In this document: positions 1 through 64,000 of the stretch, piece after piece
How the letters are laid out: the number at the start of each line of letters is the position of its first letter
Position numbering within the stretch: position 1 is the stretch's first letter
Virus record (IMG/VR): IMGVR_UViG_3300025405_000009
Location: 1 to 64,000 of that record
Strand: one strand, 5' to 3'
DNA length: 64,000 bases
Source: a virus
Made by a program: the position numbers and the translations under genes
Notes under the pieces: model-generated
The model's database searches: none
The model's input: only the letters and a program-made list of their open reading frames with translations
What the model was told of the DNA's origin: nothing

Positions 1-13
1 TTATACTGAATGT
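1..13 (+). promoter_or_regulatory. Early leaderless promoter, -10 part only
   Basis: TATACT at 2-7 followed by six bases and the ATG at 14. The -35 element lies outside the window. It matches the cassette repeated through the first 8.4 kb. Confidence 0.7.
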
Positions 14-223
14 ATGAAAAATAAAGCAACCCTAAAGTCCGACGGCTGGTATATTATCTTTGTTAATGGTGAGGAGCAAGAGCTTCATCTAGCAGCTAAT
101 ACTAATCTTTTCATCTTCGATAAAGAGCATGATGGAGAGGGACATGTTGATATGTATCATTGTGAATCTGATGAATTTCAAGGCTCTATTTCACTTGAGC
201 CCGATCAGCTAATTCTTGCTTGA
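14..223 (+). CDS. Small early protein, unknown function
   Basis: A 69-residue acidic protein that opens with Met-Lys-Asn-Lys, like many neighbours. I do not recognise a family. The short beta-prone stretch (GWYIIFVNGEEQELHL) suggests a compact beta fold. The ATG lies six bases after a TATACT element, so the mRNA is probably leaderless. The next promoter begins right at its stop codon, so the gene forms its own transcription unit. Host-takeover function is only a guess from position. Confidence 0.75.
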   Translation: MKNKATLKSDGWYIIFVNGEEQELHLAANTNLFIFDKEHDGEGHVDMYHCESDEFQGSISLEPDQLILA

Positions 224-254
224 AATTCCTTTTTGATTCCTTTATACTAATAGT
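220..254 (+). promoter_or_regulatory. Early leaderless promoter
   Basis: TTGAAA at 220-225, 17 bp spacer, TATACT at 243-248, then AATAGT and the ATG at 255. The -35 element overlaps the end of the preceding gene. Confidence 0.85.
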
Positions 255-476
255 ATGAAAAATAAGATCGAAGATTGGTATCATAATACAAGCCGTCATG
301 ATAAGGTTGAGTACCTTAAGGAGACAACTGGAGCATGGTTTGATGAGCACTTCATTCACGAGCTGGTTACTTGGATAGGAGAGGATTCCTTCAATGAATT
401 CTTTAAGAATCAGCTAGTCCGTTATTGGGAGCTTAAGCCTGAGCCTGAGCTAATCGCTGAGATGATTGGAGAATAA
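255..476 (+). CDS. Small early protein, unknown function
   Basis: A 73-residue helical, acidic protein rich in Trp and Glu, with the shared Met-Lys-Asn-Lys start. No known domain is recognised. Start chosen because the ATG sits six bases behind a consensus -10. No Shine-Dalgarno is present. It lies between two genes of the same type, each with its own promoter. Confidence 0.75.
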   Translation: MKNKIEDWYHNTSRHDKVEYLKETTGAWFDEHFIHELVTWIGEDSFNEFFKNQLVRYWELKPEPELIAEMIGE

Positions 477-478
477 GC

Positions 479-513
479 TTGAAATCAAATAAGAATTCCA
501 ATATACTAATAGT
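479..513 (+). promoter_or_regulatory. Early leaderless promoter
   Basis: TTGAAA at 479-484, 17 bp, TATACT at 502-507, AATAGT, ATG at 514. Confidence 0.85.
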
Positions 514-780
514 ATGAAAATTAACGGATACAAGAAAGAGTTCATGAAGGTTGTAACCTACCGCATTGAAGATGTTCCCGAAATAGGAACAGTTATGTAC
601 TCAGATTACTACGATGATAATGATAAGATTGTAGATTCAGTAATAAGAACAGAAGATGGACACCTTCTGTTCAGAACAGACGATGGATATGCGGGGCTTA
701 CAATAGAGGTACCATCAGTCCTAAAGGATATTCAGAACTTTATTGGTACAGAGTTTAATGCAGTTACAACATCGGTTTAA
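514..780 (+). CDS. Small early protein, unknown function
   Basis: An 88-residue acidic protein beginning Met-Lys-Ile. The middle has alternating hydrophobic residues and many Asp and Tyr (around residues 25-55), consistent with beta strands. It is not recognised. The promoter geometry fixes the start and implies a leaderless mRNA. The next gene follows after 41 bp. Confidence 0.75.
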   Translation: MKINGYKKEFMKVVTYRIEDVPEIGTVMYSDYYDDNDKIVDSVIRTEDGHLLFRTDDGYAGLTIEVPSVLKDIQNFIGTEFNAVTTSV

Positions 781-783
781 GGC

Positions 784-821
784 TTGCAGTTCAGACTATA
801 ACACTATAACATATAGACATA
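784..821 (+). promoter_or_regulatory. Variant early promoter
   Basis: TTGCAG at 784-789 and TATAAC at 805-810 with a 15 bp spacer. The ATG at 822 lies 11 bases past the -10, so a leader of about 4-5 nt is expected. It is a looser copy of the cassette. Confidence 0.5.
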
Positions 822-1022
822 ATGAAAATCACAATCGATATTGATAACGGAGAGATTAGTTCAATCATTGATACGTTAAAGGATCAGGGAATTGATGTAA
901 CAATGTTCGATGTACAAGAGGCTTTAGAAGAGTACTTTCATGGAGTAATTGAGGACTTTGAAGAGTCTAGAATGGATACTGTTATTGATATGTTAATTGA
1001 TAGTGCTGATGTTCAGGAGTAG
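822..1022 (+). CDS. Small early protein, unknown function
   Basis: A 66-residue very acidic protein with a predicted helix-rich second half (DVQEALEEYFHGVIEDFEES). Start chosen at the only ATG behind a promoter-like sequence. No family is recognised. It ends just before a late-type gene whose regulation looks different. Confidence 0.7.
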   Translation: MKITIDIDNGEISSIIDTLKDQGIDVTMFDVQEALEEYFHGVIEDFEESRMDTVIDMLIDSADVQE

Positions 1023-1083
1023 ATGATCTATCTATCATAGATAGAAGGACAAATAGATATCAATTTGAATAAGTATATTGGTA

Positions 1084-1548
1084 ATGCAAAATGATGCTCA
1101 TCTTATTTCCGAAACTTATGAACAGGTTATGATAAATGAAAGTATTGTTCCTTTTATTCCTTTAATTCTCAATCAACTCAATAACCTTCATACAACATAT
1201 AGTTCTTCTACAGGAGGTGGAACAGTTGATCCTAAAGAAGCTGTAGCTATTATTACTGCTTGTATTACTTTGATTACTCTTTCCTTAGGTGGATTTACAG
1301 CTGTATTTCTTGGAAAAGATATCGTGAATGCTATTAAAACGGCTCGTCATTGGATCCTTTCAAAGGTTACTTCTATTGATGTTAATGAGTTAGAGGAAGC
1401 AGCTAGTAAGGCAAAAGCTATTCTTAAAAATCCTTCTGAGAAGGGACAGATTACAACTTGGGTCAATAGGTTAAAAGCTGCATCTGATAAAAAAGATAGC
1501 GCTGGAATGCATAAAGCTTTTGAACACCTAACAGAACTAGTTAAGTAG
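1084..1548 (+). CDS. Membrane protein with capsid-targeting-like N terminus
   Basis: A 154-residue protein if started at the ATG at 1084; an in-frame TTG at 1078 would add two residues. The N terminus (NDAHLISETYEQVM) matches the hydrophobic-x-Glu peptide found on many proteins in this genome and resembles the T4 internal-protein targeting peptide. Residues about 55-85 form one strongly hydrophobic segment (AIITACITLITLSLGGFTAV), followed by a basic, helical tail. Inference: a protein carried in the head and possibly inserted in the host membrane after injection. Nothing in the sequence proves packaging. Function unknown. Confidence 0.7.
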   Translation: MQNDAHLISETYEQVMINESIVPFIPLILNQLNNLHTTYSSSTGGGTVDPKEAVAIITACITLITLSLGGFTAVFLGKDIVNAIKTARHWILSKVTSIDVNELEEAASKAKAILKNPSEKGQITTWVNRLKAASDKKDSAGMHKAFEHLTELVK

Positions 1549-1552
1549 AAGG

Positions 1553-1786
1553 TTAGGCCTCTTCCATACTAACAACCTTACCATTTAAGATCTGAAAGTA
1601 ATAAGGTTGTTTACCTGTCTCTATCTTAGTACTGTCAATGGATTGGGACAATTGGAGCTTTAAGGGTGTGTCATAAGGCCTATTGACTAGTATAGAATTA
1701 GAATCAACCTTAAGGACAACAAAAGGTCCTAGTGTATTATTAGTGATAGACTCTAGTATAGACTCAACTAAATGATTAAAAGACAT
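1553..1786 (-). CDS. Hypothetical protein, possible late gene
   Basis: A 77-residue protein of mostly beta character. It is convergent with the gene ending at 1548. Upstream on its strand lies a TTAAATA element about 13 bases before the ATG, resembling the late promoters of this phage. The start (SFNHLVESILES) has a hydrophobic-x-Glu pattern that could be another targeting peptide, but this is weak. No family recognised. Confidence 0.6.
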   Translation of the reverse strand: MSFNHLVESILESITNNTLGPFVVLKVDSNSILVNRPYDTPLKLQLSQSIDSTKIETGKQPYYFQILNGKVVSMEEA

Positions 1787-2028
1787 AGATAGATAGAAGT
1801 ATTTAAGATAAAAAACATATAGTCTAAAAGAAAAAAGTATATGAATTAAAAGAAAAGTACTATAGATAGGATGATCCTATAAGGAGTGATAGGTTATTAC
1901 TATAGTATAGATATATAGTTTTGAACAACGATTAGCCCCGTTTAGTTATTAAAAGCGGGCGGATTCTCCAGCCCCCCCATAGGCTATACTCACTCTACTA
2001 ATAGTCTAGAACTGTTAGAAATATAGAA
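1787..2028. other. Non-coding interval with GC-rich patch
   Basis: No open frame is convincing here. The left half is A-rich. Positions about 1930-1980 hold an abrupt GC-rich patch with a loose inverted repeat (CCCCG and GCGGG around a 14-base loop) and a C7 run, followed by a TATACT at about 1985. It could end a transcript or belong to a small RNA. No known class is recognised. Confidence 0.4.
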
Positions 2029-2229
2029 ATGAAAGGAAATAACTATACATGGGGTAGAATGATAGGAAGAACCTATCTATATAGAGAAAAGGTATGGAAT
2101 AGAAGGATGGGAATGTATAAACATAAGTCGATCCCAGCTCCCAAAGTTCCTAAACTGCAACATCTAGGCAAGAAACGGTTTTTTCTTGCATATTCCCCCG
2201 AATTCCTGTATAATCTCTTTAATGAATAA
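2029..2229 (+). CDS. Small basic protein, unknown function
   Basis: A 66-residue protein, strongly basic (many Lys and Arg), in contrast with its acidic neighbours. It contains a Pro-rich middle (SIPAPKVPK). The promoter is not clear: the usual cassette is absent directly before the ATG. Its last eight bases overlap the next gene, and the next promoter lies within its 3' end. A nucleic-acid-binding role would fit the charge but is unsupported. Confidence 0.55.
   Translation: MKGNNYTWGRMIGRTYLYREKVWNRRMGMYKHKSIPAPKVPKLQHLGKKRFFLAYSPEFLYNLFNE
2186..2221 (+). promoter_or_regulatory. Early leaderless promoter inside preceding gene
   Basis: TTGCAT, 17 bp spacer, TATAAT at 2209-2214, then seven bases to the ATG at 2222. 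The whole element lies inside the coding end of the previous gene. Confidence 0.7.
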
Positions 2230-2437
2230 GAAACCACCGAATTATTACGATTGCTTTATTGACTCCCTGCTTCAGCTTCCGCCGAAAGTCCGGAATGCTG
2301 TGCTTCGGGCAGCTAGTACCGTATCTACGGATGGTAACCCCTATCTTTATCTATGGAATTGTTACTCCGATATGGATAACGCTACGGGTAACTACATTAA
2401 AGAACTCTTTGATGAGTACAATCTAGCCCTAGACTAA
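2222..2437 (+). CDS. Small early protein, unknown function
   Basis: A 71-residue helical protein starting MNKKPPNYYDCF. The start at 2222 is chosen over an upstream in-frame ATG at 2186 because it alone fits the promoter geometry. No family is recognised. It is followed after three bases by an RNase III-like fragment, so the two were probably one transcription unit. Confidence 0.65.
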   Translation: MNKKPPNYYDCFIDSLLQLPPKVRNAVLRAASTVSTDGNPYLYLWNCYSDMDNATGNYIKELFDEYNLALD

Positions 2438-2440
2438 CAT

Positions 2441-2620
2441 ATGAGAAAGTTTTTAACTAACCCATATAAGTTCTTCCTATATAAACTAGGATATGAACTA
2501 AGAGAAAACAGACCAATTTTTGACTACCTAACTCGATTTACTCATTCATCTTATTTCGAAGATAGGATGAATAATAATGACTTAGATCGGTTCGAATATC
2601 GTTTATTTTCTATATATTAG
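2441..2620 (+). pseudogene. RNase III 5' fragment, broken in the signature motif
   Basis: A 59-residue frame whose end (FTHSSYFEDRMNNNDLDRFEY) matches the start of an RNase III catalytic domain, where the family reads roughly FTHSSY...NERLEFLGD. RNase III cleaves double-stranded RNA and is normally above 200 residues. Here the frame hits TAG directly after the motif. If the 24 bases following the FEY codons are skipped, the frame reads Leu-Gly-Thr-Ser, close to the expected LGDS, then stops again after 11 more codons. The dsRNA-binding part is missing. It is a truncated remnant or the first exon of an interrupted gene; no second exon is visible in the window. Confidence 0.55.
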
Positions 2621-2629
2621 TATCTAGGT

Positions 2630-2935
2630 ACTTCTGGAAGTATCAAGCTAAAAATTCGGAACCACTAACTCCTCCGAAAATGAAGTGAAGGGGGCTTGAA
2701 CTAAGATATGAGGATGACGTGAGTCAATCGGAGTACTCCCAGCTAACTAACATACATTCGTCTTACCGAACTAGCGAGCTGTTTTTAACCTGGACCCTGC
2801 TCAACGTCCCTTCTCTTATTATCCATTCATTATAGTGGCTCAGACTGGAACCTGCAATAGGAATCTGAATTACTTTCCCGAGGGATCAGAGGTCCAGTCT
2901 TATTATATGAAAAATCCCCGGGGACGTCAAGCTTA
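2630..2935 (+). ncRNA. Candidate large structured RNA
   Basis: About 300 bases with no long frame and many nested complementary arms. TCAAGC 2643-2648 pairs with GCTTGA 2694-2699 and encloses TTCGGA 2655-2660 with TCCGAA 2673-2678. ACGTCCC 2804-2810 pairs with GGGACGT 2921-2927 and encloses AGACTGGAACC 2842-2852 with GGTCCAGTCT 2891-2900 (one bulged base), TCTGA 2864-2868 with TCAGA 2886-2890, and TCC/GGA around CGAG. CTGGACC 2790-2796 could compete for GGTCCAG 2891-2897. The class is not recognised; I could not match group I intron core elements. It follows the RNase III fragment directly, so an intron or other ribozyme is possible. Confidence 0.5.
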
Positions 2936-2945
2936 AAATTCAGGC

Positions 2946-2980
2946 TTGAAGTCCTTTATGAATTCCCTTATACTAATAGT
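2946..2980 (+). promoter_or_regulatory. Early leaderless promoter
   Basis: TTGAAG at 2946-2951, 17 bp, TATACT, AATAGT, ATG at 2981. Confidence 0.85.
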
Positions 2981-3130
2981 ATGAAAAATAAGTACAACAT
3001 AACAAACGAAATCGAGCGCTTCAAAAAGTTCATGAATTGGTGTGAGGAGAACTTTGATAACCTTTCCGAGAAGGAACAAGACGAGATTTGTAACATTAAA
3101 AACGATCCAGACGAAATTTTTAACTGGTAA
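2981..3130 (+). CDS. Small early protein A1, duplicated family
   Basis: A 49-residue acidic helical protein starting Met-Lys-Asn-Lys. It is a paralogue of the gene at 4940: both share the pattern EIERF..F..W..ENF..LS.K. The pair A1-B1 (this gene and the one at 3160) is repeated as A2-B2 at 4940 and 5145, showing duplication of a two-gene block. Function unknown. Confidence 0.75.
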   Translation: MKNKYNITNEIERFKKFMNWCEENFDNLSEKEQDEICNIKNDPDEIFNW

Positions 3131-3159
3131 TTCCTTCCAAATTCCTTTATACTAATAGT
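3125..3159 (+). promoter_or_regulatory. Early promoter with degenerate -35
   Basis: The -10 TATACT, AATAGT and ATG (3160) are perfect, but the -35 position reads TGGTAA and overlaps the stop of the preceding gene. Expression may be weaker or partly read-through. Confidence 0.6.
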
Positions 3160-3312
3160 ATGAAAATTGAAATACCTGATACAACGATCGAAGCCCTCAA
3201 AAATGCTCTTCAAAAAGAGCATAACATGGAAGTTAGTCAACAAGATCTTGAACGAAAGATTAACGACTTAATTTCTGATTGGGTTAGTGATCTAGAAGTC
3301 TGGGAAGATTAA
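3160..3312 (+). CDS. Small early protein B1, duplicated family
   Basis: A 50-residue acidic helical protein, paralogue of the gene at 5145: the first 17 residues are the same except one (MKIEIPDTTI then E or Q). It ends with a Trp-rich tail (DWVSDLEVWED). Second member of the duplicated pair. No known domain. Confidence 0.75.
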   Translation: MKIEIPDTTIEALKNALQKEHNMEVSQQDLERKINDLISDWVSDLEVWED

Positions 3313-3314
3313 GC

Positions 3315-3349
3315 TTGAAGTTCCAACCAAATTCCAATATACTGAATAT
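3315..3349 (+). promoter_or_regulatory. Early leaderless promoter
   Basis: TTGAAG at 3315-3320, 17 bp, TATACT at 3338-3343, GAATAT, ATG at 3350. Confidence 0.85.
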
Positions 3350-3730
3350 ATGAAAAATAAGAACTATAAAGGTGTAGAAATTTATACAGGTTATAATGAG
3401 ATGTCTTTTTGTAATAAAGATGGAGACATTAGGACTTGGGTTAGTGATAAGAATGTTGGTGATTTAGGTAAACAAATTAGTAAAGAGTTAACTACTGAAT
3501 GTTATGAGTGGTTGTTAAAGGATGATGAAGAGATGACTAAAGAGACTGCTTTAGAGTATGCTAGTGAGTGGACTGATTATGTTAATGTAGTTAACGAGAA
3601 TGAAGTTTGTGTAGGTTTTAGTGAAGAGAGTATGTATTTTATTGTAAGTGAGGATAGTGAATGGTATAATAAATTGGATAAAGAAAGTGAAGAGTTAGCT
3701 GAGTACTTACAGGAGATTGATTTTGATTAA
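3350..3730 (+). CDS. Early acidic protein, unknown function
   Basis: A 126-residue protein, the longest of the early array, very acidic, with the Met-Lys-Asn-Lys start. The N-terminal third looks beta-like (YKGVEIYTGYNEMSFCNKDG), the rest helical with many Glu and Trp. Its codons use T/A-ending forms almost throughout, unlike several neighbours that use C-ending codons, hinting at a separate origin. No family recognised. DNA-mimic behaviour is possible from charge alone. Confidence 0.75.
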   Translation: MKNKNYKGVEIYTGYNEMSFCNKDGDIRTWVSDKNVGDLGKQISKELTTECYEWLLKDDEEMTKETALEYASEWTDYVNVVNENEVCVGFSEESMYFIVSEDSEWYNKLDKESEELAEYLQEIDFD

Positions 3731-3732
3731 GC

Positions 3733-3767
3733 TTGAAGTTCCTTTCAAATTCCAATATACTAATAGT
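3733..3767 (+). promoter_or_regulatory. Early leaderless promoter
   Basis: TTGAAG at 3733-3738, 17 bp, TATACT, AATAGT, ATG at 3768. The element starts four bases after the preceding stop. Confidence 0.85.
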
Positions 3768-3950
3768 ATGAAAATAAAAGAACTAATCGAACATCTCAAC
3801 AAATTCAATCCTGAAGCTGACATCCATATGTGTGATGTGGAGTCAGAGGCTAAACTCGCTTTTTATGATATTGCTGAAGCTGAAGATGTAAAGAATACAG
3901 TTATGATTATTGTTGAGACTGATTACGATGATGAAGATGACGGAGATTAA
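3768..3950 (+). CDS. Small early acidic protein
   Basis: A 60-residue protein (MKIKELIEHLNKFNP...) ending in an Asp/Glu-rich tail. The pattern of an N-terminal helix, then NPEADIHM and strands resembles small phage proteins of the form 'L..FNPDAEV', but I cannot name a family. The start at 3768 is set by the promoter; an upstream in-frame ATG at 3717 lies in the preceding gene and is rejected. Confidence 0.75.
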   Translation: MKIKELIEHLNKFNPEADIHMCDVESEAKLAFYDIAEAEDVKNTVMIIVETDYDDEDDGD

Positions 3951-3952
3951 GC

Positions 3953-3987
3953 TTGCAGTTCCAATCAAATTCTAATATACTAATAGT
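3953..3987 (+). promoter_or_regulatory. Early leaderless promoter
   Basis: TTGCAG at 3953-3958, 17 bp, TATACT, AATAGT, ATG at 3988. Confidence 0.85.
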
Positions 3988-4203
3988 ATGAAAAATAAAG
4001 AACCACTAAACGAGAAAATCCAAAATCAAGTCACCTACCTTCCTATTCCTAAAGGAGTAGATATTGATGTAGTAGCTGAGATTATTGCTGACGATCAATA
4101 CGATCTCATCTTCCTGAAGGATGGTATATTGTGTAAGAATGATAGGGTTAAGGATGTAAAGGGAACTATTAGTGAGGCTCAAGAAGACTCTGACGAAGAA
4201 TAG
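3988..4203 (+). CDS. Small early protein, unknown function
   Basis: A 71-residue acidic protein with the Met-Lys-Asn-Lys start. It has a strand-rich middle (VAEIIADDQYDLIFLKDGIL) and a charged tail. No family recognised; the promoter fixes the start. Confidence 0.7.
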   Translation: MKNKEPLNEKIQNQVTYLPIPKGVDIDVVAEIIADDQYDLIFLKDGILCKNDRVKDVKGTISEAQEDSDEE

Positions 4204-4205
4204 AC

Positions 4206-4240
4206 TTGACATTTCCTTATAACCAAGCCATAATAATAGT
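4206..4240 (+). promoter_or_regulatory. Early leaderless promoter, perfect -35
   Basis: TTGACA at 4206-4211, 17 bp, CATAAT at 4229-4234, AATAGT, ATG at 4241. This is the best -35 match in the array. Confidence 0.85.
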
Positions 4241-4447
4241 ATGAAAAATAAGAACAACGACCAGGAGATTAAGCACTACATTGAAGTTGATAGGTATGAA
4301 GGTACAGTTAGGATCTTGGATCTAACTAATGAAAATGAGGTAGAGAACCTTGAGTACTTCAAAGAGAATGGAGAGAAGTCTGTAGGAGAAGGTGGGTACA
4401 TTACTTGGGATGGTGAGGAGTCAATGATCATTCAAGTTCCTGCTTGA
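4241..4447 (+). CDS. Small early protein, unknown function
   Basis: A 68-residue acidic beta-rich protein (HYIEVDRYEGTVRILDL) with the Met-Lys-Asn-Lys start. It ends at the promoter of the CAA-leader gene at 4517. Unknown function. Confidence 0.7.
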   Translation: MKNKNNDQEIKHYIEVDRYEGTVRILDLTNENEVENLEYFKENGEKSVGEGGYITWDGEESMIIQVPA

Positions 4448-4516
4448 CCTTCCTTTAAAATTCAATCATAATAGAAGAGTAGAATAAGTCAACCAACAAC
4501 AACAACAAAAAACAAC
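4444..4516 (+). promoter_or_regulatory. Promoter with CAA-rich 5' leader
   Basis: TTGACC at 4444-4449, 17 bp, CATAAT at 4467-4472. Unlike the leaderless cassette, the ATG lies 44 bases further on. The expected leader of about 38 nt has AGAAGAGTAGAATAAGTC and then repeated CAA units, with no Shine-Dalgarno. A nearly identical leader precedes the paralogue at 6576. Confidence 0.75.
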
Positions 4517-4825
4517 ATGTCAACAGCAACTAAAACACCAACCGACGTTATCGACTATCTCGTAAGTTATTTCGAGACTTTTGGTAACCTTCCTACGCCA
4601 GTTATCGAATGTCAGGTATCAGGTACTGCCTATACTGCCTTTGGTACTAACCTCAAGAATAAGATTGAGAAGGCTGGAGGTATTAAGAATCTTCTTACGA
4701 CCTTCACTGGAAAGGGAGTAGTTAAGAAGAAGGAAGTTAAGTCTGAGACTAACATCGAAGCTCGACCTAAAAAGAAGACAGTTAAGGTCCAGAAGAAGGT
4801 AGTTAACGCCGATTGTCCTTTCTAA
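4517..4825 (+). CDS. Basic conserved protein, paralogue 1
   Basis: A 102-residue protein with a conserved core (residues about 8-75: pattern YFETFGNLPTPVIECQ, TAFGTNLKNKIEKAGG, LLTTFTGKG) and a Lys-rich tail. The core is about 85% identical to the gene at 6576 at protein level, although the DNA has diverged widely at synonymous sites, so the sequence is under selection. The compact helical core with a basic tail suggests DNA or RNA binding; I cannot name the family. Its special CAA-rich leader implies higher or different translation from its neighbours. Confidence 0.75.
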   Translation: MSTATKTPTDVIDYLVSYFETFGNLPTPVIECQVSGTAYTAFGTNLKNKIEKAGGIKNLLTTFTGKGVVKKKEVKSETNIEARPKKKTVKVQKKVVNADCPF

Positions 4826-4850
4826 AAGAATAGCTCGGTAAAGGGATAAG

Positions 4851-4894
4851 GAGGTGGAGGCGTTAATATGGGCCTTCACCTCTAAACCTTTTTT
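4851..4894 (+). terminator. Rho-independent terminator
   Basis: GAGGTGGAGGC at 4851-4861 pairs with GCCTTCACCTC at 4872-4882 (one G-T pair), loop of ten bases, then TAAACC and a T6 run at 4889-4894. It ends the CAA-leader transcript. Confidence 0.7.
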
Positions 4895-4904
4895 AAGAAT
4901 AGAC

Positions 4905-4939
4905 TTGTAATTCCTTTCAAATTCCATTATCATAATAGT
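4905..4939 (+). promoter_or_regulatory. Early leaderless promoter
   Basis: TTGTAA at 4905-4910, 17 bp, TATCAT at 4928-4933, AATAGT, ATG at 4940. Confidence 0.75.
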
Positions 4940-5107
4940 ATGAAAAATAAGAACACCGAAAAAGCCAAATACAACGTCGATACTGAGATTGAAAGGTTCG
5001 AGGACTTTATTAGTTGGGCTCAAGAGAACTTTGAAAAGCTCTCGAAAAAGAATCAATGTAAACTTGAAAACTTTTCTTACTCCGTTCAAGATACAGTCTC
5101 GTTTTAA
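4940..5107 (+). CDS. Small early protein A2, duplicated family
   Basis: A 55-residue helical protein, paralogue of the gene at 2981 with the shared EIERF..F..W..ENF..LSKK pattern. First member of the second copy of the duplicated pair. Function unknown. Confidence 0.75.
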   Translation: MKNKNTEKAKYNVDTEIERFEDFISWAQENFEKLSKKNQCKLENFSYSVQDTVSF

Positions 5108-5109
5108 GC

Positions 5110-5144
5110 TTGAATGTTCCTTCTAATCCAGCCATAATAATAGT
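5110..5144 (+). promoter_or_regulatory. Early leaderless promoter
   Basis: TTGAAT at 5110-5115, 17 bp, CATAAT, AATAGT, ATG at 5145. Confidence 0.8.
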
Positions 5145-5294
5145 ATGAAAATTGAAATACCCGATACAACGATCCAAGCCCTCAAAAATGCTCTTCTTGA
5201 AGATCATAATAAGGAAGTTAATTTGACAGATCTTGAATACAAAATTAACGACCTAATTACTGAATGGGTAAGTGAGCTAGCTTGGCAAGATTAA
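5145..5294 (+). CDS. Small early protein B2, duplicated family
   Basis: A 49-residue acidic helical protein, paralogue of the gene at 3160 (shared MKIEIPDTTI, ALKNAL and KINDLI). It completes the second copy of the two-gene block. Function unknown. Confidence 0.75.
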   Translation: MKIEIPDTTIQALKNALLEDHNKEVNLTDLEYKINDLITEWVSELAWQD

Positions 5295-5296
5295 GC

Positions 5297-5331
5297 TTGA
5301 ACGTTCCTAATCATTCATTCATAATAATAGT
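5297..5331 (+). promoter_or_regulatory. Early leaderless promoter
   Basis: TTGAAC at 5297-5302, 17 bp, CATAAT, AATAGT, ATG at 5332. Confidence 0.8.
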
Positions 5332-5553
5332 ATGAAAAATAAGAACACCGAAACGATCGAACAATACGAAAACATTACTGGAGCTATCTACAAGAATCTA
5401 AAAGAGCTGAAGGAGTTGATGGCTACTAAAAATTACAAAAAGGCCCTGAAATGGGATCAGGAAGAGAATGATTGTGATAGTAATTTGCATGGTGAGTTTA
5501 GTTGCTTCATTCAAGATCTGACCGAGATTACTTACCTCATGGAGAAAGAATAA
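5332..5553 (+). CDS. Small early helical protein
   Basis: A 73-residue Glu- and Lys-rich helical protein (Met-Lys-Asn-Lys start; ITGAIYKNLKELKELM). Unknown function. Promoter fixes the start. Confidence 0.7.
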   Translation: MKNKNTETIEQYENITGAIYKNLKELKELMATKNYKKALKWDQEENDCDSNLHGEFSCFIQDLTEITYLMEKE

Positions 5554-5555
5554 GC

Positions 5556-5590
5556 TTGAAGTTCCTTCCAAATTCCTATATTATAAATTT
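5556..5590 (+). promoter_or_regulatory. Early leaderless promoter, variant -10
   Basis: TTGAAG at 5556-5561, 17 bp, TATTAT at 5579-5584, AAATTT, ATG at 5591. Confidence 0.8.
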
Positions 5591-5878
5591 ATGAAAAATA
5601 AAGTAACGTGTGGTGAAATGTCAGAATTAGTTGATGGTGCTTTGATAGATGTGAGTGATGATATTACACTTGATGATATGTATAGGATGTATGGAGATGA
5701 TTATAGTAAGGATATTATTGATATTTTATGGAAGGGTGTACTAAAGATTCGTGAAGGTGGTGGAATTGATAATCCTGATGAATATAAGATTTGTGATGAT
5801 GTTTACAATGAGTTAGAAGCTAAAGGCTTTGTTGAATGGCACCCTAGGGAAGCTCAAGCAGAAATGGAGAAAGAATAA
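5591..5878 (+). CDS. Early acidic protein, unknown function
   Basis: A 95-residue very acidic protein with the Met-Lys-Asn-Lys start. It uses A/T-ending codons heavily, like the gene at 3350. Helical with several Asp/Gly turns. No family recognised. Confidence 0.7.
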   Translation: MKNKVTCGEMSELVDGALIDVSDDITLDDMYRMYGDDYSKDIIDILWKGVLKIREGGGIDNPDEYKICDDVYNELEAKGFVEWHPREAQAEMEKE

Positions 5879-5880
5879 GC

Positions 5881-5915
5881 TTGAAGTTCCTTCCAAATTC
5901 CCTTATACTAATAGT
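5881..5915 (+). promoter_or_regulatory. Early leaderless promoter, consensus copy
   Basis: TTGAAG at 5881-5886, 17 bp, TATACT at 5904-5909, AATAGT, ATG at 5916. This copy is the consensus of the array. Confidence 0.9.
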
Positions 5916-6128
5916 ATGAAAATTAAAACATCCAAAAAGCAAAAAGAACAATTCGCCCTTCTTATTAATGGAGAGCAATATGAAGTAGGGGATATTATGG
6001 AATGTCCTGTAGAAGGTAGTGAGGGTACGTTAGTTGGTATTGATGAGAATGAGTATCATTTTTATGCAGATGGAGAGGGATATTCACATCCTATTCCGGA
6101 TGATGTTGAGGTCATAAAATTGGCTTGA
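5916..6128 (+). CDS. Small early protein, beta-barrel-like
   Basis: A 70-residue protein (MKIKTSKKQKEQF...). The stretch LINGEQYEVGDIMECP.EGSEGTLVGID looks like a small SH3-like barrel with a basic N terminus and an acidic rest. Not assigned to a family. An upstream in-frame start at 5829 lies inside the previous gene and is rejected. Confidence 0.7.
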   Translation: MKIKTSKKQKEQFALLINGEQYEVGDIMECPVEGSEGTLVGIDENEYHFYADGEGYSHPIPDDVEVIKLA

Positions 6129-6159
6129 ACTTCCTTCTTAATTCCCTTATACTGATTGT
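6125..6159 (+). promoter_or_regulatory. Early leaderless promoter
   Basis: TTGAAC at 6125-6130, 17 bp, TATACT, GATTGT, ATG at 6160. Confidence 0.85.
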
Positions 6160-6291
6160 ATGAAAATTAAGAAATGGACAGTCGAAATTAAAGAGGTCAA
6201 GGTTCGTCAACCCTTTGCCCCACTTACTAAGAAATTCAAGAACTTGAAAGCTTATAACAGAAAGCGGATGAAGCTTGCGTTCGCCGAATAG
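6160..6291 (+). CDS. Tiny basic early protein
   Basis: A 43-residue strongly basic peptide (Lys/Arg about one third; C terminus KAYNRKRMKLAFAE). The next gene's promoter is nested in its last codons. A nucleic-acid-binding role is plausible from charge only. Confidence 0.65.
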   Translation: MKIKKWTVEIKEVKVRQPFAPLTKKFKNLKAYNRKRMKLAFAE

Positions 6292-6309
6292 TTCCGTTAT
6301 ACTAATAGT
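6275..6309 (+). promoter_or_regulatory. Early promoter nested in coding end
   Basis: TTGCGT at 6275-6280 inside the preceding gene, 17 bp spacer crossing its stop, TATACT, AATAGT, ATG at 6310. Confidence 0.8.
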
Positions 6310-6507
6310 ATGAAAAATATAAGAAAGCCGTTTACAGCCGGACAGGTTATGGACCAGATCATTGAATCTCTAACCGATCATGATGTAGGTTGGGTTAATG
6401 TTCATGAATCCAGTCCTGGATCTTCCCAGGCTGTAGTTAGTGTACAGTCCGTTCATGAAGAGATTTCCAATAAGAAATTCAGGATCATCGTTGTAGAAGA
6501 GGCTTGA
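6310..6507 (+). CDS. Small early protein, unknown function
   Basis: A 65-residue protein with an alpha-beta pattern (AGQVMDQIIESL then beta strands ending KFRIIVVEEA). Starts Met-Lys-Asn-Ile. Not recognised. Confidence 0.7.
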   Translation: MKNIRKPFTAGQVMDQIIESLTDHDVGWVNVHESSPGSSQAVVSVQSVHEEISNKKFRIIVVEEA

Positions 6508-6575
6508 AGTTCCAACGAATATTAATCATAATAGAAGAGTAGAATAAGTCAAACAACAACAAACACAAAACTAAA
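6504..6575 (+). promoter_or_regulatory. Promoter with CAA-rich 5' leader
   Basis: TTGAAG at 6504-6509, 17 bp, CATAAT at 6527-6532, then the same AGAAGAGTAGAATAAGTC block and CAA-rich leader as at 4444-4516. Predicted leader about 37 nt; no Shine-Dalgarno. Confidence 0.75.
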
Positions 6576-6899
6576 ATGAACAAAAACAACACGCCCGCTG
6601 AAGTGATCGAGTACCTAACTAACTATTACGAGACGTTCGGAAATCTCCCGACTCCTGTAATTGAGTGCCAAGTGAGTGGAACGGCGTATACGGCGTTCGG
6701 AACTAACTTGAAGGGTAAGATTGAGAAAGCGGGTGGAATTAAGGAGCTCCTTACTACCTTTACAGGTAAGGGAGTAGTGAAGAAGGCAGATGTTAAGAAG
6801 GAGGTAACGGCTACGATTACCCCTCGAAAGAAGACCACTAAGAAGGTCATTCACATCTCAGCTAACGACCTGGAAAAGAATCGAGTTAGTCTAGCCTAA
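6576..6899 (+). CDS. Basic conserved protein, paralogue 2
   Basis: A 107-residue paralogue of the gene at 4517. The core differs by only a few residues (NLPTPVIECQ, GTAYTAFGTNLK and LLTTFTGKGVVKK are shared), while the basic tail differs. Strong protein conservation with extensive synonymous change argues for two maintained functional copies. Function unknown. Like its partner it is followed by a structured RNA segment. Confidence 0.75.
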   Translation: MNKNNTPAEVIEYLTNYYETFGNLPTPVIECQVSGTAYTAFGTNLKGKIEKAGGIKELLTTFTGKGVVKKADVKKEVTATITPRKKTTKKVIHISANDLEKNRVSLA

Positions 6900-6910
6900 C
6901 TCAATCAATT

Positions 6911-7012
6911 TTAGTCAAGAGCACATCTCTAGGTGAAGGATTAGGTAAGGCGGTCGGAAACGATCAAACCTCTAGCAACCTTAATAAACTAGGTAGGATG
7001 GCTCTTGACTGA
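6911..7012 (+). ncRNA. Candidate structured RNA with GNRA hairpin
   Basis: AGTCAAGAGC at 6913-6922 pairs perfectly with GCTCTTGACT at 7001-7010. After a one-base bulge, CATC 6924-6927 pairs with GATG 6997-7000. Inside, CTAGGT 6929-6934 can pair with ACC..TAG at 6968-6975, and GGTCG 6952-6956 pairs with CGATC 6961-6965 around a GAAA loop. CTAGGT occurs again at 6989-6994 and could swap partners. This looks like a junctioned RNA such as a riboswitch or ribozyme, not a simple terminator. The class is unknown. Confidence 0.55.
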
Positions 7013-7021
7013 ATAATTTTC

Positions 7022-7056
7022 TTGAAGTTCGAATTGAATTCCGTTATACTGATCGT
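7022..7056 (+). promoter_or_regulatory. Early leaderless promoter
   Basis: TTGAAG at 7022-7027, 17 bp, TATACT, GATCGT, ATG at 7057. Confidence 0.85.
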
Positions 7057-7320
7057 ATGAAAAATAAGAACAACGAAGCAGTAACGACAATCGAATTCAA
7101 GCGCAGCCGTCATGGTGATCCCTTCGATCGCGGTTCAATGGATAGCTACTATCGCCGTAGCCGGAATCCTCATTACTTTGTCGGTGGTACTGGATGCAGT
7201 CCTCGTATTGAAGAGGCCCAGATGACCGAGCTTGAGGTGTTGGCCTATCATGCAGGGTTTGATTCGAACGAGAGGGAGGGAGACTATAAGGATTATGGAT
7301 GGGGGAATGGGCGGTATTAA
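7057..7320 (+). CDS. Conserved small phage protein (RGS-DSYY type)
   Basis: An 87-residue protein with the pattern DPFDRGSMDSYYRR...PHYF, then MTELEVLAYHAGFDSNE and a KDYG end. I recall this pattern as a recurrent small protein in many unrelated phages, without a known function. It is hydrophilic and rich in Arg, Tyr and Gly. The start is fixed by the promoter. Confidence 0.75.
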   Translation: MKNKNNEAVTTIEFKRSRHGDPFDRGSMDSYYRRSRNPHYFVGGTGCSPRIEEAQMTELEVLAYHAGFDSNEREGDYKDYGWGNGRY

Positions 7321-7323
7321 GCC

Positions 7324-7358
7324 TTGAACTTCCAACCAGAATCCCTTATACTGATCGT
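7324..7358 (+). promoter_or_regulatory. Early leaderless promoter
   Basis: TTGAAC at 7324-7329, 17 bp, TATACT, GATCGT, ATG at 7359. Confidence 0.85.
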
Positions 7359-7619
7359 ATGAAAAATAAGAACAACGTCGGAGCACTGAAGTGGGGCAAG
7401 AAGGTCATGATCGAGAGCGGAAGCTCGGCCTGGTATGATCACTCTTATTATAGTGTGCCTTTTGTTGGCACTCTTGACGTTAGTAAGATGCGATCGGCTC
7501 TGTCAAAGAGGTATCCTAACACCGGTAATTACTTCGGAGGGTATACCACGGTTGGTGACATTTCACTTCTTAATGATGGGCATGTTAAGGTAGAGCTCAT
7601 TCACCATATAGGGAATTGA
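7359..7619 (+). CDS. Small early protein, unknown function
   Basis: An 86-residue protein with the Met-Lys-Asn-Lys start, rich in Gly, Tyr and Ser, mainly beta. The start at 7359 follows the promoter; an in-frame ATG at 7299 lies inside the preceding gene. Unknown function. Confidence 0.7.
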   Translation: MKNKNNVGALKWGKKVMIESGSSAWYDHSYYSVPFVGTLDVSKMRSALSKRYPNTGNYFGGYTTVGDISLLNDGHVKVELIHHIGN

Positions 7620-7622
7620 TGC

Positions 7623-7657
7623 TTGTACTTCCAACTAGAATCCCTTATACTAATAGT
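7623..7657 (+). promoter_or_regulatory. Early leaderless promoter
   Basis: TTGTAC at 7623-7628, 17 bp, TATACT, AATAGT, ATG at 7658. Confidence 0.8.
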
Positions 7658-7771
7658 ATGAAAATTAAAGAAATCGATTCACTAGTCGTCTTGATAGCTG
7701 TCCTATCCGTTATTGGTCTTACCTGTATCAGTCTTCTTGTCTATCTTGGCATTTACATTTACAACTATTAA
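7658..7771 (+). CDS. Single-pass membrane micropeptide
   Basis: A 37-residue peptide: a short charged start (MKIKEID), then one membrane helix over about 25 residues (VVLIAVLSVIGL through VYLGIYI) and a two-residue tail. It has a full promoter cassette, which supports that it is real. It may act in the host inner membrane, for example in exclusion, but no homologue is known to me. Confidence 0.7.
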   Translation: MKIKEIDSLVVLIAVLSVIGLTCISLLVYLGIYIYNY

Positions 7772-7774
7772 GCC

Positions 7775-7809
7775 TTGAAGTTCCAATCAAAGTCCATTAT
7801 ACTGATAGT
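7775..7809 (+). promoter_or_regulatory. Early leaderless promoter
   Basis: TTGAAG at 7775-7780, 17 bp, TATACT, GATAGT, ATG at 7810. Confidence 0.85.
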
Positions 7810-8067
7810 ATGAAAAATAAGAACAACGGAAAGAACACAAAAGTCGAAACCCTCAAAGAGCGCTATAAGGTCGGAGACGTCCTGAAGGTGATTGAGTCCT
7901 TTCAAGACGGAAGAGGCGGGACGGATAACATCACTCACTACATTACTATAACGAAAGTGAATAGGGTGACGGTAGAGGGTACCGAAGGTAAGGGTGGTGA
8001 GGTGATCTTAGATCTTCAGGATCTCTTCCACGCAAAGAAAGTCATTCAGAGGGAGATCCTTGCTTGA
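7810..8067 (+). CDS. Small early beta protein, unknown function
   Basis: An 85-residue protein starting Met-Lys-Asn-Lys. The middle (YKVGDVLKVIESF, then ITITKVNRVTVEG) has alternating hydrophobic residues typical of a small barrel. Unknown function. Confidence 0.7.
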   Translation: MKNKNNGKNTKVETLKERYKVGDVLKVIESFQDGRGGTDNITHYITITKVNRVTVEGTEGKGGEVILDLQDLFHAKKVIQREILA

Positions 8068-8098
8068 ACTTCCAATCAAATTCCCTTATACTAATAGT
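8064..8098 (+). promoter_or_regulatory. Early leaderless promoter
   Basis: TTGAAC at 8064-8069, overlapping the preceding stop, 17 bp, TATACT, AATAGT, ATG at 8099. Confidence 0.85.
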
Positions 8099-8338
8099 AT
8101 GAAAAATAAAGACAACGTAACAGTAAAGCAATTGACAGATAAGCTCACCGAACTATGTGCAGCTAAGTATCCTAATGATCGTTCGATGAAATGGGCTTAC
8201 GTTTGTGGAGTGTTAGAGGCGATGTTAGATTGGGAGGTTAAGGGATATGATAAGGGTATCAAGACTCTCCAAGAGAGAGTTAATGAGGCTTTTGAGAGGT
8301 ATGAAGAGGAGTTAGAGGCTGAATTAACAATTGCATAA
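8099..8338 (+). CDS. Small early helical protein
   Basis: A 79-residue all-helical protein (KQLTDKLTELCAAKYP, MKWAYVCGVLEAMLDW, then a Glu-rich helix). Start set by the promoter. Unknown function. Confidence 0.7.
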   Translation: MKNKDNVTVKQLTDKLTELCAAKYPNDRSMKWAYVCGVLEAMLDWEVKGYDKGIKTLQERVNEAFERYEEELEAELTIA

Positions 8339-8366
8339 TTAAACAAATTCCATTACAATAATAACA
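8331..8366 (+). promoter_or_regulatory. Early-type promoter
   Basis: TTGCAT at 8331-8336, inside the preceding gene's 3' end, 17 bp, TACAAT at 8354-8359, seven bases, ATG at 8367. Confidence 0.7.
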
Positions 8367-8696
8367 ATGAATACGAAACTAATAATCGGAGCTATAATTG
8401 GACTCCTCTTTGTAAGCTCCATCAATTCTGCCCACGCCTATTATGGTGGTTATGGATATGGAGGTGGGTATTATAGGGGTGCTGGAGCTTGTGGATATGG
8501 ATATGGTGGATATGGTTATGGTGGTGGATATGGATATGGTTATGGAGGTGGATGGGGTAATGTTGGGACGTTGTTGGGTGTAGCAGCCATTGTTAGTGCC
8601 GCAACTCCTATTGTTACAACTGCCATTCAACAACCAGTTTACGTCCAACCCCAACAACAACAACAACCAGTAGTCTACATCATCAATTCTAAGTAA
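8367..8696 (+). CDS. Secreted Gly/Tyr-rich protein
   Basis: A 109-residue protein with a clear signal peptide (MNTKLIIGAIIGLLFVSSIN, cleavage likely after AHA near residue 24). A low-complexity Gly-Tyr repeat (YGYGGGYYRG type) covers residues 25-68. A hydrophobic helix (VGTLLGVAAIVSAATPIV) and a Gln-rich tail follow. Similar Gly/Tyr-rich exported proteins occur in bacteria, so this could be host-acquired. It should be exported to the periplasm or cell surface; a role in envelope change or exclusion is only inferred. Confidence 0.75.
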   Translation: MNTKLIIGAIIGLLFVSSINSAHAYYGGYGYGGGYYRGAGACGYGYGGYGYGGGYGYGYGGGWGNVGTLLGVAAIVSAATPIVTTAIQQPVYVQPQQQQQPVVYIINSK

Positions 8697-8697
8697 T

Positions 8698-8811
8698 ATG
8701 AACCATCCCTTACTCCTTATCATACTCCTTATCATCGCTATTATTATCCTACCTCTACATACTATCTTACTAGCTGTATTGATTGCACTCCTTGTCAAAG
8801 CTCTTAACTAA
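8698..8811 (+). CDS. Hydrophobic membrane micropeptide
   Basis: A 37-residue peptide that is almost entirely Leu/Ile (HPLLLIILLIIAIIILPL, then a second hydrophobic half ending LVKALN). Probably one or two membrane segments. It starts one base after the preceding stop, so it is co-transcribed. Unknown function. Confidence 0.6.
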   Translation: MNHPLLLIILLIIAIIILPLHTILLAVLIALLVKALN

Positions 8812-8818
8812 TTAACAT

Positions 8819-8992
8819 ATGAATACTCCTAAGCAATTAGTCCTAGACATAGAGAGGTTAAAGATGTTAAAGAGTCTGGATTGGGAGTGTAACTTCACCT
8901 CTTGGTATGATGGTGAGGTAGAGCTGTTATCTCAGACGTTAATAGGTGTTCTAAAACAATCACCTTCTTCTAGAACTGACATGGGTGTCTAG
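8819..8992 (+). CDS. Small protein, unknown function
   Basis: A 57-residue protein with a helical start (MNTPKQLVLDIERLKMLKSL) and an acidic middle. Starts seven bases after the preceding stop. Not recognised. Confidence 0.55.
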   Translation: MNTPKQLVLDIERLKMLKSLDWECNFTSWYDGEVELLSQTLIGVLKQSPSSRTDMGV

Positions 8993-9142
8993 AAAACGTG
9001 GGGTTATATAGAACAGGGTAGGGGAATTTCTAATAGGAGAAAAAAGTTAGTTAGGATCTATAGGCCCCATGCCAAAAAACTTGGTAAAATTTTTTTGCGA
9101 ATTTTTCCTAGAGTTTTCTATATAGGGGGGTTAAGTAGCCAT
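8993..9142. other. Non-coding interval
   Basis: About 150 bases with no convincing frame. It contains a T7 run near 9090 (AATTTTTTTGCG) and a G6 run before the next gene. No clear hairpin or promoter is seen. Confidence 0.4.
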
Positions 9143-9253
9143 ATGAAGCTCAAATCTTTATTCTCCTTTAAAATTCTTAGTCGTCGTATTATCTGTCACA
9201 AAGATCAGGATTCCGGGAGTATTACTCTGTCAATCTTTAAGTCTACAAAGTAA
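9143..9253 (+). CDS. Tiny basic protein
   Basis: A 36-residue basic peptide (MKLKSLFSFKILSRRIICHK...). Its stop codon abuts the ATG of the next gene (TAAATG), which suggests translational coupling. It could be a leader peptide for the membrane protein behind it. Low certainty. Confidence 0.4.
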   Translation: MKLKSLFSFKILSRRIICHKDQDSGSITLSIFKSTK

Positions 9254-9589
9254 ATGGCCTTTCTTATTTCCTGTATTGGGGCTGTACTGTGCTCCATTAT
9301 TATTACATTCATCTCTTATAGTGAGTCAATAAAGGATAGTCCGTTTAAGGCCTATATCTATGTAATCCTTGCTTCAGCTATTGCAGGCATTACCTGGTGT
9401 CAGCTAGCAAGAAGTACCAAGCACGAAGATCTCTTTACCATAAATCTTATCTGGGACGTGGGTATGACTATTCTCTATGTTCTAATGCCTGTTATCTTCT
9501 TTAACATTAAACTAGACTTTAAGGCTATCCTTGGTACAGTTATCTGTGTTATAGGTTTATTATTAGTTAAATTAGGAGAGGCTAAATAA
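9254..9589 (+). CDS. Four-helix membrane protein, EamA/SMR-like
   Basis: A 111-residue protein with four predicted membrane helices (about residues 2-22, 32-52, 65-85, 90-108). Length and spacing resemble half of an EamA/drug-metabolite transporter or a small multidrug resistance protein, and the last helix (VICVIGLLLVKLG) ends in the usual way for that superfamily. Known members move small solutes and often work as dimers. The substrate cannot be read from the sequence. Confidence 0.6.
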   Translation: MAFLISCIGAVLCSIIITFISYSESIKDSPFKAYIYVILASAIAGITWCQLARSTKHEDLFTINLIWDVGMTILYVLMPVIFFNIKLDFKAILGTVICVIGLLLVKLGEAK

Positions 9590-9595
9590 TAAATA
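9588..9595 (+). promoter_or_regulatory. Late promoter AATAAATA
   Basis: T4-type late element eight bases before the ATG at 9604; expected leader about 3 nt. Confidence 0.65.
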
Positions 9596-9603
9596 TTACT
9601 ATA

Positions 9604-9900
9604 ATGAACAACAATGATCAACACCTCGTATTCGAGGCTTATCTTAAGAAGGTAGTTTTAAAGGAGAATGCTGAAGAATGGTTTACTCCATTTCTTCAAG
9701 AATATAATAAAAATGATATTCTTAGTCATTACGTAGGTAAGGATCAGTCAGGTAAGGAGTTCGTAATCTGGCAAGTCTTACATACCGATTCACCAGATCC
9801 TATTAATCACCTAGTATATAGAGATAAAGGTCAAGATACAACAATTGAAGAGGATGAGTATGATAAGCTAGCATCCTTTGCAGTAGAGAATAATAAGTAA
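9604..9900 (+). CDS. Putative head-packaged protein with targeting peptide
   Basis: A 98-residue acidic protein. The N terminus (NNNDQHLVFEAYLKK) has the Leu-x-Phe-Glu-Ala-Tyr peptide shared by several genes here and similar to the T4 capsid-targeting peptide cut by gp21 after Glu. A late promoter lies directly in front. The rest is a mixed alpha-beta domain of unknown family. Packaging is inferred from the peptide. Confidence 0.7.
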   Translation: MNNNDQHLVFEAYLKKVVLKENAEEWFTPFLQEYNKNDILSHYVGKDQSGKEFVIWQVLHTDSPDPINHLVYRDKGQDTTIEEDEYDKLASFAVENNK

Positions 9901-9904
9901 AAGC

Positions 9905-9939
9905 TTGCTTTCAGATTAATCCGACTCTATTATTAGGGT
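9905..9939 (+). promoter_or_regulatory. Early leaderless promoter
   Basis: TTGCTT at 9905-9910, 17 bp, TATTAT at 9928-9933, TAGGGT, ATG at 9940. Confidence 0.75.
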
Positions 9940-10221
9940 ATGATTAAATCCGAATTGTTCCAACAGAGTTATTGTATCTTTATTGAGTCAAGGTCAGCTT
10001 CTGCCTTTGCTTCTAGGGTTAAGGAATTAGGTAACCGGGCCGTTAAAGTATTGAAGGGTACCTTTGACAAGGCTCCTGCTGTCATAGTTATTCCAAATAG
10101 TCTGCCTATTAAGCAGATTGAGACCGATCTCTTTAAGTGGTCTTCTGAGAAGAATCTCGGTGGCTTCTGGGGACAGTTCGGTATGGGGTATCTAGGAAAG
10201 GAATGGGAGGTAGTATCTTAA
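9940..10221 (+). CDS. Hypothetical protein
   Basis: A 93-residue protein with alpha-beta character (YCIFIESRSASAFASRV, then AVIVIPNSLP). It has an early-type promoter. The stop overlaps the next start (TAATG), so the four genes to 10787 form one unit. Not recognised. Confidence 0.65.
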   Translation: MIKSELFQQSYCIFIESRSASAFASRVKELGNRAVKVLKGTFDKAPAVIVIPNSLPIKQIETDLFKWSSEKNLGGFWGQFGMGYLGKEWEVVS

Positions 10222-10373
10222 TGAATAAAGAATACGTTAATTCTGGTATTGGACTTGGATCAGCTCTAGCTGTTACTATTAGCTGGTCGGTTAACCACTC
10301 TATTCTCTGGGCCATACTTCATGGAATCCTTAGCTGGTTCTATGTTATCTATTATGCTTGTACCCGTCACTAA
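10221..10373 (+). CDS. Conserved short membrane protein
   Basis: A 50-residue protein: GLGSALAVTISWSVNHSILW then AILHGILSWFYVIYYA. This pattern (SW..N.SI.WA..HG...W.YVIYY) is one I associate with small conserved membrane proteins of many phages and some bacteria. Two membrane segments are likely. GGGAGG upstream is one of the few plausible Shine-Dalgarno sequences in the window, though it also encodes the end of the previous gene. Confidence 0.7.
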   Translation: MNKEYVNSGIGLGSALAVTISWSVNHSILWAILHGILSWFYVIYYACTRH

Positions 10374-10374
10374 G

Positions 10375-10593
10375 ATGTTATCTATTGTTTTCTTTATTCT
10401 TATTCTACCGATAATACTCTGTTATGGGGGTTGTTTTCTAGAATGGTTAGTTGATAATAATACTTCCTATGATGATTGGTATAGAACTCCTACTAGGATG
10501 TTAATCTTTATCTTTACTATAGTTCTATCTTGTCTATCCCTTACCTTTGGTATTATTAAATTTAGTGAATACTTTAATATCCCGCTTCGATGA
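10375..10593 (+). CDS. Two-helix membrane protein
   Basis: A 72-residue protein with hydrophobic segments at about residues 2-22 and 45-65. The start at 10375, two bases after the preceding stop, is preferred to an upstream ATG at 10321 that would overlap that gene by 53 bases. Unknown function; a holin-like role is possible but unsupported. Confidence 0.6.
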   Translation: MLSIVFFILILPIILCYGGCFLEWLVDNNTSYDDWYRTPTRMLIFIFTIVLSCLSLTFGIIKFSEYFNIPLR

Positions 10594-10787
10594 ATACCCA
10601 TCTTCAATATGAAATAAGAATAAAAGAGCTTCAAGGCCGGGTAAAGGACTTAGAGCTTCAATTAAAGATAGCTTTAGATAATCAGCTTACCCCGTTAAAG
10701 CTACGTGTCTTAGAACAGTATCGTCTTGACTATCCGGGTATTCCAGATGACCAGCTTTTGGATTATATGGCTAAGGACGGATTATAA
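10590..10787 (+). CDS. Small coiled-coil protein
   Basis: A 65-residue protein with a heptad-like first half (RIKELQGRVKDLELQLKIAL). The start overlaps the preceding stop (ATGA). With the two membrane genes before it, it could be part of a small envelope or lysis unit, but no signal peptide or enzyme motif is present. Confidence 0.6.
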   Translation: MNTHLQYEIRIKELQGRVKDLELQLKIALDNQLTPLKLRVLEQYRLDYPGIPDDQLLDYMAKDGL

Positions 10788-10864
10788 GCATTTCGGGCCG
10801 GGCCGGCAGGCTTGTAGGGTCCCGGGGAAATAAACCTTAAAGTACATAAAAGAAACATATAAGA
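10788..10864. other. GC-rich spacer before late gene
   Basis: CGGGCCGGGCCGGCAGG at about 10797-10813 is an isolated GC island that can self-pair (GGGCCGGGCCGGC). Together with CCCGGGG further on it probably ends the preceding transcript, though no T run follows. Confidence 0.4.
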
Positions 10865-10872
10865 CATAAATA
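10865..10872 (+). promoter_or_regulatory. Late promoter CATAAATA
   Basis: Late element six bases before the ATG at 10879; leader of about one base. Confidence 0.7.
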
Positions 10873-10878
10873 TTCTAT

Positions 10879-11334
10879 ATGAATAAAGACTCTCATCTTC
10901 TTTTTGAAGCTTACAAAAAGATTAACGAAGCATTTGAATATTTTGGACCAAAGGGTACAGCATCCGAGGATAGTGAATCAAAGGAATGTGGTAAGGGTTG
11001 TACATGTGGTAAGTGCCCGGATTGTATGCCTGATGAGGCTACTGAAGAGCCAAAGAAGTCAAAGCACTCCCGTGGTCACTACGAGGGTGCTGCTAAGGTG
11101 GTCCATCACGTTCTTAAGGATAAGCATGATGGTTCAGAGCTTGCCGAGCACATGAAAAAGCACATGAAGAAAATTTACGGTGATGATTATGATGAGAAGA
11201 AGGCTGAGCACGCTATTAAGAAGGCTACAAACATAGAGTCAAAGTCTGAAGATAATGAAGATGATATGAAGTGCACAGGTAAGCCTGATTGTAAGTGTAA
11301 GAAATGCATGGGTGAAGATGAGGAAACGATGTAA
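10879..11334 (+). CDS. Putative head-packaged Cys-cluster protein
   Basis: A 151-residue charged protein. It begins NKDSHLLFEAYKK, a targeting-like peptide with a possible gp21 cut after LFE. Two Cys clusters follow: CGKGCTCGKCPDC near residues 37-49 and CTGKPDCKCKKC near 133-144. The second matches the cluster CTGKSDCPCPTC in the head-core protein at 30411, so both probably bind zinc in the same way. The centre is rich in His and Lys (HYEGAAKVVHHVLKDKHDG). Inference: an internal head protein, perhaps DNA-binding. Confidence 0.7.
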   Translation: MNKDSHLLFEAYKKINEAFEYFGPKGTASEDSESKECGKGCTCGKCPDCMPDEATEEPKKSKHSRGHYEGAAKVVHHVLKDKHDGSELAEHMKKHMKKIYGDDYDEKKAEHAIKKATNIESKSEDNEDDMKCTGKPDCKCKKCMGEDEETM

Positions 11335-11336
11335 TC

Positions 11337-11942
11337 ATGAATAAAGATAACCATCTTATGTTCGAAGCTTACGCAAGTAAGTTCTTTAACTCAACACCAT
11401 TTAATAGCGAGGATTGTGAAGCATCTGCCGGTGAGGTAGATTGGCATCAGAAGGTTCAGCGTAATGATCATGTTGAACATGGTCGTAGAGCTGCTAAGTG
11501 GGAATTAGAATCCGGTAAAAAGGCTCATAACCCACATGATCCTAATTCCGATGAAGCCAAAGAATGGTCATTTGGTTATAATGAAGAAAAGGGTATTAGT
11601 AAGGATGAAGCTTCAGAAGATGATTTTAGCGAATTAGAAAATATTCGTAATAGTAGTTTAAAAGATATCTTTAATAAAGTTAAAGGTATGAGTGAGGAGC
11701 AATTTATTAAATGGTATGAAGCTGAAATAAAAGGAGTTAAACCTTTTCATAGTCAAGATGATGAAGTAACTGAAAAAGTATCCGGTGTATCAAAGAAACA
11801 GCAGGCTCTTGCAGGTGCTGTTTGTAATAAAGAAATTGGTAAGCACAAGGGTGATGCAGCCAAGACAGCTAAGTTTAAGAAGTGTGTAAAGGGTGTTGAG
11901 AAATCAGAAGTAAAGTACGGTTATAATCCTAAGAAGAAGTAA
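11337..11942 (+). CDS. Putative head-packaged protein with targeting peptide
   Basis: A 201-residue hydrophilic protein starting NKDNHLMFEAYASK. It has an acidic middle and a basic Lys-rich C terminus (about residues 155-201), as expected for proteins packed with DNA. It starts two bases after the preceding stop and ends just before another gene of the same kind, forming a row of three. No family recognised. Confidence 0.7.
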   Translation: MNKDNHLMFEAYASKFFNSTPFNSEDCEASAGEVDWHQKVQRNDHVEHGRRAAKWELESGKKAHNPHDPNSDEAKEWSFGYNEEKGISKDEASEDDFSELENIRNSSLKDIFNKVKGMSEEQFIKWYEAEIKGVKPFHSQDDEVTEKVSGVSKKQQALAGAVCNKEIGKHKGDAAKTAKFKKCVKGVEKSEVKYGYNPKKK

Positions 11943-11943
11943 T

Positions 11944-12312
11944 ATGAACAAAGATACAAATCTTATCTTTGAAGCTTATAAAAAGCGCTTAACTGAAAAT
12001 AGTACACCTACTATTCCTTCAGATGAAGAGATACAAGCTGCTTTAAAAGAGTATAATTGCAATTGTTCAGTAGACGAGATTAAGCATATTATTAATACAG
12101 CGATCTCTCATTATACCCTTGAAGATCTTAAGAGCGGGTTGTATGAGGACTATCAAGACGCTCACAATCATAGCCCTACCGGCGGGGGTAAGCCAAGATT
12201 TGATTGGAAAAATACACCTACAGCTGCTTTAGCTGTATTACTCACCAAACAATTAAAGTACAATAGGGATGTGGAGAAGCGTAATGCAAGGGGTGAGAAC
12301 GCTGAAGAGTAA
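11944..12312 (+). CDS. Putative head-packaged protein with targeting peptide
   Basis: A 122-residue protein starting NKDTNLIFEAYKKRLTEN, third of the row. Residues 25-75 are helical and acidic with a Cys pair (YNCNCSVDEI); the C-terminal third is basic. Function unknown. The shared starts of the three genes suggest that a targeting-peptide cassette was copied in front of different bodies. Confidence 0.7.
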   Translation: MNKDTNLIFEAYKKRLTENSTPTIPSDEEIQAALKEYNCNCSVDEIKHIINTAISHYTLEDLKSGLYEDYQDAHNHSPTGGGKPRFDWKNTPTAALAVLLTKQLKYNRDVEKRNARGENAEE

Positions 12313-12438
12313 TTACTTCTTGTTAGGAGTAGCACGAGCCTTAACACCGCAGGATTCTCTTAGATACTTAGCATAAGCTTTATTATCCCTGGCACAATAG
12401 TTTTTAATAACTCTTGTTTTAGTCTTTTTAGTAGCCAT
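12313..12438 (-). CDS. Tiny basic protein
   Basis: A 41-residue very basic peptide (MATKKTKTRVIKNYCARDNK... ending ATPNKK) on the minus strand, convergent with the gene ending at 12312. The two stops nearly touch. Basic composition suggests nucleic-acid or ribosome binding. The clear frame and its fit between flanking genes support it as real. Confidence 0.6.
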   Translation of the reverse strand: MATKKTKTRVIKNYCARDNKAYAKYLRESCGVKARATPNKK

Positions 12439-12465
12439 ATTACAAATAGATTATAATATACCTTT

Positions 12466-12741
12466 ATGATTAGCAAGGACCTAGTAAGAGATATTTCTGG
12501 AATGATAATGACAGTATCGTTTATGTTGTGTTACATACCACAGATTATAAAAATTATAAAGACTGAAAGCTCTTCTGATCTTTCACCTACTATGATTGTT
12601 CTTGGTCTTGTAGGTTATATTACTGGAATGATCTATATGTATTCCAATGTATTTGGTATATGGTGGTTTCTTAATTATTTTACCGGTATCATTAGCTCTT
12701 CAGTATTGTTCTATTACTGGTTTAAACATAGAAATGACTAA
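12466..12741 (+). CDS. SemiSWEET-like PQ-loop membrane protein
   Basis: A 91-residue protein with three membrane helices (about residues 10-28, 42-60, 66-84) and a PQ-loop signature (MLCYIPQIIKIIKTESSSDLS). Size and topology match bacterial SemiSWEET proteins, which dimerise to transport sugars across the inner membrane. Phage copies are unusual. It is divergent from the tiny gene at 12313. A -10-like TATAAT lies eight bases before the ATG. The family is fairly clear; the substrate is not. Confidence 0.75.
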   Translation: MISKDLVRDISGMIMTVSFMLCYIPQIIKIIKTESSSDLSPTMIVLGLVGYITGMIYMYSNVFGIWWFLNYFTGIISSSVLFYYWFKHRND

Positions 12742-12778
12742 GGAGCCCTTTGTCTCTCGTGTTTTTATAGCCTTATAC

Positions 12779-12786
12779 AATAAATA
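12779..12786 (+). promoter_or_regulatory. Late promoter AATAAATA
   Basis: Late element exactly five bases before the ATG at 12792, so transcription should start at the ATG. Confidence 0.7.
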
Positions 12787-12791
12787 CTCAT

Positions 12792-13850
12792 ATGTTAACG
12801 TTTAAGCAGTTTTTTATATTATCAGAAGATGATAAGAGTAATGTAAGCCAGACTAAAGCAACTCTATCAATGAATGAACTTAACAAGTATATAAACGTTC
12901 CAAAAAAGAATCGTATACCCATTTTTATAAGAAAGTTAAGAAATAAAGAACCATTTGTTAAGGCAGGTGAAAATAATCCATCGTTAGTTATTGATGCAGA
13001 ACCAGGATGGGTAGATGCAGTAGAAGAAGATGGTCGTATTGATGTGGAAGAGATCCCTTTGCGTAATGGTGATACAATTTCATTAAAAGCACTACAAAAA
13101 ACAAAAGAATTTGGTGGTAAGAATAAAGATTTTATTGAAAAAGGTCAAATTGAAAATTTTAATACATTTTTAAAAACAGTAAACGAAGGTCAACCGGTTA
13201 CTTTAACATTTAATGGTGTACAGTATCCAAATTGTGTAGAGGCTAGAAAAGAGCCTGGTAAAGAAGTAAAATCGGATATTACAATATATAACACTAATAA
13301 TGAACCTGTATTGTTTATATCTCATAAAAAATGCTGTAGTCCAAAGGATATGATGCGCTGGGGCGGTATTGCCGCTTATAAGGATAATCCAAACTATCCA
13401 CAAGCCTCCTTAGAAGTAAATAACTTTTTAACTGATCTTAAAGCAGAGTTAATAAAGCAAGGCAATGTAGATAATGAAGGTAGACCTGAAATGTTTCCAA
13501 TAACAGGCGGTAAGGGTGCTACATATAAGAAACGTATTGAAGATTTGACATTAAAATATAAAGCATGTTTTGGTACAGATTATGGTTCAGATAAATTCAG
13601 TTTTGAAAACGTTCAATGTATAATACAAGGACCTATAACTTATACGTATGACGAGGCTAGTAATTCATATGATATTGGTACAAGTGAAGGAGGTACTATT
13701 TGGGCAAATGGTACTTTACCTACAGGTGAATATGATCCTTGTTTTCTTTGTTATTACGCAGACAGAAGAAATGATCAAGGTATACGTCATGCGTTTATAG
13801 GTATTTGGCCGTGGGGTGGTAAGAGTGGTAGAGAGCTACCTGTTGGATAG
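12792..13850 (+). CDS. Putative packaged nuclease-like protein
   Basis: A 352-residue protein with a targeting-like start (LTFKQFFILSEDDKS; compare the T4 internal proteins, MKTYQEFIAE). Around residues 160-195 the pattern KSDITIYN..NEPVLFISHKK then MMRWGG resembles a restriction-endonuclease-like core (Asp ... x-His-Lys) that I associate with T4-like phage proteins of the form 'ISHK..'. The canonical Glu of the (D/E)xK motif is replaced by Ser, so catalysis is uncertain. Likely role, by inference: a nuclease carried in the head. It could equally be an inactive nuclease fold. Confidence 0.55.
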   Translation: MLTFKQFFILSEDDKSNVSQTKATLSMNELNKYINVPKKNRIPIFIRKLRNKEPFVKAGENNPSLVIDAEPGWVDAVEEDGRIDVEEIPLRNGDTISLKALQKTKEFGGKNKDFIEKGQIENFNTFLKTVNEGQPVTLTFNGVQYPNCVEARKEPGKEVKSDITIYNTNNEPVLFISHKKCCSPKDMMRWGGIAAYKDNPNYPQASLEVNNFLTDLKAELIKQGNVDNEGRPEMFPITGGKGATYKKRIEDLTLKYKACFGTDYGSDKFSFENVQCIIQGPITYTYDEASNSYDIGTSEGGTIWANGTLPTGEYDPCFLCYYADRRNDQGIRHAFIGIWPWGGKSGRELPVG

Positions 13851-13858
13851 TATAAATA
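13851..13858 (+). promoter_or_regulatory. Late promoter TATAAATA
   Basis: Perfect T4 late element overlapping the end of the preceding gene, five bases before the ATG at 13864; predicted leaderless. Confidence 0.8.
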
Positions 13859-13863
13859 ATATT

Positions 13864-14256
13864 ATGCTTAGGGATTCAAGATCAATTGCTGGTTTGTATA
13901 TGGAAAATTTTGGTAAGACTAATCTTCCTCCTATTCAAAAACCATCTCAATTACCACAAGCACCTGAACAACCACCGTCTAATGTAGCTGGTACTGAACG
14001 TAATGTCACACCAGCATCAGTAACTAATGGTGGTAATGTTGAGGCTAGTGAAGAGCCTAAGAAGGTTGAAAAGCAGTTACCTGCTAAGCATTGGGTCAAG
14101 GTAGAGAAAATAGTAAAAGATGATGTAAAAGAGATAGAAAATTTAGCACATGAGCTTGCAATGCTTGTTCATTCATGTAGTGAAAATGAAGAAGTTGTTT
14201 CAAAAGTCATGAGTAAAATTTTTAAGAAGCATAGAGCTTGGACCAAAAAGAAGTAG
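13864..14256 (+). CDS. Putative head protein, unknown function
   Basis: A 130-residue protein starting MLRDSRSIAGLYMENFGK. The start at 13864 is chosen because a perfect late element lies five bases upstream; an earlier in-frame start at 13816 would overlap the preceding gene. The first third is Pro/Gln-rich and disordered; the rest is a helical basic domain. The N terminus (AGLYMEN) resembles a targeting peptide. No family recognised. Confidence 0.65.
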   Translation: MLRDSRSIAGLYMENFGKTNLPPIQKPSQLPQAPEQPPSNVAGTERNVTPASVTNGGNVEASEEPKKVEKQLPAKHWVKVEKIVKDDVKEIENLAHELAMLVHSCSENEEVVSKVMSKIFKKHRAWTKKK

Positions 14257-14297
14257 ATTCTTGCTATTTTTAAAATTGCATATATTATATTAAATAT

Positions 14298-14513
14298 ATG
14301 TACATGACCTCTAAAAAAGAAGAAGGGGTAAATGCGGTAATCGAACGCAAATATACCACACTAGTGACCGCAGATATGGTACTTGATATCTATTCTGCGT
14401 CACAGAAGGAAACAAATAAAAAGATAAAAACAGAAATATACAATAAAGCTATTTTTCTTTCTCAGCATCTAAATTGCTGTATTCCTTTATCGAAGAGTCA
14501 GTATTCTGTGTAA
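14298..14513 (+). CDS. Hypothetical protein, overlapping convergent gene
   Basis: A 71-residue helical protein. The last 65 bases overlap the 3' end of the zinc-ribbon gene on the other strand, which lowers confidence. In favour, TATATT lies six bases before the ATG as in the leaderless early promoters, with TTGCTA further upstream (19 bp spacer). Not recognised. Confidence 0.4.
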   Translation: MYMTSKKEEGVNAVIERKYTTLVTADMVLDIYSASQKETNKKIKTEIYNKAIFLSQHLNCCIPLSKSQYSV

Positions 14514-14712
14514 AAAAATCTTTTTCTAAAAGATCATTTACTGTCTCTATTATTCTATCTTTAGTGTCGTCAAATCTGTAAGCTCTACAAACTGGACATA
14601 CAGGCATCTCTTCAGCAAGTAAAGTATCACAACCCTCACATACTTTATAACCAAACCAAAATCTTTTAACTGATTCAAGAATATATTCTTTTTGTTTGTT
14701 TGTCGTAGGCAT
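14449..14712 (-). CDS. Zinc-ribbon protein
   Basis: An 87-residue protein with a four-Cys zinc ribbon (CEGCDTLLAEEMPVCPVC, residues about 25-42), a helical start (KQKEYILESVKRFWFGYKV) and an acidic tail. Such small ribbon proteins occur in T4-like phages next to structural genes; I cannot assign a function. Zinc binding is a safe prediction; nucleic-acid or protein contact is inferred. Confidence 0.7.
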   Translation of the reverse strand: MPTTNKQKEYILESVKRFWFGYKVCEGCDTLLAEEMPVCPVCRAYRFDDTKDRIIETVNDLLEKDFFTQNTDSSIKEYSNLDAEKEK

Positions 14713-14736
14713 AATTTGCTTAAATATTTATGATAT

Positions 14737-15093
14737 ATGCAAAAAGACATTTATGCAATCTATGAAGCTTATGTAACTGAGGGACAGGAAGGATATGCTT
14801 TTGGTTCATCACAAGCACAAATGCCCGGTAAGAAAAATCTTACATCTGCAGGTCCTAATGATAACAATAGAGAGAGAAATCCAATGGTCGTTGCAGGTGG
14901 AAAAGATTTGCCAATGGATAGTAGCGCTAATCCACCATATCAAGGTGAGGAAACAAGAGAGCATAAATCACTAAAACGTGAATTAGCAAAATTAAATGAG
15001 TTAGTTAGAGATAAGAAATATCAAGATGTTGTTATGTACTGTAAAACAATCAGCAAGTTAGCTGAAGATGCTTATAATAAAGATAAAAAATAA
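14737..15093 (+). CDS. Putative head-packaged protein with targeting peptide
   Basis: A 118-residue protein starting QKDIYAIYEAYVTEG, a targeting-like peptide with Ile-Tyr-Glu-Ala. Residues 20-70 are polar and disordered; the last 45 form a coiled or helical domain. A weak late element (CTTAAATA) lies ten bases before the ATG. Packaging is inferred. Confidence 0.65.
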   Translation: MQKDIYAIYEAYVTEGQEGYAFGSSQAQMPGKKNLTSAGPNDNNRERNPMVVAGGKDLPMDSSANPPYQGEETREHKSLKRELAKLNELVRDKKYQDVVMYCKTISKLAEDAYNKDKK

Positions 15094-15094
15094 T

Positions 15095-15128
15095 TTGAAT
15101 TATTAGAAATGTGATGTAATATATTTAC
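15095..15128 (+). promoter_or_regulatory. Early leaderless promoter
   Basis: TTGAAT at 15095-15100, 16 bp, TAATAT at 15117-15122, ATTTAC, ATG at 15129. Confidence 0.65.
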
Positions 15129-15605
15129 ATGGCTTCACAATTATTTTGGCATAACGTTTATAACGGATTAGATCTTCTTAGTAAAGATTTTAAAAAGACA
15201 GATTTTATACCTGAAGCTATTGTTGGTGTTGGTCGTGGTGGGTTAATTCCAGCTACATTACTTGCCTATAAGTTTAATGTTAAGGCTTTGTTTAATTTTA
15301 CTATACAAAGCTATAGTGATGAAAACCTAAAGACAAATGATTTTGTTACCTTTCAAGAACCCGGTGTTGATATTTGTAATTACAAGAACAAAAACGTTCT
15401 TGTTGTAGATGATTTATCTGACTCTGGAGATACATTACTTCATATTGTAGATAAGTTAAAGCATCAATTTTATCTTGAGAATGTTAAAGTAGCAACTCTT
15501 GCTATTAAGAAGGATACAAAGTTTCGACCTGATTATTTTGTTCAGGAATATCCGTCAGATGTTTGGTTAACGTTTCCCTGGGAGACGGCGGATTTTATTT
15601 CGTAA
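15129..15605 (+). CDS. Type I phosphoribosyltransferase
   Basis: A 158-residue protein of the type I phosphoribosyltransferase fold. The PRPP-binding loop VLVVDDLSDSGDT lies near residues 97-109, and the upstream loop IVGVGRGGLIPATLLA near 30-45 is typical of hypoxanthine/xanthine-guanine or related phosphoribosyltransferases. The family links a base to PRPP to make a nucleotide in the cytosol. A nucleobase salvage role is likely; since this phage also handles deazaguanines, an unusual base substrate cannot be excluded. It has an early-type promoter. Confidence 0.8.
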   Translation: MASQLFWHNVYNGLDLLSKDFKKTDFIPEAIVGVGRGGLIPATLLAYKFNVKALFNFTIQSYSDENLKTNDFVTFQEPGVDICNYKNKNVLVVDDLSDSGDTLLHIVDKLKHQFYLENVKVATLAIKKDTKFRPDYFVQEYPSDVWLTFPWETADFIS

Positions 15606-15830
15606 GTATTCCTCACGTTTTTTACGTTTAGTAATTTTAGCCGACTTAAGATCTTTCATATTAGGCAATAAATTACCATCCACCTCATCTGTTTCTTCAC
15701 CTGGTAAAATTGCCTTTGTTGTACCTTGATTGTTAGGACCGTTAACATACACTTTACGGCCGGGTTTTGGATATACATTCTCTCCACCAAAATCCTCTAA
15801 TAGAGCTTTGATTGTATCATCAAATATCAT
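15567..15830 (-). CDS. Small protein downstream of tail fibre
   Basis: An 87-residue protein, nine bases downstream of the tail-fibre stop and on the same strand, overlapping the 3' end of the phosphoribosyltransferase gene by 39 bases. It starts IFDDTIKALLEDFGGENVYP, which could be a targeting-like peptide (LLED), and ends very basic (KRKKREEYLRNKIRRLPGKR). A head or tail-fibre accessory role is possible. Not recognised. Confidence 0.6.
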   Translation of the reverse strand: MIFDDTIKALLEDFGGENVYPKPGRKVYVNGPNNQGTTKAILPGEETDEVDGNLLPNMKDLKSAKITKRKKREEYLRNKIRRLPGKR

Positions 15831-15839
15831 AAACAGTTA

Positions 15840-18800
15840 TTAGGAATCCGGTGTTGTGTTGACACCAGATGCAGGAGGGTAGAAAGATTCATATCCATTT
15901 GTTGCATACTGTCCAATTGCAGTCTTTGTATCCCAATCAAGCTTAATACCAAGTACCTGTACATTTTGAATAAATGTATCTATTGGTGTACCAAATTGAG
16001 ATGTAAAGGCTCCAGGGCGATAGAGTGCAAAGCGACAAAGATCACCACGATGAACGTTAAACAGTGATGTGAGATTATTAGCAAATATCTCCGTTACATT
16101 AACTGTATAAGGGGCACCTATATTATCTGATAGTGAAACAACACGGGTATTATCAATGTTTAAATAATTACCATTGCCCATAACATTAGCTGCTATACTC
16201 CAAGTAATTGATGATAGATTAGAAGTATTAGTTGCTTCACCAATACCTGATATACGAGCCCAGCCCGGTCTAGCAGCACCATTAATATTATTCATACTAG
16301 CGTTACCTGCAACTAATACACCTGAAAGCGGGCTGTTATAAGGTATACGAATTATATTACAACCACGTTGACCAATTTTATTGTGAGGAGAATTAGGTGT
16401 TGGAAACCATTGAAGAGGTGTAAATCCATCAAATATACTACTTGATGGATTTGGTGCAACAACAGCGCCTAGATAGGGAACTTTTGTGGCACCAATTTGT
16501 GTAAATGTACCAGCTAGATAGACAGCTGATAAGGTAATACCACCAGGGTTATTTGGATTTGCCTCATGAAAATCAATATCAGTTACCTGATGATTACAAG
16601 CTGGGAACCAATTAGGTACAATAAGAGGTGAATCAGCGCTTGTAAATGTAGATGTTGAATAATCACCACCTACCGATCCATTAGCACCTGCTGCCTGTCT
16701 CCAGTAATTACCATTTTTAGATATATCTGTCGATTGATATTGACCTCCTTTTCCAGAAGATGAATCATTACCATATACGCCGGTTGTATCAAGTGCTAAA
16801 ACATAATTACATGGCACTGTAATACTTTGATTTACTTGTCTTTGTGATGTAAAAGAAGTAAAATTACCACCAATATAGATAGTGTTATTTGAGTCATGCG
16901 TAATTACATTCACTCTACCATTTAAAAGAGCATTAAAGTTTGTTAATGAACCGTCAGCTGTATTTGCAGAATTGCCTAACCAATGAGTTGTAAGGTTGTT
17001 ATATCTATAATTAGTTACTGATGAATTACCTGTTTGTGCATAGTGTGAGCCACCAACATATAATACAGATCCACCTCCTGCTGCAGAAACATTAGGAACA
17101 ACATCTAAGCATGTTGGTGGATATTTCCAAATGGTACCTGGCAATGAAGTATTTTTAGCATTAAAAAATCCTTGAGCTACATTAGCTGTAAAGACAGTAT
17201 CAATACCGCCAATTGGTAAATTATTATAAAATGAGGTAAGAGTAGGATCAGTTGGTGTATAAGGCGCAAGCATTATACGTGTAAGACCAGGTGCCTGAAC
17301 ATACACACTATCAACATAATCAGTAGGAGTACCACTAGTACGATAAGATCCTCTCTTACATTGATAGAAATTACCAGCTACATAAAGGAAGCTTCCAGCA
17401 GATAATAAAGCAGTAATTGTTGCAGGTACATTACCATTGGCTATAAATTGATAGGATGAAAGAGCATAATTTTGACTAAGATCGAATAATGCAAGACTTG
17501 TAGAAGGTTGTATATCAGAAGAAGTACCAGCAGGTGTCTGAGATGGGTGTTGTCTATCCCAGCAACCACCAACACAAAGAATATTATTAAATGCTGTAAT
17601 TTGTCTTACAGAGTGACCGGGTGTTGCAAAATTAAATCCAAATCCATTACCGTTTAGGATCTGTGCACCTGTAGAGCTACTTTGTAATGTAATAAGTGAT
17701 CCTACATAACCAGTAGATGTATTTGCACCACTTAAAAGATTAATACACGCAATACCGTTACGTCGTTTTTGTGCTGTACTACCAATATTTTGAAAATTAC
17801 CACCTATCCATAAATTAGATCCTGAAAGGTACATACAATGAATAGTTGATGGCCAATCTGCCCAACTATAATTTACTACAGGTGATTGCTGTAGTGTCCA
17901 TCCGCCACTCCACCAACTTTGAGTAAGAGAATTCCACGCTGCATTATACCATACTTGATTCCAGTTATATGTATAATAGGAATATTGTTGCCAATAGCTT
18001 GGAAATAAAACACCTCTCCCAGCTTCAGCAACCCACGTTGTCCAAGTATTTGTAGATTTAGTTGCACTATTTGATGCAAAGACTGTTACATTCGATCCGT
18101 TTGTTGCGGATGTTGTCCAATAAATAGAAATTGTTGGTGGGTTGCCAACTGGTGCAACGGTTTCAAACGAAACAATAGGTATAGCTGAAAGTTTTAAATT
18201 TGTTGATGTGTAGTAAGGAAATAAAATAGAAGCAATAGTTGTACCATCACTTGCAATAATACTTGATGAAGATGCAGCTGCATTAGGATATAAATTACCT
18301 GGCTTTATATATTGTAAGGAATTATAAGCATTAATTAAATGTTTATCTGTCTTAGGATCAATATTATATGTAATACCATCACCAGCTTGAATATTTGGTG
18401 AAGAATCTATTACAACTGTATTAGTATTATTACCATTTACATCTGTTCCTGTAATGGTTGAAAAAGTCATATTTTGACCTGCACTTAAGTAGATAGTGCC
18501 AAGTCCTGTATTATCAGCAGTACCGATATATTGATATATATTGCCTCCTGTTGATACTGTAAGGTCTGTTATAGAACCTGTAGTACCTGTAAAATTACCT
18601 TTTATAGTATTACCTGGTACCCATTGTAAATTAACATTCTGAATACCTGTAGTGCTAGATCCTGTCGCTACACTTAATACAGTACTAACAGGGTTAATAA
18701 CTATTGTACTATTATCAGTTGCTGCCGAACTAATGTGATATCCACTTATTGCATTAGTTGCAAGACTTAAAATTGAATTATTACCAAATGTAAATTCAGA

Positions 18801-19181
18801 TGCACTAAGTGTAACATTTCTAGCTATAGGAGATAGATAAGTTGAATTTAATGGATTTGGTGTACCGTTAGGAGTTGCATTTAATGTATAAACAATGTTT
18901 GAACTACTATCATATATAACATCTCCTTTTTGACCAGCTGACAAATAACTATAGGCTGTTGTATCAATGCTCGTGCTACCGTAGACATTTGATCCACCTA
19001 TTACATTTAAAAATATACCAAAATTAATATTACCTGCAATATTACCACCATAGGTAGCACCATCTCCGACGAATAATCTATTTGAATCTGTTGTTAACCC
19101 AGGTTCACCTGCAGCAAGAAGAGTGGATTGACGGGAAAGATTAGAACCACGTCTAAACAAAAACTGTGTAATAGTTGACAT
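15840..19181 (-). CDS. Tail fibre / receptor-binding protein with beta-propeller
   Basis: A 1113-residue virion protein. The first 50 residues (ITQFLFRRGSNLSRQ, AAGEPGLTTDSNRLFVGDG) match the attachment domain found at the start of many tail fibres and of the major tropism determinant. Residues 60-440 are Ser/Thr/Gly/Asn-rich beta structure. From about 455 to 965 repeats of the type LYVAGNF, IYIGGNFTSF and VYLAGTFTQIG recur about every 60-150 residues, which indicates a propeller. It is the likely receptor-binding head. It is transcribed from its own late promoter at 19200. Confidence 0.8.
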   Translation of the reverse strand: MSTITQFLFRRGSNLSRQSTLLAAGEPGLTTDSNRLFVGDGATYGGNIAGNINFGIFLNVIGGSNVYGSTSIDTTAYSYLSAGQKGDVIYDSSSNIVYTLNATPNGTPNPLNSTYLSPIARNVTLSASEFTFGNNSILSLATNAISGYHISSAATDNSTIVINPVSTVLSVATGSSTTGIQNVNLQWVPGNTIKGNFTGTTGSITDLTVSTGGNIYQYIGTADNTGLGTIYLSAGQNMTFSTITGTDVNGNNTNTVVIDSSPNIQAGDGITYNIDPKTDKHLINAYNSLQYIKPGNLYPNAAASSSSIIASDGTTIASILFPYYTSTNLKLSAIPIVSFETVAPVGNPPTISIYWTTSATNGSNVTVFASNSATKSTNTWTTWVAEAGRGVLFPSYWQQYSYYTYNWNQVWYNAAWNSLTQSWWSGGWTLQQSPVVNYSWADWPSTIHCMYLSGSNLWIGGNFQNIGSTAQKRRNGIACINLLSGANTSTGYVGSLITLQSSSTGAQILNGNGFGFNFATPGHSVRQITAFNNILCVGGCWDRQHPSQTPAGTSSDIQPSTSLALFDLSQNYALSSYQFIANGNVPATITALLSAGSFLYVAGNFYQCKRGSYRTSGTPTDYVDSVYVQAPGLTRIMLAPYTPTDPTLTSFYNNLPIGGIDTVFTANVAQGFFNAKNTSLPGTIWKYPPTCLDVVPNVSAAGGGSVLYVGGSHYAQTGNSSVTNYRYNNLTTHWLGNSANTADGSLTNFNALLNGRVNVITHDSNNTIYIGGNFTSFTSQRQVNQSITVPCNYVLALDTTGVYGNDSSSGKGGQYQSTDISKNGNYWRQAAGANGSVGGDYSTSTFTSADSPLIVPNWFPACNHQVTDIDFHEANPNNPGGITLSAVYLAGTFTQIGATKVPYLGAVVAPNPSSSIFDGFTPLQWFPTPNSPHNKIGQRGCNIIRIPYNSPLSGVLVAGNASMNNINGAARPGWARISGIGEATNTSNLSSITWSIAANVMGNGNYLNIDNTRVVSLSDNIGAPYTVNVTEIFANNLTSLFNVHRGDLCRFALYRPGAFTSQFGTPIDTFIQNVQVLGIKLDWDTKTAIGQYATNGYESFYPPASGVNTTPDS

Positions 19182-19199
19182 ATATACTTTGAGTAAAAT

Positions 19200-19207
19200 T
19201 ATTTATA
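19200..19207 (-). promoter_or_regulatory. Late promoter TATAAATA
   Basis: Perfect late element 18 bases before the tail-fibre ATG, back to back with the plus-strand late promoter at 19231. Confidence 0.75.
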
Positions 19208-19230
19208 GTTTATTTTAGTATTGCTAGGGG

Positions 19231-19238
19231 TATAAATA
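19231..19238 (+). promoter_or_regulatory. Late promoter TATAAATA
   Basis: Perfect late element 12 bases before the ATG at 19251. Confidence 0.75.
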
Positions 19239-19250
19239 CTTAAAGTATTT

Positions 19251-19484
19251 ATGAAAGCTCTCTATTCTGCCGTTGTATCGAATAAAAATAAAATTGAAGT
19301 ATTTAACGTAGAAAAAGGTATTAGAAGTTACACAATAACTCTCGGTGACATTGAAGTTATTAATGGTCCTGTTGTAACAATGGATAAATTAACAATTGTA
19401 GTAAAAGATCGCACGGGTAAAATAACAGGAAGAGTATATTCTTTACCAAAAGGCGTTATATCCTATTCTTTTCAAATTAAATAA
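19251..19484 (+). CDS. Small beta-rich late protein
   Basis: A 77-residue all-beta protein (KIEVFNVEKGIRSYTITLG, LTIVVKDRTGKITGRVY). It has its own late promoter and is followed after four bases by a coiled-coil membrane protein. No family recognised; a virion role is inferred from the promoter class. Confidence 0.65.
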   Translation: MKALYSAVVSNKNKIEVFNVEKGIRSYTITLGDIEVINGPVVTMDKLTIVVKDRTGKITGRVYSLPKGVISYSFQIK

Positions 19485-19488
19485 TTAT

Positions 19489-19890
19489 ATGTCAGATGAT
19501 AATGCGGTACAAGAATTAGCTAAATTGAGACGTGATGTAGAGAGTCTTTATAAAACAGTATATCAAGGTAATGGTACACCATCTCTAACCAATCAGGTTG
19601 TTCAGTTAGATGAACGTCTTGATTCTCTTGAAAGCCGAATAATTGCTAATATAGAAGCAATTGATACAGAGATGGGATTAAAATTTGATAATATTACAAC
19701 TATTGTTAATGAACGTTTTAATCATATCTCATATCAAATAGCACATGAATTTGAACGCACTAAAATTAAAGAGGCTGGCGGACATCAATTAAAAGCAAAT
19801 TTAGTATCAGCAGGCATTGCAACAGTAACAGCGGTTATTATTTTATTTTCATCTCATATACTAGAGATGGCACGTGCAGCAACTCACTAA
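19489..19890 (+). CDS. Coiled-coil protein with C-terminal membrane helix
   Basis: A 133-residue protein. Residues 5-95 are predicted coiled coil (LAKLRRDVESLYKTVY, LDERLDSLESRI). One membrane helix follows at about 107-126 (LVSAGIATVTAVIILFSSHI). The layout recalls XhlA-type lysis accessory proteins and some holins, but is not specific. It lies in a late unit between the tail fibre and the spike, so a lysis or virion role fits. Confidence 0.6.
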   Translation: MSDDNAVQELAKLRRDVESLYKTVYQGNGTPSLTNQVVQLDERLDSLESRIIANIEAIDTEMGLKFDNITTIVNERFNHISYQIAHEFERTKIKEAGGHQLKANLVSAGIATVTAVIILFSSHILEMARAATH

Positions 19891-19897
19891 TAAATAG

Positions 19898-19932
19898 TTG
19901 ATTAATGCATGTTATATTAGTATAATGCTGAT
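19898..19932 (+). promoter_or_regulatory. Early leaderless promoter
   Basis: TTGATT at 19898-19903, 17 bp, TATAAT at 19921-19926, GCTGAT, ATG at 19933. Confidence 0.75.
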
Positions 19933-20493
19933 ATGACATATCTTAATGTAGATCTTGCTACAGAAACAATTATACCTAATGACTGTAGAGTAATAGCTGA
20001 CAAGGAGTATCCAATTTGTTTACTAGGCTTTCAATTAAAAAATGCATATGATCAATTAAGATTGAAAATCAAAAAGATTTATAAATTTCAAGACTATGTT
20101 CATTTTTTGCCTGATAGTGGCGCCACAACAACATTTTTTCGCGGTATACAATTAAATCCTTTACCAGCAGTTAATTCTTTGTTTAGACAATTAGAACAGT
20201 TTAATATTTCACTAACAGATCTACCTGTTAAAAGATATGAATCTGTTTTACACGAATATAATTTATCTTGTAAGGAGTGTTATGGTAATTTACAACGTGG
20301 TATTTACCCTGTAGATGGTAATAGTCTGAAGCATATTACAAATGATAAGATTGATTTAAATGACTTATATGAGAATGCTTTTGATACTGATAGTGTCCCA
20401 ATTTTTCAATCATATAGCTATCTCACCATTTATATTCTCAGTAATAAAAGCATTTACCGAACCGGTACAGATAATTTAATATTTAAACTTTAA
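19933..20493 (+). CDS. Hypothetical protein with early promoter
   Basis: A 186-residue protein of mixed structure. It contains a Cys pair (LSCKECYGN) and no motif I recognise. It has an early-type promoter although it sits among late genes. Unknown function. Confidence 0.65.
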   Translation: MTYLNVDLATETIIPNDCRVIADKEYPICLLGFQLKNAYDQLRLKIKKIYKFQDYVHFLPDSGATTTFFRGIQLNPLPAVNSLFRQLEQFNISLTDLPVKRYESVLHEYNLSCKECYGNLQRGIYPVDGNSLKHITNDKIDLNDLYENAFDTDSVPIFQSYSYLTIYILSNKSIYRTGTDNLIFKL

Positions 20494-20515
20494 AAAAAAT
20501 TATTTGTCGATATTA

Positions 20516-20548
20516 AGTAAGAGTGAAGGAGCAGATCGTACTCTTACT
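20516..20548 (+). terminator. Stem-loop with G-rich flank
   Basis: AGTAAGAGT 20516-20524 pairs perfectly with ACTCTTACT 20540-20548. The G-rich run after it (GGGGTGGGTTGGCGGG at about 20550-20565) could form a two-layer G-quadruplex, and CTTTTTG follows. It probably ends the preceding transcript, with a second function possible. Confidence 0.5.
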
Positions 20549-20607
20549 AGGGGTGGGTTGGCGGGAACTTTTTGAAGTTACTAGTAAGCAATTATCTGCT
20601 TCTTTTT

Positions 20608-20615
20608 TATAAATA
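20608..20615 (+). promoter_or_regulatory. Late promoter TATAAATA
   Basis: Perfect late element seven bases before the ATG at 20623; leader of about two bases. Confidence 0.75.
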
Positions 20616-20622
20616 TCAGTAC

Positions 20623-20808
20623 ATGACATTCTTAATTGAAAATACTCTTCTTTATAAAAAATATCATGAAGAAAGAGAACATATATTACGAAATAAATGG
20701 TATATGTCTGAACGTAAGGGTATTGATGTTGGTTATGAAAAAGCTCTTCTTGACTGGATTATTAATAAAAAGAAGTACTTAAACGAGACCCTTAACAGTA
20801 TTCTTTAA
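20623..20808 (+). CDS. Small conserved-looking late protein
   Basis: A 61-residue helical protein (KKYHEEREHILRNKWYMSERKG split over residues 12-33, then DVGYEKALLDWI). The pattern SE..G.DVG...A..DW is reminiscent of a conserved segment in DUF4032-type bacterial proteins, but the match is from memory. The start at 20623 is set by the late promoter; an in-frame upstream start at 20572 is rejected. It overlaps the convergent spike gene by 30 bases. Confidence 0.6.
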   Translation: MTFLIENTLLYKKYHEEREHILRNKWYMSERKGIDVGYEKALLDWIINKKKYLNETLNSIL

Positions 20809-23800
20809 TTTAGAAACATCACCAGAAACTGCTCCTACAGCACCCTTTAACCCTCCTGCTCCACCTTGAAGTGCTGATAGGTAAGATGTAAATTTCTGTT
20901 TAATGTTTGTTATATCTTGATCTGGTGATTGTCCGTGATATTCGGATTTTGTAGGTACATTACCGCTTTGCATTGCTGCAGCAAACTCAGCTCTATGGAA
21001 GGCATGAGCTGGAGCATCACCTTCATTATGAGTATGACTGTGAGGGTTATTAATAACACTATCTGGATTTGCGCCTGCTCCAATAACCATCATTGGAGAT
21101 TGTAATGATGCCTTATCACCTGGGTTACCTTCTGCCGTACTAAGAATTTTCTTAACCTTATCATTTGGTAGACCGCGAAGAGACATAACGTTCGTGGGTT
21201 GTGTATTTGTTGTCATCATTTGTGGTTGTGATGAACCACCATTACCTGCAGGTCCTGTACCCTGTACAGCAAATCCAGCAGAATAAATTGGTACTTTAAA
21301 TGTTGTATCACCAGCTAAATTTGCTGCTACAGCTGCTGCAATATAGGCAGCTGTCGTATAACCTATTTGTGCTGTAGGTGTACCAGCTCCTGATTGATAT
21401 AATGGATCTTGTGGAACCCAACCAATCCATTGACCAGGATCAGTATATCCCATATATAGAGCCTTAGAATTATCTGGTCTCAATTGACCATCCTGTAACT
21501 TACCGGCTGTATCCATCGGTATAGCAATACCAGCTGTTGCATCAGCTCTTACTCTTCCTGTAACCTTAGTCTGATCTGTAACACGTTTTAATTGTGGTGT
21601 AGAAGTAGAGAGTGCTGTGAGATTACCTTCAACAAATATACCACCTTTAACAATAAGATTACCTGTAATACCAACACTACTATCCATTAAGATCTGTTCG
21701 TTATTACGCTGACGAATACTAACAATATCACCAATAAGACTTAAACGGTGACCACCATCAATATTAACCTCATTTGCACTACCAATGTTAACTTGCTCGG
21801 CAGCAATATTTGCCATTGCACCAGAGATATTAACTACACCGTATGATTTAAGATTTAATCCACCAGCGCCAACTAAAACATTATATCTGTTACATACGTT
21901 TAATGTATATGTACCACCAGGAAGATCATCAACTTGAACTTGTTCGATTAAAGGTGTTGGTCTTTGAACAGTAACGGGCATGTAAGGAGTAATACCAACA
22001 AAGGCTGGTGAGAGCTTACCAATAGGATCAACTCTAATAGCACCCCAATCATTCATTACCATACCAATTGTTTCAATCTTATGTTTAGTAACTTCAATAA
22101 TTTCCGAACCACCAGGTCCCATTTGTGATTCAATTTGTGCAAGCTTTGGTAAAACTGTTTGATATAGTTTTACTAAATCTTTTTTCTTTGGTTCAACTGT
22201 CCACGCACCATGAAAGGAACTTGGACTATATCCCGGCTTTAATGTAATAGAAGGATCTTTAACTAAACCTGAATTAAATGGTGATGCAGGGTTACAAACC
22301 GGACATGGTACACCACCAATGGTACCACTTAACTGTACTAGTGTTTTACCTTGTTGATCCTTTACAGACTTGTTATTTTCAATAAGGCTATGTACAGGAA
22401 ATATACCAGTTACTAATTTTGATAACTGATTGCCGAAAGCAATTGAGGGTTCAACACCTTTATCTGTGATTGTGTGACCATATGAACTATCAGCAAATGA
22501 GCTCGAATAACCGGGTGCTTTAGATACAATACTATATGCCTCTGGACCGTATGTATTGTTAAGAGCCAAAACACTTTGTTGATTAGCTGAACATAATGGA
22601 CATAGATAAGGTGTACCGTTTTTAGATTGCCCTTTTCCATTTAATTTAATAATACTACCATCAATGCCCTTAATACCTTTAACTCCATCTGTTCTTTGAA
22701 TATCGAATAACTGCTTTATGTTTGGAATGCCAACAGATTCCATTATTGACTTCCATTGATTGTGTAAACTAAAATGTAAATTACCAACCTTACGATAATG
22801 ATCTCCAACAATAGTATTATCTAAATCACGTTGAGTGAATTCATTTCTAAAACCGCGTACTGTTGAGAATGTATCACCTAATACCAATTTTTGATCATTA
22901 CCAGTAGCAAGTTCAATATTTGCTTGATTATTAAATTCTTTAAATGAACCTGAGTAATGAGTAAGTTTTACAGCTTCTCTTGTGTCTGTATTTGTAAAAG
23001 ATAATGTACCTCCTTTTTGATTTATAACATATTTGTTTCTGTATGTACGTACATTAATATCATAATTATCGTCTTTCTTTATATTTTCGTAAGTACCCGG
23101 ATAATCAATACCAGGTGTACCAGAGCTTGCTCCGGTAATTGTTGTCCAATCGTTGGCACCAAAAGAAAGACCAAATACAACTGGTCTTAAGGGATCACCT
23201 TCATTAAAAAATACCCAAACGTGGGCACCAACATTTAGAAGAGGAAAGGCACCTTTAGCGCTATTACTATATGTTTCAGGAACATAATCATAACTATATT
23301 TGTTAACATTATTAACGTTTGTTAATTGTGGGTTATTAAATGCGTCACTTAATTTGTTATACGCAATATCATAGATATTACCAGGTTTTTCACCAATATT
23401 ATCCATATTCTGGGTATGCGGATAAGAGGATAAAGGACCTTGAGCTGACGTATAATCTAAATTATTTGAATCACTTATTGAACCTTGATTTATGGTAGCG
23501 TTATACCGTCCAGAAGATCCACCACCGGCTAAAGGGGCTGACATTTCAGCCCATGGAAGGATTGCTTTTAAATCATCTAAAATAGCTGTCAAATCACCAC
23601 TACCAGCTGGTTTTGTTGAAGTTCCTGTAACAGTGTTTAATGTTGTAGAGAGAAGACTGGTGTCAAGAGAGGAGATACCACCAATGAAATTAAAGTTTTT
23701 ATCTTTATTAATCTCATTCCATCCTTTATAAACAGTTGGAGAGATGTGAGGTACGAAGACTTTAACTCTTCCTCTGTATTGTGGGTCATTGTTCTGTACA

Positions 23801-23841
23801 ACGATCCCAACATAATTACCGTAATAACGTGGAAATTCCAT
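20779..23841 (-). CDS. 5: gp5-like baseplate central spike
   Basis: A 1020-residue protein. Residues 1-35 (YYGNYVGIVVQNNDPQYRGR VKVFVP) are the OB-fold start of T4 gp5-like spikes. Around 200-260 is an extended insertion typical of the hub contact (FPLLNVGAHVWVFFNEGDPL). Residues 650-760 have short strand repeats (LNLKSYGVVNISGAMANIA, VNIGSANEVNIDGG) expected for the trimeric beta helix. No lysozyme domain is visible, unlike T4 gp5. Odd features: two Cys pairs (CPLC near 415 and CPVC near 515) and a His cluster (HSHTHNEGDAPAHAFH near 935), possible metal sites. Confidence 0.8.
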   Translation of the reverse strand: MEFPRYYGNYVGIVVQNNDPQYRGRVKVFVPHISPTVYKGWNEINKDKNFNFIGGISSLDTSLLSTTLNTVTGTSTKPAGSGDLTAILDDLKAILPWAEMSAPLAGGGSSGRYNATINQGSISDSNNLDYTSAQGPLSSYPHTQNMDNIGEKPGNIYDIAYNKLSDAFNNPQLTNVNNVNKYSYDYVPETYSNSAKGAFPLLNVGAHVWVFFNEGDPLRPVVFGLSFGANDWTTITGASSGTPGIDYPGTYENIKKDDNYDINVRTYRNKYVINQKGGTLSFTNTDTREAVKLTHYSGSFKEFNNQANIELATGNDQKLVLGDTFSTVRGFRNEFTQRDLDNTIVGDHYRKVGNLHFSLHNQWKSIMESVGIPNIKQLFDIQRTDGVKGIKGIDGSIIKLNGKGQSKNGTPYLCPLCSANQQSVLALNNTYGPEAYSIVSKAPGYSSSFADSSYGHTITDKGVEPSIAFGNQLSKLVTGIFPVHSLIENNKSVKDQQGKTLVQLSGTIGGVPCPVCNPASPFNSGLVKDPSITLKPGYSPSSFHGAWTVEPKKKDLVKLYQTVLPKLAQIESQMGPGGSEIIEVTKHKIETIGMVMNDWGAIRVDPIGKLSPAFVGITPYMPVTVQRPTPLIEQVQVDDLPGGTYTLNVCNRYNVLVGAGGLNLKSYGVVNISGAMANIAAEQVNIGSANEVNIDGGHRLSLIGDIVSIRQRNNEQILMDSSVGITGNLIVKGGIFVEGNLTALSTSTPQLKRVTDQTKVTGRVRADATAGIAIPMDTAGKLQDGQLRPDNSKALYMGYTDPGQWIGWVPQDPLYQSGAGTPTAQIGYTTAAYIAAAVAANLAGDTTFKVPIYSAGFAVQGTGPAGNGGSSQPQMMTTNTQPTNVMSLRGLPNDKVKKILSTAEGNPGDKASLQSPMMVIGAGANPDSVINNPHSHTHNEGDAPAHAFHRAEFAAAMQSGNVPTKSEYHGQSPDQDITNIKQKFTSYLSALQGGAGGLKGAVGAVSGDVSKLKNTVKGLV

Positions 23842-23843
23842 AG

Positions 23844-23877
23844 TTGATATATGATTATTTACATGTATTATATAGTT
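23844..23877 (+). promoter_or_regulatory. Early-type promoter of the deazaguanine operon
   Basis: TTGATA at 23844-23849, 16 bp, TATTAT at 23866-23871, ATAGTT, ATG at 23878. It begins three bases past the divergent spike start. Confidence 0.65.
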
Positions 23878-24696
23878 ATGCTAGTAAAGGTATCACACGA
23901 ATCTCCTATTTCTATTCTTCAAACGTCAACGTTGTATAACGATTTTGATTATGCCTTAGTTCATTTATTTGAATCACATCCAAAATATTATCAATATTTT
24001 AAGACAGCTCGTGAGATTTATAATCGTGAAGTTCTTCTTGATAACTCTATTTTTGAGCTCGGTCATGCGTTTGATAGCGATAAGTTCTTAGCTGCTGCTA
24101 TTGATCTCAAACCAAATATGTTTATTGTTCCTGATGTACTTGAAGATGGTATGAGGACTAGACAGAGTTTCACCGATTGGGAGTTACTAGGTAGAACACA
24201 ACATATAAAGGATGTTTGTACTACAAAGGCTATTGGTGCAGTTCAGGGTAAGACATGGCAGGAGCTTATTGATTGTTATAAGTTTATGTCGGATCACGCT
24301 GATATGATTGCTATTAGTTTTGATTTTTCTTACTATGAGGTTACAGGTGAGGGTAGATCAAAGCTTGATAAGTGGTGCTCTGGTCGTCAGAGGTTTATTA
24401 GTCAGCTTATTGAGAAGGGTATCTGGAACTTGGATAAGCCTCATCATCTTCTAGGATGTTCACTTGCAAAGGAATTTCGATATTATATTAATCACAATAT
24501 TTTTAATATTGTAAGTTGTGATACCAGTAATCCAATTGTTGCAGCTCTTCATAATATGAAATATGATGCTGATTACGGTCTTTCTACTAAACCATCTACT
24601 AAGCTTGCTGATCTTATTGATCATCAAGTTACAAAAGATGAAATGGAAATCATAGATTATAATACTAAAATGTTTAAGAAAATTTTATGCAGATAG
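23878..24696 (+). CDS. dpdA: DpdA-like 7-deazaguanine DNA transglycosylase
   Basis: A 272-residue TIM-barrel protein of the tRNA-guanine transglycosylase superfamily. Hallmarks seen: LLDNSIFELG near residues 53-62, MFIVPDVLEDG near 82-92, AVQGKTWQEL near 122-131 and ISFDFSYY near 146-153. Phage DpdA enzymes swap guanine in DNA for a 7-deazaguanine. The formyltransferase and QueF genes in the same operon strongly support this over a tRNA-modifying role. The start at 23878 fits the leaderless promoter; ATGs at 23851 and 23863 are alternatives. The 3' end overlaps the next gene by ten bases. Confidence 0.75.
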   Translation: MLVKVSHESPISILQTSTLYNDFDYALVHLFESHPKYYQYFKTAREIYNREVLLDNSIFELGHAFDSDKFLAAAIDLKPNMFIVPDVLEDGMRTRQSFTDWELLGRTQHIKDVCTTKAIGAVQGKTWQELIDCYKFMSDHADMIAISFDFSYYEVTGEGRSKLDKWCSGRQRFISQLIEKGIWNLDKPHHLLGCSLAKEFRYYINHNIFNIVSCDTSNPIVAALHNMKYDADYGLSTKPSTKLADLIDHQVTKDEMEIIDYNTKMFKKILCR

Positions 24697-25307
24697 GCAA
24701 ACGACCTTGGATAGCTTTTTTTAGTCAGAGTGGTCAGGCGATTTATAATGTAAAAACATTTTTTAACCGTCAACCGGATGCTATTATTACTAATCGTCAA
24801 AATAATGAGGGGTTGTTTGATCCGTTAAAAGAAGATAAAGACAATGGTAAACTTAATTGGATAATATTACCAAAGAATCCCACTGTTAATGATTACAAAA
24901 AGGCTTTAAAGAAATTTAAAAATCCTGTTATTACTCTTAATGGTTATCTTAGAATTATGCCTAAAGAGATTTGTGAGAAGTATGAGATTTATAATCTTCA
25001 TCCCGGTCTCATAACTGAATATCCAGAACTCAAAGGAAAAGATCCACAAAAGAGAGCTATTGAAGCTAAACACCGTCACATAGGATGTGTTATTCATAGG
25101 GTTACACCTACTGTTGATGATGGAGAGATTCTTATGGCAAATGCTATTGATACAGCTATACTGGAAAACGATGAAGAGCGTATGTATGCCAATCTTGCCT
25201 CCATGGCGTATGTAATGTGGTATGACTTCTTTAATAATTTTAAACAATATGAGCATAGACGAAATAGTAAAAACAATCGAAACACAGTATCCGGAGACCT
25301 GTACTGA
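24687..25307 (+). CDS. dpdN: DpdN-like formyltransferase
   Basis: A 206-residue formyltransferase-fold protein. The catalytic Asn-His pair is in NLHPGLI (near residues 110-116) and the catalytic Asp in IHRVTPTVDDGEIL (near 136-149), as in folate-dependent PurN-type enzymes. A housekeeping PurN is possible, but translational overlap with a DpdA-like gene points to the published DpdN role: adding formyl from formyl-tetrahydrofolate to the aminomethyl of dPreQ1. It overlaps dpdA by 10 bases and the next gene by 59. Confidence 0.75.
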   Translation: MQIGKRPWIAFFSQSGQAIYNVKTFFNRQPDAIITNRQNNEGLFDPLKEDKDNGKLNWIILPKNPTVNDYKKALKKFKNPVITLNGYLRIMPKEICEKYEIYNLHPGLITEYPELKGKDPQKRAIEAKHRHIGCVIHRVTPTVDDGEILMANAIDTAILENDEERMYANLASMAYVMWYDFFNNFKQYEHRRNSKNNRNTVSGDLY

Positions 25308-25596
25308 ATTTAAAAAAATTCAGGCAGAGCATTACCTTACTTTTTGTAAGAAGCAATTTGATTATGGCCCAGGTAATATTTCTTTAGGGTCATCTTTAAA
25401 TACAGCTGAGGAGAGAAAGGCATCAATTTCCGCAATTGTAGTTAGACTTAATGATAAACTTCAGCGTCTTATCAATCTTGTTCTTAGAAAGAACAGTCTT
25501 GAGTCAGCTAATGAGTCAGTTTTTGATGCGTTTTTAGATGCATCTGTTTATAGTATTATTGCTGAGATAGTAAATCGTGGCAAATGGGCAAAGTAG
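25249..25596 (+). CDS. Nmad1-like (DUF1599) protein
   Basis: A 115-residue helical protein. The pattern FCKKQFDYGPGN, then SISAIVVRLNDKLQRLINLVL and DAFLDASVYSIIAEIV, matches my recollection of the nucleotide-modification-associated domain Nmad1 (DUF1599), which was named for its genomic link to modified bases. The biochemical role is not known. The start at 25249 (MSIDEIV) is preferred to 25222 because it is the natural domain start. It overlaps dpdN by 59 bases and probably is translated with it. Confidence 0.6.
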   Translation: MSIDEIVKTIETQYPETCTEFKKIQAEHYLTFCKKQFDYGPGNISLGSSLNTAEERKASISAIVVRLNDKLQRLINLVLRKNSLESANESVFDAFLDASVYSIIAEIVNRGKWAK

Positions 25597-25611
25597 TATT
25601 ATAATTAAACT

Positions 25612-26163
25612 ATGTTAATAAGTTTTAGCGGTGTTCAATCTAGTGGTAAGAGTACTTTACTAAAGGCTTGTCAAGAGCATTATGGTGATCGATTTGAATT
25701 TGTAGAGGAAGTAACTAGATTAGTAAAGAGAGAATTTAATGTGCCTATTAACGAAGAAGGTACAGGTTTAACTCAATGCTTAATCATTAATAAACATATT
25801 GAGAATGTACTGAGATTAAGGGAGACAAAGGGGGCTATACTAGATCGCTGTATTCTTGATGGAGTTTGTTATACAGGGTATCTGCACTTAGAGGGTACTG
25901 TTCCTTCATGGGTATTTGATTATAGTAAGAAGGTATTTGAAAAACTTATTACAATGTATGATGTAATCTTTTATACTGATCCGTATGATATTGAATTAGT
26001 TGATGATGGTGAGAGAAGTATTAATAAGGAATTTAGATACAATATGATTACTACATTTGAACATGTAATAAAAAGATATGATCATCTGTTAAAAGATAAA
26101 GTTGTAAAACTAAAAGGAACAGTTGAAGAACGAATGGAAGCTATTAAAATAAAATTACAATAA
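25612..26163 (+). CDS. P-loop nucleotide kinase-like protein
   Basis: A 183-residue P-loop protein. The Walker A motif is GVQSSGKST (residues 6-14) and a kinase-type DRCILDG (near 81-87) follows, as in the AAA_28/NadR-like group of nucleotide or nucleoside kinases. A lid-like stretch (DDGERSINKEFR) lies near 133-144. The substrate is not readable. Position between the Nmad1-like gene and queF suggests a role in supplying or altering the modified base, for example making a nucleotide form; this is inference. Confidence 0.7.
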   Translation: MLISFSGVQSSGKSTLLKACQEHYGDRFEFVEEVTRLVKREFNVPINEEGTGLTQCLIINKHIENVLRLRETKGAILDRCILDGVCYTGYLHLEGTVPSWVFDYSKKVFEKLITMYDVIFYTDPYDIELVDDGERSINKEFRYNMITTFEHVIKRYDHLLKDKVVKLKGTVEERMEAIKIKLQ

Positions 26164-26168
26164 CAATT

Positions 26169-27158
26169 ATGTCAAGCACAACCTCAAACGCATTTGGTGG
26201 TAATAATCGACCACCAACACCACCAGCACCACCACAACAGAGTATGAATGACTTTGCATCAAAGTCACTTGGTTCATCTGCATCATACGCTATCTATACT
26301 GAACAGTTTGATGCCTCACTTCTTAACCCAATGCCTAGAGTTCTTGCTCGTCAGGATCATGGTATTACAGGAGCTGAATTTGTAGGAGGAGATGTATGGC
26401 ATTGTCATGAAGCAACATTCCTTCTTAATAATGGATACCCAATCGCTGGTACATTAAAGTATACCTACCCTGCTAACTCAGAGTTTATGGTAGAGTCAAA
26501 GTCAGCTAAACTGTATCTCAATTCATTCGATATGTGTAAAATGGGCAATACACCTGCTGAGGCAATTGCTAAGTATGAACAACAGGTTGCCGATGACTTG
26601 GCAAGAGTTCTTCAGACTCAAGTAGATGTTATTTTCTTCCCTTCAGGATCTGATAAGTACGGTAAGCTTCCTCTTGATGGAGAGTATAGGGATCTTTATT
26701 GGGAGCTTCTTGATATTGCTAAAGATATTGAGATTACTGATTATTCATCTAATGAAAATCATCTTAAGTTTGCTAAGATTCATCCAGAAGATAATGAAAA
26801 AGTATCATCCAAGTACTTTACTAATGCATTAAGATCACGTTGTCGTCATACTAAACAAAAGGATACAGGAGCTGCTTATATTCATATTATTTCTAAAGAC
26901 GGTATGATGATTGATCCAGTATCTCTTTATAAGCAAATTGTGTCATTAAGAGAAGTTAATGAGTTTCATGAGTTCTGTGCAGAAAAGCTCTTTAAGAGTA
27001 TTATGGCATGTCCTGAAGTAGAAGATTGTTGTGTAACTCTTCTTTACTCTCGTCGTGGGTCTCTTGATATTAACCCTGTACGTGCCAGTAAGCCTGAACT
27101 TCTTCCAACTAATCTTATAGATGCAAATATCTATACTATTAAGGCAATGGGTCAATAA
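26169..27158 (+). CDS. queF: QueF, preQ0 reductase
   Basis: A 329-residue NADPH-dependent 7-cyano-7-deazaguanine reductase. Seen: the QueF signature ESKSAKLYLNSFD (near residues 117-129), the nucleophile Cys and general-acid Asp in SRCRHTKQKDTGAAYIHI (near 218-235), HEFCAEKLF (near 268-276) and the C-terminal RRGSLDINPVRAS. The size fits the long bifold type. The first 30 residues are a Pro-rich extension. The reaction is preQ0 to preQ1, which would feed DpdA. It begins five bases after the kinase gene and is followed by a terminator. No preQ1 aptamer was found in front. Confidence 0.9.
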   Translation: MSSTTSNAFGGNNRPPTPPAPPQQSMNDFASKSLGSSASYAIYTEQFDASLLNPMPRVLARQDHGITGAEFVGGDVWHCHEATFLLNNGYPIAGTLKYTYPANSEFMVESKSAKLYLNSFDMCKMGNTPAEAIAKYEQQVADDLARVLQTQVDVIFFPSGSDKYGKLPLDGEYRDLYWELLDIAKDIEITDYSSNENHLKFAKIHPEDNEKVSSKYFTNALRSRCRHTKQKDTGAAYIHIISKDGMMIDPVSLYKQIVSLREVNEFHEFCAEKLFKSIMACPEVEDCCVTLLYSRRGSLDINPVRASKPELLPTNLIDANIYTIKAMGQ

Positions 27159-27181
27159 TTATTGTTAGTTGTTGTTACAAT

Positions 27182-27212
27182 AAAAAAGGCGTACTAAAAG
27201 TACGCCTTTTTT
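27182..27212. terminator. Bidirectional rho-independent terminator
   Basis: GGCGTACT 27188-27195 pairs with AGTACGCC 27199-27206, loop AAA, flanked by A6 on the left and T6 on the right. It serves queF on the plus strand and the 173-residue capsid-region gene on the minus strand. Confidence 0.9.
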
Positions 27213-27230
27213 ATTATATTTTTATCTAAA

Positions 27231-27752
27231 TTAACCTAAGTAAGCTGCAAGTCTTGATTGACTAAATGTAGTGCGAACCTGATGATTTACATCTGGACTA
27301 CCTGTAAGAATAAAGAAATTATCTAAAGCTGAGGTCTTTGTTGTATCTATAGCAATTGTTGAAGCATTAGATGAAAGACTAATTACGGTGTTAGCTAAGC
27401 TTGTTGCAATACCTGTTGTAATTGGCCAATAAACAGCAAGAGTACCACTTACACCACTCTTATAAGTTGAACCAGCAACAAGTTGTCCTGCCCATACTTG
27501 AGGTGTTGTTAACACGGAAGGTGAACTAAGTGTAATATTAATACTTGTTGCGCCTGCAGTTGCACTTAAGCCAACTCCTGTACTATCAGGATCTGTAAGA
27601 ACAGTTAATTTAGCTACTAAATCACTAGTAGCTGCTCCAAGAGTTGTATTAGTAGCACTAAGAGTGATTACTGCATCAACACCAGCATTCGCAACAAATC
27701 CTGCGACTGATGAAATGATTGGTGTTACTGTTAAAAATGATTCGTATGCCAT
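27231..27752 (-). CDS. Putative capsid-associated protein
   Basis: A 173-residue beta-rich protein, high in Ala, Thr and Ser, lying directly downstream of gp23 and with its own late promoter. The composition (TSINITLSSPSVLTT, IALSSN-like repeats) resembles small decoration or head-fibre proteins with an immunoglobulin-like fold. T4-like relatives often place such genes after gp23. No sequence match can be claimed. Confidence 0.65.
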   Translation of the reverse strand: MAYESFLTVTPIISSVAGFVANAGVDAVITLSATNTTLGAATSDLVAKLTVLTDPDSTGVGLSATAGATSINITLSSPSVLTTPQVWAGQLVAGSTYKSGVSGTLAVYWPITTGIATSLANTVISLSSNASTIAIDTTKTSALDNFFILTGSPDVNHQVRTTFSQSRLAAYLG

Positions 27753-27759
27753 ATACTAT

Positions 27760-27767
27760 TATTTATT
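27760..27767 (-). promoter_or_regulatory. Late promoter AATAAATA
   Basis: Late element seven bases before the ATG at 27752. Confidence 0.65.
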
Positions 27768-27803
27768 CTCTGCAGTAACTTTTTTTATAACTGTATAAAA
27801 GGG

Positions 27804-27829
27804 AAAACCCGGTCTTTCGACCGGGTTTT
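27804..27829 (-). terminator. Terminator after gp23
   Basis: AAAACCCGGTC 27804-27814 pairs with GACCGGGTTTT 27819-27829 around TTTC. On the minus strand it ends in a T4 run, just past the capsid gene stop. Confidence 0.85.
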
Positions 27830-27858
27830 CTTTGTGACCTTTTCGATCTGAATACTTC

Positions 27859-29409
27859 TTAGAAGTAAACTGACTGAGTGGCAGGTGTGAAGGCCTTACC
27901 GAGACCCTGAAGGATGATGACGTGGTAATAAAGATTCGCACCGAAGATGTTGTCAACTACACCATAACGTGTAAGAAGACCGACTCTTGGTGAGAAATCG
28001 TTAGGACCGATAGTACGCTGAACCATAACTGGGATGTATGGGCAGTAAATAATACCTGTATCATAGAATTCAGGACCCTTATAACCTAGGAGTGCGTAAT
28101 CAAGACGTGCTGAACGTGTTGTCGGAGTCTGACCGAAACTACCAGGGAAGCCGTTAGCGCCGGCAAGGTTGCCGCCGAAACCAGCTTCGTACTGAGCTTC
28201 AGTGCGAGTATCACGATAAACGTTGAAACGACCTGCGAGACTACCTACCTTAGCAACACCAACTGGCTGTGTATTTACATTACCTTGTACGGGTACCCAC
28301 TGGAACTCAGGGAGCATCTCAAGGATTGCGCAAACACGAGGTGTACCAACAATGAAGTTAGCTGCACCACGACGGTTACGAACTGCAATACGATTAGCCT
28401 CGATGATGAGGCGCTGATAGAAGTCACGGTTACGCTCTACAAGCCAACGACCATCTGCGGAAGCTGGTGACCAGACTGAGAATCCAGCGCCGAAACCGGC
28501 GTTAAGAGCTGTCTGAACCATGCGGATGATCATTTCACGGTCGATTTCGGCCTGAAGCTCATAACTCATTGCGTTAGTAAGCTCAGTGTCGATATCGATA
28601 CCATTCATGTTCTTAAGATCCTGCTCCAACTCGACAGACCAACGAGCTGCGAGACGGCGTGTGCCGGCTTCAACTGCTGTCTTTTCGAATGAAACTACGA
28701 TCTGAGGAATATTGCTTGTTAACTCAAACTGACTGAGAAGCTGAGCAACACCTTGATCCTGCGCAACCATTGGGAATAAAGCACTTGCGTAGCTGTTATC
28801 ACCAGAGAGTGCTGCCGAAGAAGCACCTGTGAATCGGGAATCGAGATATTGGTAACCAAGTTCTGTGTTGTTTGAGGTCAACGCGGCATTACTGGTGTAC
28901 TGGTTCGTTAAAGAACCATCAATACCACTAGTACCGTTGTTGTAACCTAAAGCCTGACCGTCGTACTTATATCTAAGTGCGAAAGCAAGACCAACTGGAC
29001 CACTCATTGGCTGAACACCAACGATTTCGTTAGTGATCAACTCAGGGAATGTACGTCTGATCATCGGGATGAGAATCTTTGGAAGACGGGCATCACCTGG
29101 AGCATAAGCGGTATCATTCTGAGATGGGAACTGGTTGCCGTAAGCACCGTTTTGGATACCTGAAGCTACACCTGTTCCACCTGAGTTTGAGAAAGCACCT
29201 ATACCACCTGATGTTGTGCCTGCGCCAGACGCTTCAAAACACCATTTTTCTTGGTTCTCAAGAAGAATAGCTGTATTGAGACGTGTGTGGTCGTCTTCGA
29301 TTGGCTGTACGTTGTCTGAAGTATAGTTAAGAACTGGGTTCCACTTTTCAAGCAAAGCATTAGCGCGATTTACATCGATGTAAGACTGTGAGGGACGAAT
29401 ATTTGACAT
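27859..29409 (-). CDS. 23: Major capsid protein gp23
   Basis: A 516-residue HK97-fold capsid protein. Typical gp23 pieces are present: LLEKWNPVLN near the start, ILLENQEKW near residue 50, RRTFPELITNEIVGVQPMSG near 112-131, and a C-terminal GKAFTPATQSVYF. T4 gp23 loses its first 65 residues to gp21; here a cut near CFEASGAG (about residue 58) fits. It is bounded by the scaffold gene upstream and a strong terminator downstream. The upstream late element is weak (TTAAAATA), so read-through from gp22 may contribute. Confidence 0.93.
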   Translation of the reverse strand: MSNIRPSQSYIDVNRANALLEKWNPVLNYTSDNVQPIEDDHTRLNTAILLENQEKWCFEASGAGTTSGGIGAFSNSGGTGVASGIQNGAYGNQFPSQNDTAYAPGDARLPKILIPMIRRTFPELITNEIVGVQPMSGPVGLAFALRYKYDGQALGYNNGTSGIDGSLTNQYTSNAALTSNNTELGYQYLDSRFTGASSAALSGDNSYASALFPMVAQDQGVAQLLSQFELTSNIPQIVVSFEKTAVEAGTRRLAARWSVELEQDLKNMNGIDIDTELTNAMSYELQAEIDREMIIRMVQTALNAGFGAGFSVWSPASADGRWLVERNRDFYQRLIIEANRIAVRNRRGAANFIVGTPRVCAILEMLPEFQWVPVQGNVNTQPVGVAKVGSLAGRFNVYRDTRTEAQYEAGFGGNLAGANGFPGSFGQTPTTRSARLDYALLGYKGPEFYDTGIIYCPYIPVMVQRTIGPNDFSPRVGLLTRYGVVDNIFGANLYYHVIILQGLGKAFTPATQSVYF

Positions 29410-29516
29410 ATATTTTAAATTTCTTTCTTTGTGTCGACCTTATTTTCTATTTAGGGATACAACTCCCTCAACAAGAAAAGGAAAAACTTTTTCCTTAAAA
29501 TCCGTTATATTAAAAA

Positions 29517-30404
29517 TTAATATTTGCCAAGCTCAGACATGTAGACGTTAAACAATGGAGCGTCTAATTCAGTCTGTGTACTTGAATTGATGGATTCCTC
29601 AATAATAGGGCGATCAACTGTACTTGCTACAGTTTCTGTAATCGCCTCATTCATGAGGCCTGTGAGTCGCTCTTCTTCGGTCTTCTCAAATAAACCGAGA
29701 GTATAATTAAAGTTTTCAGCAATGAATTTTGCTGACTTGTTGCCAAGCATCTTCTTCATGTACTTTTGCTTTTCTTCATCGAGTGAAGAAATCTTTTGCT
29801 CAAGTACAAGAGCTGATTTAACTTTACTTAGTTCCTCGGTTAATGAGGAGACACGCTTATTAGCGACTTCAAGCTGACTAGCAGCTTCATCAATACGGGA
29901 CTTACCATCAACAACAGCTTCACGGATTGACTCCTGAGCCAATGCCATATCAACTGAAAGCATCTTGCGAATATCAGCTAATACTGAAATTGCACGCTTG
30001 TTGTTTACAGCTTCATTAATTGCAGCGGTAGGTACCTTTTCTTCAAGGTATAGATCAAGATAGTTACTAACTTGATCTACGATTGTGGACTTGAAATTTG
30101 TTGCTTCATTGGTGAGAGCAGCTTCATACTTCTCTACTACCATTCTAAGCTTACTTGCACGATCAGCATCAAGAGCTTTTACAACTTTGTTAAGCTTAGT
30201 TGTGTGATCAGCGTCTACAGCCTCGAGAAGAGTCTCGAGCTTTTTACTGTAATCTTCATCTTGTTCTGTAAGAGCCTTTTCAACGTGAAGGGCTACTTTT
30301 TCATTTACTGAAGCATCAAACGCGGCCTGAATTTCATTCAGTACGTCCTCTGTGAGGATGTCTTTTGTTGCTTCCTTAAGAACCTGGGAGATGTTTTTTT
30401 CCAT
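29517..30404 (-). CDS. 22: Prohead scaffold gp22
   Basis: A 295-residue Glu/Lys/Ala-rich helical protein with long coiled-coil stretches (KALTEQDEDYSKKLETLLEA type). Its place between gp21 and gp23 and its composition match T4 gp22, the main core scaffold that gp21 degrades. The start (EKNISQVLKEATKDILTE) carries possible gp21 cut sites. The C-terminal segment (APLFNVYMSELGKY) probably binds the capsid shell. Confidence 0.85.
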   Translation of the reverse strand: MEKNISQVLKEATKDILTEDVLNEIQAAFDASVNEKVALHVEKALTEQDEDYSKKLETLLEAVDADHTTKLNKVVKALDADRASKLRMVVEKYEAALTNEATNFKSTIVDQVSNYLDLYLEEKVPTAAINEAVNNKRAISVLADIRKMLSVDMALAQESIREAVVDGKSRIDEAASQLEVANKRVSSLTEELSKVKSALVLEQKISSLDEEKQKYMKKMLGNKSAKFIAENFNYTLGLFEKTEEERLTGLMNEAITETVASTVDRPIIEESINSSTQTELDAPLFNVYMSELGKY

Positions 30405-30410
30405 ATAAAA

Positions 30411-31076
30411 TTATTTATTGTTGGCTTTGCTTATTGAACGCTTTAATTTGCTCTCAACTACGCCTTGTAAATATTTATTAGCAACAGCGTAATTTTTTTG
30501 AGATATAGCCTTAATAAAGTTTGTAATCTGCACTGAATCATTTAAGTGATCAATATTACCATATCTAACCTCTATTTGCCTTTCACGTTCCTTCGAACGC
30601 TTTTTTGTACATGTAGGGCACGGACAATCAGACTTTCCTGTGCAAGCCTCTTTAGCTTCTTCAGCATCTTCATCTTGTAAATTATTATCCCAACCTTCAA
30701 AATCACTTAAAGAAAGTTTTCTTAATTTTTCAGCAACTGATAACCAGAGTGGTTCGAAATTAATATCATCAGGATCTTCACCAGCCTTTACAGCCTCATC
30801 ACGTGCATGAAATTCTTCTTCAACTGCGTCACCTATAATTGTTTTAAGCAACTCACTACCACCTAATAGGTCATTTACATTTCCTCTATTACTGACTTCA
30901 CCACGTTCGATACTATCGCCAGCCCATTCGATGACTCGATCAATTATCTTTTCCTGGTCAGACTCAGGCTCTTCACCAGCTTCTGCTGCAGGCTTTTCTA
31001 GATCCTTAAGTTGTTGCTGTAAGAGTGCTCTTCTTGCATTTACCTCGTTCTGCTTTAATTGATTAATGTCGCTCAT
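30411..31076 (-). CDS. Prohead core protein with Cys cluster
   Basis: A 221-residue acidic protein between protease and scaffold, where T4 carries small core genes (67, 68). The C-terminal 40 residues (NFIKAISQKNYAVANKYLQG) are helical and may bind the shell. A Cys cluster, CTGKSDCPCPTCTKKR near 146-161, matches the one in the packaged-type protein at 10879. Zinc binding is likely. It has its own late promoter. Confidence 0.7.
   Translation of the reverse strand: MSDINQLKQNEVNARRALLQQQLKDLEKPAAEAGEEPESDQEKIIDRVIEWAGDSIERGEVSNRGNVNDLLGGSELLKTIIGDAVEEEFHARDEAVKAGEDPDDINFEPLWLSVAEKLRKLSLSDFEGWDNNLQDEDAEEAKEACTGKSDCPCPTCTKKRSKERERQIEVRYGNIDHLNDSVQITNFIKAISQKNYAVANKYLQGVVESKLKRSISKANNK
30412..30419 (-). 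promoter_or_regulatory. Late promoter AATAAATA
   Basis: Late element seven bases before the gp22 ATG, overlapping the end of the preceding gene. Confidence 0.65.
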
Positions 31077-31087
31077 ATGAGTAATAT

Positions 31088-31095
31088 TATTTATA
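31088..31095 (-). promoter_or_regulatory. Late promoter TATAAATA
   Basis: Perfect late element 11 bases before the ATG at 31076; it lies at the very end of gene 21. Confidence 0.75.
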
Positions 31096-31753
31096 GTTTA
31101 GATAGGAAAGAAAGTATCTGATTCTTAAGAAAACTTGCGACATCATGACGTGGAAGATTTTTAAGACTGTTTGCAAATTGCTCGTAAACTTCTTCATAAC
31201 GACCATCCTGAGCAACAACGAATTGTTTTGATTCAAGAATACCGTTAACAAAAGCTCTTGGACAAGAAGGATCAGCAACACAATCTACAGCAATTAAACG
31301 CATTTCATTTACTCGGTTAATACCATTTGACTCTTCAGATAACTGACCGAGTGCTCTACTTGACATACCAACTTTTACACCATCATTAATAAGTGAACGA
31401 ACAATTTGTCCTGTAGGAGTTGAGAGAACTACTGACTCACCATAAATTGTTTTACCATCCTTACGAAGGTTAGTAACCATGTGACAGGCTCTTTCAAGAT
31501 CAACTTCAGCTGAAGCAGGGTGATTTAATTCACCCAATGCTCTTTTTGTATTAATCATTTCATTTACGTAACGATCAACCTCACGAGCCATATCTGATTC
31601 TGTATAAATGCGCTGGTTCTTATTAACCATTTCACACTCCATATATGGTCCACGGATAATGAGCTTAGATTGACCTTTAATATTCTTTTGCTCTTCGATG
31701 TATTCGAACTGTTCCTCAGGAGCAGGTGTTTCGACAAGTAGGCGTAATGACAT
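31091..31753 (-). CDS. 21: Prohead protease gp21
   Basis: A 220-residue serine protease of the T4 gp21 family. The catalytic His is in ALGELNHPAS (His78) and the Ser in VGMSSRALG (Ser131 or 132), with the family spacing. It cuts scaffold, capsid and internal proteins after hydrophobic-x-Glu sites. Its own N terminus (RLLVETPAPEE) holds a possible self-cleavage site. Order 4-21-core-22-23 matches other T4-like phages. Confidence 0.9.
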   Translation of the reverse strand: MSLRLLVETPAPEEQFEYIEEQKNIKGQSKLIIRGPYMECEMVNKNQRIYTESDMAREVDRYVNEMINTKRALGELNHPASAEVDLERACHMVTNLRKDGKTIYGESVVLSTPTGQIVRSLINDGVKVGMSSRALGQLSEESNGINRVNEMRLIAVDCVADPSCPRAFVNGILESKQFVVAQDGRYEEVYEQFANSLKNLPRHDVASFLKNQILSFLSKL

Positions 31754-31762
31754 ATATAAAAT

Positions 31763-31770
31763 TATTTATG
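31763..31770 (-). promoter_or_regulatory. Late promoter CATAAATA
   Basis: Late element nine bases before the gp21 ATG. Confidence 0.7.
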
Positions 31771-31784
31771 GCTGACTGTATTAT

Positions 31785-32243
31785 TTATCTAGTTATACCT
31801 AATTCCAACTCTGTTAAAATTAAAAATTCGTAACCATGTTTCTGACACCACTTTCTAGCTGCATCCCATTTTGCCTGATTTTGAGCATATCTAACTGTTT
31901 CATATACCATTGTTGATTGTCTCTTTTTTCCTTTAACGGGTAACTTAGTTTGAGCACTAGGTTTTATCTCAACAATATACTTTTTAATACCATTAGCTTC
32001 CTTTATAGCAATGATTCCGTCAGTGTGATAGCGGTGAACTTTTTTATCTATTGGACTAATATAAGGTATAATTACAGCTTCAGAAGCCCATTCGACTACA
32101 TTAATATTATCATCACAGAAACGAAAAAACTTTAATTCCCAACTAGAGCGGTAAACTGGATCGCCCTTGCCGATATATTTTGTAGGGTTCTTCGGCTTAA
32201 AGACACCTTGTTTAAACTTACCTTTGCCATTAAGAGGAATCAT
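31785..32243 (-). CDS. 4: Head completion protein gp4
   Basis: A 152-residue protein of the T4 gp4 (gp50) family. Seen: GVFKPKNPTKYIGKGDPVYR, SSWELKFFRFCDDN and VVEWASEAVIIPY. A nuclease-like core (Asp in YHTDGIIAI, Glu and Lys in YIVEIKPS) follows, and the family is known to complete heads before tail joining. The start overlaps the stop of the neck gene by one base. Confidence 0.85.
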   Translation of the reverse strand: MIPLNGKGKFKQGVFKPKNPTKYIGKGDPVYRSSWELKFFRFCDDNINVVEWASEAVIIPYISPIDKKVHRYHTDGIIAIKEANGIKKYIVEIKPSAQTKLPVKGKKRQSTMVYETVRYAQNQAKWDAARKWCQKHGYEFLILTELELGITR

Positions 32244-33322
32244 TATCCAATAAAGAACATCGGTGGGTTAGCATCACCCATACCTGCAGCAGCACCTGTA
32301 TAAAGCTGTTGTTCTAATGTGTCCTTTTCTTTTAATCCTTGACTGAGTAAATCATTAAAATTAATCTGTCCACCGCCGAACATGGTTATCCCTGTATATT
32401 TACCACGGACGTTACCAACACCTATCTTAGTTAAAGCCAATGCATATTGGTATACCCACTGTTCCTTAATTAAATCACGTAATGGACGTTCAACGTAACA
32501 GGACATAACTCCCCAGAAACGACTTCCAGAACCTGGGGTACGTGGAGGTGGATAAAAAACTAAAAGCTGGGTACGAGGATCAAAGACATAAGCACGTCTT
32601 ATAGCTAACATTTTTTCACGAACACCTAACCAATTTTTTAATGTATACCAACTAATAAGATCAAATCCGTAATTACCCATTGAGTAACTGAAGTAGGTTT
32701 GTTGAGCTAATGTTTGTTCAATTGTAAAAAGAGTATTAACACCATCTGAAGAACCTTCTTCAAAATTTGAAACGTCAACAACCTTTCTATACGCCATTAC
32801 ATCATAATCATAACTATTAACGTACTGAGATTGATCATTACTAGAAGGTGTAAAGAGACTGGCAACTGTACTATTAAAATTAATAACACTCAAATAGTTG
32901 GTAGTAGTAAGAATTTGATTAGTAAAAATACCTGTAGCGTAAGTTGAAGATAATGTAGGTGATGTGCTAAAGAAAGAACCAGGAATTGAAGAATTACAAG
33001 CGTAAACAGTTGTAGTTGGTTTATCTATTCTACTAAACTCAGGTGTAATACTAAAGAGATCATCAAGTTTTATACCAACACCATCTTTATAAAGATCAGA
33101 ATTAAACACAAGATATTCTTCAGTAAATCCTGCATACTTAGCAAACATCTCACAAGCTATAGAAATGAATTCAAATAATTGATCTTGGTGAATTTCAATA
33201 TTAATCATCGGTGCTCCAAGAGAGCGGGTAATTCTATCACCCAATCTTGAAAAAGAATTTATCTTACTTGATAAATTAGTACTCTGAAAAGCTGAAATTG
33301 GTGTAATGGCTGAACAATCCAT
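32243..33322 (-). CDS. 13: Neck protein gp13-like
   Basis: A 359-residue protein. RLGDRITRSLGAPMINIEIH followed by EFISIACEMFAKYAGFTEEY matches the conserved start of gp13-type neck proteins in T4-like marine phages. Position between portal and gp4 agrees. gp13 and gp14 seal the portal after packaging; gp14 is found separately at 61540. The upstream late element (TTAAATAA) is weak. Confidence 0.7.
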   Translation of the reverse strand: MDCSAITPISAFQSTNLSSKINSFSRLGDRITRSLGAPMINIEIHQDQLFEFISIACEMFAKYAGFTEEYLVFNSDLYKDGVGIKLDDLFSITPEFSRIDKPTTTVYACNSSIPGSFFSTSPTLSSTYATGIFTNQILTTTNYLSVINFNSTVASLFTPSSNDQSQYVNSYDYDVMAYRKVVDVSNFEEGSSDGVNTLFTIEQTLAQQTYFSYSMGNYGFDLISWYTLKNWLGVREKMLAIRRAYVFDPRTQLLVFYPPPRTPGSGSRFWGVMSCYVERPLRDLIKEQWVYQYALALTKIGVGNVRGKYTGITMFGGGQINFNDLLSQGLKEKDTLEQQLYTGAAAGMGDANPPMFFIG

Positions 33323-33338
33323 ATAAATTATTTAAGCA

Positions 33339-35108
33339 TTAGGCAGGTGGTGCTTCACCGCCCGCTGGTGGAGCTTCAGCTCCTGGTGCACCGGCTTCAG
33401 CGCCAGGAGCGGTTTCTGTAGGAGCTGGACCAAAGGCTGGAGGTGTGCCTGTTGGAGCTGCTCCACCGCCTCCACCACCACCTAATTCACCAGGCGCACC
33501 TGCTGCACCACCTGTAAGGGATCCAACCTCACGCCAATCTGGACCATTATTTTCAATCTGAGAAAGTTCCCACATAAGTTCTTTATCCTTACGTAAGAAT
33601 TCTCTATTTGCCATAACATCGGTATCAGACCATCCAAGATATCTCTTTTGTGCGTATGTCTTAGAGACATAATCACTTTGAGTAATTTGATTAAAGTTTT
33701 CAGCCTTAAGTTGAAACTTTTGATTTTCTCTTAATTCGTAGAAATTTGTTGGAACATTAAAATGAAGATCAATATTTGAATCCTTAAGTCTCATTTCTTC
33801 AAATAAACCTTTAAGCTTAATATGAGTTAAGAATCCATTCTTTAATCCTCCTGCAAAACGTTGTTGTTGACGAATAATAAATCTAGCAAACTTTAACTCT
33901 TCACGAAGAATATCTGTACCGTCCTTAAATGTATCATCAGGATTTAATCTATTAGATGGTACTTTAAGAGACTTATAAAGCTTTTTAACGAAGTACATTA
34001 AGTCAGTCAATTCACCAAGGTTAGCTCCACCTGGGAGTTGAGTAACTGAAGTACCTTCTGATCCTTGACGCTTGGCAAACCAAAAGCTATCCAACATGGA
34101 TTGCGGATTAAACTGCTGAACGGTAGCACCTTGATTAGCATCGTAGTTACGCTTAGACCAATAGTTGGTCATTAACTTACGAAGATATGCCTCAGCTTTC
34201 GGGCCGTTCATATTACCGACATCAACGTTAAAGACAAGACGTTCAGGAGCACGTACAAGACGATAGATGACAATAGCGTCCTCGATAAGACTTAACTGAC
34301 GATAAGCTCTACGTGCATTTTCAATAAACGGAAGACGAAGGGTTTTATTTTCATTCCAGATACCAGAATTAATATAAGTTACCTGATTGATATCCATTGG
34401 AATAAGTTCTGTCTTAGCTACCTTACCTGGATTCTTTGCATCAAAAACAGGCTTACGCAAGAGATAACCCTTAGTAATCATATTCTGAACATTTTCAAAA
34501 ATAGGATCAATGACATCCGATGGAATAGTTACAACACCAAGAATACCCTCTTTTGGATATTTCTTATGTATAATGTGTTCCCAATAAATTTCAGCATCAA
34601 CAAGAATTTGACGACAATATTCCCAACCTCTATTTTCAAAGTCAAAGTATCCAATATACTTTTGAAACTCTCTTTTGAGTTTTGTTTTTTGAGAATCAGA
34701 CAAATCTACATCAACAAATCGTAATTTTACAATTTCGCCATGCTCATCCTTGTTAATAAATTCATCACAAATTTCATCCAAAGCATCAGCAACTTCTGAA
34801 AAAGCTGCCATAACTCTATAATCCATTAATCTACGACCCTTATCCGGTTGGATATTGGCGTACATAAAATCATGATAATCTTTATTCTGTAAGACATTAG
34901 CATACTGATCATCAGTTGTAGATATGGAAGACGATACAGACTGACGAACAAGAGCGCCTTGTTTATCTGAACCCTTTTGATAAAAAAGAGAATATTTTGG
35001 ATTTAACTCATTAATTTTATCAGCTGCATTATATGTCTGATAGGGAAGCTTAGATGAAACATACTTCATCAACTCTCTTCCGAATGTACTTTCTCTATTT
35101 TGATCCAT
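33339..35108 (-). CDS. 20: Portal protein gp20
   Basis: A 589-residue portal of the gp20 family. Conserved stretches: DKGRRLMDYRVMAAFSEVAD, ALDEICDEFINKD, IYRLVRAPERLVFNVDVGNM and LPGGANLGELTDLMYFVKKL, with LKVPSNRL. The last 45 residues are Gly/Ala/Pro-rich (GGGGGGGAAPTGTPP...) and probably disordered, unlike T4. The portal dodecamer is the DNA entry point and the binding site for gp17. Confidence 0.93.
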   Translation of the reverse strand: MDQNRESTFGRELMKYVSSKLPYQTYNAADKINELNPKYSLFYQKGSDKQGALVRQSVSSSISTTDDQYANVLQNKDYHDFMYANIQPDKGRRLMDYRVMAAFSEVADALDEICDEFINKDEHGEIVKLRFVDVDLSDSQKTKLKREFQKYIGYFDFENRGWEYCRQILVDAEIYWEHIIHKKYPKEGILGVVTIPSDVIDPIFENVQNMITKGYLLRKPVFDAKNPGKVAKTELIPMDINQVTYINSGIWNENKTLRLPFIENARRAYRQLSLIEDAIVIYRLVRAPERLVFNVDVGNMNGPKAEAYLRKLMTNYWSKRNYDANQGATVQQFNPQSMLDSFWFAKRQGSEGTSVTQLPGGANLGELTDLMYFVKKLYKSLKVPSNRLNPDDTFKDGTDILREELKFARFIIRQQQRFAGGLKNGFLTHIKLKGLFEEMRLKDSNIDLHFNVPTNFYELRENQKFQLKAENFNQITQSDYVSKTYAQKRYLGWSDTDVMANREFLRKDKELMWELSQIENNGPDWREVGSLTGGAAGAPGELGGGGGGGAAPTGTPPAFGPAPTETAPGAEAGAPGAEAPPAGGEAPPA

Positions 35109-35119
35109 GGCTTATAATT

Positions 35120-35127
35120 TATTTATA
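35120..35127 (-). promoter_or_regulatory. Late promoter TATAAATA
   Basis: Perfect late element 11 bases before the portal ATG. Confidence 0.75.
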
Positions 35128-35133
35128 GATTTT

Positions 35134-37365
35134 TTAGGTTAATGCTATCTGAACTGCAGAAGTAAATAAACCTAAACCTTTTGTAAGTTCATAACTAATA
35201 ATATTTTGCATAATACCATTGTCGTTGCTCCACGCATTATATCCACTTTGACTTGATAGAAGTGTAGTTAAGGTATCAGTCCAATTTATAATATTGTTGT
35301 ATAATACACCATCTGTTGTATTTTTGAATGTATAGAATTTATAATAGTTAGATATATTAGTTCCTGTAATACTATTTGGTACAATAAGATTCCAACCCCA
35401 GTTAGGGCTATATGTAGAAAGTGGTACTGCAGAACTTGTAATATAATAACTACTAATATTATTGACTAGAGTATAGATATTTGAAAATTTTTCTAAAGCA
35501 ACAATAGGAACACCCGGGATAACTATACCCGTAGCTGGGCTAATATATGTTCCAAGATTTGATCCAATTGAACGATCAGTATATAGACTAATATTATTAT
35601 CAAAATTAGTATTATAAGAATTTAAACTGCCCCATAATTTTTGTTGTTTAATAGATAATATATCTATCATACGTCTTAATTGTGGTGGGTAGGTATAATT
35701 GTATTGTTCAAATTGAATAGATAATTCTTCACATATTGACAATAAAGAATTAACATTTGAATAATCGATATCAGAAATATTTTCTACAAAGTTAGATATC
35801 TTTTCATAAACTGTTTTGCCGAGTTCATAAGGATACGCATTAATATCACCAACAATTGTTCCGAGAAATCCAGTAAAGAAATTATCATACTCTAACAATG
35901 GTTCCTGAAAGCGTAGAGATTTATAAAAACTAGATGCATCCCAATTTTCATTTACTTTAGCGATATTATATTGACCTGCTGTTGTATAAATGCTAAACGT
36001 ATTAGATATACCGCTTAGTGTTGTTTGATAGCTAGATAATGGATCTATAACAACCAAAGAGGCTGTTAACGCGCAGCTTAATGCTGTGTTTTGTGATGTA
36101 AAATACCCTTTATAAAAACTACCAATTGATTGTACAGCACCTGGATTTACAAAATCTTCTGTGAATGTTACACCTGGTAATGGATATAGATTGCCTGCAT
36201 TATCATAATAGACAATACCAGTTTGTACATTATTAACTACTATTGAAGGTGATACATTAGGATTAGCAACAGATGAAGAAAGTACTGGATAGAATTTTGT
36301 AGTAAAATTATTAATATCTTTTAACGTTATTACGTAGGGAATTTGAGTGTTCTGCCAACTTATTGTTGGTATATTAAAAATAGATGATACAGCATTTGCT
36401 AAAGTGCCTTCACCAGTAATTCCGTTTGTTGATATACCTAAGGCTGTGGCAGGACTATAATATGTATTATTTCTTTGAATTGATAATACAGCAGGTGATA
36501 AATTTTGATATCCAATAGGAGGATAATTAACGTAGTTATATAAATCTGTTTTTAATGTAAATTTATCTTCAAAACGTGAACCATCAATAGTAGCAAAAAG
36601 ATATATAGGTGTTTTTTTAAGAATATCTTTAATAGAATCATCCGTATAGTAAATTTGACAATATCCAGTTGTACCGGCTATTGTAGCACCTATATCATTG
36701 GGACCACAACGCTGTATTTTATTATTTTGTATGTTAGCGTAGATTACAGTTTGAATTGTTGAAAGTGAATCAACTGCAACGTACTGAGTATTATTAAATA
36801 AATTCTCAATAGCAAAAAATTGATTTAATACATGTAAATGAGACCACTTATTACCGTAAAAATCAGCTGCAGTTTCGTAACTGCCACCAGCTCCAGATGC
36901 ATAAAAATTAACTGTATAACCTGTAGCGCTCAATGCAGGGTATGATTGCCAGCTGTTAAATGTATTAACAGTAAATGGTCCCATAATCTTAGCACTTAAA
37001 GCATTATTTGAATAACCCTGCCATGTTAATGTTGTTGGTACGAAATCAAAAACTTGAACTGTAGGATTGTATGAACTATCGTAAGCATTTCCGTTACCAT
37101 CATAAATTGTTAACGTAATTTTATAACTACCCGGCCATTCATAAACATGACTTGCTGTAATGCTTGTTGCAAATGTACCGTCACCAAAATTCCAATGTAT
37201 ATACTCATTAGATATTACATTATTACCTGAAAGTAAACTAGAAGTAGAAAAATCAGGTACAAAACTAAGTGGGGTATTGCTTAGTGTATAGGTACTAAGA
37301 GATTTTGTTCCAGTATAATCGTAGATACTAAACTGTATATTATTGTATTGTACACTGTATGACAT
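35134..37365 (-). CDS. Baseplate wedge protein with PKD domain
   Basis: A 743-residue beta-rich protein lying directly downstream of gp6 (one base gap), where T4 has gene 7. Residues 50-105 hold a PKD-type domain (HWNFGDGTFATSITASHVYE, then SYKITLTIYDGNG). The C-terminal third (FTGFLGTIVGDINAYPYEL, YPPQLRRMIDILSIKQQKLW) looks like a conserved structural domain. A gp7-like wedge role is inferred from order. PKD domains often mediate surface contacts, so an exposed part is likely. Confidence 0.65.
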   Translation of the reverse strand: MSYSVQYNNIQFSIYDYTGTKSLSTYTLSNTPLSFVPDFSTSSLLSGNNVISNEYIHWNFGDGTFATSITASHVYEWPGSYKITLTIYDGNGNAYDSSYNPTVQVFDFVPTTLTWQGYSNNALSAKIMGPFTVNTFNSWQSYPALSATGYTVNFYASGAGGSYETAADFYGNKWSHLHVLNQFFAIENLFNNTQYVAVDSLSTIQTVIYANIQNNKIQRCGPNDIGATIAGTTGYCQIYYTDDSIKDILKKTPIYLFATIDGSRFEDKFTLKTDLYNYVNYPPIGYQNLSPAVLSIQRNNTYYSPATALGISTNGITGEGTLANAVSSIFNIPTISWQNTQIPYVITLKDINNFTTKFYPVLSSSVANPNVSPSIVVNNVQTGIVYYDNAGNLYPLPGVTFTEDFVNPGAVQSIGSFYKGYFTSQNTALSCALTASLVVIDPLSSYQTTLSGISNTFSIYTTAGQYNIAKVNENWDASSFYKSLRFQEPLLEYDNFFTGFLGTIVGDINAYPYELGKTVYEKISNFVENISDIDYSNVNSLLSICEELSIQFEQYNYTYPPQLRRMIDILSIKQQKLWGSLNSYNTNFDNNISLYTDRSIGSNLGTYISPATGIVIPGVPIVALEKFSNIYTLVNNISSYYITSSAVPLSTYSPNWGWNLIVPNSITGTNISNYYKFYTFKNTTDGVLYNNIINWTDTLTTLLSSQSGYNAWSNDNGIMQNIISYELTKGLGLFTSAVQIALT

Positions 37366-37366
37366 T

Positions 37367-39277
37367 TTATGCTGTTACAAGAGATTGTATACTTGGTGTT
37401 ACTACATTAATTTTATTAATAAAATTTGCAGCATTGTTGAGATATGGATATTTAAAATATGGCAATTGAATATCCTGGCTAACAATTCCAATATCATTAT
37501 AAGGATAAACAGGGTTAAATAAAAGTAAGTTAACACCTGGTACACTGTAAGTTGTACCGTCTGTTAATTGAGCTACTGTGTGTACATTAGTAATATCACC
37601 TATCTGTAAAATTGCATTAGTGAGTTCATTTATGCTTAATAATAAACCCAAATTATCATTTGTTGTGGCAAAATAACTTGTAAAAATATTAGCAACTTGA
37701 AGTGCAATAGCATTTGTGCTTTGTTTTGCAGTGGGTGATCTTGTAATAACAAGTTGAGTATACTGAGCAATACTCGGATCAACAGCTTGATTAGGAATAT
37801 TGATTCCTAAATCAACTTGCATATAAATAGGATCATTAAGAACAGTCTCTGTAGTAACTAATTGAGTATCTTGAAGACTGTTTAAAATAAGCTGCTTTTG
37901 TGATGAATTTAAATAATTAGTACGTGCAGTTAAACTAGATGTTTTTTGAAGATTAGGTACAACGTACACATATACATTGTTAAAGTTTGTTGAATCTGCA
38001 AATTTTACCTGATTGAATAATACACGAGACTCTGTGTTAGGTGATGTAACGCCAAGATCAAAGTAATACTTTAAATGTCCCTGTACATATTTCCAATTAT
38101 TAACAACACGACATGAAGCAACAATATTCTTAAACTTATTTGTTACGAATGACTGGTAATCGGTTGCTGTTACAAGTCTGTACTGTGATTGAAAAGTATT
38201 ACTTGCATTTGTACGAATGCTATTAACACTCTCAATATCATTAAATGGTGTTGATGGGTCTGTGTTTGTAAGTGTGATATTAGCAAGTTGTGGTGCAGTT
38301 AACACATTTAAATTAACAGGGGTAGTATTGCTCTGTATCGCTGAAAATTGCGATGTATTATATAAGAAAATCTTACCACCGTTAAGAATATTAGCACCAA
38401 TTTGTCCTGCTGCACCATCTGACTTAATATAATAAATCGCTACCTGATCACCAGAGTTAAGTTGTTGACCGGTAATATTATTACCAAATTTTATTTCATA
38501 TCTACCATTTTCATTGAGACGAATTTCATACGCATTTGCATTTGATCTTTCAAGGAAAAGAGATTGAACTGGTGCCCACTTAACCCATGTTGGTGTAGTT
38601 GCAGTATTATTACGTACATATACATCAATAGTAAAATGATCAATAACTGTATTACTACCAGCTGAATCTATGTTTGTAAGAGTAATGAGTTCAAATGGAG
38701 ATCCAACTGCAGTATAAAGCGGATATTCAACATATTTACCTTGATATAAAACCGCATTATTTTGTAGATCTGTTAATTGCTCTGTTTGATTTGTATTCTT
38801 AGCAAAAGTAACATCTGTATTAAATGAAAAAACGGTTCCACCTGCAGATACATAACTATAACGAGGTAAGGTATATAAAGCTGGCGGTAGGTTAGCATTG
38901 CTTGTTGCTTGAAACGGTAAAACGCTTGTTTGAGCACCAATTGGTCTATAACCAATAAGTTTAACAATTTTATTAATATTTTCGTATAATTCAGCAGTTG
39001 AAAATGTAGCTTCAGCCCCTGTTCTGTTCAAATAGAACAAAAGAACATGATACGCATACGCAACAATATCAATAATAGAAGAAATATTACTGCCTTCATA
39101 ATTTTGATCAGTAATAATGTTATTAGCATTAAGTCTATTAATGATAAGGCTTTTAAGACTCAATGCATCAAAAGCTGCATACCCATCAACAGGTAAATTA
39201 AAATCATTAAATGTATTTTGTGGCTGCTGGGGATGTGGTAAAGCCACAATTGCAGCTGTTGTTAGTGATGTTGCCAT
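37367..39277 (-). CDS. 6: Baseplate wedge gp6
   Basis: A 636-residue protein of the gp6 / baseplate J-like family. The N-terminal part (LIINRLNANN, SNISSIIDIVAYAYHVLLFY, INKIVKLIGYRPIGAQTS) is highly typical. RLVTATDYQSFV and the C-terminal half also fit. gp6 forms the ring linking baseplate wedges. It starts two bases after gp25 ends. Confidence 0.9.
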   Translation of the reverse strand: MATSLTTAAIVALPHPQQPQNTFNDFNLPVDGYAAFDALSLKSLIINRLNANNIITDQNYEGSNISSIIDIVAYAYHVLLFYLNRTGAEATFSTAELYENINKIVKLIGYRPIGAQTSVLPFQATSNANLPPALYTLPRYSYVSAGGTVFSFNTDVTFAKNTNQTEQLTDLQNNAVLYQGKYVEYPLYTAVGSPFELITLTNIDSAGSNTVIDHFTIDVYVRNNTATTPTWVKWAPVQSLFLERSNANAYEIRLNENGRYEIKFGNNITGQQLNSGDQVAIYYIKSDGAAGQIGANILNGGKIFLYNTSQFSAIQSNTTPVNLNVLTAPQLANITLTNTDPSTPFNDIESVNSIRTNASNTFQSQYRLVTATDYQSFVTNKFKNIVASCRVVNNWKYVQGHLKYYFDLGVTSPNTESRVLFNQVKFADSTNFNNVYVYVVPNLQKTSSLTARTNYLNSSQKQLILNSLQDTQLVTTETVLNDPIYMQVDLGINIPNQAVDPSIAQYTQLVITRSPTAKQSTNAIALQVANIFTSYFATTNDNLGLLLSINELTNAILQIGDITNVHTVAQLTDGTTYSVPGVNLLLFNPVYPYNDIGIVSQDIQLPYFKYPYLNNAANFINKINVVTPSIQSLVTA

Positions 39278-39279
39278 AT

Positions 39280-39753
39280 TTAGTTAATGTAGAATCCAGA
39301 ATTACTTAATGTACCTACTATCTGGAAGCTTGTATTGTTTAGTGTTGGAACAGATAAACTAATTGTTATTAAGAAAGTATTTGTAGCTGGTTGAGCTATA
39401 ACTTGAATTTTATTAATGCTTACGCGTGGTTCAAAAGTTGTTATATTATACTGAATTTCTTGACCAATAAGTGCAGCTGTATCCTCATCACAAGGTTGAA
39501 AGATATATTGAGATAAATTTGATCCAAAAAACGGATTTAATATCTTTTGACCAGGAATTGTTAAAAATATATTGGTAATAGAATTTTTTATGGCTCCAAG
39601 ATCGTAATCTACAATTATATCAGTAATTTCATAATTACGCTGTGCTTCTTGATTTACAAGATATTTGTACTGTATATCTAAATGAAGATCTGAGTACGTA
39701 AACGGGTTTGTAAGCTTCGTTTGTTTCTGAAGAGTTTGTAGTTTTATCGCCAC
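39280..39753 (-). CDS. 25: Baseplate wedge gp25
   Basis: A 157-residue gp25-like protein. The characteristic Glu-Pro-Arg core is present (TTFEPRVSINKIQV), with GAIKNSITNIFLTIPGQKIL before it. The family seeds sheath assembly at the baseplate. It begins with GTG exactly five bases after a perfect late element, so the mRNA should start on the GTG. Confidence 0.88.
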   Translation of the reverse strand: MAIKLQTLQKQTKLTNPFTYSDLHLDIQYKYLVNQEAQRNYEITDIIVDYDLGAIKNSITNIFLTIPGQKILNPFFGSNLSQYIFQPCDEDTAALIGQEIQYNITTFEPRVSINKIQVIAQPATNTFLITISLSVPTLNNTSFQIVGTLSNSGFYIN

Positions 39754-39758
39754 ATTAT

Positions 39759-39766
39759 TATTTATA
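39759..39766 (-). promoter_or_regulatory. Late promoter TATAAATA, leaderless
   Basis: Perfect late element five bases before the GTG of gp25. Confidence 0.8.
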
Positions 39767-39800
39767 GATACTCTATTCCTTTAAAAACCAAACACTGCGG

Positions 39801-39808
39801 CATAAATA
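39801..39808 (+). promoter_or_regulatory. Late promoter CATAAATA
   Basis: Late element six bases before the ATG at 39815 (three before the ATG at 39812). Confidence 0.7.
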
Positions 39809-39814
39809 AATATG

Positions 39815-40429
39815 ATGAAGAAAAAGTTCTTAAAACTCTATGAAAGCAATATGTCTCGCTTAAACCGCGGTGGTTACCTAGTTGGCGATATTGTTAAGTT
39901 CAAAGATAATGCTCTTAGTCATAATTATTGTAAACAAGTCTCTGATGTAATTCGTCAAAGTATTAAGGATTATATGGAGGATGGTTGCACTTTAAGAGTT
40001 AAAAATATTACAAACGTTTATCCAGCTGTTCTTGGTGCAGGTAATTCAGATGATATTGGTGATGTAAATATTGAAGTATGTAGAGAATACGCTCCTGGTC
40101 GTTTTGATCAAGCCGGTATTTTAGTTCATCCAGACATGCTTATTGTAGTTGATGTATATCCAAATCTTACACCTGTTCCTGATAAGTTTAAATATGACAG
40201 TAAGGTAACTATTAAGCCTGTTAATGCTGAAGACAAATTAGCTTCAGAAGATGAAGAAGTACCTTTTTACTCACCAAGAGGTAAAACTCATAGATCAGAT
40301 GTACACGGTAAGTTAGAAGCAGGTGATCGTAAATTAAATAACAAAAATGTACCTATTGCTACAAATCATAATGTAGTAGCTAAAGATCCCGCCTCCTACG
40401 TATATAACTATCTTCCTAAAAATTCTTAA
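39815..40429 (+). CDS. Putative structural protein with targeting peptide
   Basis: A 204-residue protein starting KKKFLKLYESNMSRLNRGGY. LYES is a targeting-like peptide. The following RGGYLVGDIVKFK and VNIEVCREYAPGRFDQAG recall a protein common in T4-like marine phages, function unknown. The second of two adjacent ATGs is chosen because it fits the late promoter. It overlaps the convergent clamp-loader gene by 14 bases. Confidence 0.65.
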   Translation: MKKKFLKLYESNMSRLNRGGYLVGDIVKFKDNALSHNYCKQVSDVIRQSIKDYMEDGCTLRVKNITNVYPAVLGAGNSDDIGDVNIEVCREYAPGRFDQAGILVHPDMLIVVDVYPNLTPVPDKFKYDSKVTIKPVNAEDKLASEDEEVPFYSPRGKTHRSDVHGKLEAGDRKLNNKNVPIATNHNVVAKDPASYVYNYLPKNS

Positions 40430-41351
40430 TCTCTGATAGCGCTATTAAGCAGCTATAGCAGTTAATTTCTTGATCTACGCAGAACGAAGATCTATACAGA
40501 TATTCCGAAACAGTAAGGAGATAAAATTTCTTAAGTTCACTATTTTTTTCGTTAGCATCAATAAAATTAAACAACGCACGAAGTAAACTTACGTAATCAG
40601 CATTAAATGTTTGCTCTGATTCAATCAGAGCTTTACGGAGAGTTTCAACATTTCGTCCTTTTACTTCATTAAAAATTAATTGAAGTACTTCGTTATTAGT
40701 TGTATCCTTTAATACAAGCTTACCACTAGTTGTAGATTTTTGAAGCTCATTAATACATTTACGAAGATCTGGATAATTTGATTTAACAAATGCAATAAAT
40801 GTTTTCTTTTGATTATCTTCTAAAGCTATACCTTCTTGTTTAAGAATACTAGCACATCTCTTTACAACCTGTTCAATAGGAGGAGTTAAATCAATACTCT
40901 GACAACGACTTTGTAGAGCAGGAATAATACGATATTTGTAATTTGCTGTAAGGATAAATCTAGTAACGCCAGCATATTCCTCCATTGTATTTCTTAGAGC
41001 ACGCTGTCCTTCAAGGGACACCCCATCACATTCATCTAAAATAATAACTTTAATTTTACCATCAAAGCTCTTTGTCTGTGCAAAATGTGTTACTTTATTA
41101 CGAATTGTATCAATACCATTTTCATCAGAAGCATTAATATAGAGATACTGACACTGAAGAATATCATTGACAATAATCTTAGCAAGAGAAGTTTTACCAA
41201 TGCCTGGTGTACCAATAAAGAGAAGATTTGGAATCTCTTCTTTAGCTCTAAATGAATCAATAGAAGATTTAATATCTGTATCACCAATAAAGTCGGTTAA
41301 AACTTTAGGTCTATACTTTTCTACCCACAAAGATGAAAAATCGTAACTCAT
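40416..41351 (-). CDS. 44: Sliding-clamp loader subunit gp44
   Basis: A 311-residue AAA+ clamp-loader ATPase. WVEKYRPKVLTDFIGD, Walker A FIGTPGIGKTS (near residues 44-54), Walker B VIILDECDG (near 103-111), sensor LTANYKYRIIPAL and the arginine-finger motif SRC are all present. With gp62 it would load gp45, which in T4 also activates late transcription; the NATAAATA promoters here fit that scheme. The start overlaps the dUTPase stop by one base. Confidence 0.9.
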   Translation of the reverse strand: MSYDFSSLWVEKYRPKVLTDFIGDTDIKSSIDSFRAKEEIPNLLFIGTPGIGKTSLAKIIVNDILQCQYLYINASDENGIDTIRNKVTHFAQTKSFDGKIKVIILDECDGVSLEGQRALRNTMEEYAGVTRFILTANYKYRIIPALQSRCQSIDLTPPIEQVVKRCASILKQEGIALEDNQKKTFIAFVKSNYPDLRKCINELQKSTTSGKLVLKDTTNNEVLQLIFNEVKGRNVETLRKALIESEQTFNADYVSLLRALFNFIDANEKNSELKKFYLLTVSEYLYRSSFCVDQEINCYSCLIALSEIKNF

Positions 41352-41806
41352 TATTTACCAGATGAACCAAATCCCTTATCACCGCGATCGGATTGCTCAG
41401 CTTTACCCCACTCTACTGCCATTGGAAAGTTCATATAAACAACAAACTGAGCTATACGATCACCGGCTTTAACCGCATAGTTCACATCTGTATTGTTATA
41501 GAGCTTGATACCGGCATCACCACGGTAGCCGTTATCAATAATACCAGGGTGAGCGTGAATACCATGTTTAAATCCCATTCCACTTCTTGATTCAACCTTA
41601 ACCCAATATCCTTCTGGAATGTGAGCGAACTTTAAACCAACACCTACTACTGCGCTACCGCGTGCTGGAATCAATACATCTTCTACGCTATAAACATCGT
41701 ATCCAGTATCTGATACATTGTTCTTAGTTGGAAGCTTGGCAGACTCATGAGTCTTTTCAAACTTTAAAACTGGTAAATAAATTAGATTAGGGTCTATATC
41801 AGGCAT
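41351..41806 (-). CDS. dut: dUTPase
   Basis: A 151-residue trimeric-type dUTPase with the five motifs: SDTGYDVYS (1), VESRSGMGFKHG (2), GIIDNGYRGDAGI (3), AGDRIAQFVV (4) and RGDKGFGSSGK (5). It turns dUTP to dUMP and PPi, keeping uracil out of DNA. It forms an operon with gp44. Confidence 0.93.
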   Translation of the reverse strand: MPDIDPNLIYLPVLKFEKTHESAKLPTKNNVSDTGYDVYSVEDVLIPARGSAVVGVGLKFAHIPEGYWVKVESRSGMGFKHGIHAHPGIIDNGYRGDAGIKLYNNTDVNYAVKAGDRIAQFVVYMNFPMAVEWGKAEQSDRGDKGFGSSGK

Positions 41807-41865
41807 ATATACTATAGTATATTATCTAGCAAAGAAATCAACAGGTAATAAGTAATAACACAAAT

Positions 41866-42333
41866 ATGAATGATGAAGTTCAGGATATGGTTGGTTCCTT
41901 AATCGATCAATTAAAAGAAAATAATCAAGTTGCCGATAAAGTTAAAACAGTTCGTGAGCCTTTAAAGAAGGAAGAGCTTGAAGATTTTGTTAGAGAAAAA
42001 GGGGCTAATCTTATTGAAGATGCTTTAGAGATGGTAGCTACAGTAAAGGATTTTATTATATCAGCACCAAACGCTGAAGATGTAGAAGCTTTATCTGGGC
42101 TTATTAATGCTACAGCTGCAGCCATGGATACACTTAATAAGATTAATATTCAAGATAAGAAAAGTGATACGTCTGTTAAACTTAAAGAAATGGATATTAA
42201 ATCAAAGAAAGAACTTCAACAAGCTGATGCTGGTGTTAAGCTTCTGACAACAAGAGAAGAAGTTTTAAAAATGCTTGTTAATAATGCTAAGCCATTACAG
42301 GCTGAAATTATTGAAGATAAGCGTTTAGATTAA
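41866..42333 (+). CDS. Small terminase gp16-like protein
   Basis: A 155-residue helical acidic protein. The central helix pair (LIEDALEMVATVKDFIISAP, VEALSGLINATAAAMDTLNK) followed by a coiled Lys/Glu segment resembles T4-like gp16, the small terminase subunit, where the family has a similar helix pair around conserved Ala/Glu. The match is by pattern only. It lies on the opposite strand, 16 kb from gp17. Confidence 0.5.
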   Translation: MNDEVQDMVGSLIDQLKENNQVADKVKTVREPLKKEELEDFVREKGANLIEDALEMVATVKDFIISAPNAEDVEALSGLINATAAAMDTLNKINIQDKKSDTSVKLKEMDIKSKKELQQADAGVKLLTTREEVLKMLVNNAKPLQAEIIEDKRLD

Positions 42334-43458
42334 TTATTTTAATTTTCCGCTATTTAAAGCATCAATTTGTGCTTGTGATCCAGCGCTCCATGTAACACCA
42401 AGCGGACCTGGTCTGGAAGCTAAAGGAGCGGGAGGTGAAACCATATTTGGTGTAACAGCTGTAGTACCTGGTGGTGGTGTAGGGTTATTAGGTGTATTGG
42501 GGGGTATTACGTTACCCTTAGCATCGTAATTGGTTTCTGTTGCATTGGAAAAAGTTGGTCCATTAGATGTAGCTGGGGCGTTATTTAAGAAAGAATTAGC
42601 ATTTTGTGTATTTGCAGGTTGCGCACTAGCAATTTGACTAGCTGCAGCTGAATCCAAGGCAGTTTGACTAGATGTAGGTGGTTCTTGAACTGGTTTATCA
42701 GTAACTGTATCTGAGGCAGTACCTGTTGGACTTTTACCAGATAAGTCATTCTTCTTAGCACCTGGTCCATTATTACAAGTTGTAAATTGCTTAACAGTAT
42801 TATTAATTAACTCATTTACATCAGGTATAATACTTGCTAATAACTTCTTAATATGCTCTGGGTCAAAGAATGCAGTAAGTTGATCATATAGCTTTTTAAT
42901 AGGCTCAAATAATTCATCAACAAGTACTTGAGCTTCATGTAGAATAAGCTGCTTAATTTGTTTTTCAGCTGCTGTAAAGTTTGCTTTCAATAATTTACCA
43001 ATATCAGGTACTGTTATATTAGGTATTTTTAAATTACAAATAACAGTCTTTATTTGTAAGGCAAGTTCAACAGCGCCGGTTATACTTGAAGGTATACTTG
43101 AACCACCAACACTAGATGCAAGGCTAAAGGCTTCAGCAAGAGGATTAGTATTTCCGTTAATTAATCCTGGACTACCTGCACCACTTCCGTTTCCGGCTAA
43201 TGATGGTAATCCGCCCTGTAAATTTAAACCACCGAAATTTGTTAATGCTCCTAAAGGATTATTTTCAAGATTGCTTAAAGCAGGTCCAACCCCTGGTATA
43301 GTATTAATAGTATTAAGTGCACCAGCAAGACTAGCATTACCACTTAAAAGAGAATTAACATTTGGTACACGACCGGCTAAATTTTGAATTACACCAGCAT
43401 TACCAGCATTAAAAATAGATTGAGACAAATTATGTTGATTTATAAATGTATTGTCCAT
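42334..43458 (-). CDS. Putative tail or baseplate protein
   Basis: A 374-residue protein. Residues 1-130 are Asn/Gly/Ala-rich and low in complexity; 130-240 are helical (LNIKAN... with KQIKQLILHEAQVLVDELFE); the rest is Pro/Thr/Ser-rich and disordered. It follows the two hydrolase-like genes in the baseplate operon. The family is not known. Its disorder suggests a flexible accessory or chaperone. Confidence 0.6.
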   Translation of the reverse strand: MDNTFINQHNLSQSIFNAGNAGVIQNLAGRVPNVNSLLSGNASLAGALNTINTIPGVGPALSNLENNPLGALTNFGGLNLQGGLPSLAGNGSGAGSPGLINGNTNPLAEAFSLASSVGGSSIPSSITGAVELALQIKTVICNLKIPNITVPDIGKLLKANFTAAEKQIKQLILHEAQVLVDELFEPIKKLYDQLTAFFDPEHIKKLLASIIPDVNELINNTVKQFTTCNNGPGAKKNDLSGKSPTGTASDTVTDKPVQEPPTSSQTALDSAAASQIASAQPANTQNANSFLNNAPATSNGPTFSNATETNYDAKGNVIPPNTPNNPTPPPGTTAVTPNMVSPPAPLASRPGPLGVTWSAGSQAQIDALNSGKLK

Positions 43459-43459
43459 T

Positions 43460-44485
43460 TTAATTATTTATTAGTAATCCAGTTGAACCATTATTTGTTG
43501 GCTGACATCCGTTTGAAAGCTTAAGTTGTTTTGCAACAGGATCCACATTATTGTTGGTATTAGTATTTGTTGTAGAAGCTTGTGTACGCTTAAACGCTAA
43601 AACACTATTTTGCTTAGCAGGATTATGAGAATTTGTAATAAGAGATTTAGTTAAAAGATCTGCATCAATATTAGTCCCTTCAACATGATAGGTTATTGAC
43701 ATAGGTGTAATAAGTTGTTTATTACTGTAAGGATTTTGTGCTTTATTTTGTAAAGCTTCTAAAGGAGCTACAGGAGCTGATGCTCCGGGTCCAAGACTAT
43801 TAAAAAATTGACTATTAAGTGTTACAGCTTGATCAGGTGTTAATGGTTGATTAGCTGCACCTGTAGAAAATACATTACCCTCTCCATTTGGACCTGCTAA
43901 TGAAGCAACACCATTAGTAATATTTGGTACACCACCAGGCGGAGGTGTGTAAGCAGCCTGAGATCCAGTTGGTAAACTACCGCACTGTTTTGCAATAGCA
44001 GCTTGACCAGTAGCTGTTGGTGTAATAATAGATACACCTTGAAGATCACCTCTATTTAAAAATTTATCCGGTGAATCATTTACATTATCACTAGCCCATT
44101 GAGGTTGACCCGTAGTTGGGTCATTACCCATAAAAGTCATTGCATGACCGTTGGCTCCATATTGAAATGTTACAACAGTTCCAGGCGGTACATTAGCAAG
44201 GTCTGCTGAAGTAACTCCACCTGCAGGATAATCTTGATTAGCATTATATAAAGGTTTACCATCATCTGTTGTAGCGTTTTGATACTTTGATCTAGATGCC
44301 CAAGCGTTAGCAGCAACAGTATCAAATAACGCAGGGTTATTTGTCATTGAGGCCGCTACTGCACTAGCACCTCTTGCACACATATGGTTATATGTATCAG
44401 CATACGCTACTGGGCGACCAGCGGTCTGAGAGATTGAATACGCATTATTTAGAATTGCTACAGATGATGGGCTTGTTGTACTCAT
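43460..44485 (-). CDS. Tail-associated CHAP/NlpC-like peptidase
   Basis: A 341-residue protein whose first 140 residues look like a cysteine amidase/endopeptidase. Cys36 lies at a helix start (HMCARGASAVAAS), followed by VPPGTVVTFQYGANGHAMTF with His114 and WASDN near 130-134, the order Cys-His-polar of CHAP/NlpC folds. Such enzymes cut peptidoglycan; within a baseplate operon it would open the cell wall on entry, replacing the lysozyme missing from the spike. The rest is disordered and beta. Catalysis is unproved. Confidence 0.65.
   Translation of the reverse strand: MSTTSPSSVAILNNAYSISQTAGRPVAYADTYNHMCARGASAVAASMTNNPALFDTVAANAWASRSKYQNATTDDGKPLYNANQDYPAGGVTSADLANVPPGTVVTFQYGANGHAMTFMGNDPTTGQPQWASDNVNDSPDKFLNRGDLQGVSIITPTATGQAAIAKQCGSLPTGSQAAYTPPPGGVPNITNGVASLAGPNGEGNVFSTGAANQPLTPDQAVTLNSQFFNSLGPGASAPVAPLEALQNKAQNPYSNKQLITPMSITYHVEGTNIDADLLTKSLITNSHNPAKQNSVLAFKRTQASTTNTNTNNNVDPVAKQLKLSNGCQPTNNGSTGLLINN
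43465..43472 (-). promoter_or_regulatory. Late promoter AATAAATA
   Basis: Late element six bases before the ATG at 43458, inside the end of the preceding gene. Confidence 0.65.
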
Positions 44486-44488
44486 ATA

Positions 44489-46189
44489 TTATCCAACTTT
44501 GCTAGTTTTATAGTTTTGATACGCCTGTGCAACAGTTGCAGGATTACCAGTCGGTAGTCTTGTACCTACTGGCTTAAATGAAGTTTGTGTATCAGATGGA
44601 ACATCTACTGCATCACGACCTGCAGGTACACTTGCTCCTGGTGTATTAGCTAAAGCACCTGTACCCATCTCACCCCATCCATTTCTTGATGGTCCCATAT
44701 CACCAACCATAGCGGTATATGTACATGTACCTTGACTATTAGTAGTTGTCACTTCAATAAGATCTCCAGGCTTAGCACCTGAACCGAGAGGTGCAACAAT
44801 TAATGGAGGGGTAGTTGAATCCATTGGTAAACCTGATGAAGTTTGCCTTTGATATGAAGTATCTCCTGCAGGGGGATTTGCTGTACCATCATTATCTCTT
44901 CTTAAAGCACCACTTACTGTAATAGAACCATCAGGATTTACAGTTTGTGTTGAACCTCTAGCACCACCAATATTTGTACTACCAGCTCCACCCGGTTGAT
45001 AGGCTGCTGCGCTACCTCCAGCACCTGCACCACCATAACTAGCACCATAATTTACACCCTGTTGCTCACCATATGATTGAACAATAGCATCATCAGAAAT
45101 TGATTTAATCTCTGCTTCAGAGGCAAGAGCTCTTTCTGCTGAAGCAACAACAATAAAGTCCTTATCTTGCGGTGTAACTGGAAAGATATCTCTTAAGTTA
45201 ACACCAACTTTATTACCAATTGTACAGAGATATTGAATCCATAAAAATACTTTAGGTACTTTAAATACATTAGAAAGAGAGCCTACCAATTGTGGTACAG
45301 CGGCATTAAGTTGAGCGAATGTTGGTAAGTCATTAATAAGATTAAGACCATGAGCAACCGTAGCATCAGATGCCATATTAGAAGCTACAGCAGGTTGTGT
45401 ATAAGCAACATTAATTAAATTACGTCTCATTAACGCTGTACAATTTAAGCTTAAATTATAGGCAATATTTCTAGTATTATTACTAATTTTATTATCTGTA
45501 GATGCAGAATATGGAATTGGTACACCGTAATAGTTTTGTGTAACATCAAAAATTGGTAATGTTGAATCCAATTGTAAGTATTTTGAATTAGCAAGTGAAC
45601 CAATACTATCACTAAAGTTATCAAAATACGATTGATTGGGTAACCCTGCTTCAGCTAAAGTACCGCCACCTAATGCACTACCTATATTTAAACCTAACTT
45701 GCTAGCGTACATTGAAAGCTGAGACTTCAATCCCCCTAAAAAGCCATTAGTAATATCTTTAGAGACAGCAGGATTTAAATGTGGTAATATTTTTTCACCG
45801 AATGTTGATCCTTGATTATTAAGAGATATAATTTCTTTATTACTATAGAGAAATTTTTGAGCCCAATAGGCAATAGTATCAAATGAACATCCAGTATTAG
45901 CAAACGTAACTGTTTGTATATTATTATAAAGAGTATTTAAAGCAGTAACAACATCACCTTGTCTAAAAGAATCTCTGTACGCCATGGCTGTACGTACTTC
46001 AATATCAGTTACATTGACTTCACCCTGTGGTTGTAATACGGTTTGAAAATAATTTGTACCGGTAGATAATAATTCGTAAGTAGTAGCAATATTAACATCC
46101 GCTAAACCAGGTGCAATCGTAATAAAGTTTTGTGCTCCTTTATTAGATCCTTGTGGTATTTTTTGTGCTAATGTACTTAAATTTGCCAT
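44489..46189 (-). CDS. Baseplate protein with GH75-like C-terminal domain
   Basis: A 566-residue protein. Residues 1-390 are a structural domain of unknown family. A Gly-rich linker (about 385-420) leads to a small beta domain at about 450-550 with DLIEVTTTNSQGTCTYTAMV then GDMGPSRNGWGEMG. The pattern 'VGD.GPS...GE' recalls GH75 chitosanases and related double-psi barrel domains. A glycan-cutting or binding role at the tail tip is inferred; the exact fold is uncertain. Confidence 0.55.
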   Translation of the reverse strand: MANLSTLAQKIPQGSNKGAQNFITIAPGLADVNIATTYELLSTGTNYFQTVLQPQGEVNVTDIEVRTAMAYRDSFRQGDVVTALNTLYNNIQTVTFANTGCSFDTIAYWAQKFLYSNKEIISLNNQGSTFGEKILPHLNPAVSKDITNGFLGGLKSQLSMYASKLGLNIGSALGGGTLAEAGLPNQSYFDNFSDSIGSLANSKYLQLDSTLPIFDVTQNYYGVPIPYSASTDNKISNNTRNIAYNLSLNCTALMRRNLINVAYTQPAVASNMASDATVAHGLNLINDLPTFAQLNAAVPQLVGSLSNVFKVPKVFLWIQYLCTIGNKVGVNLRDIFPVTPQDKDFIVVASAERALASEAEIKSISDDAIVQSYGEQQGVNYGASYGGAGAGGSAAAYQPGGAGSTNIGGARGSTQTVNPDGSITVSGALRRDNDGTANPPAGDTSYQRQTSSGLPMDSTTPPLIVAPLGSGAKPGDLIEVTTTNSQGTCTYTAMVGDMGPSRNGWGEMGTGALANTPGASVPAGRDAVDVPSDTQTSFKPVGTRLPTGNPATVAQAYQNYKTSKVG

Positions 46190-46191
46190 TG

Positions 46192-47874
46192 TTATAAAAT
46201 AGTTGAAAGTGTACCGTCTTGATTAGTATTTAACTGTTTAAGATTATTATATGTTTTAATACAATGTAAATCATTATAATAAGTACCGCCTTCAAATACA
46301 TGAGCTACACTCACAATAAGATATATACCTAATAATTTATCATCAAATCGATTTTCTTGCATAGCACCATCTCGATCAATACCTATAAAATGTCCTGATT
46401 GTCTGTGAGTTGAGCCTTTAAGTCTAAACGAAATAATATTGTTTGTAAGTGTACTTGCAAAAAGAAATTTATTGCGCCCGTAAGCTAAACGAGTATTTGC
46501 ATCATTATCATCAACACTAAATTTATTATTAATATTAATATTTGTGTTACGTATAATACCAGGAGCAAAATTTGAATATGGTTTATTAGTATCACCACCA
46601 GCAAGCATATTATTTACGTAGTTTTTTGTATATGTTTGCATTGATTGTTCTAAGGAATTTCTAAATGCATCAATATTAAATTGCTTGCCGTTATATTCAT
46701 AACTATGTACAAAATTAGAAACAAGTTCCTTTTGTGAAATTATACCTGACATATTATCAAATGAATAAGTTTTAATTGTACCTATATTTGAAAAATACGG
46801 TCCGTTAGATGGAGTAAAGATACTATGAGCAAAATCTTGAGCGTTATCCTGATCTAAGTTACCTATTCTTAATGTTTCAAGATATAAATTTCCAGATTTT
46901 GTAGTTCCTGGTATAAGAGCTTGATCAAAATATTGCTTTAAGCTTTTTAAAGAAAAAGCTCGCGGAAATCTTTCAAGTTGAAGAAAACATTGATCATAAT
47001 TACTATTTGCGTTTGATACATGACGAGTCATGAGATACATTAAACTATCCCATGCCTTATAGGATGGTGGTGCTGAAAAGAAAATATTACTACCTCCTAG
47101 ATCCCAATTTACGTTAGTATAGTTTGCTGCATCTACACTTGTTATAGTTGCAGGTGTTATGGGATCTATGGATTTATATGTATAACTCTTACCATCATTA
47201 TATGAGATGACTACAGGATAATTATCAGACTTTGGAAACGTCTCACCCAATAATGCTTGAATAGCAAACCCTGTTGGTATTGCTCTTTCTGTATCATCTA
47301 AATTTGCTATAGATTTGTTATTAACATACTTTGATGTTGAAAAAGGAACATTTTTTTCTCTTAATAATTCATCATATAAATCTTTTAAATAAAATTTCTT
47401 ATACTTGCTATTAGGTTTTGTTCCTTGTACTTCTTCAGTATTAATAATAGCAAAATCAAACGCCATACGAAAAGCGCTTTGTACTTCTTCATTACCTAAG
47501 CTTTGTGGATTGTTTGGATCAAGAATAGGCATTATATCTACATGCAAAATATCTCGTGATTCACCTTTAAGAAGAAACGATACAGGTGGTTTTGTTTGAG
47601 TTGTGTTATAATAACTAGGACTACTAGGATCATTAGTAACTGTAGCAGCACGTTCCAAAAAGTCCATTGTATTGTCAACTATAATTACACCACTATGAAA
47701 CGGATTTTCTAAATTATCCTCAATAGTAAACGATTGAATTGCTGTAGGTTTAATATATTGTACTGCCTCACCATCTAAACTAATAAGAGATAATTGAAAA
47801 TAATAATTTGTTTGATTAATACTAAAAATAAACTTATCATCAACTGCAGCTGCTTGGGTAGTACTTGCACTCAT
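46192..47874 (-). CDS. Baseplate hub gp27-like protein
   Basis: A 560-residue protein in the hub region. The start (TAIQSFTIEDNLENPFHSGV, VDNTMDFLER) and the end (GHFIGIDRDGAMQENRFDDK, LGIYLIVSVAHVFEGGTYYN) resemble the gp27/gpD hub family, where strand-rich tube-like domains bind the spike. The spike gene itself is 22 kb away. It ends two bases before the next gene. Confidence 0.7.
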   Translation of the reverse strand: MSASTTQAAAVDDKFIFSINQTNYYFQLSLISLDGEAVQYIKPTAIQSFTIEDNLENPFHSGVIIVDNTMDFLERAATVTNDPSSPSYYNTTQTKPPVSFLLKGESRDILHVDIMPILDPNNPQSLGNEEVQSAFRMAFDFAIINTEEVQGTKPNSKYKKFYLKDLYDELLREKNVPFSTSKYVNNKSIANLDDTERAIPTGFAIQALLGETFPKSDNYPVVISYNDGKSYTYKSIDPITPATITSVDAANYTNVNWDLGGSNIFFSAPPSYKAWDSLMYLMTRHVSNANSNYDQCFLQLERFPRAFSLKSLKQYFDQALIPGTTKSGNLYLETLRIGNLDQDNAQDFAHSIFTPSNGPYFSNIGTIKTYSFDNMSGIISQKELVSNFVHSYEYNGKQFNIDAFRNSLEQSMQTYTKNYVNNMLAGGDTNKPYSNFAPGIIRNTNININNKFSVDDNDANTRLAYGRNKFLFASTLTNNIISFRLKGSTHRQSGHFIGIDRDGAMQENRFDDKLLGIYLIVSVAHVFEGGTYYNDLHCIKTYNNLKQLNTNQDGTLSTIL

Positions 47875-47877
47875 AAA

Positions 47878-48246
47878 TTATGTATTTAACGCATTTTTTA
47901 TTTCCTGCAAAATTGATGGTATAAATTCAGGCTTTATAATTTTTAAAACCATACCACTAGTTGCACCTTTAATAGGATTATAAATTTTATTAACAAGCAT
48001 TATTAACCACCATAATTCTATATTACCGTATGCATTAAAGCTTATTGTTGTCCAAGGCAAGTTTTCTTGTATATGCATAAAGAAAACTGTACTATCATCT
48101 ATATCATCAGGAAGATAAATTGACTGTAAAATATTATAATAGTATTGATTTTGATCGGTTGTATATAACTTAAAGATATTTTCGTATCGGTAAGAATTAA
48201 GCGGGGTAAGCTGTGATATTGAATTTTGATACGAGCCAGTATCCAT
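47878..48246 (-). CDS. 53: Baseplate wedge gp53
   Basis: A 122-residue gp53-like protein. Conserved stretch: NLPWTTISFNAYGNIELWWL followed by IMLVNKIYNP, typical of gp53, whose LysM-like fold helps join wedges. It is shorter than T4 gp53 (about 196 residues). A degenerate late element (GTAAATAA) lies upstream. Confidence 0.85.
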   Translation of the reverse strand: MDTGSYQNSISQLTPLNSYRYENIFKLYTTDQNQYYYNILQSIYLPDDIDDSTVFFMHIQENLPWTTISFNAYGNIELWWLIMLVNKIYNPIKGATSGMVLKIIKPEFIPSILQEIKNALNT

Positions 48247-48283
48247 ATTGTAATTATTTACGCCTGTAATAGCGTATTAACAT

Positions 48284-49531
48284 CTACTGAGCACCAGGAC
48301 CGCGACTACCAAATCCAGAGCCTGGATTAATTATAGGTGATGTAACAGTAAGTCCGGCACGAGGGCTTGGAACATTACCAGTATCGGTACCTGTTTGAAT
48401 TATATTTTGTGAAGAAATCATATGAGACATAAAATTTCTTGTATTAGCATTCATACTCTGTAGTGTAATTGATATTTTATACGCATCCGGTATAATTGTT
48501 GTAATATTAGTTGTACCTTGAGAGTTACTAACGGAAGTTTGAGCACTATTAACCGAACTATTTAAAGAAGGTATAGCCATTGTCATTTCACGTCTTGAGC
48601 CTACAAATTCCACATTAAGATTACTAATATAACAGTATGGAAAGAATTTTGTTCCAGGTATAGATACTTCATATATAACAGGTTGATCGACAGTATTAAA
48701 ACCTGTCTTGCCTGGTCTATTTTGATACACAAGTAAGTAAATAAATTGCCAATTTCTTACAACATCATCATATGTTGCAGATCCGGTATTAATGAGAGGA
48801 AATTCTACTGTAACTGATTCACCATCTGTTGGGTAATCATAGAATTTTGTTTTTTCAATAAATGTGTATTCTGTTGGTGAACCGACTTGTGAAACATCTT
48901 CTGCAATACCTTCCAATACACCTAACCCTTCTTTAGCAAAACTACCTATAAGACCCTTACCCTGGCCACCGCCTTCACTAAAAGCATTATCCTGCTTAGT
49001 ATGGTTATTGTCAAAATATGGTAATGTATAAACCCATTTTGTGTTTTCGGTTATATACAAATTTCTATATGGTTGTAAGTATGGACTTGCTTTTGTAGTA
49101 GGGTTGTCATCACTACCTAATAAGGCTCCTGCAGCTCCCGGGCTATTAGCATACTGTTGAAGTAACTTTGATAAATTAGTAGCACCAGCATCTTGTACTA
49201 ATTTAGCACCACCATTTTCAAGGGCACCTAATGTATATTGTAATTGTGCAATAAGAGAGTTTGTCTTTAATCTCTTTTCTGTTAATCTAATTCTTGGTAC
49301 TTCAGCACGACCTGCATCACCAAGTGGTGAGTATGTCCAGTAAAAATCACGTACAACATTTATTTCTGTAAATTTAGAATTACCGTTTTTACCGGTCGGT
49401 GTTAAGACCGGCATAGGAGTTATAGCATTTTGAGAAGGAGTTACTCCAGATGGGTTATTACCTTGTGGGTTAGCAGTATTAGAAGTAGTGCTAGGTGAGG
49501 TAGGTGTAAAAGCCCAAAGAAAGTTTGGCAT
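48284..49531 (-). CDS. Baseplate tail-tube cap gp48/gp54-like
   Basis: A 415-residue protein. Its C-terminal half (VIYEVSIPGTKFFPYCYISN then LNVEFVGSRREM) is diagnostic of the gp48/gp54 tube-initiator family. The first 60 residues are Pro/Asn/Thr-rich. It sits between tape measure and gp53, as in T4-like tail clusters. Confidence 0.8.
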   Translation of the reverse strand: MPNFLWAFTPTSPSTTSNTANPQGNNPSGVTPSQNAITPMPVLTPTGKNGNSKFTEINVVRDFYWTYSPLGDAGRAEVPRIRLTEKRLKTNSLIAQLQYTLGALENGGAKLVQDAGATNLSKLLQQYANSPGAAGALLGSDDNPTTKASPYLQPYRNLYITENTKWVYTLPYFDNNHTKQDNAFSEGGGQGKGLIGSFAKEGLGVLEGIAEDVSQVGSPTEYTFIEKTKFYDYPTDGESVTVEFPLINTGSATYDDVVRNWQFIYLLVYQNRPGKTGFNTVDQPVIYEVSIPGTKFFPYCYISNLNVEFVGSRREMTMAIPSLNSSVNSAQTSVSNSQGTTNITTIIPDAYKISITLQSMNANTRNFMSHMISSQNIIQTGTDTGNVPSPRAGLTVTSPIINPGSGFGSRGPGAQ

Positions 49532-49536
49532 ACTAT

Positions 49537-49544
49537 TATTTATC
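49537..49544 (-). promoter_or_regulatory. Late promoter GATAAATA, leaderless
   Basis: Late element exactly five bases before the ATG at 49531. Confidence 0.7.
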
Positions 49545-51681
49545 TATTAATTGAATCAAAACGTCTACTAGAGTTACTCGTTGCTGGAGTCAAGAATGCT
49601 GTAGGATTATTATTAACATTCATTACATTTACGTTATTAGAACTACTCTTCATTGCAGCCATACCTTCAGCCATTTGTTTATTAATTTTAACAAGACTGG
49701 CTATCATTTTATTTTGTTCTTGGATAGAACCATGTACATCACCTAAATTTGTATCATTTTCACTTGGTGCAGCTGCTGCAGATTGAGTGCTTGGTACTTC
49801 TGGTGTTACAGGTTGAATATTATTTGTGGGTGCTTCAGGTGTGCTTGGCTGTACATTACCTGCGGAGGTATTATCCGTAGGCGTTTCAGGAGTAGCTGCA
49901 TTAGCTGTAGTATTACCAGTTGATTTAGAAGGTGCAGGTGTTGAGGACGTAGAAGGTGCAGGTTGAGTATCATCTTTTGTATCACCATAACCACTGATAC
50001 CTAACATATCAGCAACTCTTGATCTTATACTAACTCCAAGAATAGACTCTGGAAGCATATTTAAAATTGCCTTTATTAATGCACCGCCAGTTGCTTTAAG
50101 TACACTGGAGAATGTTATAGGTTTACCTGAAGCAGATAAATCACTTATTGCTGTTTTTTCTTGATTGAAGAGTTCAACTAAAAATGATACACCAGGTATT
50201 AATGTGGCAATATCCATAAAAGCTTCTCCATATTTACCCTCACCAATATGAGTTCCCATATCTGTTAAATGTTGAATAAGAGGTATCTTCATAAAAGATT
50301 CCTTTACCCATTTCCAGGCATTACTCATCCAATCTTTATTAGCAGCACCTGCTTTCTCAGATCCACCTGTTTTAGAATCTCTATAAGCACTAAAGACATC
50401 AATTGCAATTGAAAGAGCCGTACCAACAACAGGAATAGCTGTGGCAGCTGCTGACGCAAGATCTAATAGTCCGCCAATAAAATCACCCTTAGCTATACGA
50501 GAGATAGCAAAACCAATACCTATAAGTGAACCAATAATTGGTATTTTTTTAATACCTTTTAATAAAAACCCACCTGCCATTCCAGCAAGTCTTCCTAATA
50601 TTCCCTTACCACCCGCCTTAGCTGCAGTCCCTGCAGCTGCTTTAGTAACACCACCAAAAATACCTTTAAATGAATTAAAAATTTTACCAAAAAGCTTTCC
50701 AGGTAATTCAAGAAGACTCTTACCTAATGATTTTGCCTTCATGCCTAATAATTTACCGACAGCTTCAACTTTTTTTGGATCAAAAAACATTTTAGCAAAA
50801 TTCTTAACTGTAGTTACAAATTTTACAGCACCTTTTTTAATTAAAGAAAGACCAACAGCTAGACCGCCACGTCCAAGAAGTTTTTTTAATCCTTTAAAGG
50901 GACCTGAATCCATTAAGCCGTTAAACAGTAATGCTACACTTCCAATAGCTGCACCTGCTCCAAGAAACATAGTACCTAATGCACCGAGAACGGGTCCAAG
51001 AAGCTTAGCAGCCATTGGAAATATTTCTTTAAGTAGACTATCCTTATCATCTTTTTTATTCTTCTTATCTTTTTTGTCTTTAACAGATCCAGTAATTATT
51101 TCAAGATACGGTTTCCATCTATCAAAAGCTTTTATATTCTCTGTTTCTAAAATATCCTCAAGTGTTACTTTTGTCTTTGGAGGTAGATCAATATTAACTT
51201 CTTCACGAGCAAACGGTGTTTTTGTTTCAATTTTTTTATTAACAGTTTCTTCTTTTTTTGGTTTAATTTTTTCAATAACACTGGTTATTAAACTTTGCTT
51301 AGGTTTTGGTTTATCTGCTTCTTCTACTTTACGGTCACTTTTAACAGGTGTTATTTTTTTAAAAACGCTGTCACTTAAGCTACTCTTTATGGTAGCTGCA
51401 ATATTAGAAATAGGGTTCTTTGATGTCTTTTTATCATCAGTATCTTTCTTATTTTCAGTTTCCTTATTACCCTTATTATCGGCTTTTCTTTTATCTTGAT
51501 TTGACTTACTCTCAGGACCAATTTGATCTACAAGACTATTGGTCTTAGGATTTGATTGAAGAGGAACTTCACCACTAATAATTCCTAAAATTCTATCAAG
51601 AATCTTTGTTTGATTCATTGATACGGCATCAAAATTACCAAATGCTGCCTTTAGATCTGCAATAGAGATAGTACCTTCCAT
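49540..51681 (-). CDS. Tail tape-measure protein
   Basis: A 713-residue protein. Residues 55-210 are Lys/Asp-rich and helical, 215-420 hold several hydrophobic Gly/Ala/Leu helices (GPVLGALGTMFLGAGAAIGS, IGSLIGIGFAISRIAKG), and the tail is Pro/Thr/Ser-rich. This layout, and its place between tail chaperone-like genes and gp48, fit the T4 gp29 tape measure, which sets tail length and exits into the cell membrane. Confidence 0.75.
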   Translation of the reverse strand: MEGTISIADLKAAFGNFDAVSMNQTKILDRILGIISGEVPLQSNPKTNSLVDQIGPESKSNQDKRKADNKGNKETENKKDTDDKKTSKNPISNIAATIKSSLSDSVFKKITPVKSDRKVEEADKPKPKQSLITSVIEKIKPKKEETVNKKIETKTPFAREEVNIDLPPKTKVTLEDILETENIKAFDRWKPYLEIITGSVKDKKDKKNKKDDKDSLLKEIFPMAAKLLGPVLGALGTMFLGAGAAIGSVALLFNGLMDSGPFKGLKKLLGRGGLAVGLSLIKKGAVKFVTTVKNFAKMFFDPKKVEAVGKLLGMKAKSLGKSLLELPGKLFGKIFNSFKGIFGGVTKAAAGTAAKAGGKGILGRLAGMAGGFLLKGIKKIPIIGSLIGIGFAISRIAKGDFIGGLLDLASAAATAIPVVGTALSIAIDVFSAYRDSKTGGSEKAGAANKDWMSNAWKWVKESFMKIPLIQHLTDMGTHIGEGKYGEAFMDIATLIPGVSFLVELFNQEKTAISDLSASGKPITFSSVLKATGGALIKAILNMLPESILGVSIRSRVADMLGISGYGDTKDDTQPAPSTSSTPAPSKSTGNTTANAATPETPTDNTSAGNVQPSTPEAPTNNIQPVTPEVPSTQSAAAAPSENDTNLGDVHGSIQEQNKMIASLVKINKQMAEGMAAMKSSSNNVNVMNVNNNPTAFLTPATSNSSRRFDSINR

Positions 51682-51703
51682 TGAAGATATTTAATCTCTA
51701 ATG

Positions 51704-52465
51704 TTAAATCGCGAAAAAGCTACCGTCTATTTCAATATTTGAATCGCCGACTTTAGTATACTGATTCTCAAAATCGCGGTATTTCTTAATAAATTCAAGA
51801 ATTTGATTTGTAAGTGTTGTTGGAAATTTTTCAGCTATTGATAATTTACTATCAATCTTTAATGTCGTAAAATCAACTGTACTTGTTTCCCCTTCTGTTT
51901 TAAAAGTTACAGATCTAATATACTTTAGAACTTCATGAATAAAAAGTTCACTAACAACTGTTTTTACATCTTCTGTCTTTGCAGCTTTAAACTTCGTTAA
52001 TACAGCATTACTAATTTCTTTATCTACATTTAAACGAGGAACTTCAAGCTCAACTGTTAAATTTTGAAACTCTATACTACCGTTAATTACGGTCGGATCT
52101 ATAGCTACTTTTGGAATCAAAGCTACAACATCAGTAAGGTCATATACATCGTCACCTAAGGTATACTTTGTATCTAAGCTAGCTGTCCTTAATGCCAAGG
52201 CAATTGCAATACGATCAAAAATATACAATTGATTTACATTTAATGTTTCAAGAATATTTTCCTGAATGATATTATAAAAACTTGTAATAAACGTAAGTTT
52301 TGTAAGGGTTTCTTCAATAGAGGACTTTAAGAGTTCTTTTTGTTGACGGAGATTTAATGCTTTAAATTTAACTGTACGCTGTAAGGAAGGGACAAAAATA
52401 TCAATACCAGATTGTTTGTTAAGATCATCTAATTGCTTAAGAATATCAGGAACTGTATTAGTCAT
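51704..52465 (-). CDS. gp26-like baseplate hub assembly protein
   Basis: A 253-residue protein. FVPSLQRTVKFKALNLRQQK then ELLKSSIEE is typical of the T4 gp26 family needed for hub assembly. It may act as a tail assembly chaperone, as it directly precedes the tape measure. The order with a second related gene upstream recalls the paired chaperones of other tailed phages, though no frameshift overlap exists. Confidence 0.7.
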   Translation of the reverse strand: MTNTVPDILKQLDDLNKQSGIDIFVPSLQRTVKFKALNLRQQKELLKSSIEETLTKLTFITSFYNIIQENILETLNVNQLYIFDRIAIALALRTASLDTKYTLGDDVYDLTDVVALIPKVAIDPTVINGSIEFQNLTVELEVPRLNVDKEISNAVLTKFKAAKTEDVKTVVSELFIHEVLKYIRSVTFKTEGETSTVDFTTLKIDSKLSIAEKFPTTLTNQILEFIKKYRDFENQYTKVGDSNIEIDGSFFAI

Positions 52466-52503
52466 ATGCTATATAAATTTATGTAGAAATTCCTGTTATG
52501 CCA

Positions 52504-53394
52504 CTATCTTTGCGCTGAATTTCCTATATTCGGCGTATTACTAGCATTGTTAGATTGTTTTTCAGCTTTTTCTTGTTCAGCCTGTTCCTCCTTAAACAGA
52601 TTAATATAAACATCAATTTCAACCGGGGTAAGTTTTGTCATATGCTCATAAGTCATACGAAATTGTTTCATCAAGAAGTACTCAATTTTATAAAAGTACA
52701 TTAAATCCCTATTAAAGCAGAGTTTTAAAAATTCAATAACTGAGTTATTAAACACATTTGCTGTTATTATTGTATCACTACCCTCATCGGATGAATACGG
52801 TGATTTTACGTTTATTAATTCAAGCTTATTCAGGTAGTCAAATATTCTATTAGCATGTGTCTGAATGTCGTTTAAAACAACGGCAGGTAGTTTGTTTATC
52901 ATTTCGGCTGTAATGCCGTAAAAAGGATCTCCATTAAGGGATATACAGTTTACAACAGTCTCTGAAGCATCTATAATATCACGATTAATATATAAGGATG
53001 TTGGTAGACCGTATGTTATATTTAATTTCTTTTCATATGAAACGGTTATATCTTCTGGATGCTCAGCTTTTAGTACAGTTAATATATCATCAATATTCAT
53101 TATACCGTTAAATTGCTGTTTTGTTATAGGACAATTTATTAGTAACTCTAAAGTAGGTGAGATACAGACTGCTCGTATAGTTAATAAGATATAAAGCTTA
53201 TCTATTATAGTAATATTACTAATATCTTCGGTACAATGTTTAGTTAGTATATCATTGAACGCTGTTAAAATAATATCGTTATTGGTATTAGCAATATTTT
53301 TTACTAATTCCTTCAGTTCAACAAAAGATAATTCTGTTAAATATACCGTTCTTTTAGAAATAGGTAAATTTACAGAATATAAAAACGTTGACAT
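52504..53394 (-). CDS. Second gp26/gp51-like assembly protein
   Basis: A 296-residue protein starting MSTFLYSVNLPISKRT. The first 130 residues (YLTELSFVELKELVKNIANT and IIDKLYILLTIRAVCIS) follow the same pattern as the downstream gp26-like gene, so the two look like diverged paralogues. C-terminal helices (RDLMYFYKIEYFLMKQFRMT) and a Glu-rich tail. Start at 53394 chosen because AATAGT-ATG follows a TACTAT box; an upstream in-frame start at 53409 adds five residues. Confidence 0.65.
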   Translation of the reverse strand: MSTFLYSVNLPISKRTVYLTELSFVELKELVKNIANTNNDIILTAFNDILTKHCTEDISNITIIDKLYILLTIRAVCISPTLELLINCPITKQQFNGIMNIDDILTVLKAEHPEDITVSYEKKLNITYGLPTSLYINRDIIDASETVVNCISLNGDPFYGITAEMINKLPAVVLNDIQTHANRIFDYLNKLELINVKSPYSSDEGSDTIITANVFNNSVIEFLKLCFNRDLMYFYKIEYFLMKQFRMTYEHMTKLTPVEIDVYINLFKEEQAEQEKAEKQSNNASNTPNIGNSAQR

Positions 53395-53430
53395 ACTATT
53401 ATAGTACAATATAATGTACTAAATGCAAGA

Positions 53431-54291
53431 TTACAATCTGTGAGGTGTAAAGGGTCTCGCTGTACTTAAAAGATTAGCTATATCGTTTAAATTAACAGGT
53501 GTTCCAACAGTATAGTTTGAATAAGTCCAGAGGGTGCGATAGGTTTGTAATTTTTCAGTTTCGTAATCTAATGTCTGTTCAGATACATTATAAGGAACAC
53601 AGTTATGAAATACCCATGATTTTCTGGGTAACATTGAAATACCAGCGTTTGATCTAGTATATTCCAATACCCTCATTGTAACTTTTATATTTTTAGGATC
53701 AACACCACCAGGTATATCACCAGGACGTGCTACCATACCAAAATGAGCACCTAAAATTACCCATGGTCTAATAACAAAGTCAATAAATGATGTTGTTGTT
53801 TCCTTGAATGATATGTTTAATGACGGTGCTTCCGCTGTTCTATTACCTCCTAATACACCTGGTAAAAACCCACGATTATTAGCAACCGAAGCGCTCTCTA
53901 CACTAAATTGTTCAGGTGGTAAAGTAACTTCATGAGCGAACCAACATCCCACTAATTGCTGATTATCGTAATTAGTAAGTATGTTTTTAGCTGCATCAAT
54001 ATCAAAACCATTCTTATCACCATCAGTACGCTCTAAACCTTGTAAAACTTGAGTAGAAAGACTTGCTGGAAACCTATCAATAAGTACAACCCATTGAGTT
54101 GACATTGGAATAGCTGTATTCCATACCGTGGTAATTTGATTTAAAAATACATCACGCGGAAATACACCACCAGCTGATGAATAACCAGCACCAGCATTTG
54201 GTCCAATAAAACTCTGTGTCACTAAAGCGGCTGCTGGAGCAGCCGCTGCTATACCTGCTATGGCAGAATTAAGCGGATTATTAATACTCAC
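53431..54291 (-). CDS. Tail tube-like protein, long form
   Basis: A 286-residue protein. TQWVVLIDRFPASLSTQVLQ and the later IDFVIRPWVILGAHFGMV with LETEKLQTYRTLW-like end pattern resemble gp19-type tube subunits with an N-terminal extension. It lies directly after the main tube gene. It may form a tube initiator, terminator or minor tube subunit. Three tube-like genes occur in this operon. Confidence 0.6.
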   Translation of the reverse strand: MSINNPLNSAIAGIAAAAPAAALVTQSFIGPNAGAGYSSAGGVFPRDVFLNQITTVWNTAIPMSTQWVVLIDRFPASLSTQVLQGLERTDGDKNGFDIDAAKNILTNYDNQQLVGCWFAHEVTLPPEQFSVESASVANNRGFLPGVLGGNRTAEAPSLNISFKETTTSFIDFVIRPWVILGAHFGMVARPGDIPGGVDPKNIKVTMRVLEYTRSNAGISMLPRKSWVFHNCVPYNVSEQTLDYETEKLQTYRTLWTYSNYTVGTPVNLNDIANLLSTARPFTPHRL

Positions 54292-54315
54292 CTAATTATT
54301 TAGGCTTGTAAGATA

Positions 54316-54939
54316 TTAGAGGTGACTTTGACCTGGAGCTATTGCGAGTGGTACACCGATCTGACTACCTGCTACTTGACCACCAAGAGGTGAGGTACGT
54401 ACAAAGTAGTGGTAAGCAAGAGTAACAGTAAATTCTACTGTCTGTCCTGTACCGGCTGCCATTGTATACGCAATGGGTCCAACGTTACGTGGTGTTACAC
54501 CGTAAAGAACGTATGTAGCAACAACATTATTTTGATTATCAAGCTGAGCAAGAGTAATAGTAGCGTTCTTACTAGGTGTATTATATTGACCTGTACTTGA
54601 CTGATCATCAAATACCCAGCGTGACCAATCCTCAAACAATTGACGAATGCCAGAAGCTTGATCGGCGTAGAATGTAATAGAATAACCTGTACCATCTGGG
54701 TAGATAGCATTACCAGGAAGGTTGAAATTTAATCCCATGTATGGAACTGAAACGTTAGTAATTTCACGAGCCGGTAAAGCTGCTGACTTTGCATACACTA
54801 ATAATCCACCGTCGGACATTGTATAAGCTGCGGCACCATCACTGGTTATTTCGAGAATACGGAAGTTAAAGTCACGCGAAAAATTAAAGTTTGTCGCCTG
54901 CTGGTAAAACCCTTGGATTGTTTGTGCTGTTTGTGACAT
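54316..54939 (-). CDS. 19: Tail tube protein gp19
   Basis: A 207-residue tube subunit. ALPAREITNVSVPYMGLNFN, YSITFYADQASGIRQLFEDW and the terminal TVEFTVTLAYHYF match gp19 (compare T4 FEVTLALDYW). It lies directly behind the sheath gene, as in T4. The tube is the channel for DNA. Confidence 0.88.
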   Translation of the reverse strand: MSQTAQTIQGFYQQATNFNFSRDFNFRILEITSDGAAAYTMSDGGLLVYAKSAALPAREITNVSVPYMGLNFNLPGNAIYPDGTGYSITFYADQASGIRQLFEDWSRWVFDDQSSTGQYNTPSKNATITLAQLDNQNNVVATYVLYGVTPRNVGPIAYTMAAGTGQTVEFTVTLAYHYFVRTSPLGGQVAGSQIGVPLAIAPGQSHL

Positions 54940-54949
54940 AAGGTGTAAT

Positions 54950-54957
54950 TATTTATT
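54950..54957 (-). promoter_or_regulatory. Late promoter AATAAATA
   Basis: Late element ten bases before the gp19 ATG. Confidence 0.65.
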
Positions 54958-54972
54958 CGTTAGTTGTTCTTT

Positions 54973-57636
54973 TTAGGCTACGATCTCATTGAAGTTAGCA
55001 CTCGTCTGAGTTGCGTAGAAGTTAACTAAGATGAACTCTGCTGTTCTGACCGGCTTGAGGTAGATATCAACAATTAACTCATTTTGATCAATAACTGATG
55101 GTGTATTATTACGCTCATCGCAAACAATCAAGTAATCATACAACCCTTGTGTATTCTTTGCATAATCAAAGATAGGAGTGATTGTATTTACAAGGCGTGT
55201 GCGTGTGAAGAGCGTATTTGGCTCAAATACGAAGAACTGAGCAACATTATTTGTCTGTACTTCAAGAGTCAAGAACAATCTACGAACGTTAATACGATCG
55301 AAAGCACTTGGTTGCTTTAATGATGTCTTTTGACCGTAGATTACATATCCTTCATTAGGGAATGAAGCTACAGGATTAAGACTGATTGTATAAAGCTGAT
55401 CGCGTTCCTTTTGCTTTGGACTATAACCGATGTCAAGAACACCTGTTAAAACACCGCGTGTAAATCCTGCTGGAGCAAACCAAGGCTGGAAGTTACTATC
55501 TGTCTTAGCCATTGCCGAAGCAGCAAAGCCTGAGAATGGAACCCAAACTGGTTGTTGTGAAGCATTGTCATAAACCTGTACAACATTTGCATAAACTGCT
55601 GTATAGCTGTTGTTGAATGAAGCAAACTGGTTGCGTAATGGCCAGTAGAGGTTAAGTGCAAAGTTATTATTAGGATTAGCTAATGTCTTGACACCAGGTG
55701 CTTGACCTGTTACGAAGATATTTGTAAGAGGATCAGCGATGAAAAGGTGATCCTTACGAACATTAGCTGCAAAGTTAATAAAGTTCTGAGCTACAGAATT
55801 GTAGTTAGTTACAATAGGTGCTGGTGTTGTTGGATTTTGTGCCGTAAGATTAGCAACATCCGATCCAAGATATGGAATTGTATCATCAAAATAACCAGAT
55901 GTTGTTGGATTGAATGAGTTAGCGAAGATTGTACCTAATCCAGCTTCAGTTACAATTGATAACGGCCAGATAGATGGATCCTCAAGATAACCTAACATGG
56001 TCTGTACCTTTGTAGGTACACTACCAATTGTCTTAACTGAAAGATCTTGAGCTGAATAATCACCTAATGGATAAAGAGCATCTGTTGATCCAAATACACT
56101 TAAAACACTTCCGTATTGAGCTGATGTAGCGCCTGTACGTGTATAGAATGTATCATTTGATGTTGTAATGAGACCTGAAAGTGCTCCAGAATATCCACCA
56201 GTACCAATTGTATCACTAGCTAAGGGGTACTGACGTGAGTTGTTTAATAAGCGAACATTCTTATTTGGGAAGCCTGAAAGATTGAGCCAACCTGATGAAT
56301 ATTGTTGTGAGATATATGGATTAATGAATACCTGAATATTCTTAGAGTTGTTTTCAACATTTCCAATAAAGAAAGATTTTGGAATACCACCTGTTGAATT
56401 ATTTACTTGACGGTAATAATCAAATGAACCTGTATATCCTTCAGATAGAATATAATCAAGGGAAATTGTATTTGGTGAAAATACTGATTGACGAAGTTTA
56501 AATAAACCAAGAGTAATAGTGTCGTTAAAGTTGGATGGTGATATATCAAAAGTTGGAATTGTTTCCATTACTTGTGAAACACTACCATTTGTACCATAAC
56601 CGACTGCGGCAGATAATGGAAAGTTAAGTCTCTGTGAAGGAACAGTTGTAAAATTACCAGGTGTTACAGCTGACGCGTATGAATTAATAGTAAGAACATT
56701 ATTGATGTCATTAAACGGTGTAGAAGGATAAAGGTTTGAATTATCCATTAAACCAATATAGTTACCTTCAAAACGTGTATTAATGGCATTTTGAGATTGA
56801 TTAAGAATAATAAGACCAGCAGTACCAAATGCTGAGAGAACAGCAGGACTAAAAGTTGTTGTTGGTGGTTGTACTAATACTGAACTTAATGAAGGATTAG
56901 CTGATAAACCAACGTTACCACTATTAGAAACAACATATGAAGTACTTGGATCACTAGCACTAGCAGACCATGTAAATGCAGTACCATTTTGAATAGCAAG
57001 GAATTGCTGTTGAGTTAAACGAACGTGTGTTGGTGCACCAAATAAATACGTACCGTTTGTAATACCGAGATTTACTGATGTAACAGGCACAGTAACTGAT
57101 GTACCTGTAAGAGCTAAGAAAAAGTTAACGGCAGCTGCTGAAAGTGCTGAGTTACTTAAATTAGTTGTTTGTGCTGAAACGGTGTTCTGTAAAACATTAG
57201 GATATGCAGCATTATATGATGCTGAAAGACCTGGAACTATATAATTTGAGGAAAGACCAGCATTATAAGCTGAAAGATTAGCTAAAACACCTGTAGTACT
57301 AGTAATAATAGATACAACAGGATAAACAAGAGCACTATATTGACTTGAGTAATCAAGACCAGCTGCACTACCGTACGGGAGACGGTAAGCGACTACATTA
57401 GCTGGTGATTGAAATACTGCAGTAGCTGTCTGATAGAAGTAACGCTCGGCAGCATTTGTCGGTAAACCAAAAATTTGCTCCCATTCACTAAGAGAACTAA
57501 CTGTAATAGGCTCTGATGAAGGGCCCTTGGCAGCGAAACCAGGGATTAAAATAGTTGTTGGAGGTATGCCAGGTGCTCTTAAAGAAAGATCTACTTCGCT
57601 AATCTGTACGCCCGGGCTTTGTAGTGTAAGTGCCAT
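54973..57636 (-). CDS. 18: Contractile tail sheath gp18
   Basis: An 887-residue sheath protein, longer than T4 gp18 (659), with extra Ser/Thr/Asn-rich domains at about 90-330 that probably decorate the outside. Conserved ends: SPGVQISEVDLSLRAPGIPP at the start, FVAKGPSSEP-type segment near 35-45, and GYVIYGQKTSLKQPSAFDRI with NVRRLFLTLE near 760-800. The sheath contracts to drive the tube into the cell. Confidence 0.93.
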   Translation of the reverse strand: MALTLQSPGVQISEVDLSLRAPGIPPTTILIPGFAAKGPSSEPITVSSLSEWEQIFGLPTNAAERYFYQTATAVFQSPANVVAYRLPYGSAAGLDYSSQYSALVYPVVSIITSTTGVLANLSAYNAGLSSNYIVPGLSASYNAAYPNVLQNTVSAQTTNLSNSALSAAAVNFFLALTGTSVTVPVTSVNLGITNGTYLFGAPTHVRLTQQQFLAIQNGTAFTWSASASDPSTSYVVSNSGNVGLSANPSLSSVLVQPPTTTFSPAVLSAFGTAGLIILNQSQNAINTRFEGNYIGLMDNSNLYPSTPFNDINNVLTINSYASAVTPGNFTTVPSQRLNFPLSAAVGYGTNGSVSQVMETIPTFDISPSNFNDTITLGLFKLRQSVFSPNTISLDYILSEGYTGSFDYYRQVNNSTGGIPKSFFIGNVENNSKNIQVFINPYISQQYSSGWLNLSGFPNKNVRLLNNSRQYPLASDTIGTGGYSGALSGLITTSNDTFYTRTGATSAQYGSVLSVFGSTDALYPLGDYSAQDLSVKTIGSVPTKVQTMLGYLEDPSIWPLSIVTEAGLGTIFANSFNPTTSGYFDDTIPYLGSDVANLTAQNPTTPAPIVTNYNSVAQNFINFAANVRKDHLFIADPLTNIFVTGQAPGVKTLANPNNNFALNLYWPLRNQFASFNNSYTAVYANVVQVYDNASQQPVWVPFSGFAASAMAKTDSNFQPWFAPAGFTRGVLTGVLDIGYSPKQKERDQLYTISLNPVASFPNEGYVIYGQKTSLKQPSAFDRINVRRLFLTLEVQTNNVAQFFVFEPNTLFTRTRLVNTITPIFDYAKNTQGLYDYLIVCDERNNTPSVIDQNELIVDIYLKPVRTAEFILVNFYATQTSANFNEIVA

Positions 57637-57642
57637 ATAAAG

Positions 57643-57650
57643 TATTTATA
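57643..57650 (-). promoter_or_regulatory. Late promoter TATAAATA
   Basis: Perfect late element six bases before the sheath ATG; leader of about one base. Confidence 0.8.
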
Positions 57651-57675
57651 CTTTTTGGAAATTATTTTTTAAATT

Positions 57676-58275
57676 TTAGAGACCTTCTGCCCAATTTAAT
57701 GGCGTAACAATTAGTTGTGAGTATTCAAATGTGAAACTCGATTCTAACTCCGTTGCGTCTCTATAATTGTACTCTATACCATTTAAATTTGTAGGAAAAG
57801 CATCCGTATATTTGAATTCCATAATACGTTTATTGTATTCATCTAATGCAAAAATAGATAAAATTGCTTTATATTCATTATCAGGTGCAACAGGAAAAGG
57901 TACCAAATTATCTTGATCATATATACCTGTTTTAGCATTATTAAGTAAATCTAACCATTTATAAATTACCCAGTAATTTGAAAATCTATTATCAACAGTA
58001 AAGTTAACTGTAAGTGGATCGTATGGCTCACGGCTATAACTGGTTTGTGCAAATGTTTGACCAGCGTATCTCACACTAGCACTAGGTACTTTTATACTTG
58101 GTACTACAGATCCGTGTACAGCAAACTGTAATAAATCAAGATTTATATTATCTGCCCCATCTAAAAAACGTGAATTTATACGCCTTAATGCAGTTGGTAC
58201 ATTTAAAACAAGTGTAAACTTATCTTTTCTTGATAAGTTAAACGGACTCTGAATATAATCTACATTATTTGCCAT
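57676..58275 (-). CDS. Tail tube-like protein between terminase and sheath
   Basis: A 199-residue protein. YDPLTVNFTVDNRFSNYWVI, KWLDLLNNAKTGIYD and the end TELESSFTFEYSQLIVTPLN follow the tube-fold pattern seen in gp19. T4 has no gene between 17 and 18. It may be a tail terminator or second tube-like protein. It starts three bases after the terminase stop. Confidence 0.6.
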   Translation of the reverse strand: MANNVDYIQSPFNLSRKDKFTLVLNVPTALRRINSRFLDGADNINLDLLQFAVHGSVVPSIKVPSASVRYAGQTFAQTSYSREPYDPLTVNFTVDNRFSNYWVIYKWLDLLNNAKTGIYDQDNLVPFPVAPDNEYKAILSIFALDEYNKRIMEFKYTDAFPTNLNGIEYNYRDATELESSFTFEYSQLIVTPLNWAEGL

Positions 58276-58278
58276 ATA

Positions 58279-60033
58279 TTATTGTAAAAAGTGCCAACCG
58301 TCTTGTCTACCTTGATTAAGAAATGACCAACCTTGTGATTCAAGATCAGCAATACCATTGTCTTTATCATCTTGGTCTCCTTGCATAATAATTGGTAATG
58401 GTGATATCATATCTTGATCTTTTTCGTTATTATAAGCAGATATTGGGTTTACAAAATATTTAATCCCGTAATCAAGCGCTTTAAGTTTAAGAGGACGTTT
58501 ATTATCATCAAGTTCAAGAATTTCAAAATAACGTTCAGTTATTTCATTTTCTAAACTCATAAGAGCCCAAATTAAACTCATTACTCTATCATCCCAATTA
58601 TCAGAACCAGGTTTAGCAGCCCATGTTCCATTAGGATATCTAACAAAATCACGTAATTCACCAAGAGTTTTTAAATCTTTTATACGAATTACATTGAGTT
58701 CATTGAGCCAATAACGCATATTAGTTACGCCTTTGTACTTTGTATTAGTATGTGCTACTATACCAATTTTATTAAAAACCTTATCTCCTGCTTTAACACC
58801 ATATGATACTAAATTTTCATATCCAAGAGTATTTCTTAATTGATCTACTACTTGAGCTCCACAATTATTGCGCTCGACTAAGGCCGGAGGTTTACCCCAA
58901 TGTTCTAAAATTTCATTTAATTTAGTCACAAAATTATAAGGACTAATATTACGATTATGATAGACAGCAACCTGTTCAATATTCTGTAAATTAGTAACAT
59001 CTAATATCTGGATAACTGAAGCTGCCTCACCTAATCCCTCAGAAACGTCAACACCTGCAACATAGAGCTTATCTTTATTTGGTTCATCCCACAAAAGATA
59101 ATGTCCTTCATCAAAAACAAACTTCGGTTCCTGACATTCTAATTTTAATTTATCAAAAAACTCTTCATCAACAGCACTCTCACCAGATTGAACAAACACA
59201 TTACCATATTCTTGATCAAATGACTCTCTACTTCCTAACTGTTTAATAGTATCATTCTTCCACTTCTCATCTCTGCCGGGTACTTCCCACCAATCTACAC
59301 GTTCTGGGTGCCATCTATTATGCTTTTCAGGATCTGTTTCAGTAGCCCCTTGATAGAGGTCATAAAATAGGTTATTAGTACCATTAGGCGTACTGGCTAC
59401 AAAAATCTTTGATTTTTTAGATGATGAAATAATAGGATATACAGATTCCCAGAAAGCCTCTACCATATGATTATCAATAAACGCTAACTCATCTAAAATA
59501 AGACAATTACAACTATCACCACGACCGGCGTCTGAACTCGTTGTACTAATACCAATACTAGATCCATTGGCAAATACTACAGATGTCTTACCCCATTCCA
59601 TTACACCTGGTTTTAAGTAATTAGGTAGTTTTTCATACGCCATTCTAATACGCTTAAGAATATTAATAGCCGTTTGCTCCTTGTTAGCAACAATAAGAAG
59701 ACGTTGGTCATCTTGAAAGCATGTAACCCAGAGAGCGTAAATTGTCATCATGGTAGTTTTACCAATCTGACGAGAAGCTAGAGTTATAACAAATCGATGA
59801 TCCCTTAAGCTTCTTAGAATACGTTTTTGAAAGTTATGTAATTGAATTTTTATTTTACCTTCATCGAGATTTGTAATATAAAAAAAGTTTTCAGCAAAGT
59901 ATAGTATATTGCGCTTACATTTAACTAAATGTTCTACCCACTCTGGATTTGATTCATAATCAAACTGTGCATCCTGAGTCGGTAAATTTTCATTACCTAG
60001 GTAAAATTGTTGTTTTTGTTTTTTAGTAGCCAT
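58279..60033 (-). CDS. 17: Terminase large subunit gp17
   Basis: A 584-residue packaging motor. Walker A SRQIGKTTM (near residues 88-96), Walker B CLILDELAF (near 178-186), motif III FVASTPNGTNN, and the nuclease domain with VAGVDVSEG and later NWDDRVMSLIWAL are all present. Close in plan to T4 gp17 (610 residues). It cuts concatemers and pumps DNA through gp20. Confidence 0.94.
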   Translation of the reverse strand: MATKKQKQQFYLGNENLPTQDAQFDYESNPEWVEHLVKCKRNILYFAENFFYITNLDEGKIKIQLHNFQKRILRSLRDHRFVITLASRQIGKTTMMTIYALWVTCFQDDQRLLIVANKEQTAINILKRIRMAYEKLPNYLKPGVMEWGKTSVVFANGSSIGISTTSSDAGRGDSCNCLILDELAFIDNHMVEAFWESVYPIISSSKKSKIFVASTPNGTNNLFYDLYQGATETDPEKHNRWHPERVDWWEVPGRDEKWKNDTIKQLGSRESFDQEYGNVFVQSGESAVDEEFFDKLKLECQEPKFVFDEGHYLLWDEPNKDKLYVAGVDVSEGLGEAASVIQILDVTNLQNIEQVAVYHNRNISPYNFVTKLNEILEHWGKPPALVERNNCGAQVVDQLRNTLGYENLVSYGVKAGDKVFNKIGIVAHTNTKYKGVTNMRYWLNELNVIRIKDLKTLGELRDFVRYPNGTWAAKPGSDNWDDRVMSLIWALMSLENEITERYFEILELDDNKRPLKLKALDYGIKYFVNPISAYNNEKDQDMISPLPIIMQGDQDDKDNGIADLESQGWSFLNQGRQDGWHFLQ

Positions 60034-60037
60034 GGAG

Positions 60038-60045
60038 CATAAATA
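60038..60045 (+). promoter_or_regulatory. Late promoter CATAAATA
   Basis: Late element eight bases before the ATG at 60054. Confidence 0.7.
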
Positions 60046-60053
60046 CTTAGTAG

Positions 60054-61079
60054 ATGAATAAATCCCGTATATTTAACGAAGTCGGTGACCTTTATGAGGC
60101 ATCAATAATTAATGAAGGTAAGAGCCGTTTTCCAGTTCAAGCTCCAGGAATTGGAAAAGGTACCTTTGATTATCAAAAGAATAAAAAGGTAGTACCTGCC
60201 ATATCAAAAGGCACTAAAGCTTATGTACAACAAGATTCAGGTCCTGATCATGAAGGTGCAAAAACATTGCTTCCTGTAAAGCATGAAACTGATCCTGTCG
60301 CAGCTGTTGATGAGGATGGTAAGCTTTCTGTATACGACGGTGATAAGTTCACTACAGCAAGAAACCCTGAGTATAACTCTTACGTAAATAAAAAAGTTAA
60401 AAAGTTCAAGAAAATTCAAAAGAAGAGTATAAATAATTCTATGACAAAGTCTATTTTTGATAAACTATACGAAACTGTTATGAACGAGGAAGGAATTCCT
60501 GGTGATGACAACATTGAAGCCCATGATGCTAACGCACTCGATTTACCTGTTGATGGTGAAGGTGATGAAGTAACAATTACTCTTGATCGTGAAATGGCTA
60601 AGAAGCTCCATGAGGTTCTTATGACAGTTCTTGGTGACGAGTCAGCTAATGATGAGCATGAAGACGGCGGTGAAGATACCGAAGGTGAAGATGCCGAAGG
60701 TGAAGATAGCGAGTCCCACTACGGTGAGGCTACAGAGCTTGAAGAAGTTAAGATCCCTGGTACAGTCCATAAGGGCGGTAAGCATCCTTGGGAAGTTGGT
60801 CACAGCAACATCGTAAAAGGTGATGCTTCAAGTGACGTTGACGGTGAAGAGGGTGAAGGATCTGTTAACAACAAGGTTGACGGTAGCGGTAAGCCATTTG
60901 GTAAGCCAGAGCTTAGAAAGGGTGGTACAGCTGATACACAAAAGGTTCCAGCTAAGCCAACACCAGTTGACTCAAAGGTCTCAAAGAGCCTCGGTAAGAA
61001 TTTGTTTGCTGCAGCTAAGGGTAGCTATAAGGGATCAAATTCCGGTAACGTAGTACCTCGTGATTTCCGTAAGTCATAA
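60054..61079 (+). CDS. Putative head-core/internal protein, long product
   Basis: A 341-residue hydrophilic protein. It starts NKSRIFNEVGDLYEASIINE, a targeting-like peptide (LYEA). Residues 14-125 are basic and polar. Residue 130 begins a second unit with its own Met and peptide. The C-terminal half has an acidic Glu/Asp/Gly stretch (DGGEDTEGEDAEGEDSES near 200-217). It resembles scaffold or internal head proteins. A terminator follows. Confidence 0.65.
   Translation: MNKSRIFNEVGDLYEASIINEGKSRFPVQAPGIGKGTFDYQKNKKVVPAISKGTKAYVQQDSGPDHEGAKTLLPVKHETDPVAAVDEDGKLSVYDGDKFTTARNPEYNSYVNKKVKKFKKIQKKSINNSMTKSIFDKLYETVMNEEGIPGDDNIEAHDANALDLPVDGEGDEVTITLDREMAKKLHEVLMTVLGDESANDEHEDGGEDTEGEDAEGEDSESHYGEATELEEVKIPGTVHKGGKHPWEVGHSNIVKGDASSDVDGEEGEGSVNNKVDGSGKPFGKPELRKGGTADTQKVPAKPTPVDSKVSKSLGKNLFAAAKGSYKGSNSGNVVPRDFRKS
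60428..60435 (+). promoter_or_regulatory. Internal late promoter TATAAATA, leaderless
   Basis: Perfect late element inside the preceding frame, exactly five bases before an in-frame ATG at 60441. Confidence 0.75.
60441..61079 (+). CDS. Nested in-frame gene, short head-core product
   Basis: A 212-residue product in the same frame as the 60054 gene. It starts TKSIFDKLYETVMNEEGIPG, again a targeting-like peptide with LYET. A perfect late promoter sits five bases before its ATG, so a separate mRNA should start on this codon. The longer product contains the same peptide internally, where gp21 could cut it into two mature parts. This looks like two once-separate genes now read through. Confidence 0.65.
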   Translation: MTKSIFDKLYETVMNEEGIPGDDNIEAHDANALDLPVDGEGDEVTITLDREMAKKLHEVLMTVLGDESANDEHEDGGEDTEGEDAEGEDSESHYGEATELEEVKIPGTVHKGGKHPWEVGHSNIVKGDASSDVDGEEGEGSVNNKVDGSGKPFGKPELRKGGTADTQKVPAKPTPVDSKVSKSLGKNLFAAAKGSYKGSNSGNVVPRDFRKS

Positions 61080-61114
61080 TAAGTTAACACAGTAAATCAA
61101 AAATTAAAATTAGA

Positions 61115-61146
61115 AGACCCTAGTTGAAAGACTAGGGTCTCTTTTT
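61115..61146 (+). terminator. Rho-independent terminator
   Basis: AGACCCTAGT 61115-61124 pairs with ACTAGGGTCT 61131-61140, loop TGAAAG, then CTTTTT. Confidence 0.9.
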
Positions 61147-61158
61147 GTACCTATTTTG

Positions 61159-61166
61159 TATAAATA
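61159..61166 (+). promoter_or_regulatory. Late promoter TATAAATA, leaderless on GTG
   Basis: Perfect late element five bases before the GTG at 61172. Confidence 0.75.
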
Positions 61167-61171
61167 TCTGT

Positions 61172-61540
61172 GTGAAGAGCTTTAAGGATTTTATTAATGA
61201 ACAGCGTGGCTTATATGTTAATTATTACAAACCAAAAAACGGTGACGGTACATATGAACGCCGTGTAAGAAGAGATCAAAAGCCTGTACCAGGAATGAAC
61301 TTAGGAGGTAAGCATTCTTTTAGAATGGTTACAAAAGCTAAACAAGAGGAAAGTAAACATAAAGTTCCAAATGGTCCGGTATCTCAACAAGCTGCTGAAG
61401 AGATAGCTATGACTCATGGATTTAACTTAGCTACAATGGATGAAAATGGAAAGCGTCTTAGAGGTACAAATCCTCCAGAAATTCTTCTACCTAATCCTAA
61501 TAAACGTAGTCCATTTCCATACATTAAAAAAATAATCTAA
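61172..61540 (+). CDS. Putative head protein with T4-like targeting peptide
   Basis: A 122-residue basic protein. With the GTG start at 61172 it begins MKSFKDFINEQRGLYVNYYK; the first ten residues align with the T4 internal-protein peptide MKTYQEFIAE. The late promoter five bases upstream supports this start; a TTG at 61145 is rejected because it lies upstream of the promoter. The body has KPVPGMNLGGKHSFRM and a Pro-rich end. Its stop overlaps the gp14 start (TAATG). Confidence 0.7.
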   Translation: MKSFKDFINEQRGLYVNYYKPKNGDGTYERRVRRDQKPVPGMNLGGKHSFRMVTKAKQEESKHKVPNGPVSQQAAEEIAMTHGFNLATMDENGKRLRGTNPPEILLPNPNKRSPFPYIKKII

Positions 61541-62277
61541 TGAGTATTAATAGCTGTGATTTTTATACTGGTAATCCGACCCCTCAAATTTACCCTGGGT
61601 CCATAAACTATACAGATAATGGATGTATACGTTTTACTAATAAAACAAATAATTCTAATGAACGTATTATTCAATCAAATTATTGGCGTGAGCAAATAAA
61701 TCTCTACGGTCAACAGTGTTATTATTACGTTAATACTTTTAATCTATTATCAGCTGATAACCTATATGGTGAGCAACCAACACAACAATTTGCTCCACCC
61801 CTGCCCTTTATTATAGCATTAAACTTAAATGAAAATGCATTAATGCTTAGTAAGTATGGTCTATTATCGGAGGATGAAGTAACAGCTTTTGTTCATATTA
61901 GTTCTTTCTATGCGACGTTTAATGGTCTTGAACCCAAGTCGGGTGATGTATTTCAACTTACTGAATATGGTAACGATCGACCAGGTGGTAGAGATGGTAA
62001 GTATTTTGAAATAACAGAACGTCTCGATGAGGATGCTGCCACCATAAATCCTTTAGGTGGTCATTATGTTTGGTTATTAAAGGCTAAGAGATTTGAATGG
62101 TCATTTGAACCAGGTATTAAGGGTGATGCAGTTAATAATCAAGTATTCGATGATACACAAAGCACTACTGCATCAGGAGCTAATAAACCGTACGATTATA
62201 GTGCTGATGTAGCTTCAAAGCAAATTTTTGATTATTCACAAACTGATTACAGTAGTGTGTACGGCGGTTATTATTAA
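61540..62277 (+). CDS. 14: Neck protein gp14
   Basis: A 245-residue protein. IIQSNYWREQINLYGQQCYY, GLEPKSGDVFQLTEYGNDRP and GGHYVWLLKAKRFEWSFEPG match gp14 neck proteins of T4-like phages. gp14 joins gp13 to seal the head and bind the tail. It is the only T4 neck gene found on the plus strand here. Translation is coupled to the preceding gene. Confidence 0.8.
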   Translation: MSINSCDFYTGNPTPQIYPGSINYTDNGCIRFTNKTNNSNERIIQSNYWREQINLYGQQCYYYVNTFNLLSADNLYGEQPTQQFAPPLPFIIALNLNENALMLSKYGLLSEDEVTAFVHISSFYATFNGLEPKSGDVFQLTEYGNDRPGGRDGKYFEITERLDEDAATINPLGGHYVWLLKAKRFEWSFEPGIKGDAVNNQVFDDTQSTTASGANKPYDYSADVASKQIFDYSQTDYSSVYGGYY

Positions 62278-62534
62278 AGAGAAGTATTCTTTTGATAGAT
62301 GGTGTCGTAATCCGGTACAACTTCTTTTTTATGTGAAGCTATAAAACCATCTGCTTGACGGCCGGATTCAAATATCATTTCAACCCGACCACTACGACTT
62401 CCAAATATATATTTTAAACCGTTTTCAATAGCCGTAATACTTAAAATATTATATTGCTCCTTTATTTTGAATTTACTATCCCAATTATTTGTATGCTTTA
62501 ATACAACAAAACTGGTACCAATAATATAATGCAT
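62274..62534 (-). CDS. Hypothetical protein
   Basis: An 86-residue alpha-beta protein (YIIGTSFVVLKHTNNWDSKF, YIFGSRSGRVEMIFESGRQA). It overlaps the convergent gp14 stop by four bases and ends one base from the next gene's stop region. Unknown function; part of a minus-strand operon of at least five genes. Confidence 0.6.
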   Translation of the reverse strand: MHYIIGTSFVVLKHTNNWDSKFKIKEQYNILSITAIENGLKYIFGSRSGRVEMIFESGRQADGFIASHKKEVVPDYDTIYQKNTSL

Positions 62535-62535
62535 A

Positions 62536-62817
62536 TTAGATAGTTACTTCAGCTTCCTGTTTTTCTAGTTCATTAAGATCACTTTTCATTGATCCAAAAC
62601 GCTCCTCAATGTATTTTTGAAAAGCAAGTGGCTTAACCCAATCTACTTCTGCAGCTCCAACTACTGTTGAACGCTTTTTTAATTGCTCAACGCGCTTACT
62701 TACAAATTCAATTCCTTCTAAAAGACACAACCAACGAGAATATTCATCCTCTGTCATAGTGTGTGATTTTGCTTCTGTGTTAATTGTTATATATTTTTTT
62801 GATGATGGCGATTGCAT
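62536..62817 (-). CDS. Hypothetical helical protein
   Basis: A 93-residue protein starting MQSPSSKKYITINTEAK. The rest is helical with Lys/Glu (FVSKRVEQLKKRS). The ATG at 62817 is preferred to a TTG at 62823. It overlaps the upstream gene by 38 bases. Unknown function. Confidence 0.55.
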   Translation of the reverse strand: MQSPSSKKYITINTEAKSHTMTEDEYSRWLCLLEGIEFVSKRVEQLKKRSTVVGAAEVDWVKPLAFQKYIEERFGSMKSDLNELEKQEAEVTI

Positions 62818-63235
62818 ACCCAAGCATTATGAATGAAACGCGCTTAACGTCAAGAATATTTTTTTGTTTATTTAAAATATCTGTGATACTACCAATTGCA
62901 TCCAAGCTAGTCTGCATACTTTTAATATTATCTAATATTGCTCTTTGAACCACTGGCTTTACATCATCAGAAATTGTACTTGTAATAACTGACTTAGATA
63001 ATGTATCACCATACAGTGATAAAAAATTTTTAATAATACTTCTTTCAGATTGTATATCTTTTTTAAAATATGCTCTGCCTTCTTCAACTGCAGAATAATC
63101 AGCTATAGGAACATTATGTCTAATAGTATCAACAATACTATCTACCTTAACTGTTGCTTCTTCTGATTTTGTATTAAAAGGATCTGATGACCCTGTTATA
63201 GAAGTTAGAGTATTGATACTATCAGGAATTTCCAT
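62780..63235 (-). CDS. Hypothetical protein with C-terminal hydrophobic helix
   Basis: A 151-residue protein, mostly helical, with a hydrophobic segment near the end (FIMLGYAIAIIKKIY). It overlaps the gene upstream by 14 bases. Possibly membrane attached. Not recognised. Confidence 0.6.
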   Translation of the reverse strand: MEIPDSINTLTSITGSSDPFNTKSEEATVKVDSIVDTIRHNVPIADYSAVEEGRAYFKKDIQSERSIIKNFLSLYGDTLSKSVITSTISDDVKPVVQRAILDNIKSMQTSLDAIGSITDILNKQKNILDVKRVSFIMLGYAIAIIKKIYNN

Positions 63236-63659
63236 TGGATATGCTTGTAAGAAGAGGTGCTAGAGCTGTCGTAGTATCTGTACTAATAATGGGTTCTGTT
63301 TGTAACGCTGTTTCGGCATTTATAAAAACTGAAATTGACTTCTCACAGTCACCACATTTATACATATTAACATCATTAAGACGAATAGGAACAAAATCTT
63401 TACGTTTCTTACTACAGGGGCACAATACTTCAAGTCCTTGATAACTGAATTCCTTTATACGTTCGTTTTCAAGTTGTTTATTTCTTAAAGTTATATACGC
63501 ATCTAAGGCTGAGACATAGCCATTATAAATTACAAATTGAAGTACAACAGCTATTAAAAATCCAATCCAAAACTTTACACCTAAAAGTGTTAAAATAAAC
63601 GCAAGTAACAAAGATACAGTTATTAGTGTAATTAAAGATGTAACAAGCCGTATATTCAT
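63222..63659 (-). CDS. Membrane protein with zinc ribbon
   Basis: A 145-residue protein. Two membrane helices at about residues 5-25 and 30-50 are followed by a cytosolic zinc ribbon (LCPCSKKRK ... YKCGDCEK, about residues 77-105). The ATG at 63659 is chosen; a TTG at 63695 overlapping the upstream stop (TTGA) would add 12 residues. Together with the neighbours it suggests a small membrane-linked operon. Unknown function. Confidence 0.6.
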   Translation of the reverse strand: MNIRLVTSLITLITVSLLLAFILTLLGVKFWIGFLIAVVLQFVIYNGYVSALDAYITLRNKQLENERIKEFSYQGLEVLCPCSKKRKDFVPIRLNDVNMYKCGDCEKSISVFINAETALQTEPIISTDTTTALAPLLTSISNGNS

Positions 63660-63691
63660 TATTAATATAATAATACCAACAACTTGTAAAA

Positions 63692-64000
63692 TCAACGATC
63701 GTCGTTAGGATCAGCAATTTCTGTACTATCCTCACCAACTGTACGAATTACATTTTTTAGACAGCTCATTGAATCCTCTAGATGACTAATAATAGTAGAA
63801 ACTTCCTCTTCTAATTTTTTATCCTTTTTAACAATAGGTGCTTCTAATGCATTCTTAAAAGCATTTATGGAACCAACTGTGTTACTAATTAATTCACTTA
63901 ATATATTGGCAGCGTTTATTAATTGATAGGGTAAAACATTATCAGCTTTTGCAGTATTAGGGCTCTGATCAGTATCATAATCTTGACTTACAAGATCTTT
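63692..64000 (-). CDS. Hypothetical protein, 5' end outside window
   Basis: The last 102 codons of a minus-strand gene that enters from beyond 64000; the stop TGA is at 63692-63694. The visible part is helical and acidic (LINAANILSELISNTVGSIN, APIVKKDKKLEEEVSTIISH). It precedes the zinc-ribbon membrane gene in the same operon. Not recognised. Confidence 0.6.
   Translation of the reverse strand, partial: KDLVSQDYDTDQSPNTAKADNVLPYQLINAANILSELISNTVGSINAFKNALEAPIVKKDKKLEEEVSTIISHLEDSMSCLKNVIRTVGEDSTEIADPNDDR

Follow-up and report, generated by a model that had tools for sequence, protein, structure and literature searches.

The first 8.4 kb of the IMG/VR virus record IMGVR_UViG_3300025405_000009 carries an array of small genes preceded by promoter units that abut the start codon, and these genes are very probably expressed as leaderless cassettes. 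In our judgement, the best explanation is that the array belongs to a wider clade of the T4 superfamily with leaderless or near-leaderless expression and without Shine–Dalgarno (SD) motifs, the transcription start (+1) being placed by the sigma70 spacing rule. The window is the 64,000-nucleotide stretch from positions 1 to 64,000 of this record; the array is termed early from its promoter type.

All 20 complete units within positions 1–8366 consist of a TTGAAG-like −35 box, a spacer of exactly 17 bp, a TATACT-like −10 box and exactly 6 nt before the ATG (Table 1), bearing out the base-exact spacing of the original prediction. A 21st unit is cut by the contig end and three variants depart from the rule, one with a gap of 7 nt and two with CAA-rich leaders of 37–38 nt, giving 24 units where about 25 had been expected. 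The unit does not precede every gene, genes 822 and 1084 having no convincing copy. Scanning the remainder of the 198,847-bp record located one further good copy (ATG 138503), to which, with the array region, the unit is confined; eight other viral contigs also carry it. Using a core promoter model blind to all sequence downstream of the −10 box, an ORF-opening ATG was found exactly 6 nt past the −10 box at 79 of 98 sites in the nine contigs scanned (67 of 80 at a stricter cut-off), compared with a background ATG frequency of 0.023 per position, which excludes chance. The stop codon of the preceding gene often lies within or just before the −35 box, a feature that the original prediction did not include.

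Table 1. Features located in the window (17 denotes a 17-bp spacer).
Positions	Strand	Feature	Basis
1..31	+	End-cut unit TATACT-GAATGT-ATG, ATG 14, ORF 14-223	sequence, ORF
219..272	+	Unit, ATG 255: TTGAAA-17-TATACT-AATAGT-ATGAAAAATAAG	
478..531	+	Unit, ATG 514	
2185..2239	+	Variant unit, 7-nt gap: TTGCAT-17-TATAAT-CTCTTTA-ATG, ATG 2222, ORF to 2437	
2690..2857	-	Putative early non-coding RNA, TTGCAG-17-TATAAT-GAATGG-A, predicted +1 2822	
2945..2998	+	Unit, ATG 2981	
3124..3177	+	Unit, ATG 3160, weak −35 TGGTAA	
3314..3367	+	Unit, ATG 3350	
3732..3785	+	Unit, ATG 3768	
3952..4005	+	Unit, ATG 3988	
4205..4258	+	Unit, ATG 4241, TTGACA, CATAAT	
4443..4517	+	Array-type promoter, 38-nt unstructured CAA-rich leader, predicted +1 4479, ATG 4517	
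4904..4957	+	Unit, ATG 4940	
5109..5162	+	Unit, ATG 5145	
5296..5349	+	Unit, ATG 5332	
5555..5608	+	Unit, ATG 5591	
5880..5933	+	Unit, ATG 5916	
6124..6177	+	Unit, ATG 6160	
6274..6327	+	Unit, ATG 6310	
6503..6576	+	Array-type promoter, 37-nt CAA-rich leader, predicted +1 6539, ATG 6576; gene is 4517 paralogue	
7021..7074	+	Unit, ATG 7057	
7323..7376	+	Unit, ATG 7359	
7622..7675	+	Unit, ATG 7658	
7774..7827	+	Unit, ATG 7810	
8063..8116	+	Unit, ATG 8099	
12779..12786	+	T4-type late octamer AATAAATA, 5 nt before ATG 12792, predicted leaderless	
19898..19935	+	Tentative middle-class promoter TTGATT-17-TATAAT-6 nt-ATG 19933	
39759..39766	-	Late octamer TATAAATA, 5 nt before GTG of 39280-39753	
49537..49544	-	Late octamer GATAAATA, 5 nt before ATG of 48284-49531	
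57643..57650	-	Late octamer TATAAATA, 6 nt before ATG of 54973-57636	
58279..60033	-	T4-type terminase large subunit (TerL), used to place the phage	
61159..61166	+	Late octamer TATAAATA, 5 nt before GTG 61172	

Cassettes that carry non-homologous genes are alike from −36 to about +15, reaching past the −36 to +12 originally proposed, and within the genes this conservation falls on synonymous sites. Identity between such cassettes is 0.27 upstream of the unit, 0.70 in the −35 box, 0.38 (near background) in the mid spacer, 0.87 in the −10 box and 0.81 in codons 2–4, returning to background by codon 7 (0.31 over codons 7–10); the identity of 1.0 at the ATG is imposed by the way in which the units were selected. 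Two additional conserved blocks, TTCC (−29) and ATTCC (−19), are absent from the original prediction. Synonymous constraint is evident at codon 2 (AAA 72 times, AAG once), at codon 3, where Asn is encoded by AAT every time in the counts listed, and at codon 5, which is AAC in 37 cases despite the 4:1 preference of the phage for AAT. The unit ATGs have A at −3 and A or G at −6, and the predicted 5′ ends of the early mRNAs fold more weakly than the gene bodies (−1.2 versus −4.7 kcal/mol per 40 nt). In codons 6–15 third-position substitutions dominate (271, versus 153 and 122), and the array ORFs are thus real, with coding starting near the ATG. Most are unrelated to one another, with families scattered among the contigs, although paralogous pairs occur (2981/4940, 3160/5145 and 4517/6576); a Pfam search with ten array proteins gave no match.

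Late genes show a related arrangement. TAAATA is enriched immediately upstream of phage genes, and T4-type late promoters stop 5–8 nt short of many ATGs, the distances being cut off sharply at 5 nt: with start codons called by an in-house coding score that ignores upstream sequence, the pooled gaps from TAAATA to the start codon are 5 nt in 49 genes, 6 nt in 35, 7 nt in 17 and 3–4 nt in none. T4's own gaps cluster at 24–28. The T4 late octamer begins at −13 (PMC2988020), so +1 falls 5 nt past the octamer, the same distance as the edge seen here; late octamers lying 5–8 nt before an ATG, presumably read by the phage gp55, would thus give predicted 5′ leaders of 0–3 nt. SD motifs are not enriched genome-wide in the phage (7% versus 9% in the control), their share in T4, P-HM2, HTVC008M and phiM9 being 33–69%, and the combination of such late promoters with a lack of SD motifs is not displayed by the T4, cyanophage, pelagiphage and rhizobiophage genomes compared. 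Leaderless translation as a rule of the early region was therefore too narrow a formulation, given the late class and the two leadered exceptions, but the leaderless reading itself is strengthened because SD motifs are absent genome-wide and the late promoters share the geometry. Placement of +1 at the A of the ATG fits sigma70-type geometry, as a prediction that could be 1–3 nt off. A middle promoter class of about ten sites with gaps of 6–11 is tentative; the putative non-coding RNA is conserved in three relatives.

The phage is T4-like, as originally suggested: its TerL is 32–39% identical to those of T4-like phages, and it encodes a T4-type major head protein (phrog_138, E 9e-82), a gp44 clamp loader (E 2e-79) and the late sigma factor gp55 (phrog_234, E 1e-24). 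No cultured phage alike at the DNA level was found, and a TerL profile search of bacterial genome contigs gave no relatives. Indications of the host are mixed. The DegT aminotransferase gave five matches, to Bacteriovoracaceae, Patescibacteria, Alphaproteobacteria and Flavobacteriales (61%, partial), and the ribosomal protein bS21, which is also encoded by five relatives, scored comparably weakly in the three phyla sampled, leaving them indistinguishable. The early promoters, with the consensus TATACTAATAGT, do not show the Bacteroidota sigmaA −7 box TAnnTTTG; in a flavobacterium, sigmaA reads TAnnTTTG, not TATACT, and leaderless mRNAs make up only 5.5% of the total (PMC9723704). If the host is among the Bacteroidota, the absence of SD motifs would be host-like. 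The presence of bS21 is only suggestive of a contribution to leaderless translation; a search of the phage for IF1 and IF3 genes found none.

The junctions between cassettes do not support the original proposal of a separate mRNA for every small gene. No terminators were found there, the junctions being without consistent hairpins or T-runs; folds are weak and variable (mean −9.3 versus −7.7 kcal/mol for shuffled sequence), T-runs do not exceed 6, and the frequent position of the preceding stop codon in or beside the −35 box leaves no room for a terminator. The array transcripts are therefore probably nested and span several genes. Leadered mRNAs must be translated too, given the two cassettes with 37–38-nt leaders, and since many late genes have no promoter nearby, translation must also occur within longer mRNAs.

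The lack of terminators and the absence of SD motifs everywhere also suit a different reading, in which the promoters are real but early protein comes mostly from longer read-through mRNAs, AATAGT-ATG being an A-rich Kozak-like start region and not a 5′ end; the A at −3 and A/G at −6 recall the preference of F. johnsoniae for A at −3 (PMC6847099). We consider this unlikely, as it leaves unexplained the fixed 6-nt distance from −10 to ATG, the sharp 5-nt minimum gap of the late octamers and the variation of the mid spacer. Less credible still is conservation mainly via recent copying, with the spacing and codons 2–5 hitchhiking in a mobile, shuffling cassette and unselected for translation. The paralogous cassettes, the otherwise unrelated ORFs with their scattered families and the stop codons in or beside the −35 box are in keeping with such a history, but the functional blocks are conserved (0.70–0.87) where mid spacer and flanks are not, and sequence-unrelated late promoters share the geometry; moreover, gene shuffling and leaderless expression can coexist. 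We attach almost no probability to the unit being a short leader peptide, TTG ... GTA TGA, coupled to the main gene by a stop overlapping ATGA: the 12-codon frame is open in many units, but conservation follows the promoter hexamers instead of codon position, the unit at ATG 3160 opens with TGG and no upstream initiation signal was seen.

In the favoured leaderless model, a sigma70-type promoter (−35 TTGAAG, 17 bp, −10 TATACT) would place +1 at the first base of the ATG, and each array promoter would yield a leader-free mRNA opening AUG AAA AAU AAG. Read-through into later genes is probable, and translation of these would begin at internal sites that lack SD motifs. The codon bias suggests that codons 2–5 are selected as nucleotides, possibly as initially transcribed and ribosome-loading sequence. 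A smaller group of sigma70-like promoters may drive middle genes, and bS21 perhaps assists a largely leaderless or near-leaderless mode of translation. A more far-reaching proposal, which we advance tentatively and would not yet favour, is that of a widespread clade of environmental, uncultured T4-like phages in which all temporal classes are mainly leaderless, SD motifs have been dropped, bS21 adapts host ribosomes and the −36 to +15 block acts as a joint transcription and translation start signal as well as a shuffling module.

T4 is the textbook model of expression, with SD motifs preceding most of its genes, and early and late promoters that abut the AUG would, if confirmed, represent a new working mode for a T4-type virus, implying that a phage can retain the late sigma/TATAAATA system while replacing its mode of initiation. 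The dozens of near-identical leaderless start signals would form a natural set for which the two leadered exceptions serve as internal controls; the effect of the phage bS21 on leaderless initiation is open to assay. Gene finders that rely on SD motifs may misplace starts in such phages.

Several known systems share parts of this arrangement. Large freshwater phages of Bacteroidetes carry bS21, which has been proposed to act on translation, with no mention of leaderless mRNA (PMC9723584); their gene lies on the reverse strand in the neighbourhood of TerL and head genes, whereas the present one is at 167 kb, distant from TerL (59 kb). Rhodothermus phage RM378 was considered as a cultured parallel and rejected, since it has few SD motifs but lacks the TAAATA pattern. 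Most middle and late mRNAs of the Thermus phage phiYS40, likewise a large phage, are leaderless (PMC3594737). Its host is a thermophile from a leaderless-rich group and its described leaderless classes are the middle and late ones, whereas the phages studied here combine early cassettes with late promoters of the T4 type. In Deinococcus-Thermus genes a −10 box a few base pairs from the start codon gives leaderless mRNA, and a −35 box 17 bp upstream raises output (PMC12340547); these genes differ from the present cassettes in being cellular, in depending weakly on the −35 box and in having no fixed combination of promoter and codons 2–5. T4 late promoters (TATAAATA) share the octamer core, and a gp55 homologue is present here, but in T4 the octamer mostly lies 24–28 nt before the ATG and SD motifs are common, in contrast to 5–8 nt and no SD motifs in the present phage. 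The PeSL promoter/stem-loop cassettes of T4-type phages (Arbiol 2010 and Comeau 2014, cited in PMC4503421) reportedly resemble the array in placing early promoters between small ORFs of a plastic region; the present array has no consistent stem-loop, and its promoters lie directly against the ATG, with conservation continuing into the gene.

The first 8.4 kb of the 198,847 bp record, whose first 64 kb form the window, were read directly and aligned by their ATGs. Twenty complete units each combine a TTGAAG-like and a TATACT-like hexamer 17 bp apart with an ATG that follows the second hexamer by 6 nt, both distances being exact. Conservation also covers a C preceding the -35 and the blocks TTCC (-29) and ATTCC (-19). 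One further unit is truncated by the contig end, one variant has a 7 nt gap between the -10 and the ATG, and two variant promoters leave 37–38 nt between the predicted +1 and the ATG. The original prediction of about 25 promoters with spacing held to the base and a shared gene start (ATG AAA AAT AAG) was thus a sound observation.

The array is also present in eight further viral contigs, two of which (G005 and G007) carry a close TerL; none was found in the remaining six records, which may be fragments. A core model spanning -36 to -7, trained on 20 of the sites with no base after the -10 and blind to all downstream sequence, returned 98 sites. An ORF-opening ATG lies at exactly 6 nt in 79 of these (67 of 80 at a stricter cut-off), against a background ATG frequency in the region of 0.023 per position; the fixed geometry is neither chance nor local to the window. 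Identity, computed only between cassettes with non-homologous proteins, is 0.27 upstream, 0.70 in the -35, 0.38 in the mid spacer, 0.87 in the -10 and 0.70 in the discriminator, and in the coding part 0.81 over codons 2–4, declining to 0.31 by codons 7–10. Codon 2 is AAA in 72 genes and AAG in one, and codon 5 is AAC in 37, though AAT is fourfold commoner in the phage; these counts are inflated by the common descent of the cassettes, so P values calculated from them cannot be read as those of independent samples. This codon choice shows constraint at the nucleotide level. Third-position changes already dominate in codons 6–15, so protein-coding sequence begins close to the ATG in these ORFs.

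σ70 polymerase initiates some 7 nt past the -10 hexamer, which would place the early +1 at the A of the ATG. Host RNA polymerase would fire these promoters, each mRNA starting at the AUG of its promoter-proximal gene. These A-rich 5′ ends fold less strongly than gene bodies (predicted -1.2 versus -4.7 kcal/mol per 40 nt). SD-like motifs are not enriched, occurring at 7% of phage starts versus 9% in a control stretch, in contrast to 69% in T4, 62% in phiM9, 56% in HTVC008M and 33% in P-HM2. The late promoters provide an independent check. The phage encodes gp55, and the T4 late octamer starts at -13 (PMC2988020), so that +1 is the sixth base past it, a gap of 5 nt. With gene starts called by coding score only, and the phage pooled with its relatives other than G009, 49 genes have a TAAATA-to-start gap of 5 nt, 35 one of 6 nt and 17 one of 7 nt, after which numbers fall; none has 3 or 4 nt. 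G009 has its edge at 4 nt (12 genes, with 14 at 5 nt). T4 gaps are mostly 24–28 nt. On these predicted starts, leaderless expression of phage genes is well supported, and had been understated when first proposed. A smaller set, TTGATT-16/17-TATAAT, lies 6–11 nt upstream of ATGs and is tentatively a middle class.

The single-gene mRNAs of the original prediction were not borne out: there are no terminators between genes of the array, and the preceding stop ends within the -35 TTGA or two bases before TTG in 42 of 85 units, so nested rather than monocistronic transcripts are expected. Internal genes would also be translated without an SD. Two paralogous genes carry an unstructured CAA-rich leader instead and offer natural controls. 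In the small ribosomal subunit (30S), protein bS21 adjoins the anti-SD region; the phage, G007 and G009–G012 encode a bS21, which may plausibly help the ribosome to accept leaderless mRNA.

Lack of SD motifs would fit a Bacteroidota host. However, the Bacteroidota σA box is TAnnTTTG and leaderless mRNAs make up only 5.5% in one flavobacterium (PMC9723704), and most F. johnsoniae transcripts are leadered (PMC6847099). Searches with TerL, DegT and bS21 did not reach a host assignment.

The ORF-less stretch within the array is a possible early non-coding RNA: across four sequences, six of 21 predicted pairs show compensatory changes, although a single sequence folds no better than its shuffled versions and an Rfam search gave no match. 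Stretches in G001 and G006 (GTGCAGCCGGCATTTGGGG..., GGTCTGGGGAAAAATTTGGGGGGCGGAAGG...) are perhaps further such RNAs. Elsewhere, two genes and a weak match hint at a preQ0/7-deazaguanine pathway that may serve DNA modification, a sugar block is likely phage-borne surface-sugar biosynthesis, and the split TerL of G007 perhaps reflects an intron or inserted homing gene.

Locations of variant units and other features
Feature	Location
Variant unit, 7 nt gap	window ATG 2222
Variant promoters, +1 to ATG	window 4479 to 4517; 6539 to 6576
Conserved ORF-less stretch, beginning at promoter of early-unit geometry (TATAAT-GAATGG-A)	window 2690-2857 (-)
Its counterparts	L110:19098-19340; L108:1930-2196 (-); L106:11150-11440 (-)
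Early-type promoters before conserved ORF-less stretches, G001 and G006	L111:14841 (-); L111:15096 (+); L113:6562 (+); L113:6306 (-)
Isolated early unit, exact geometry, 130 kb from array, near tRNA cluster	genome 138503 (L019:14503)
17 tRNA genes, last third of record	genome 140184-170454
GTP cyclohydrolase I, 6-pyruvoyl tetrahydropterin synthase, weak 4Fe-4S (radical SAM-like) match	genome 92081-97141 (L017:8084-8731 (-); L017:10368-11099; L017:12362-13138)
DegT aminotransferase, GDP-mannose dehydratase/epimerase block	genome 99125-111130 (L017/L018)
TerL as two pieces with about 1.2 kb between them	G007:105014-107966

Leaderless mRNA is known in a phage from λ cI. Leaderless middle and late mRNAs are described for phiYS40 (PMC3594737), and bacteria too have leaderless mRNAs, notably Deinococcus-Thermus, where -10 boxes lie beside ORFs (PMC12340547). 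Phage transcripts are termed 'often leaderless' in a paper that itself found AR9 leaders of 26–491 nt (PMC5312081). A search of open-access papers found no T4-superfamily phage with such an arrangement, a weak sign of novelty. The promoter/stem-loop (PeSL) cassettes of T4-type phages are alike in layout, but their stem-loop is absent here. Leaderless expression itself is already known; what appears to be new is its use in a T4-type transcription programme and its tie to a conserved promoter-plus-codons cassette.
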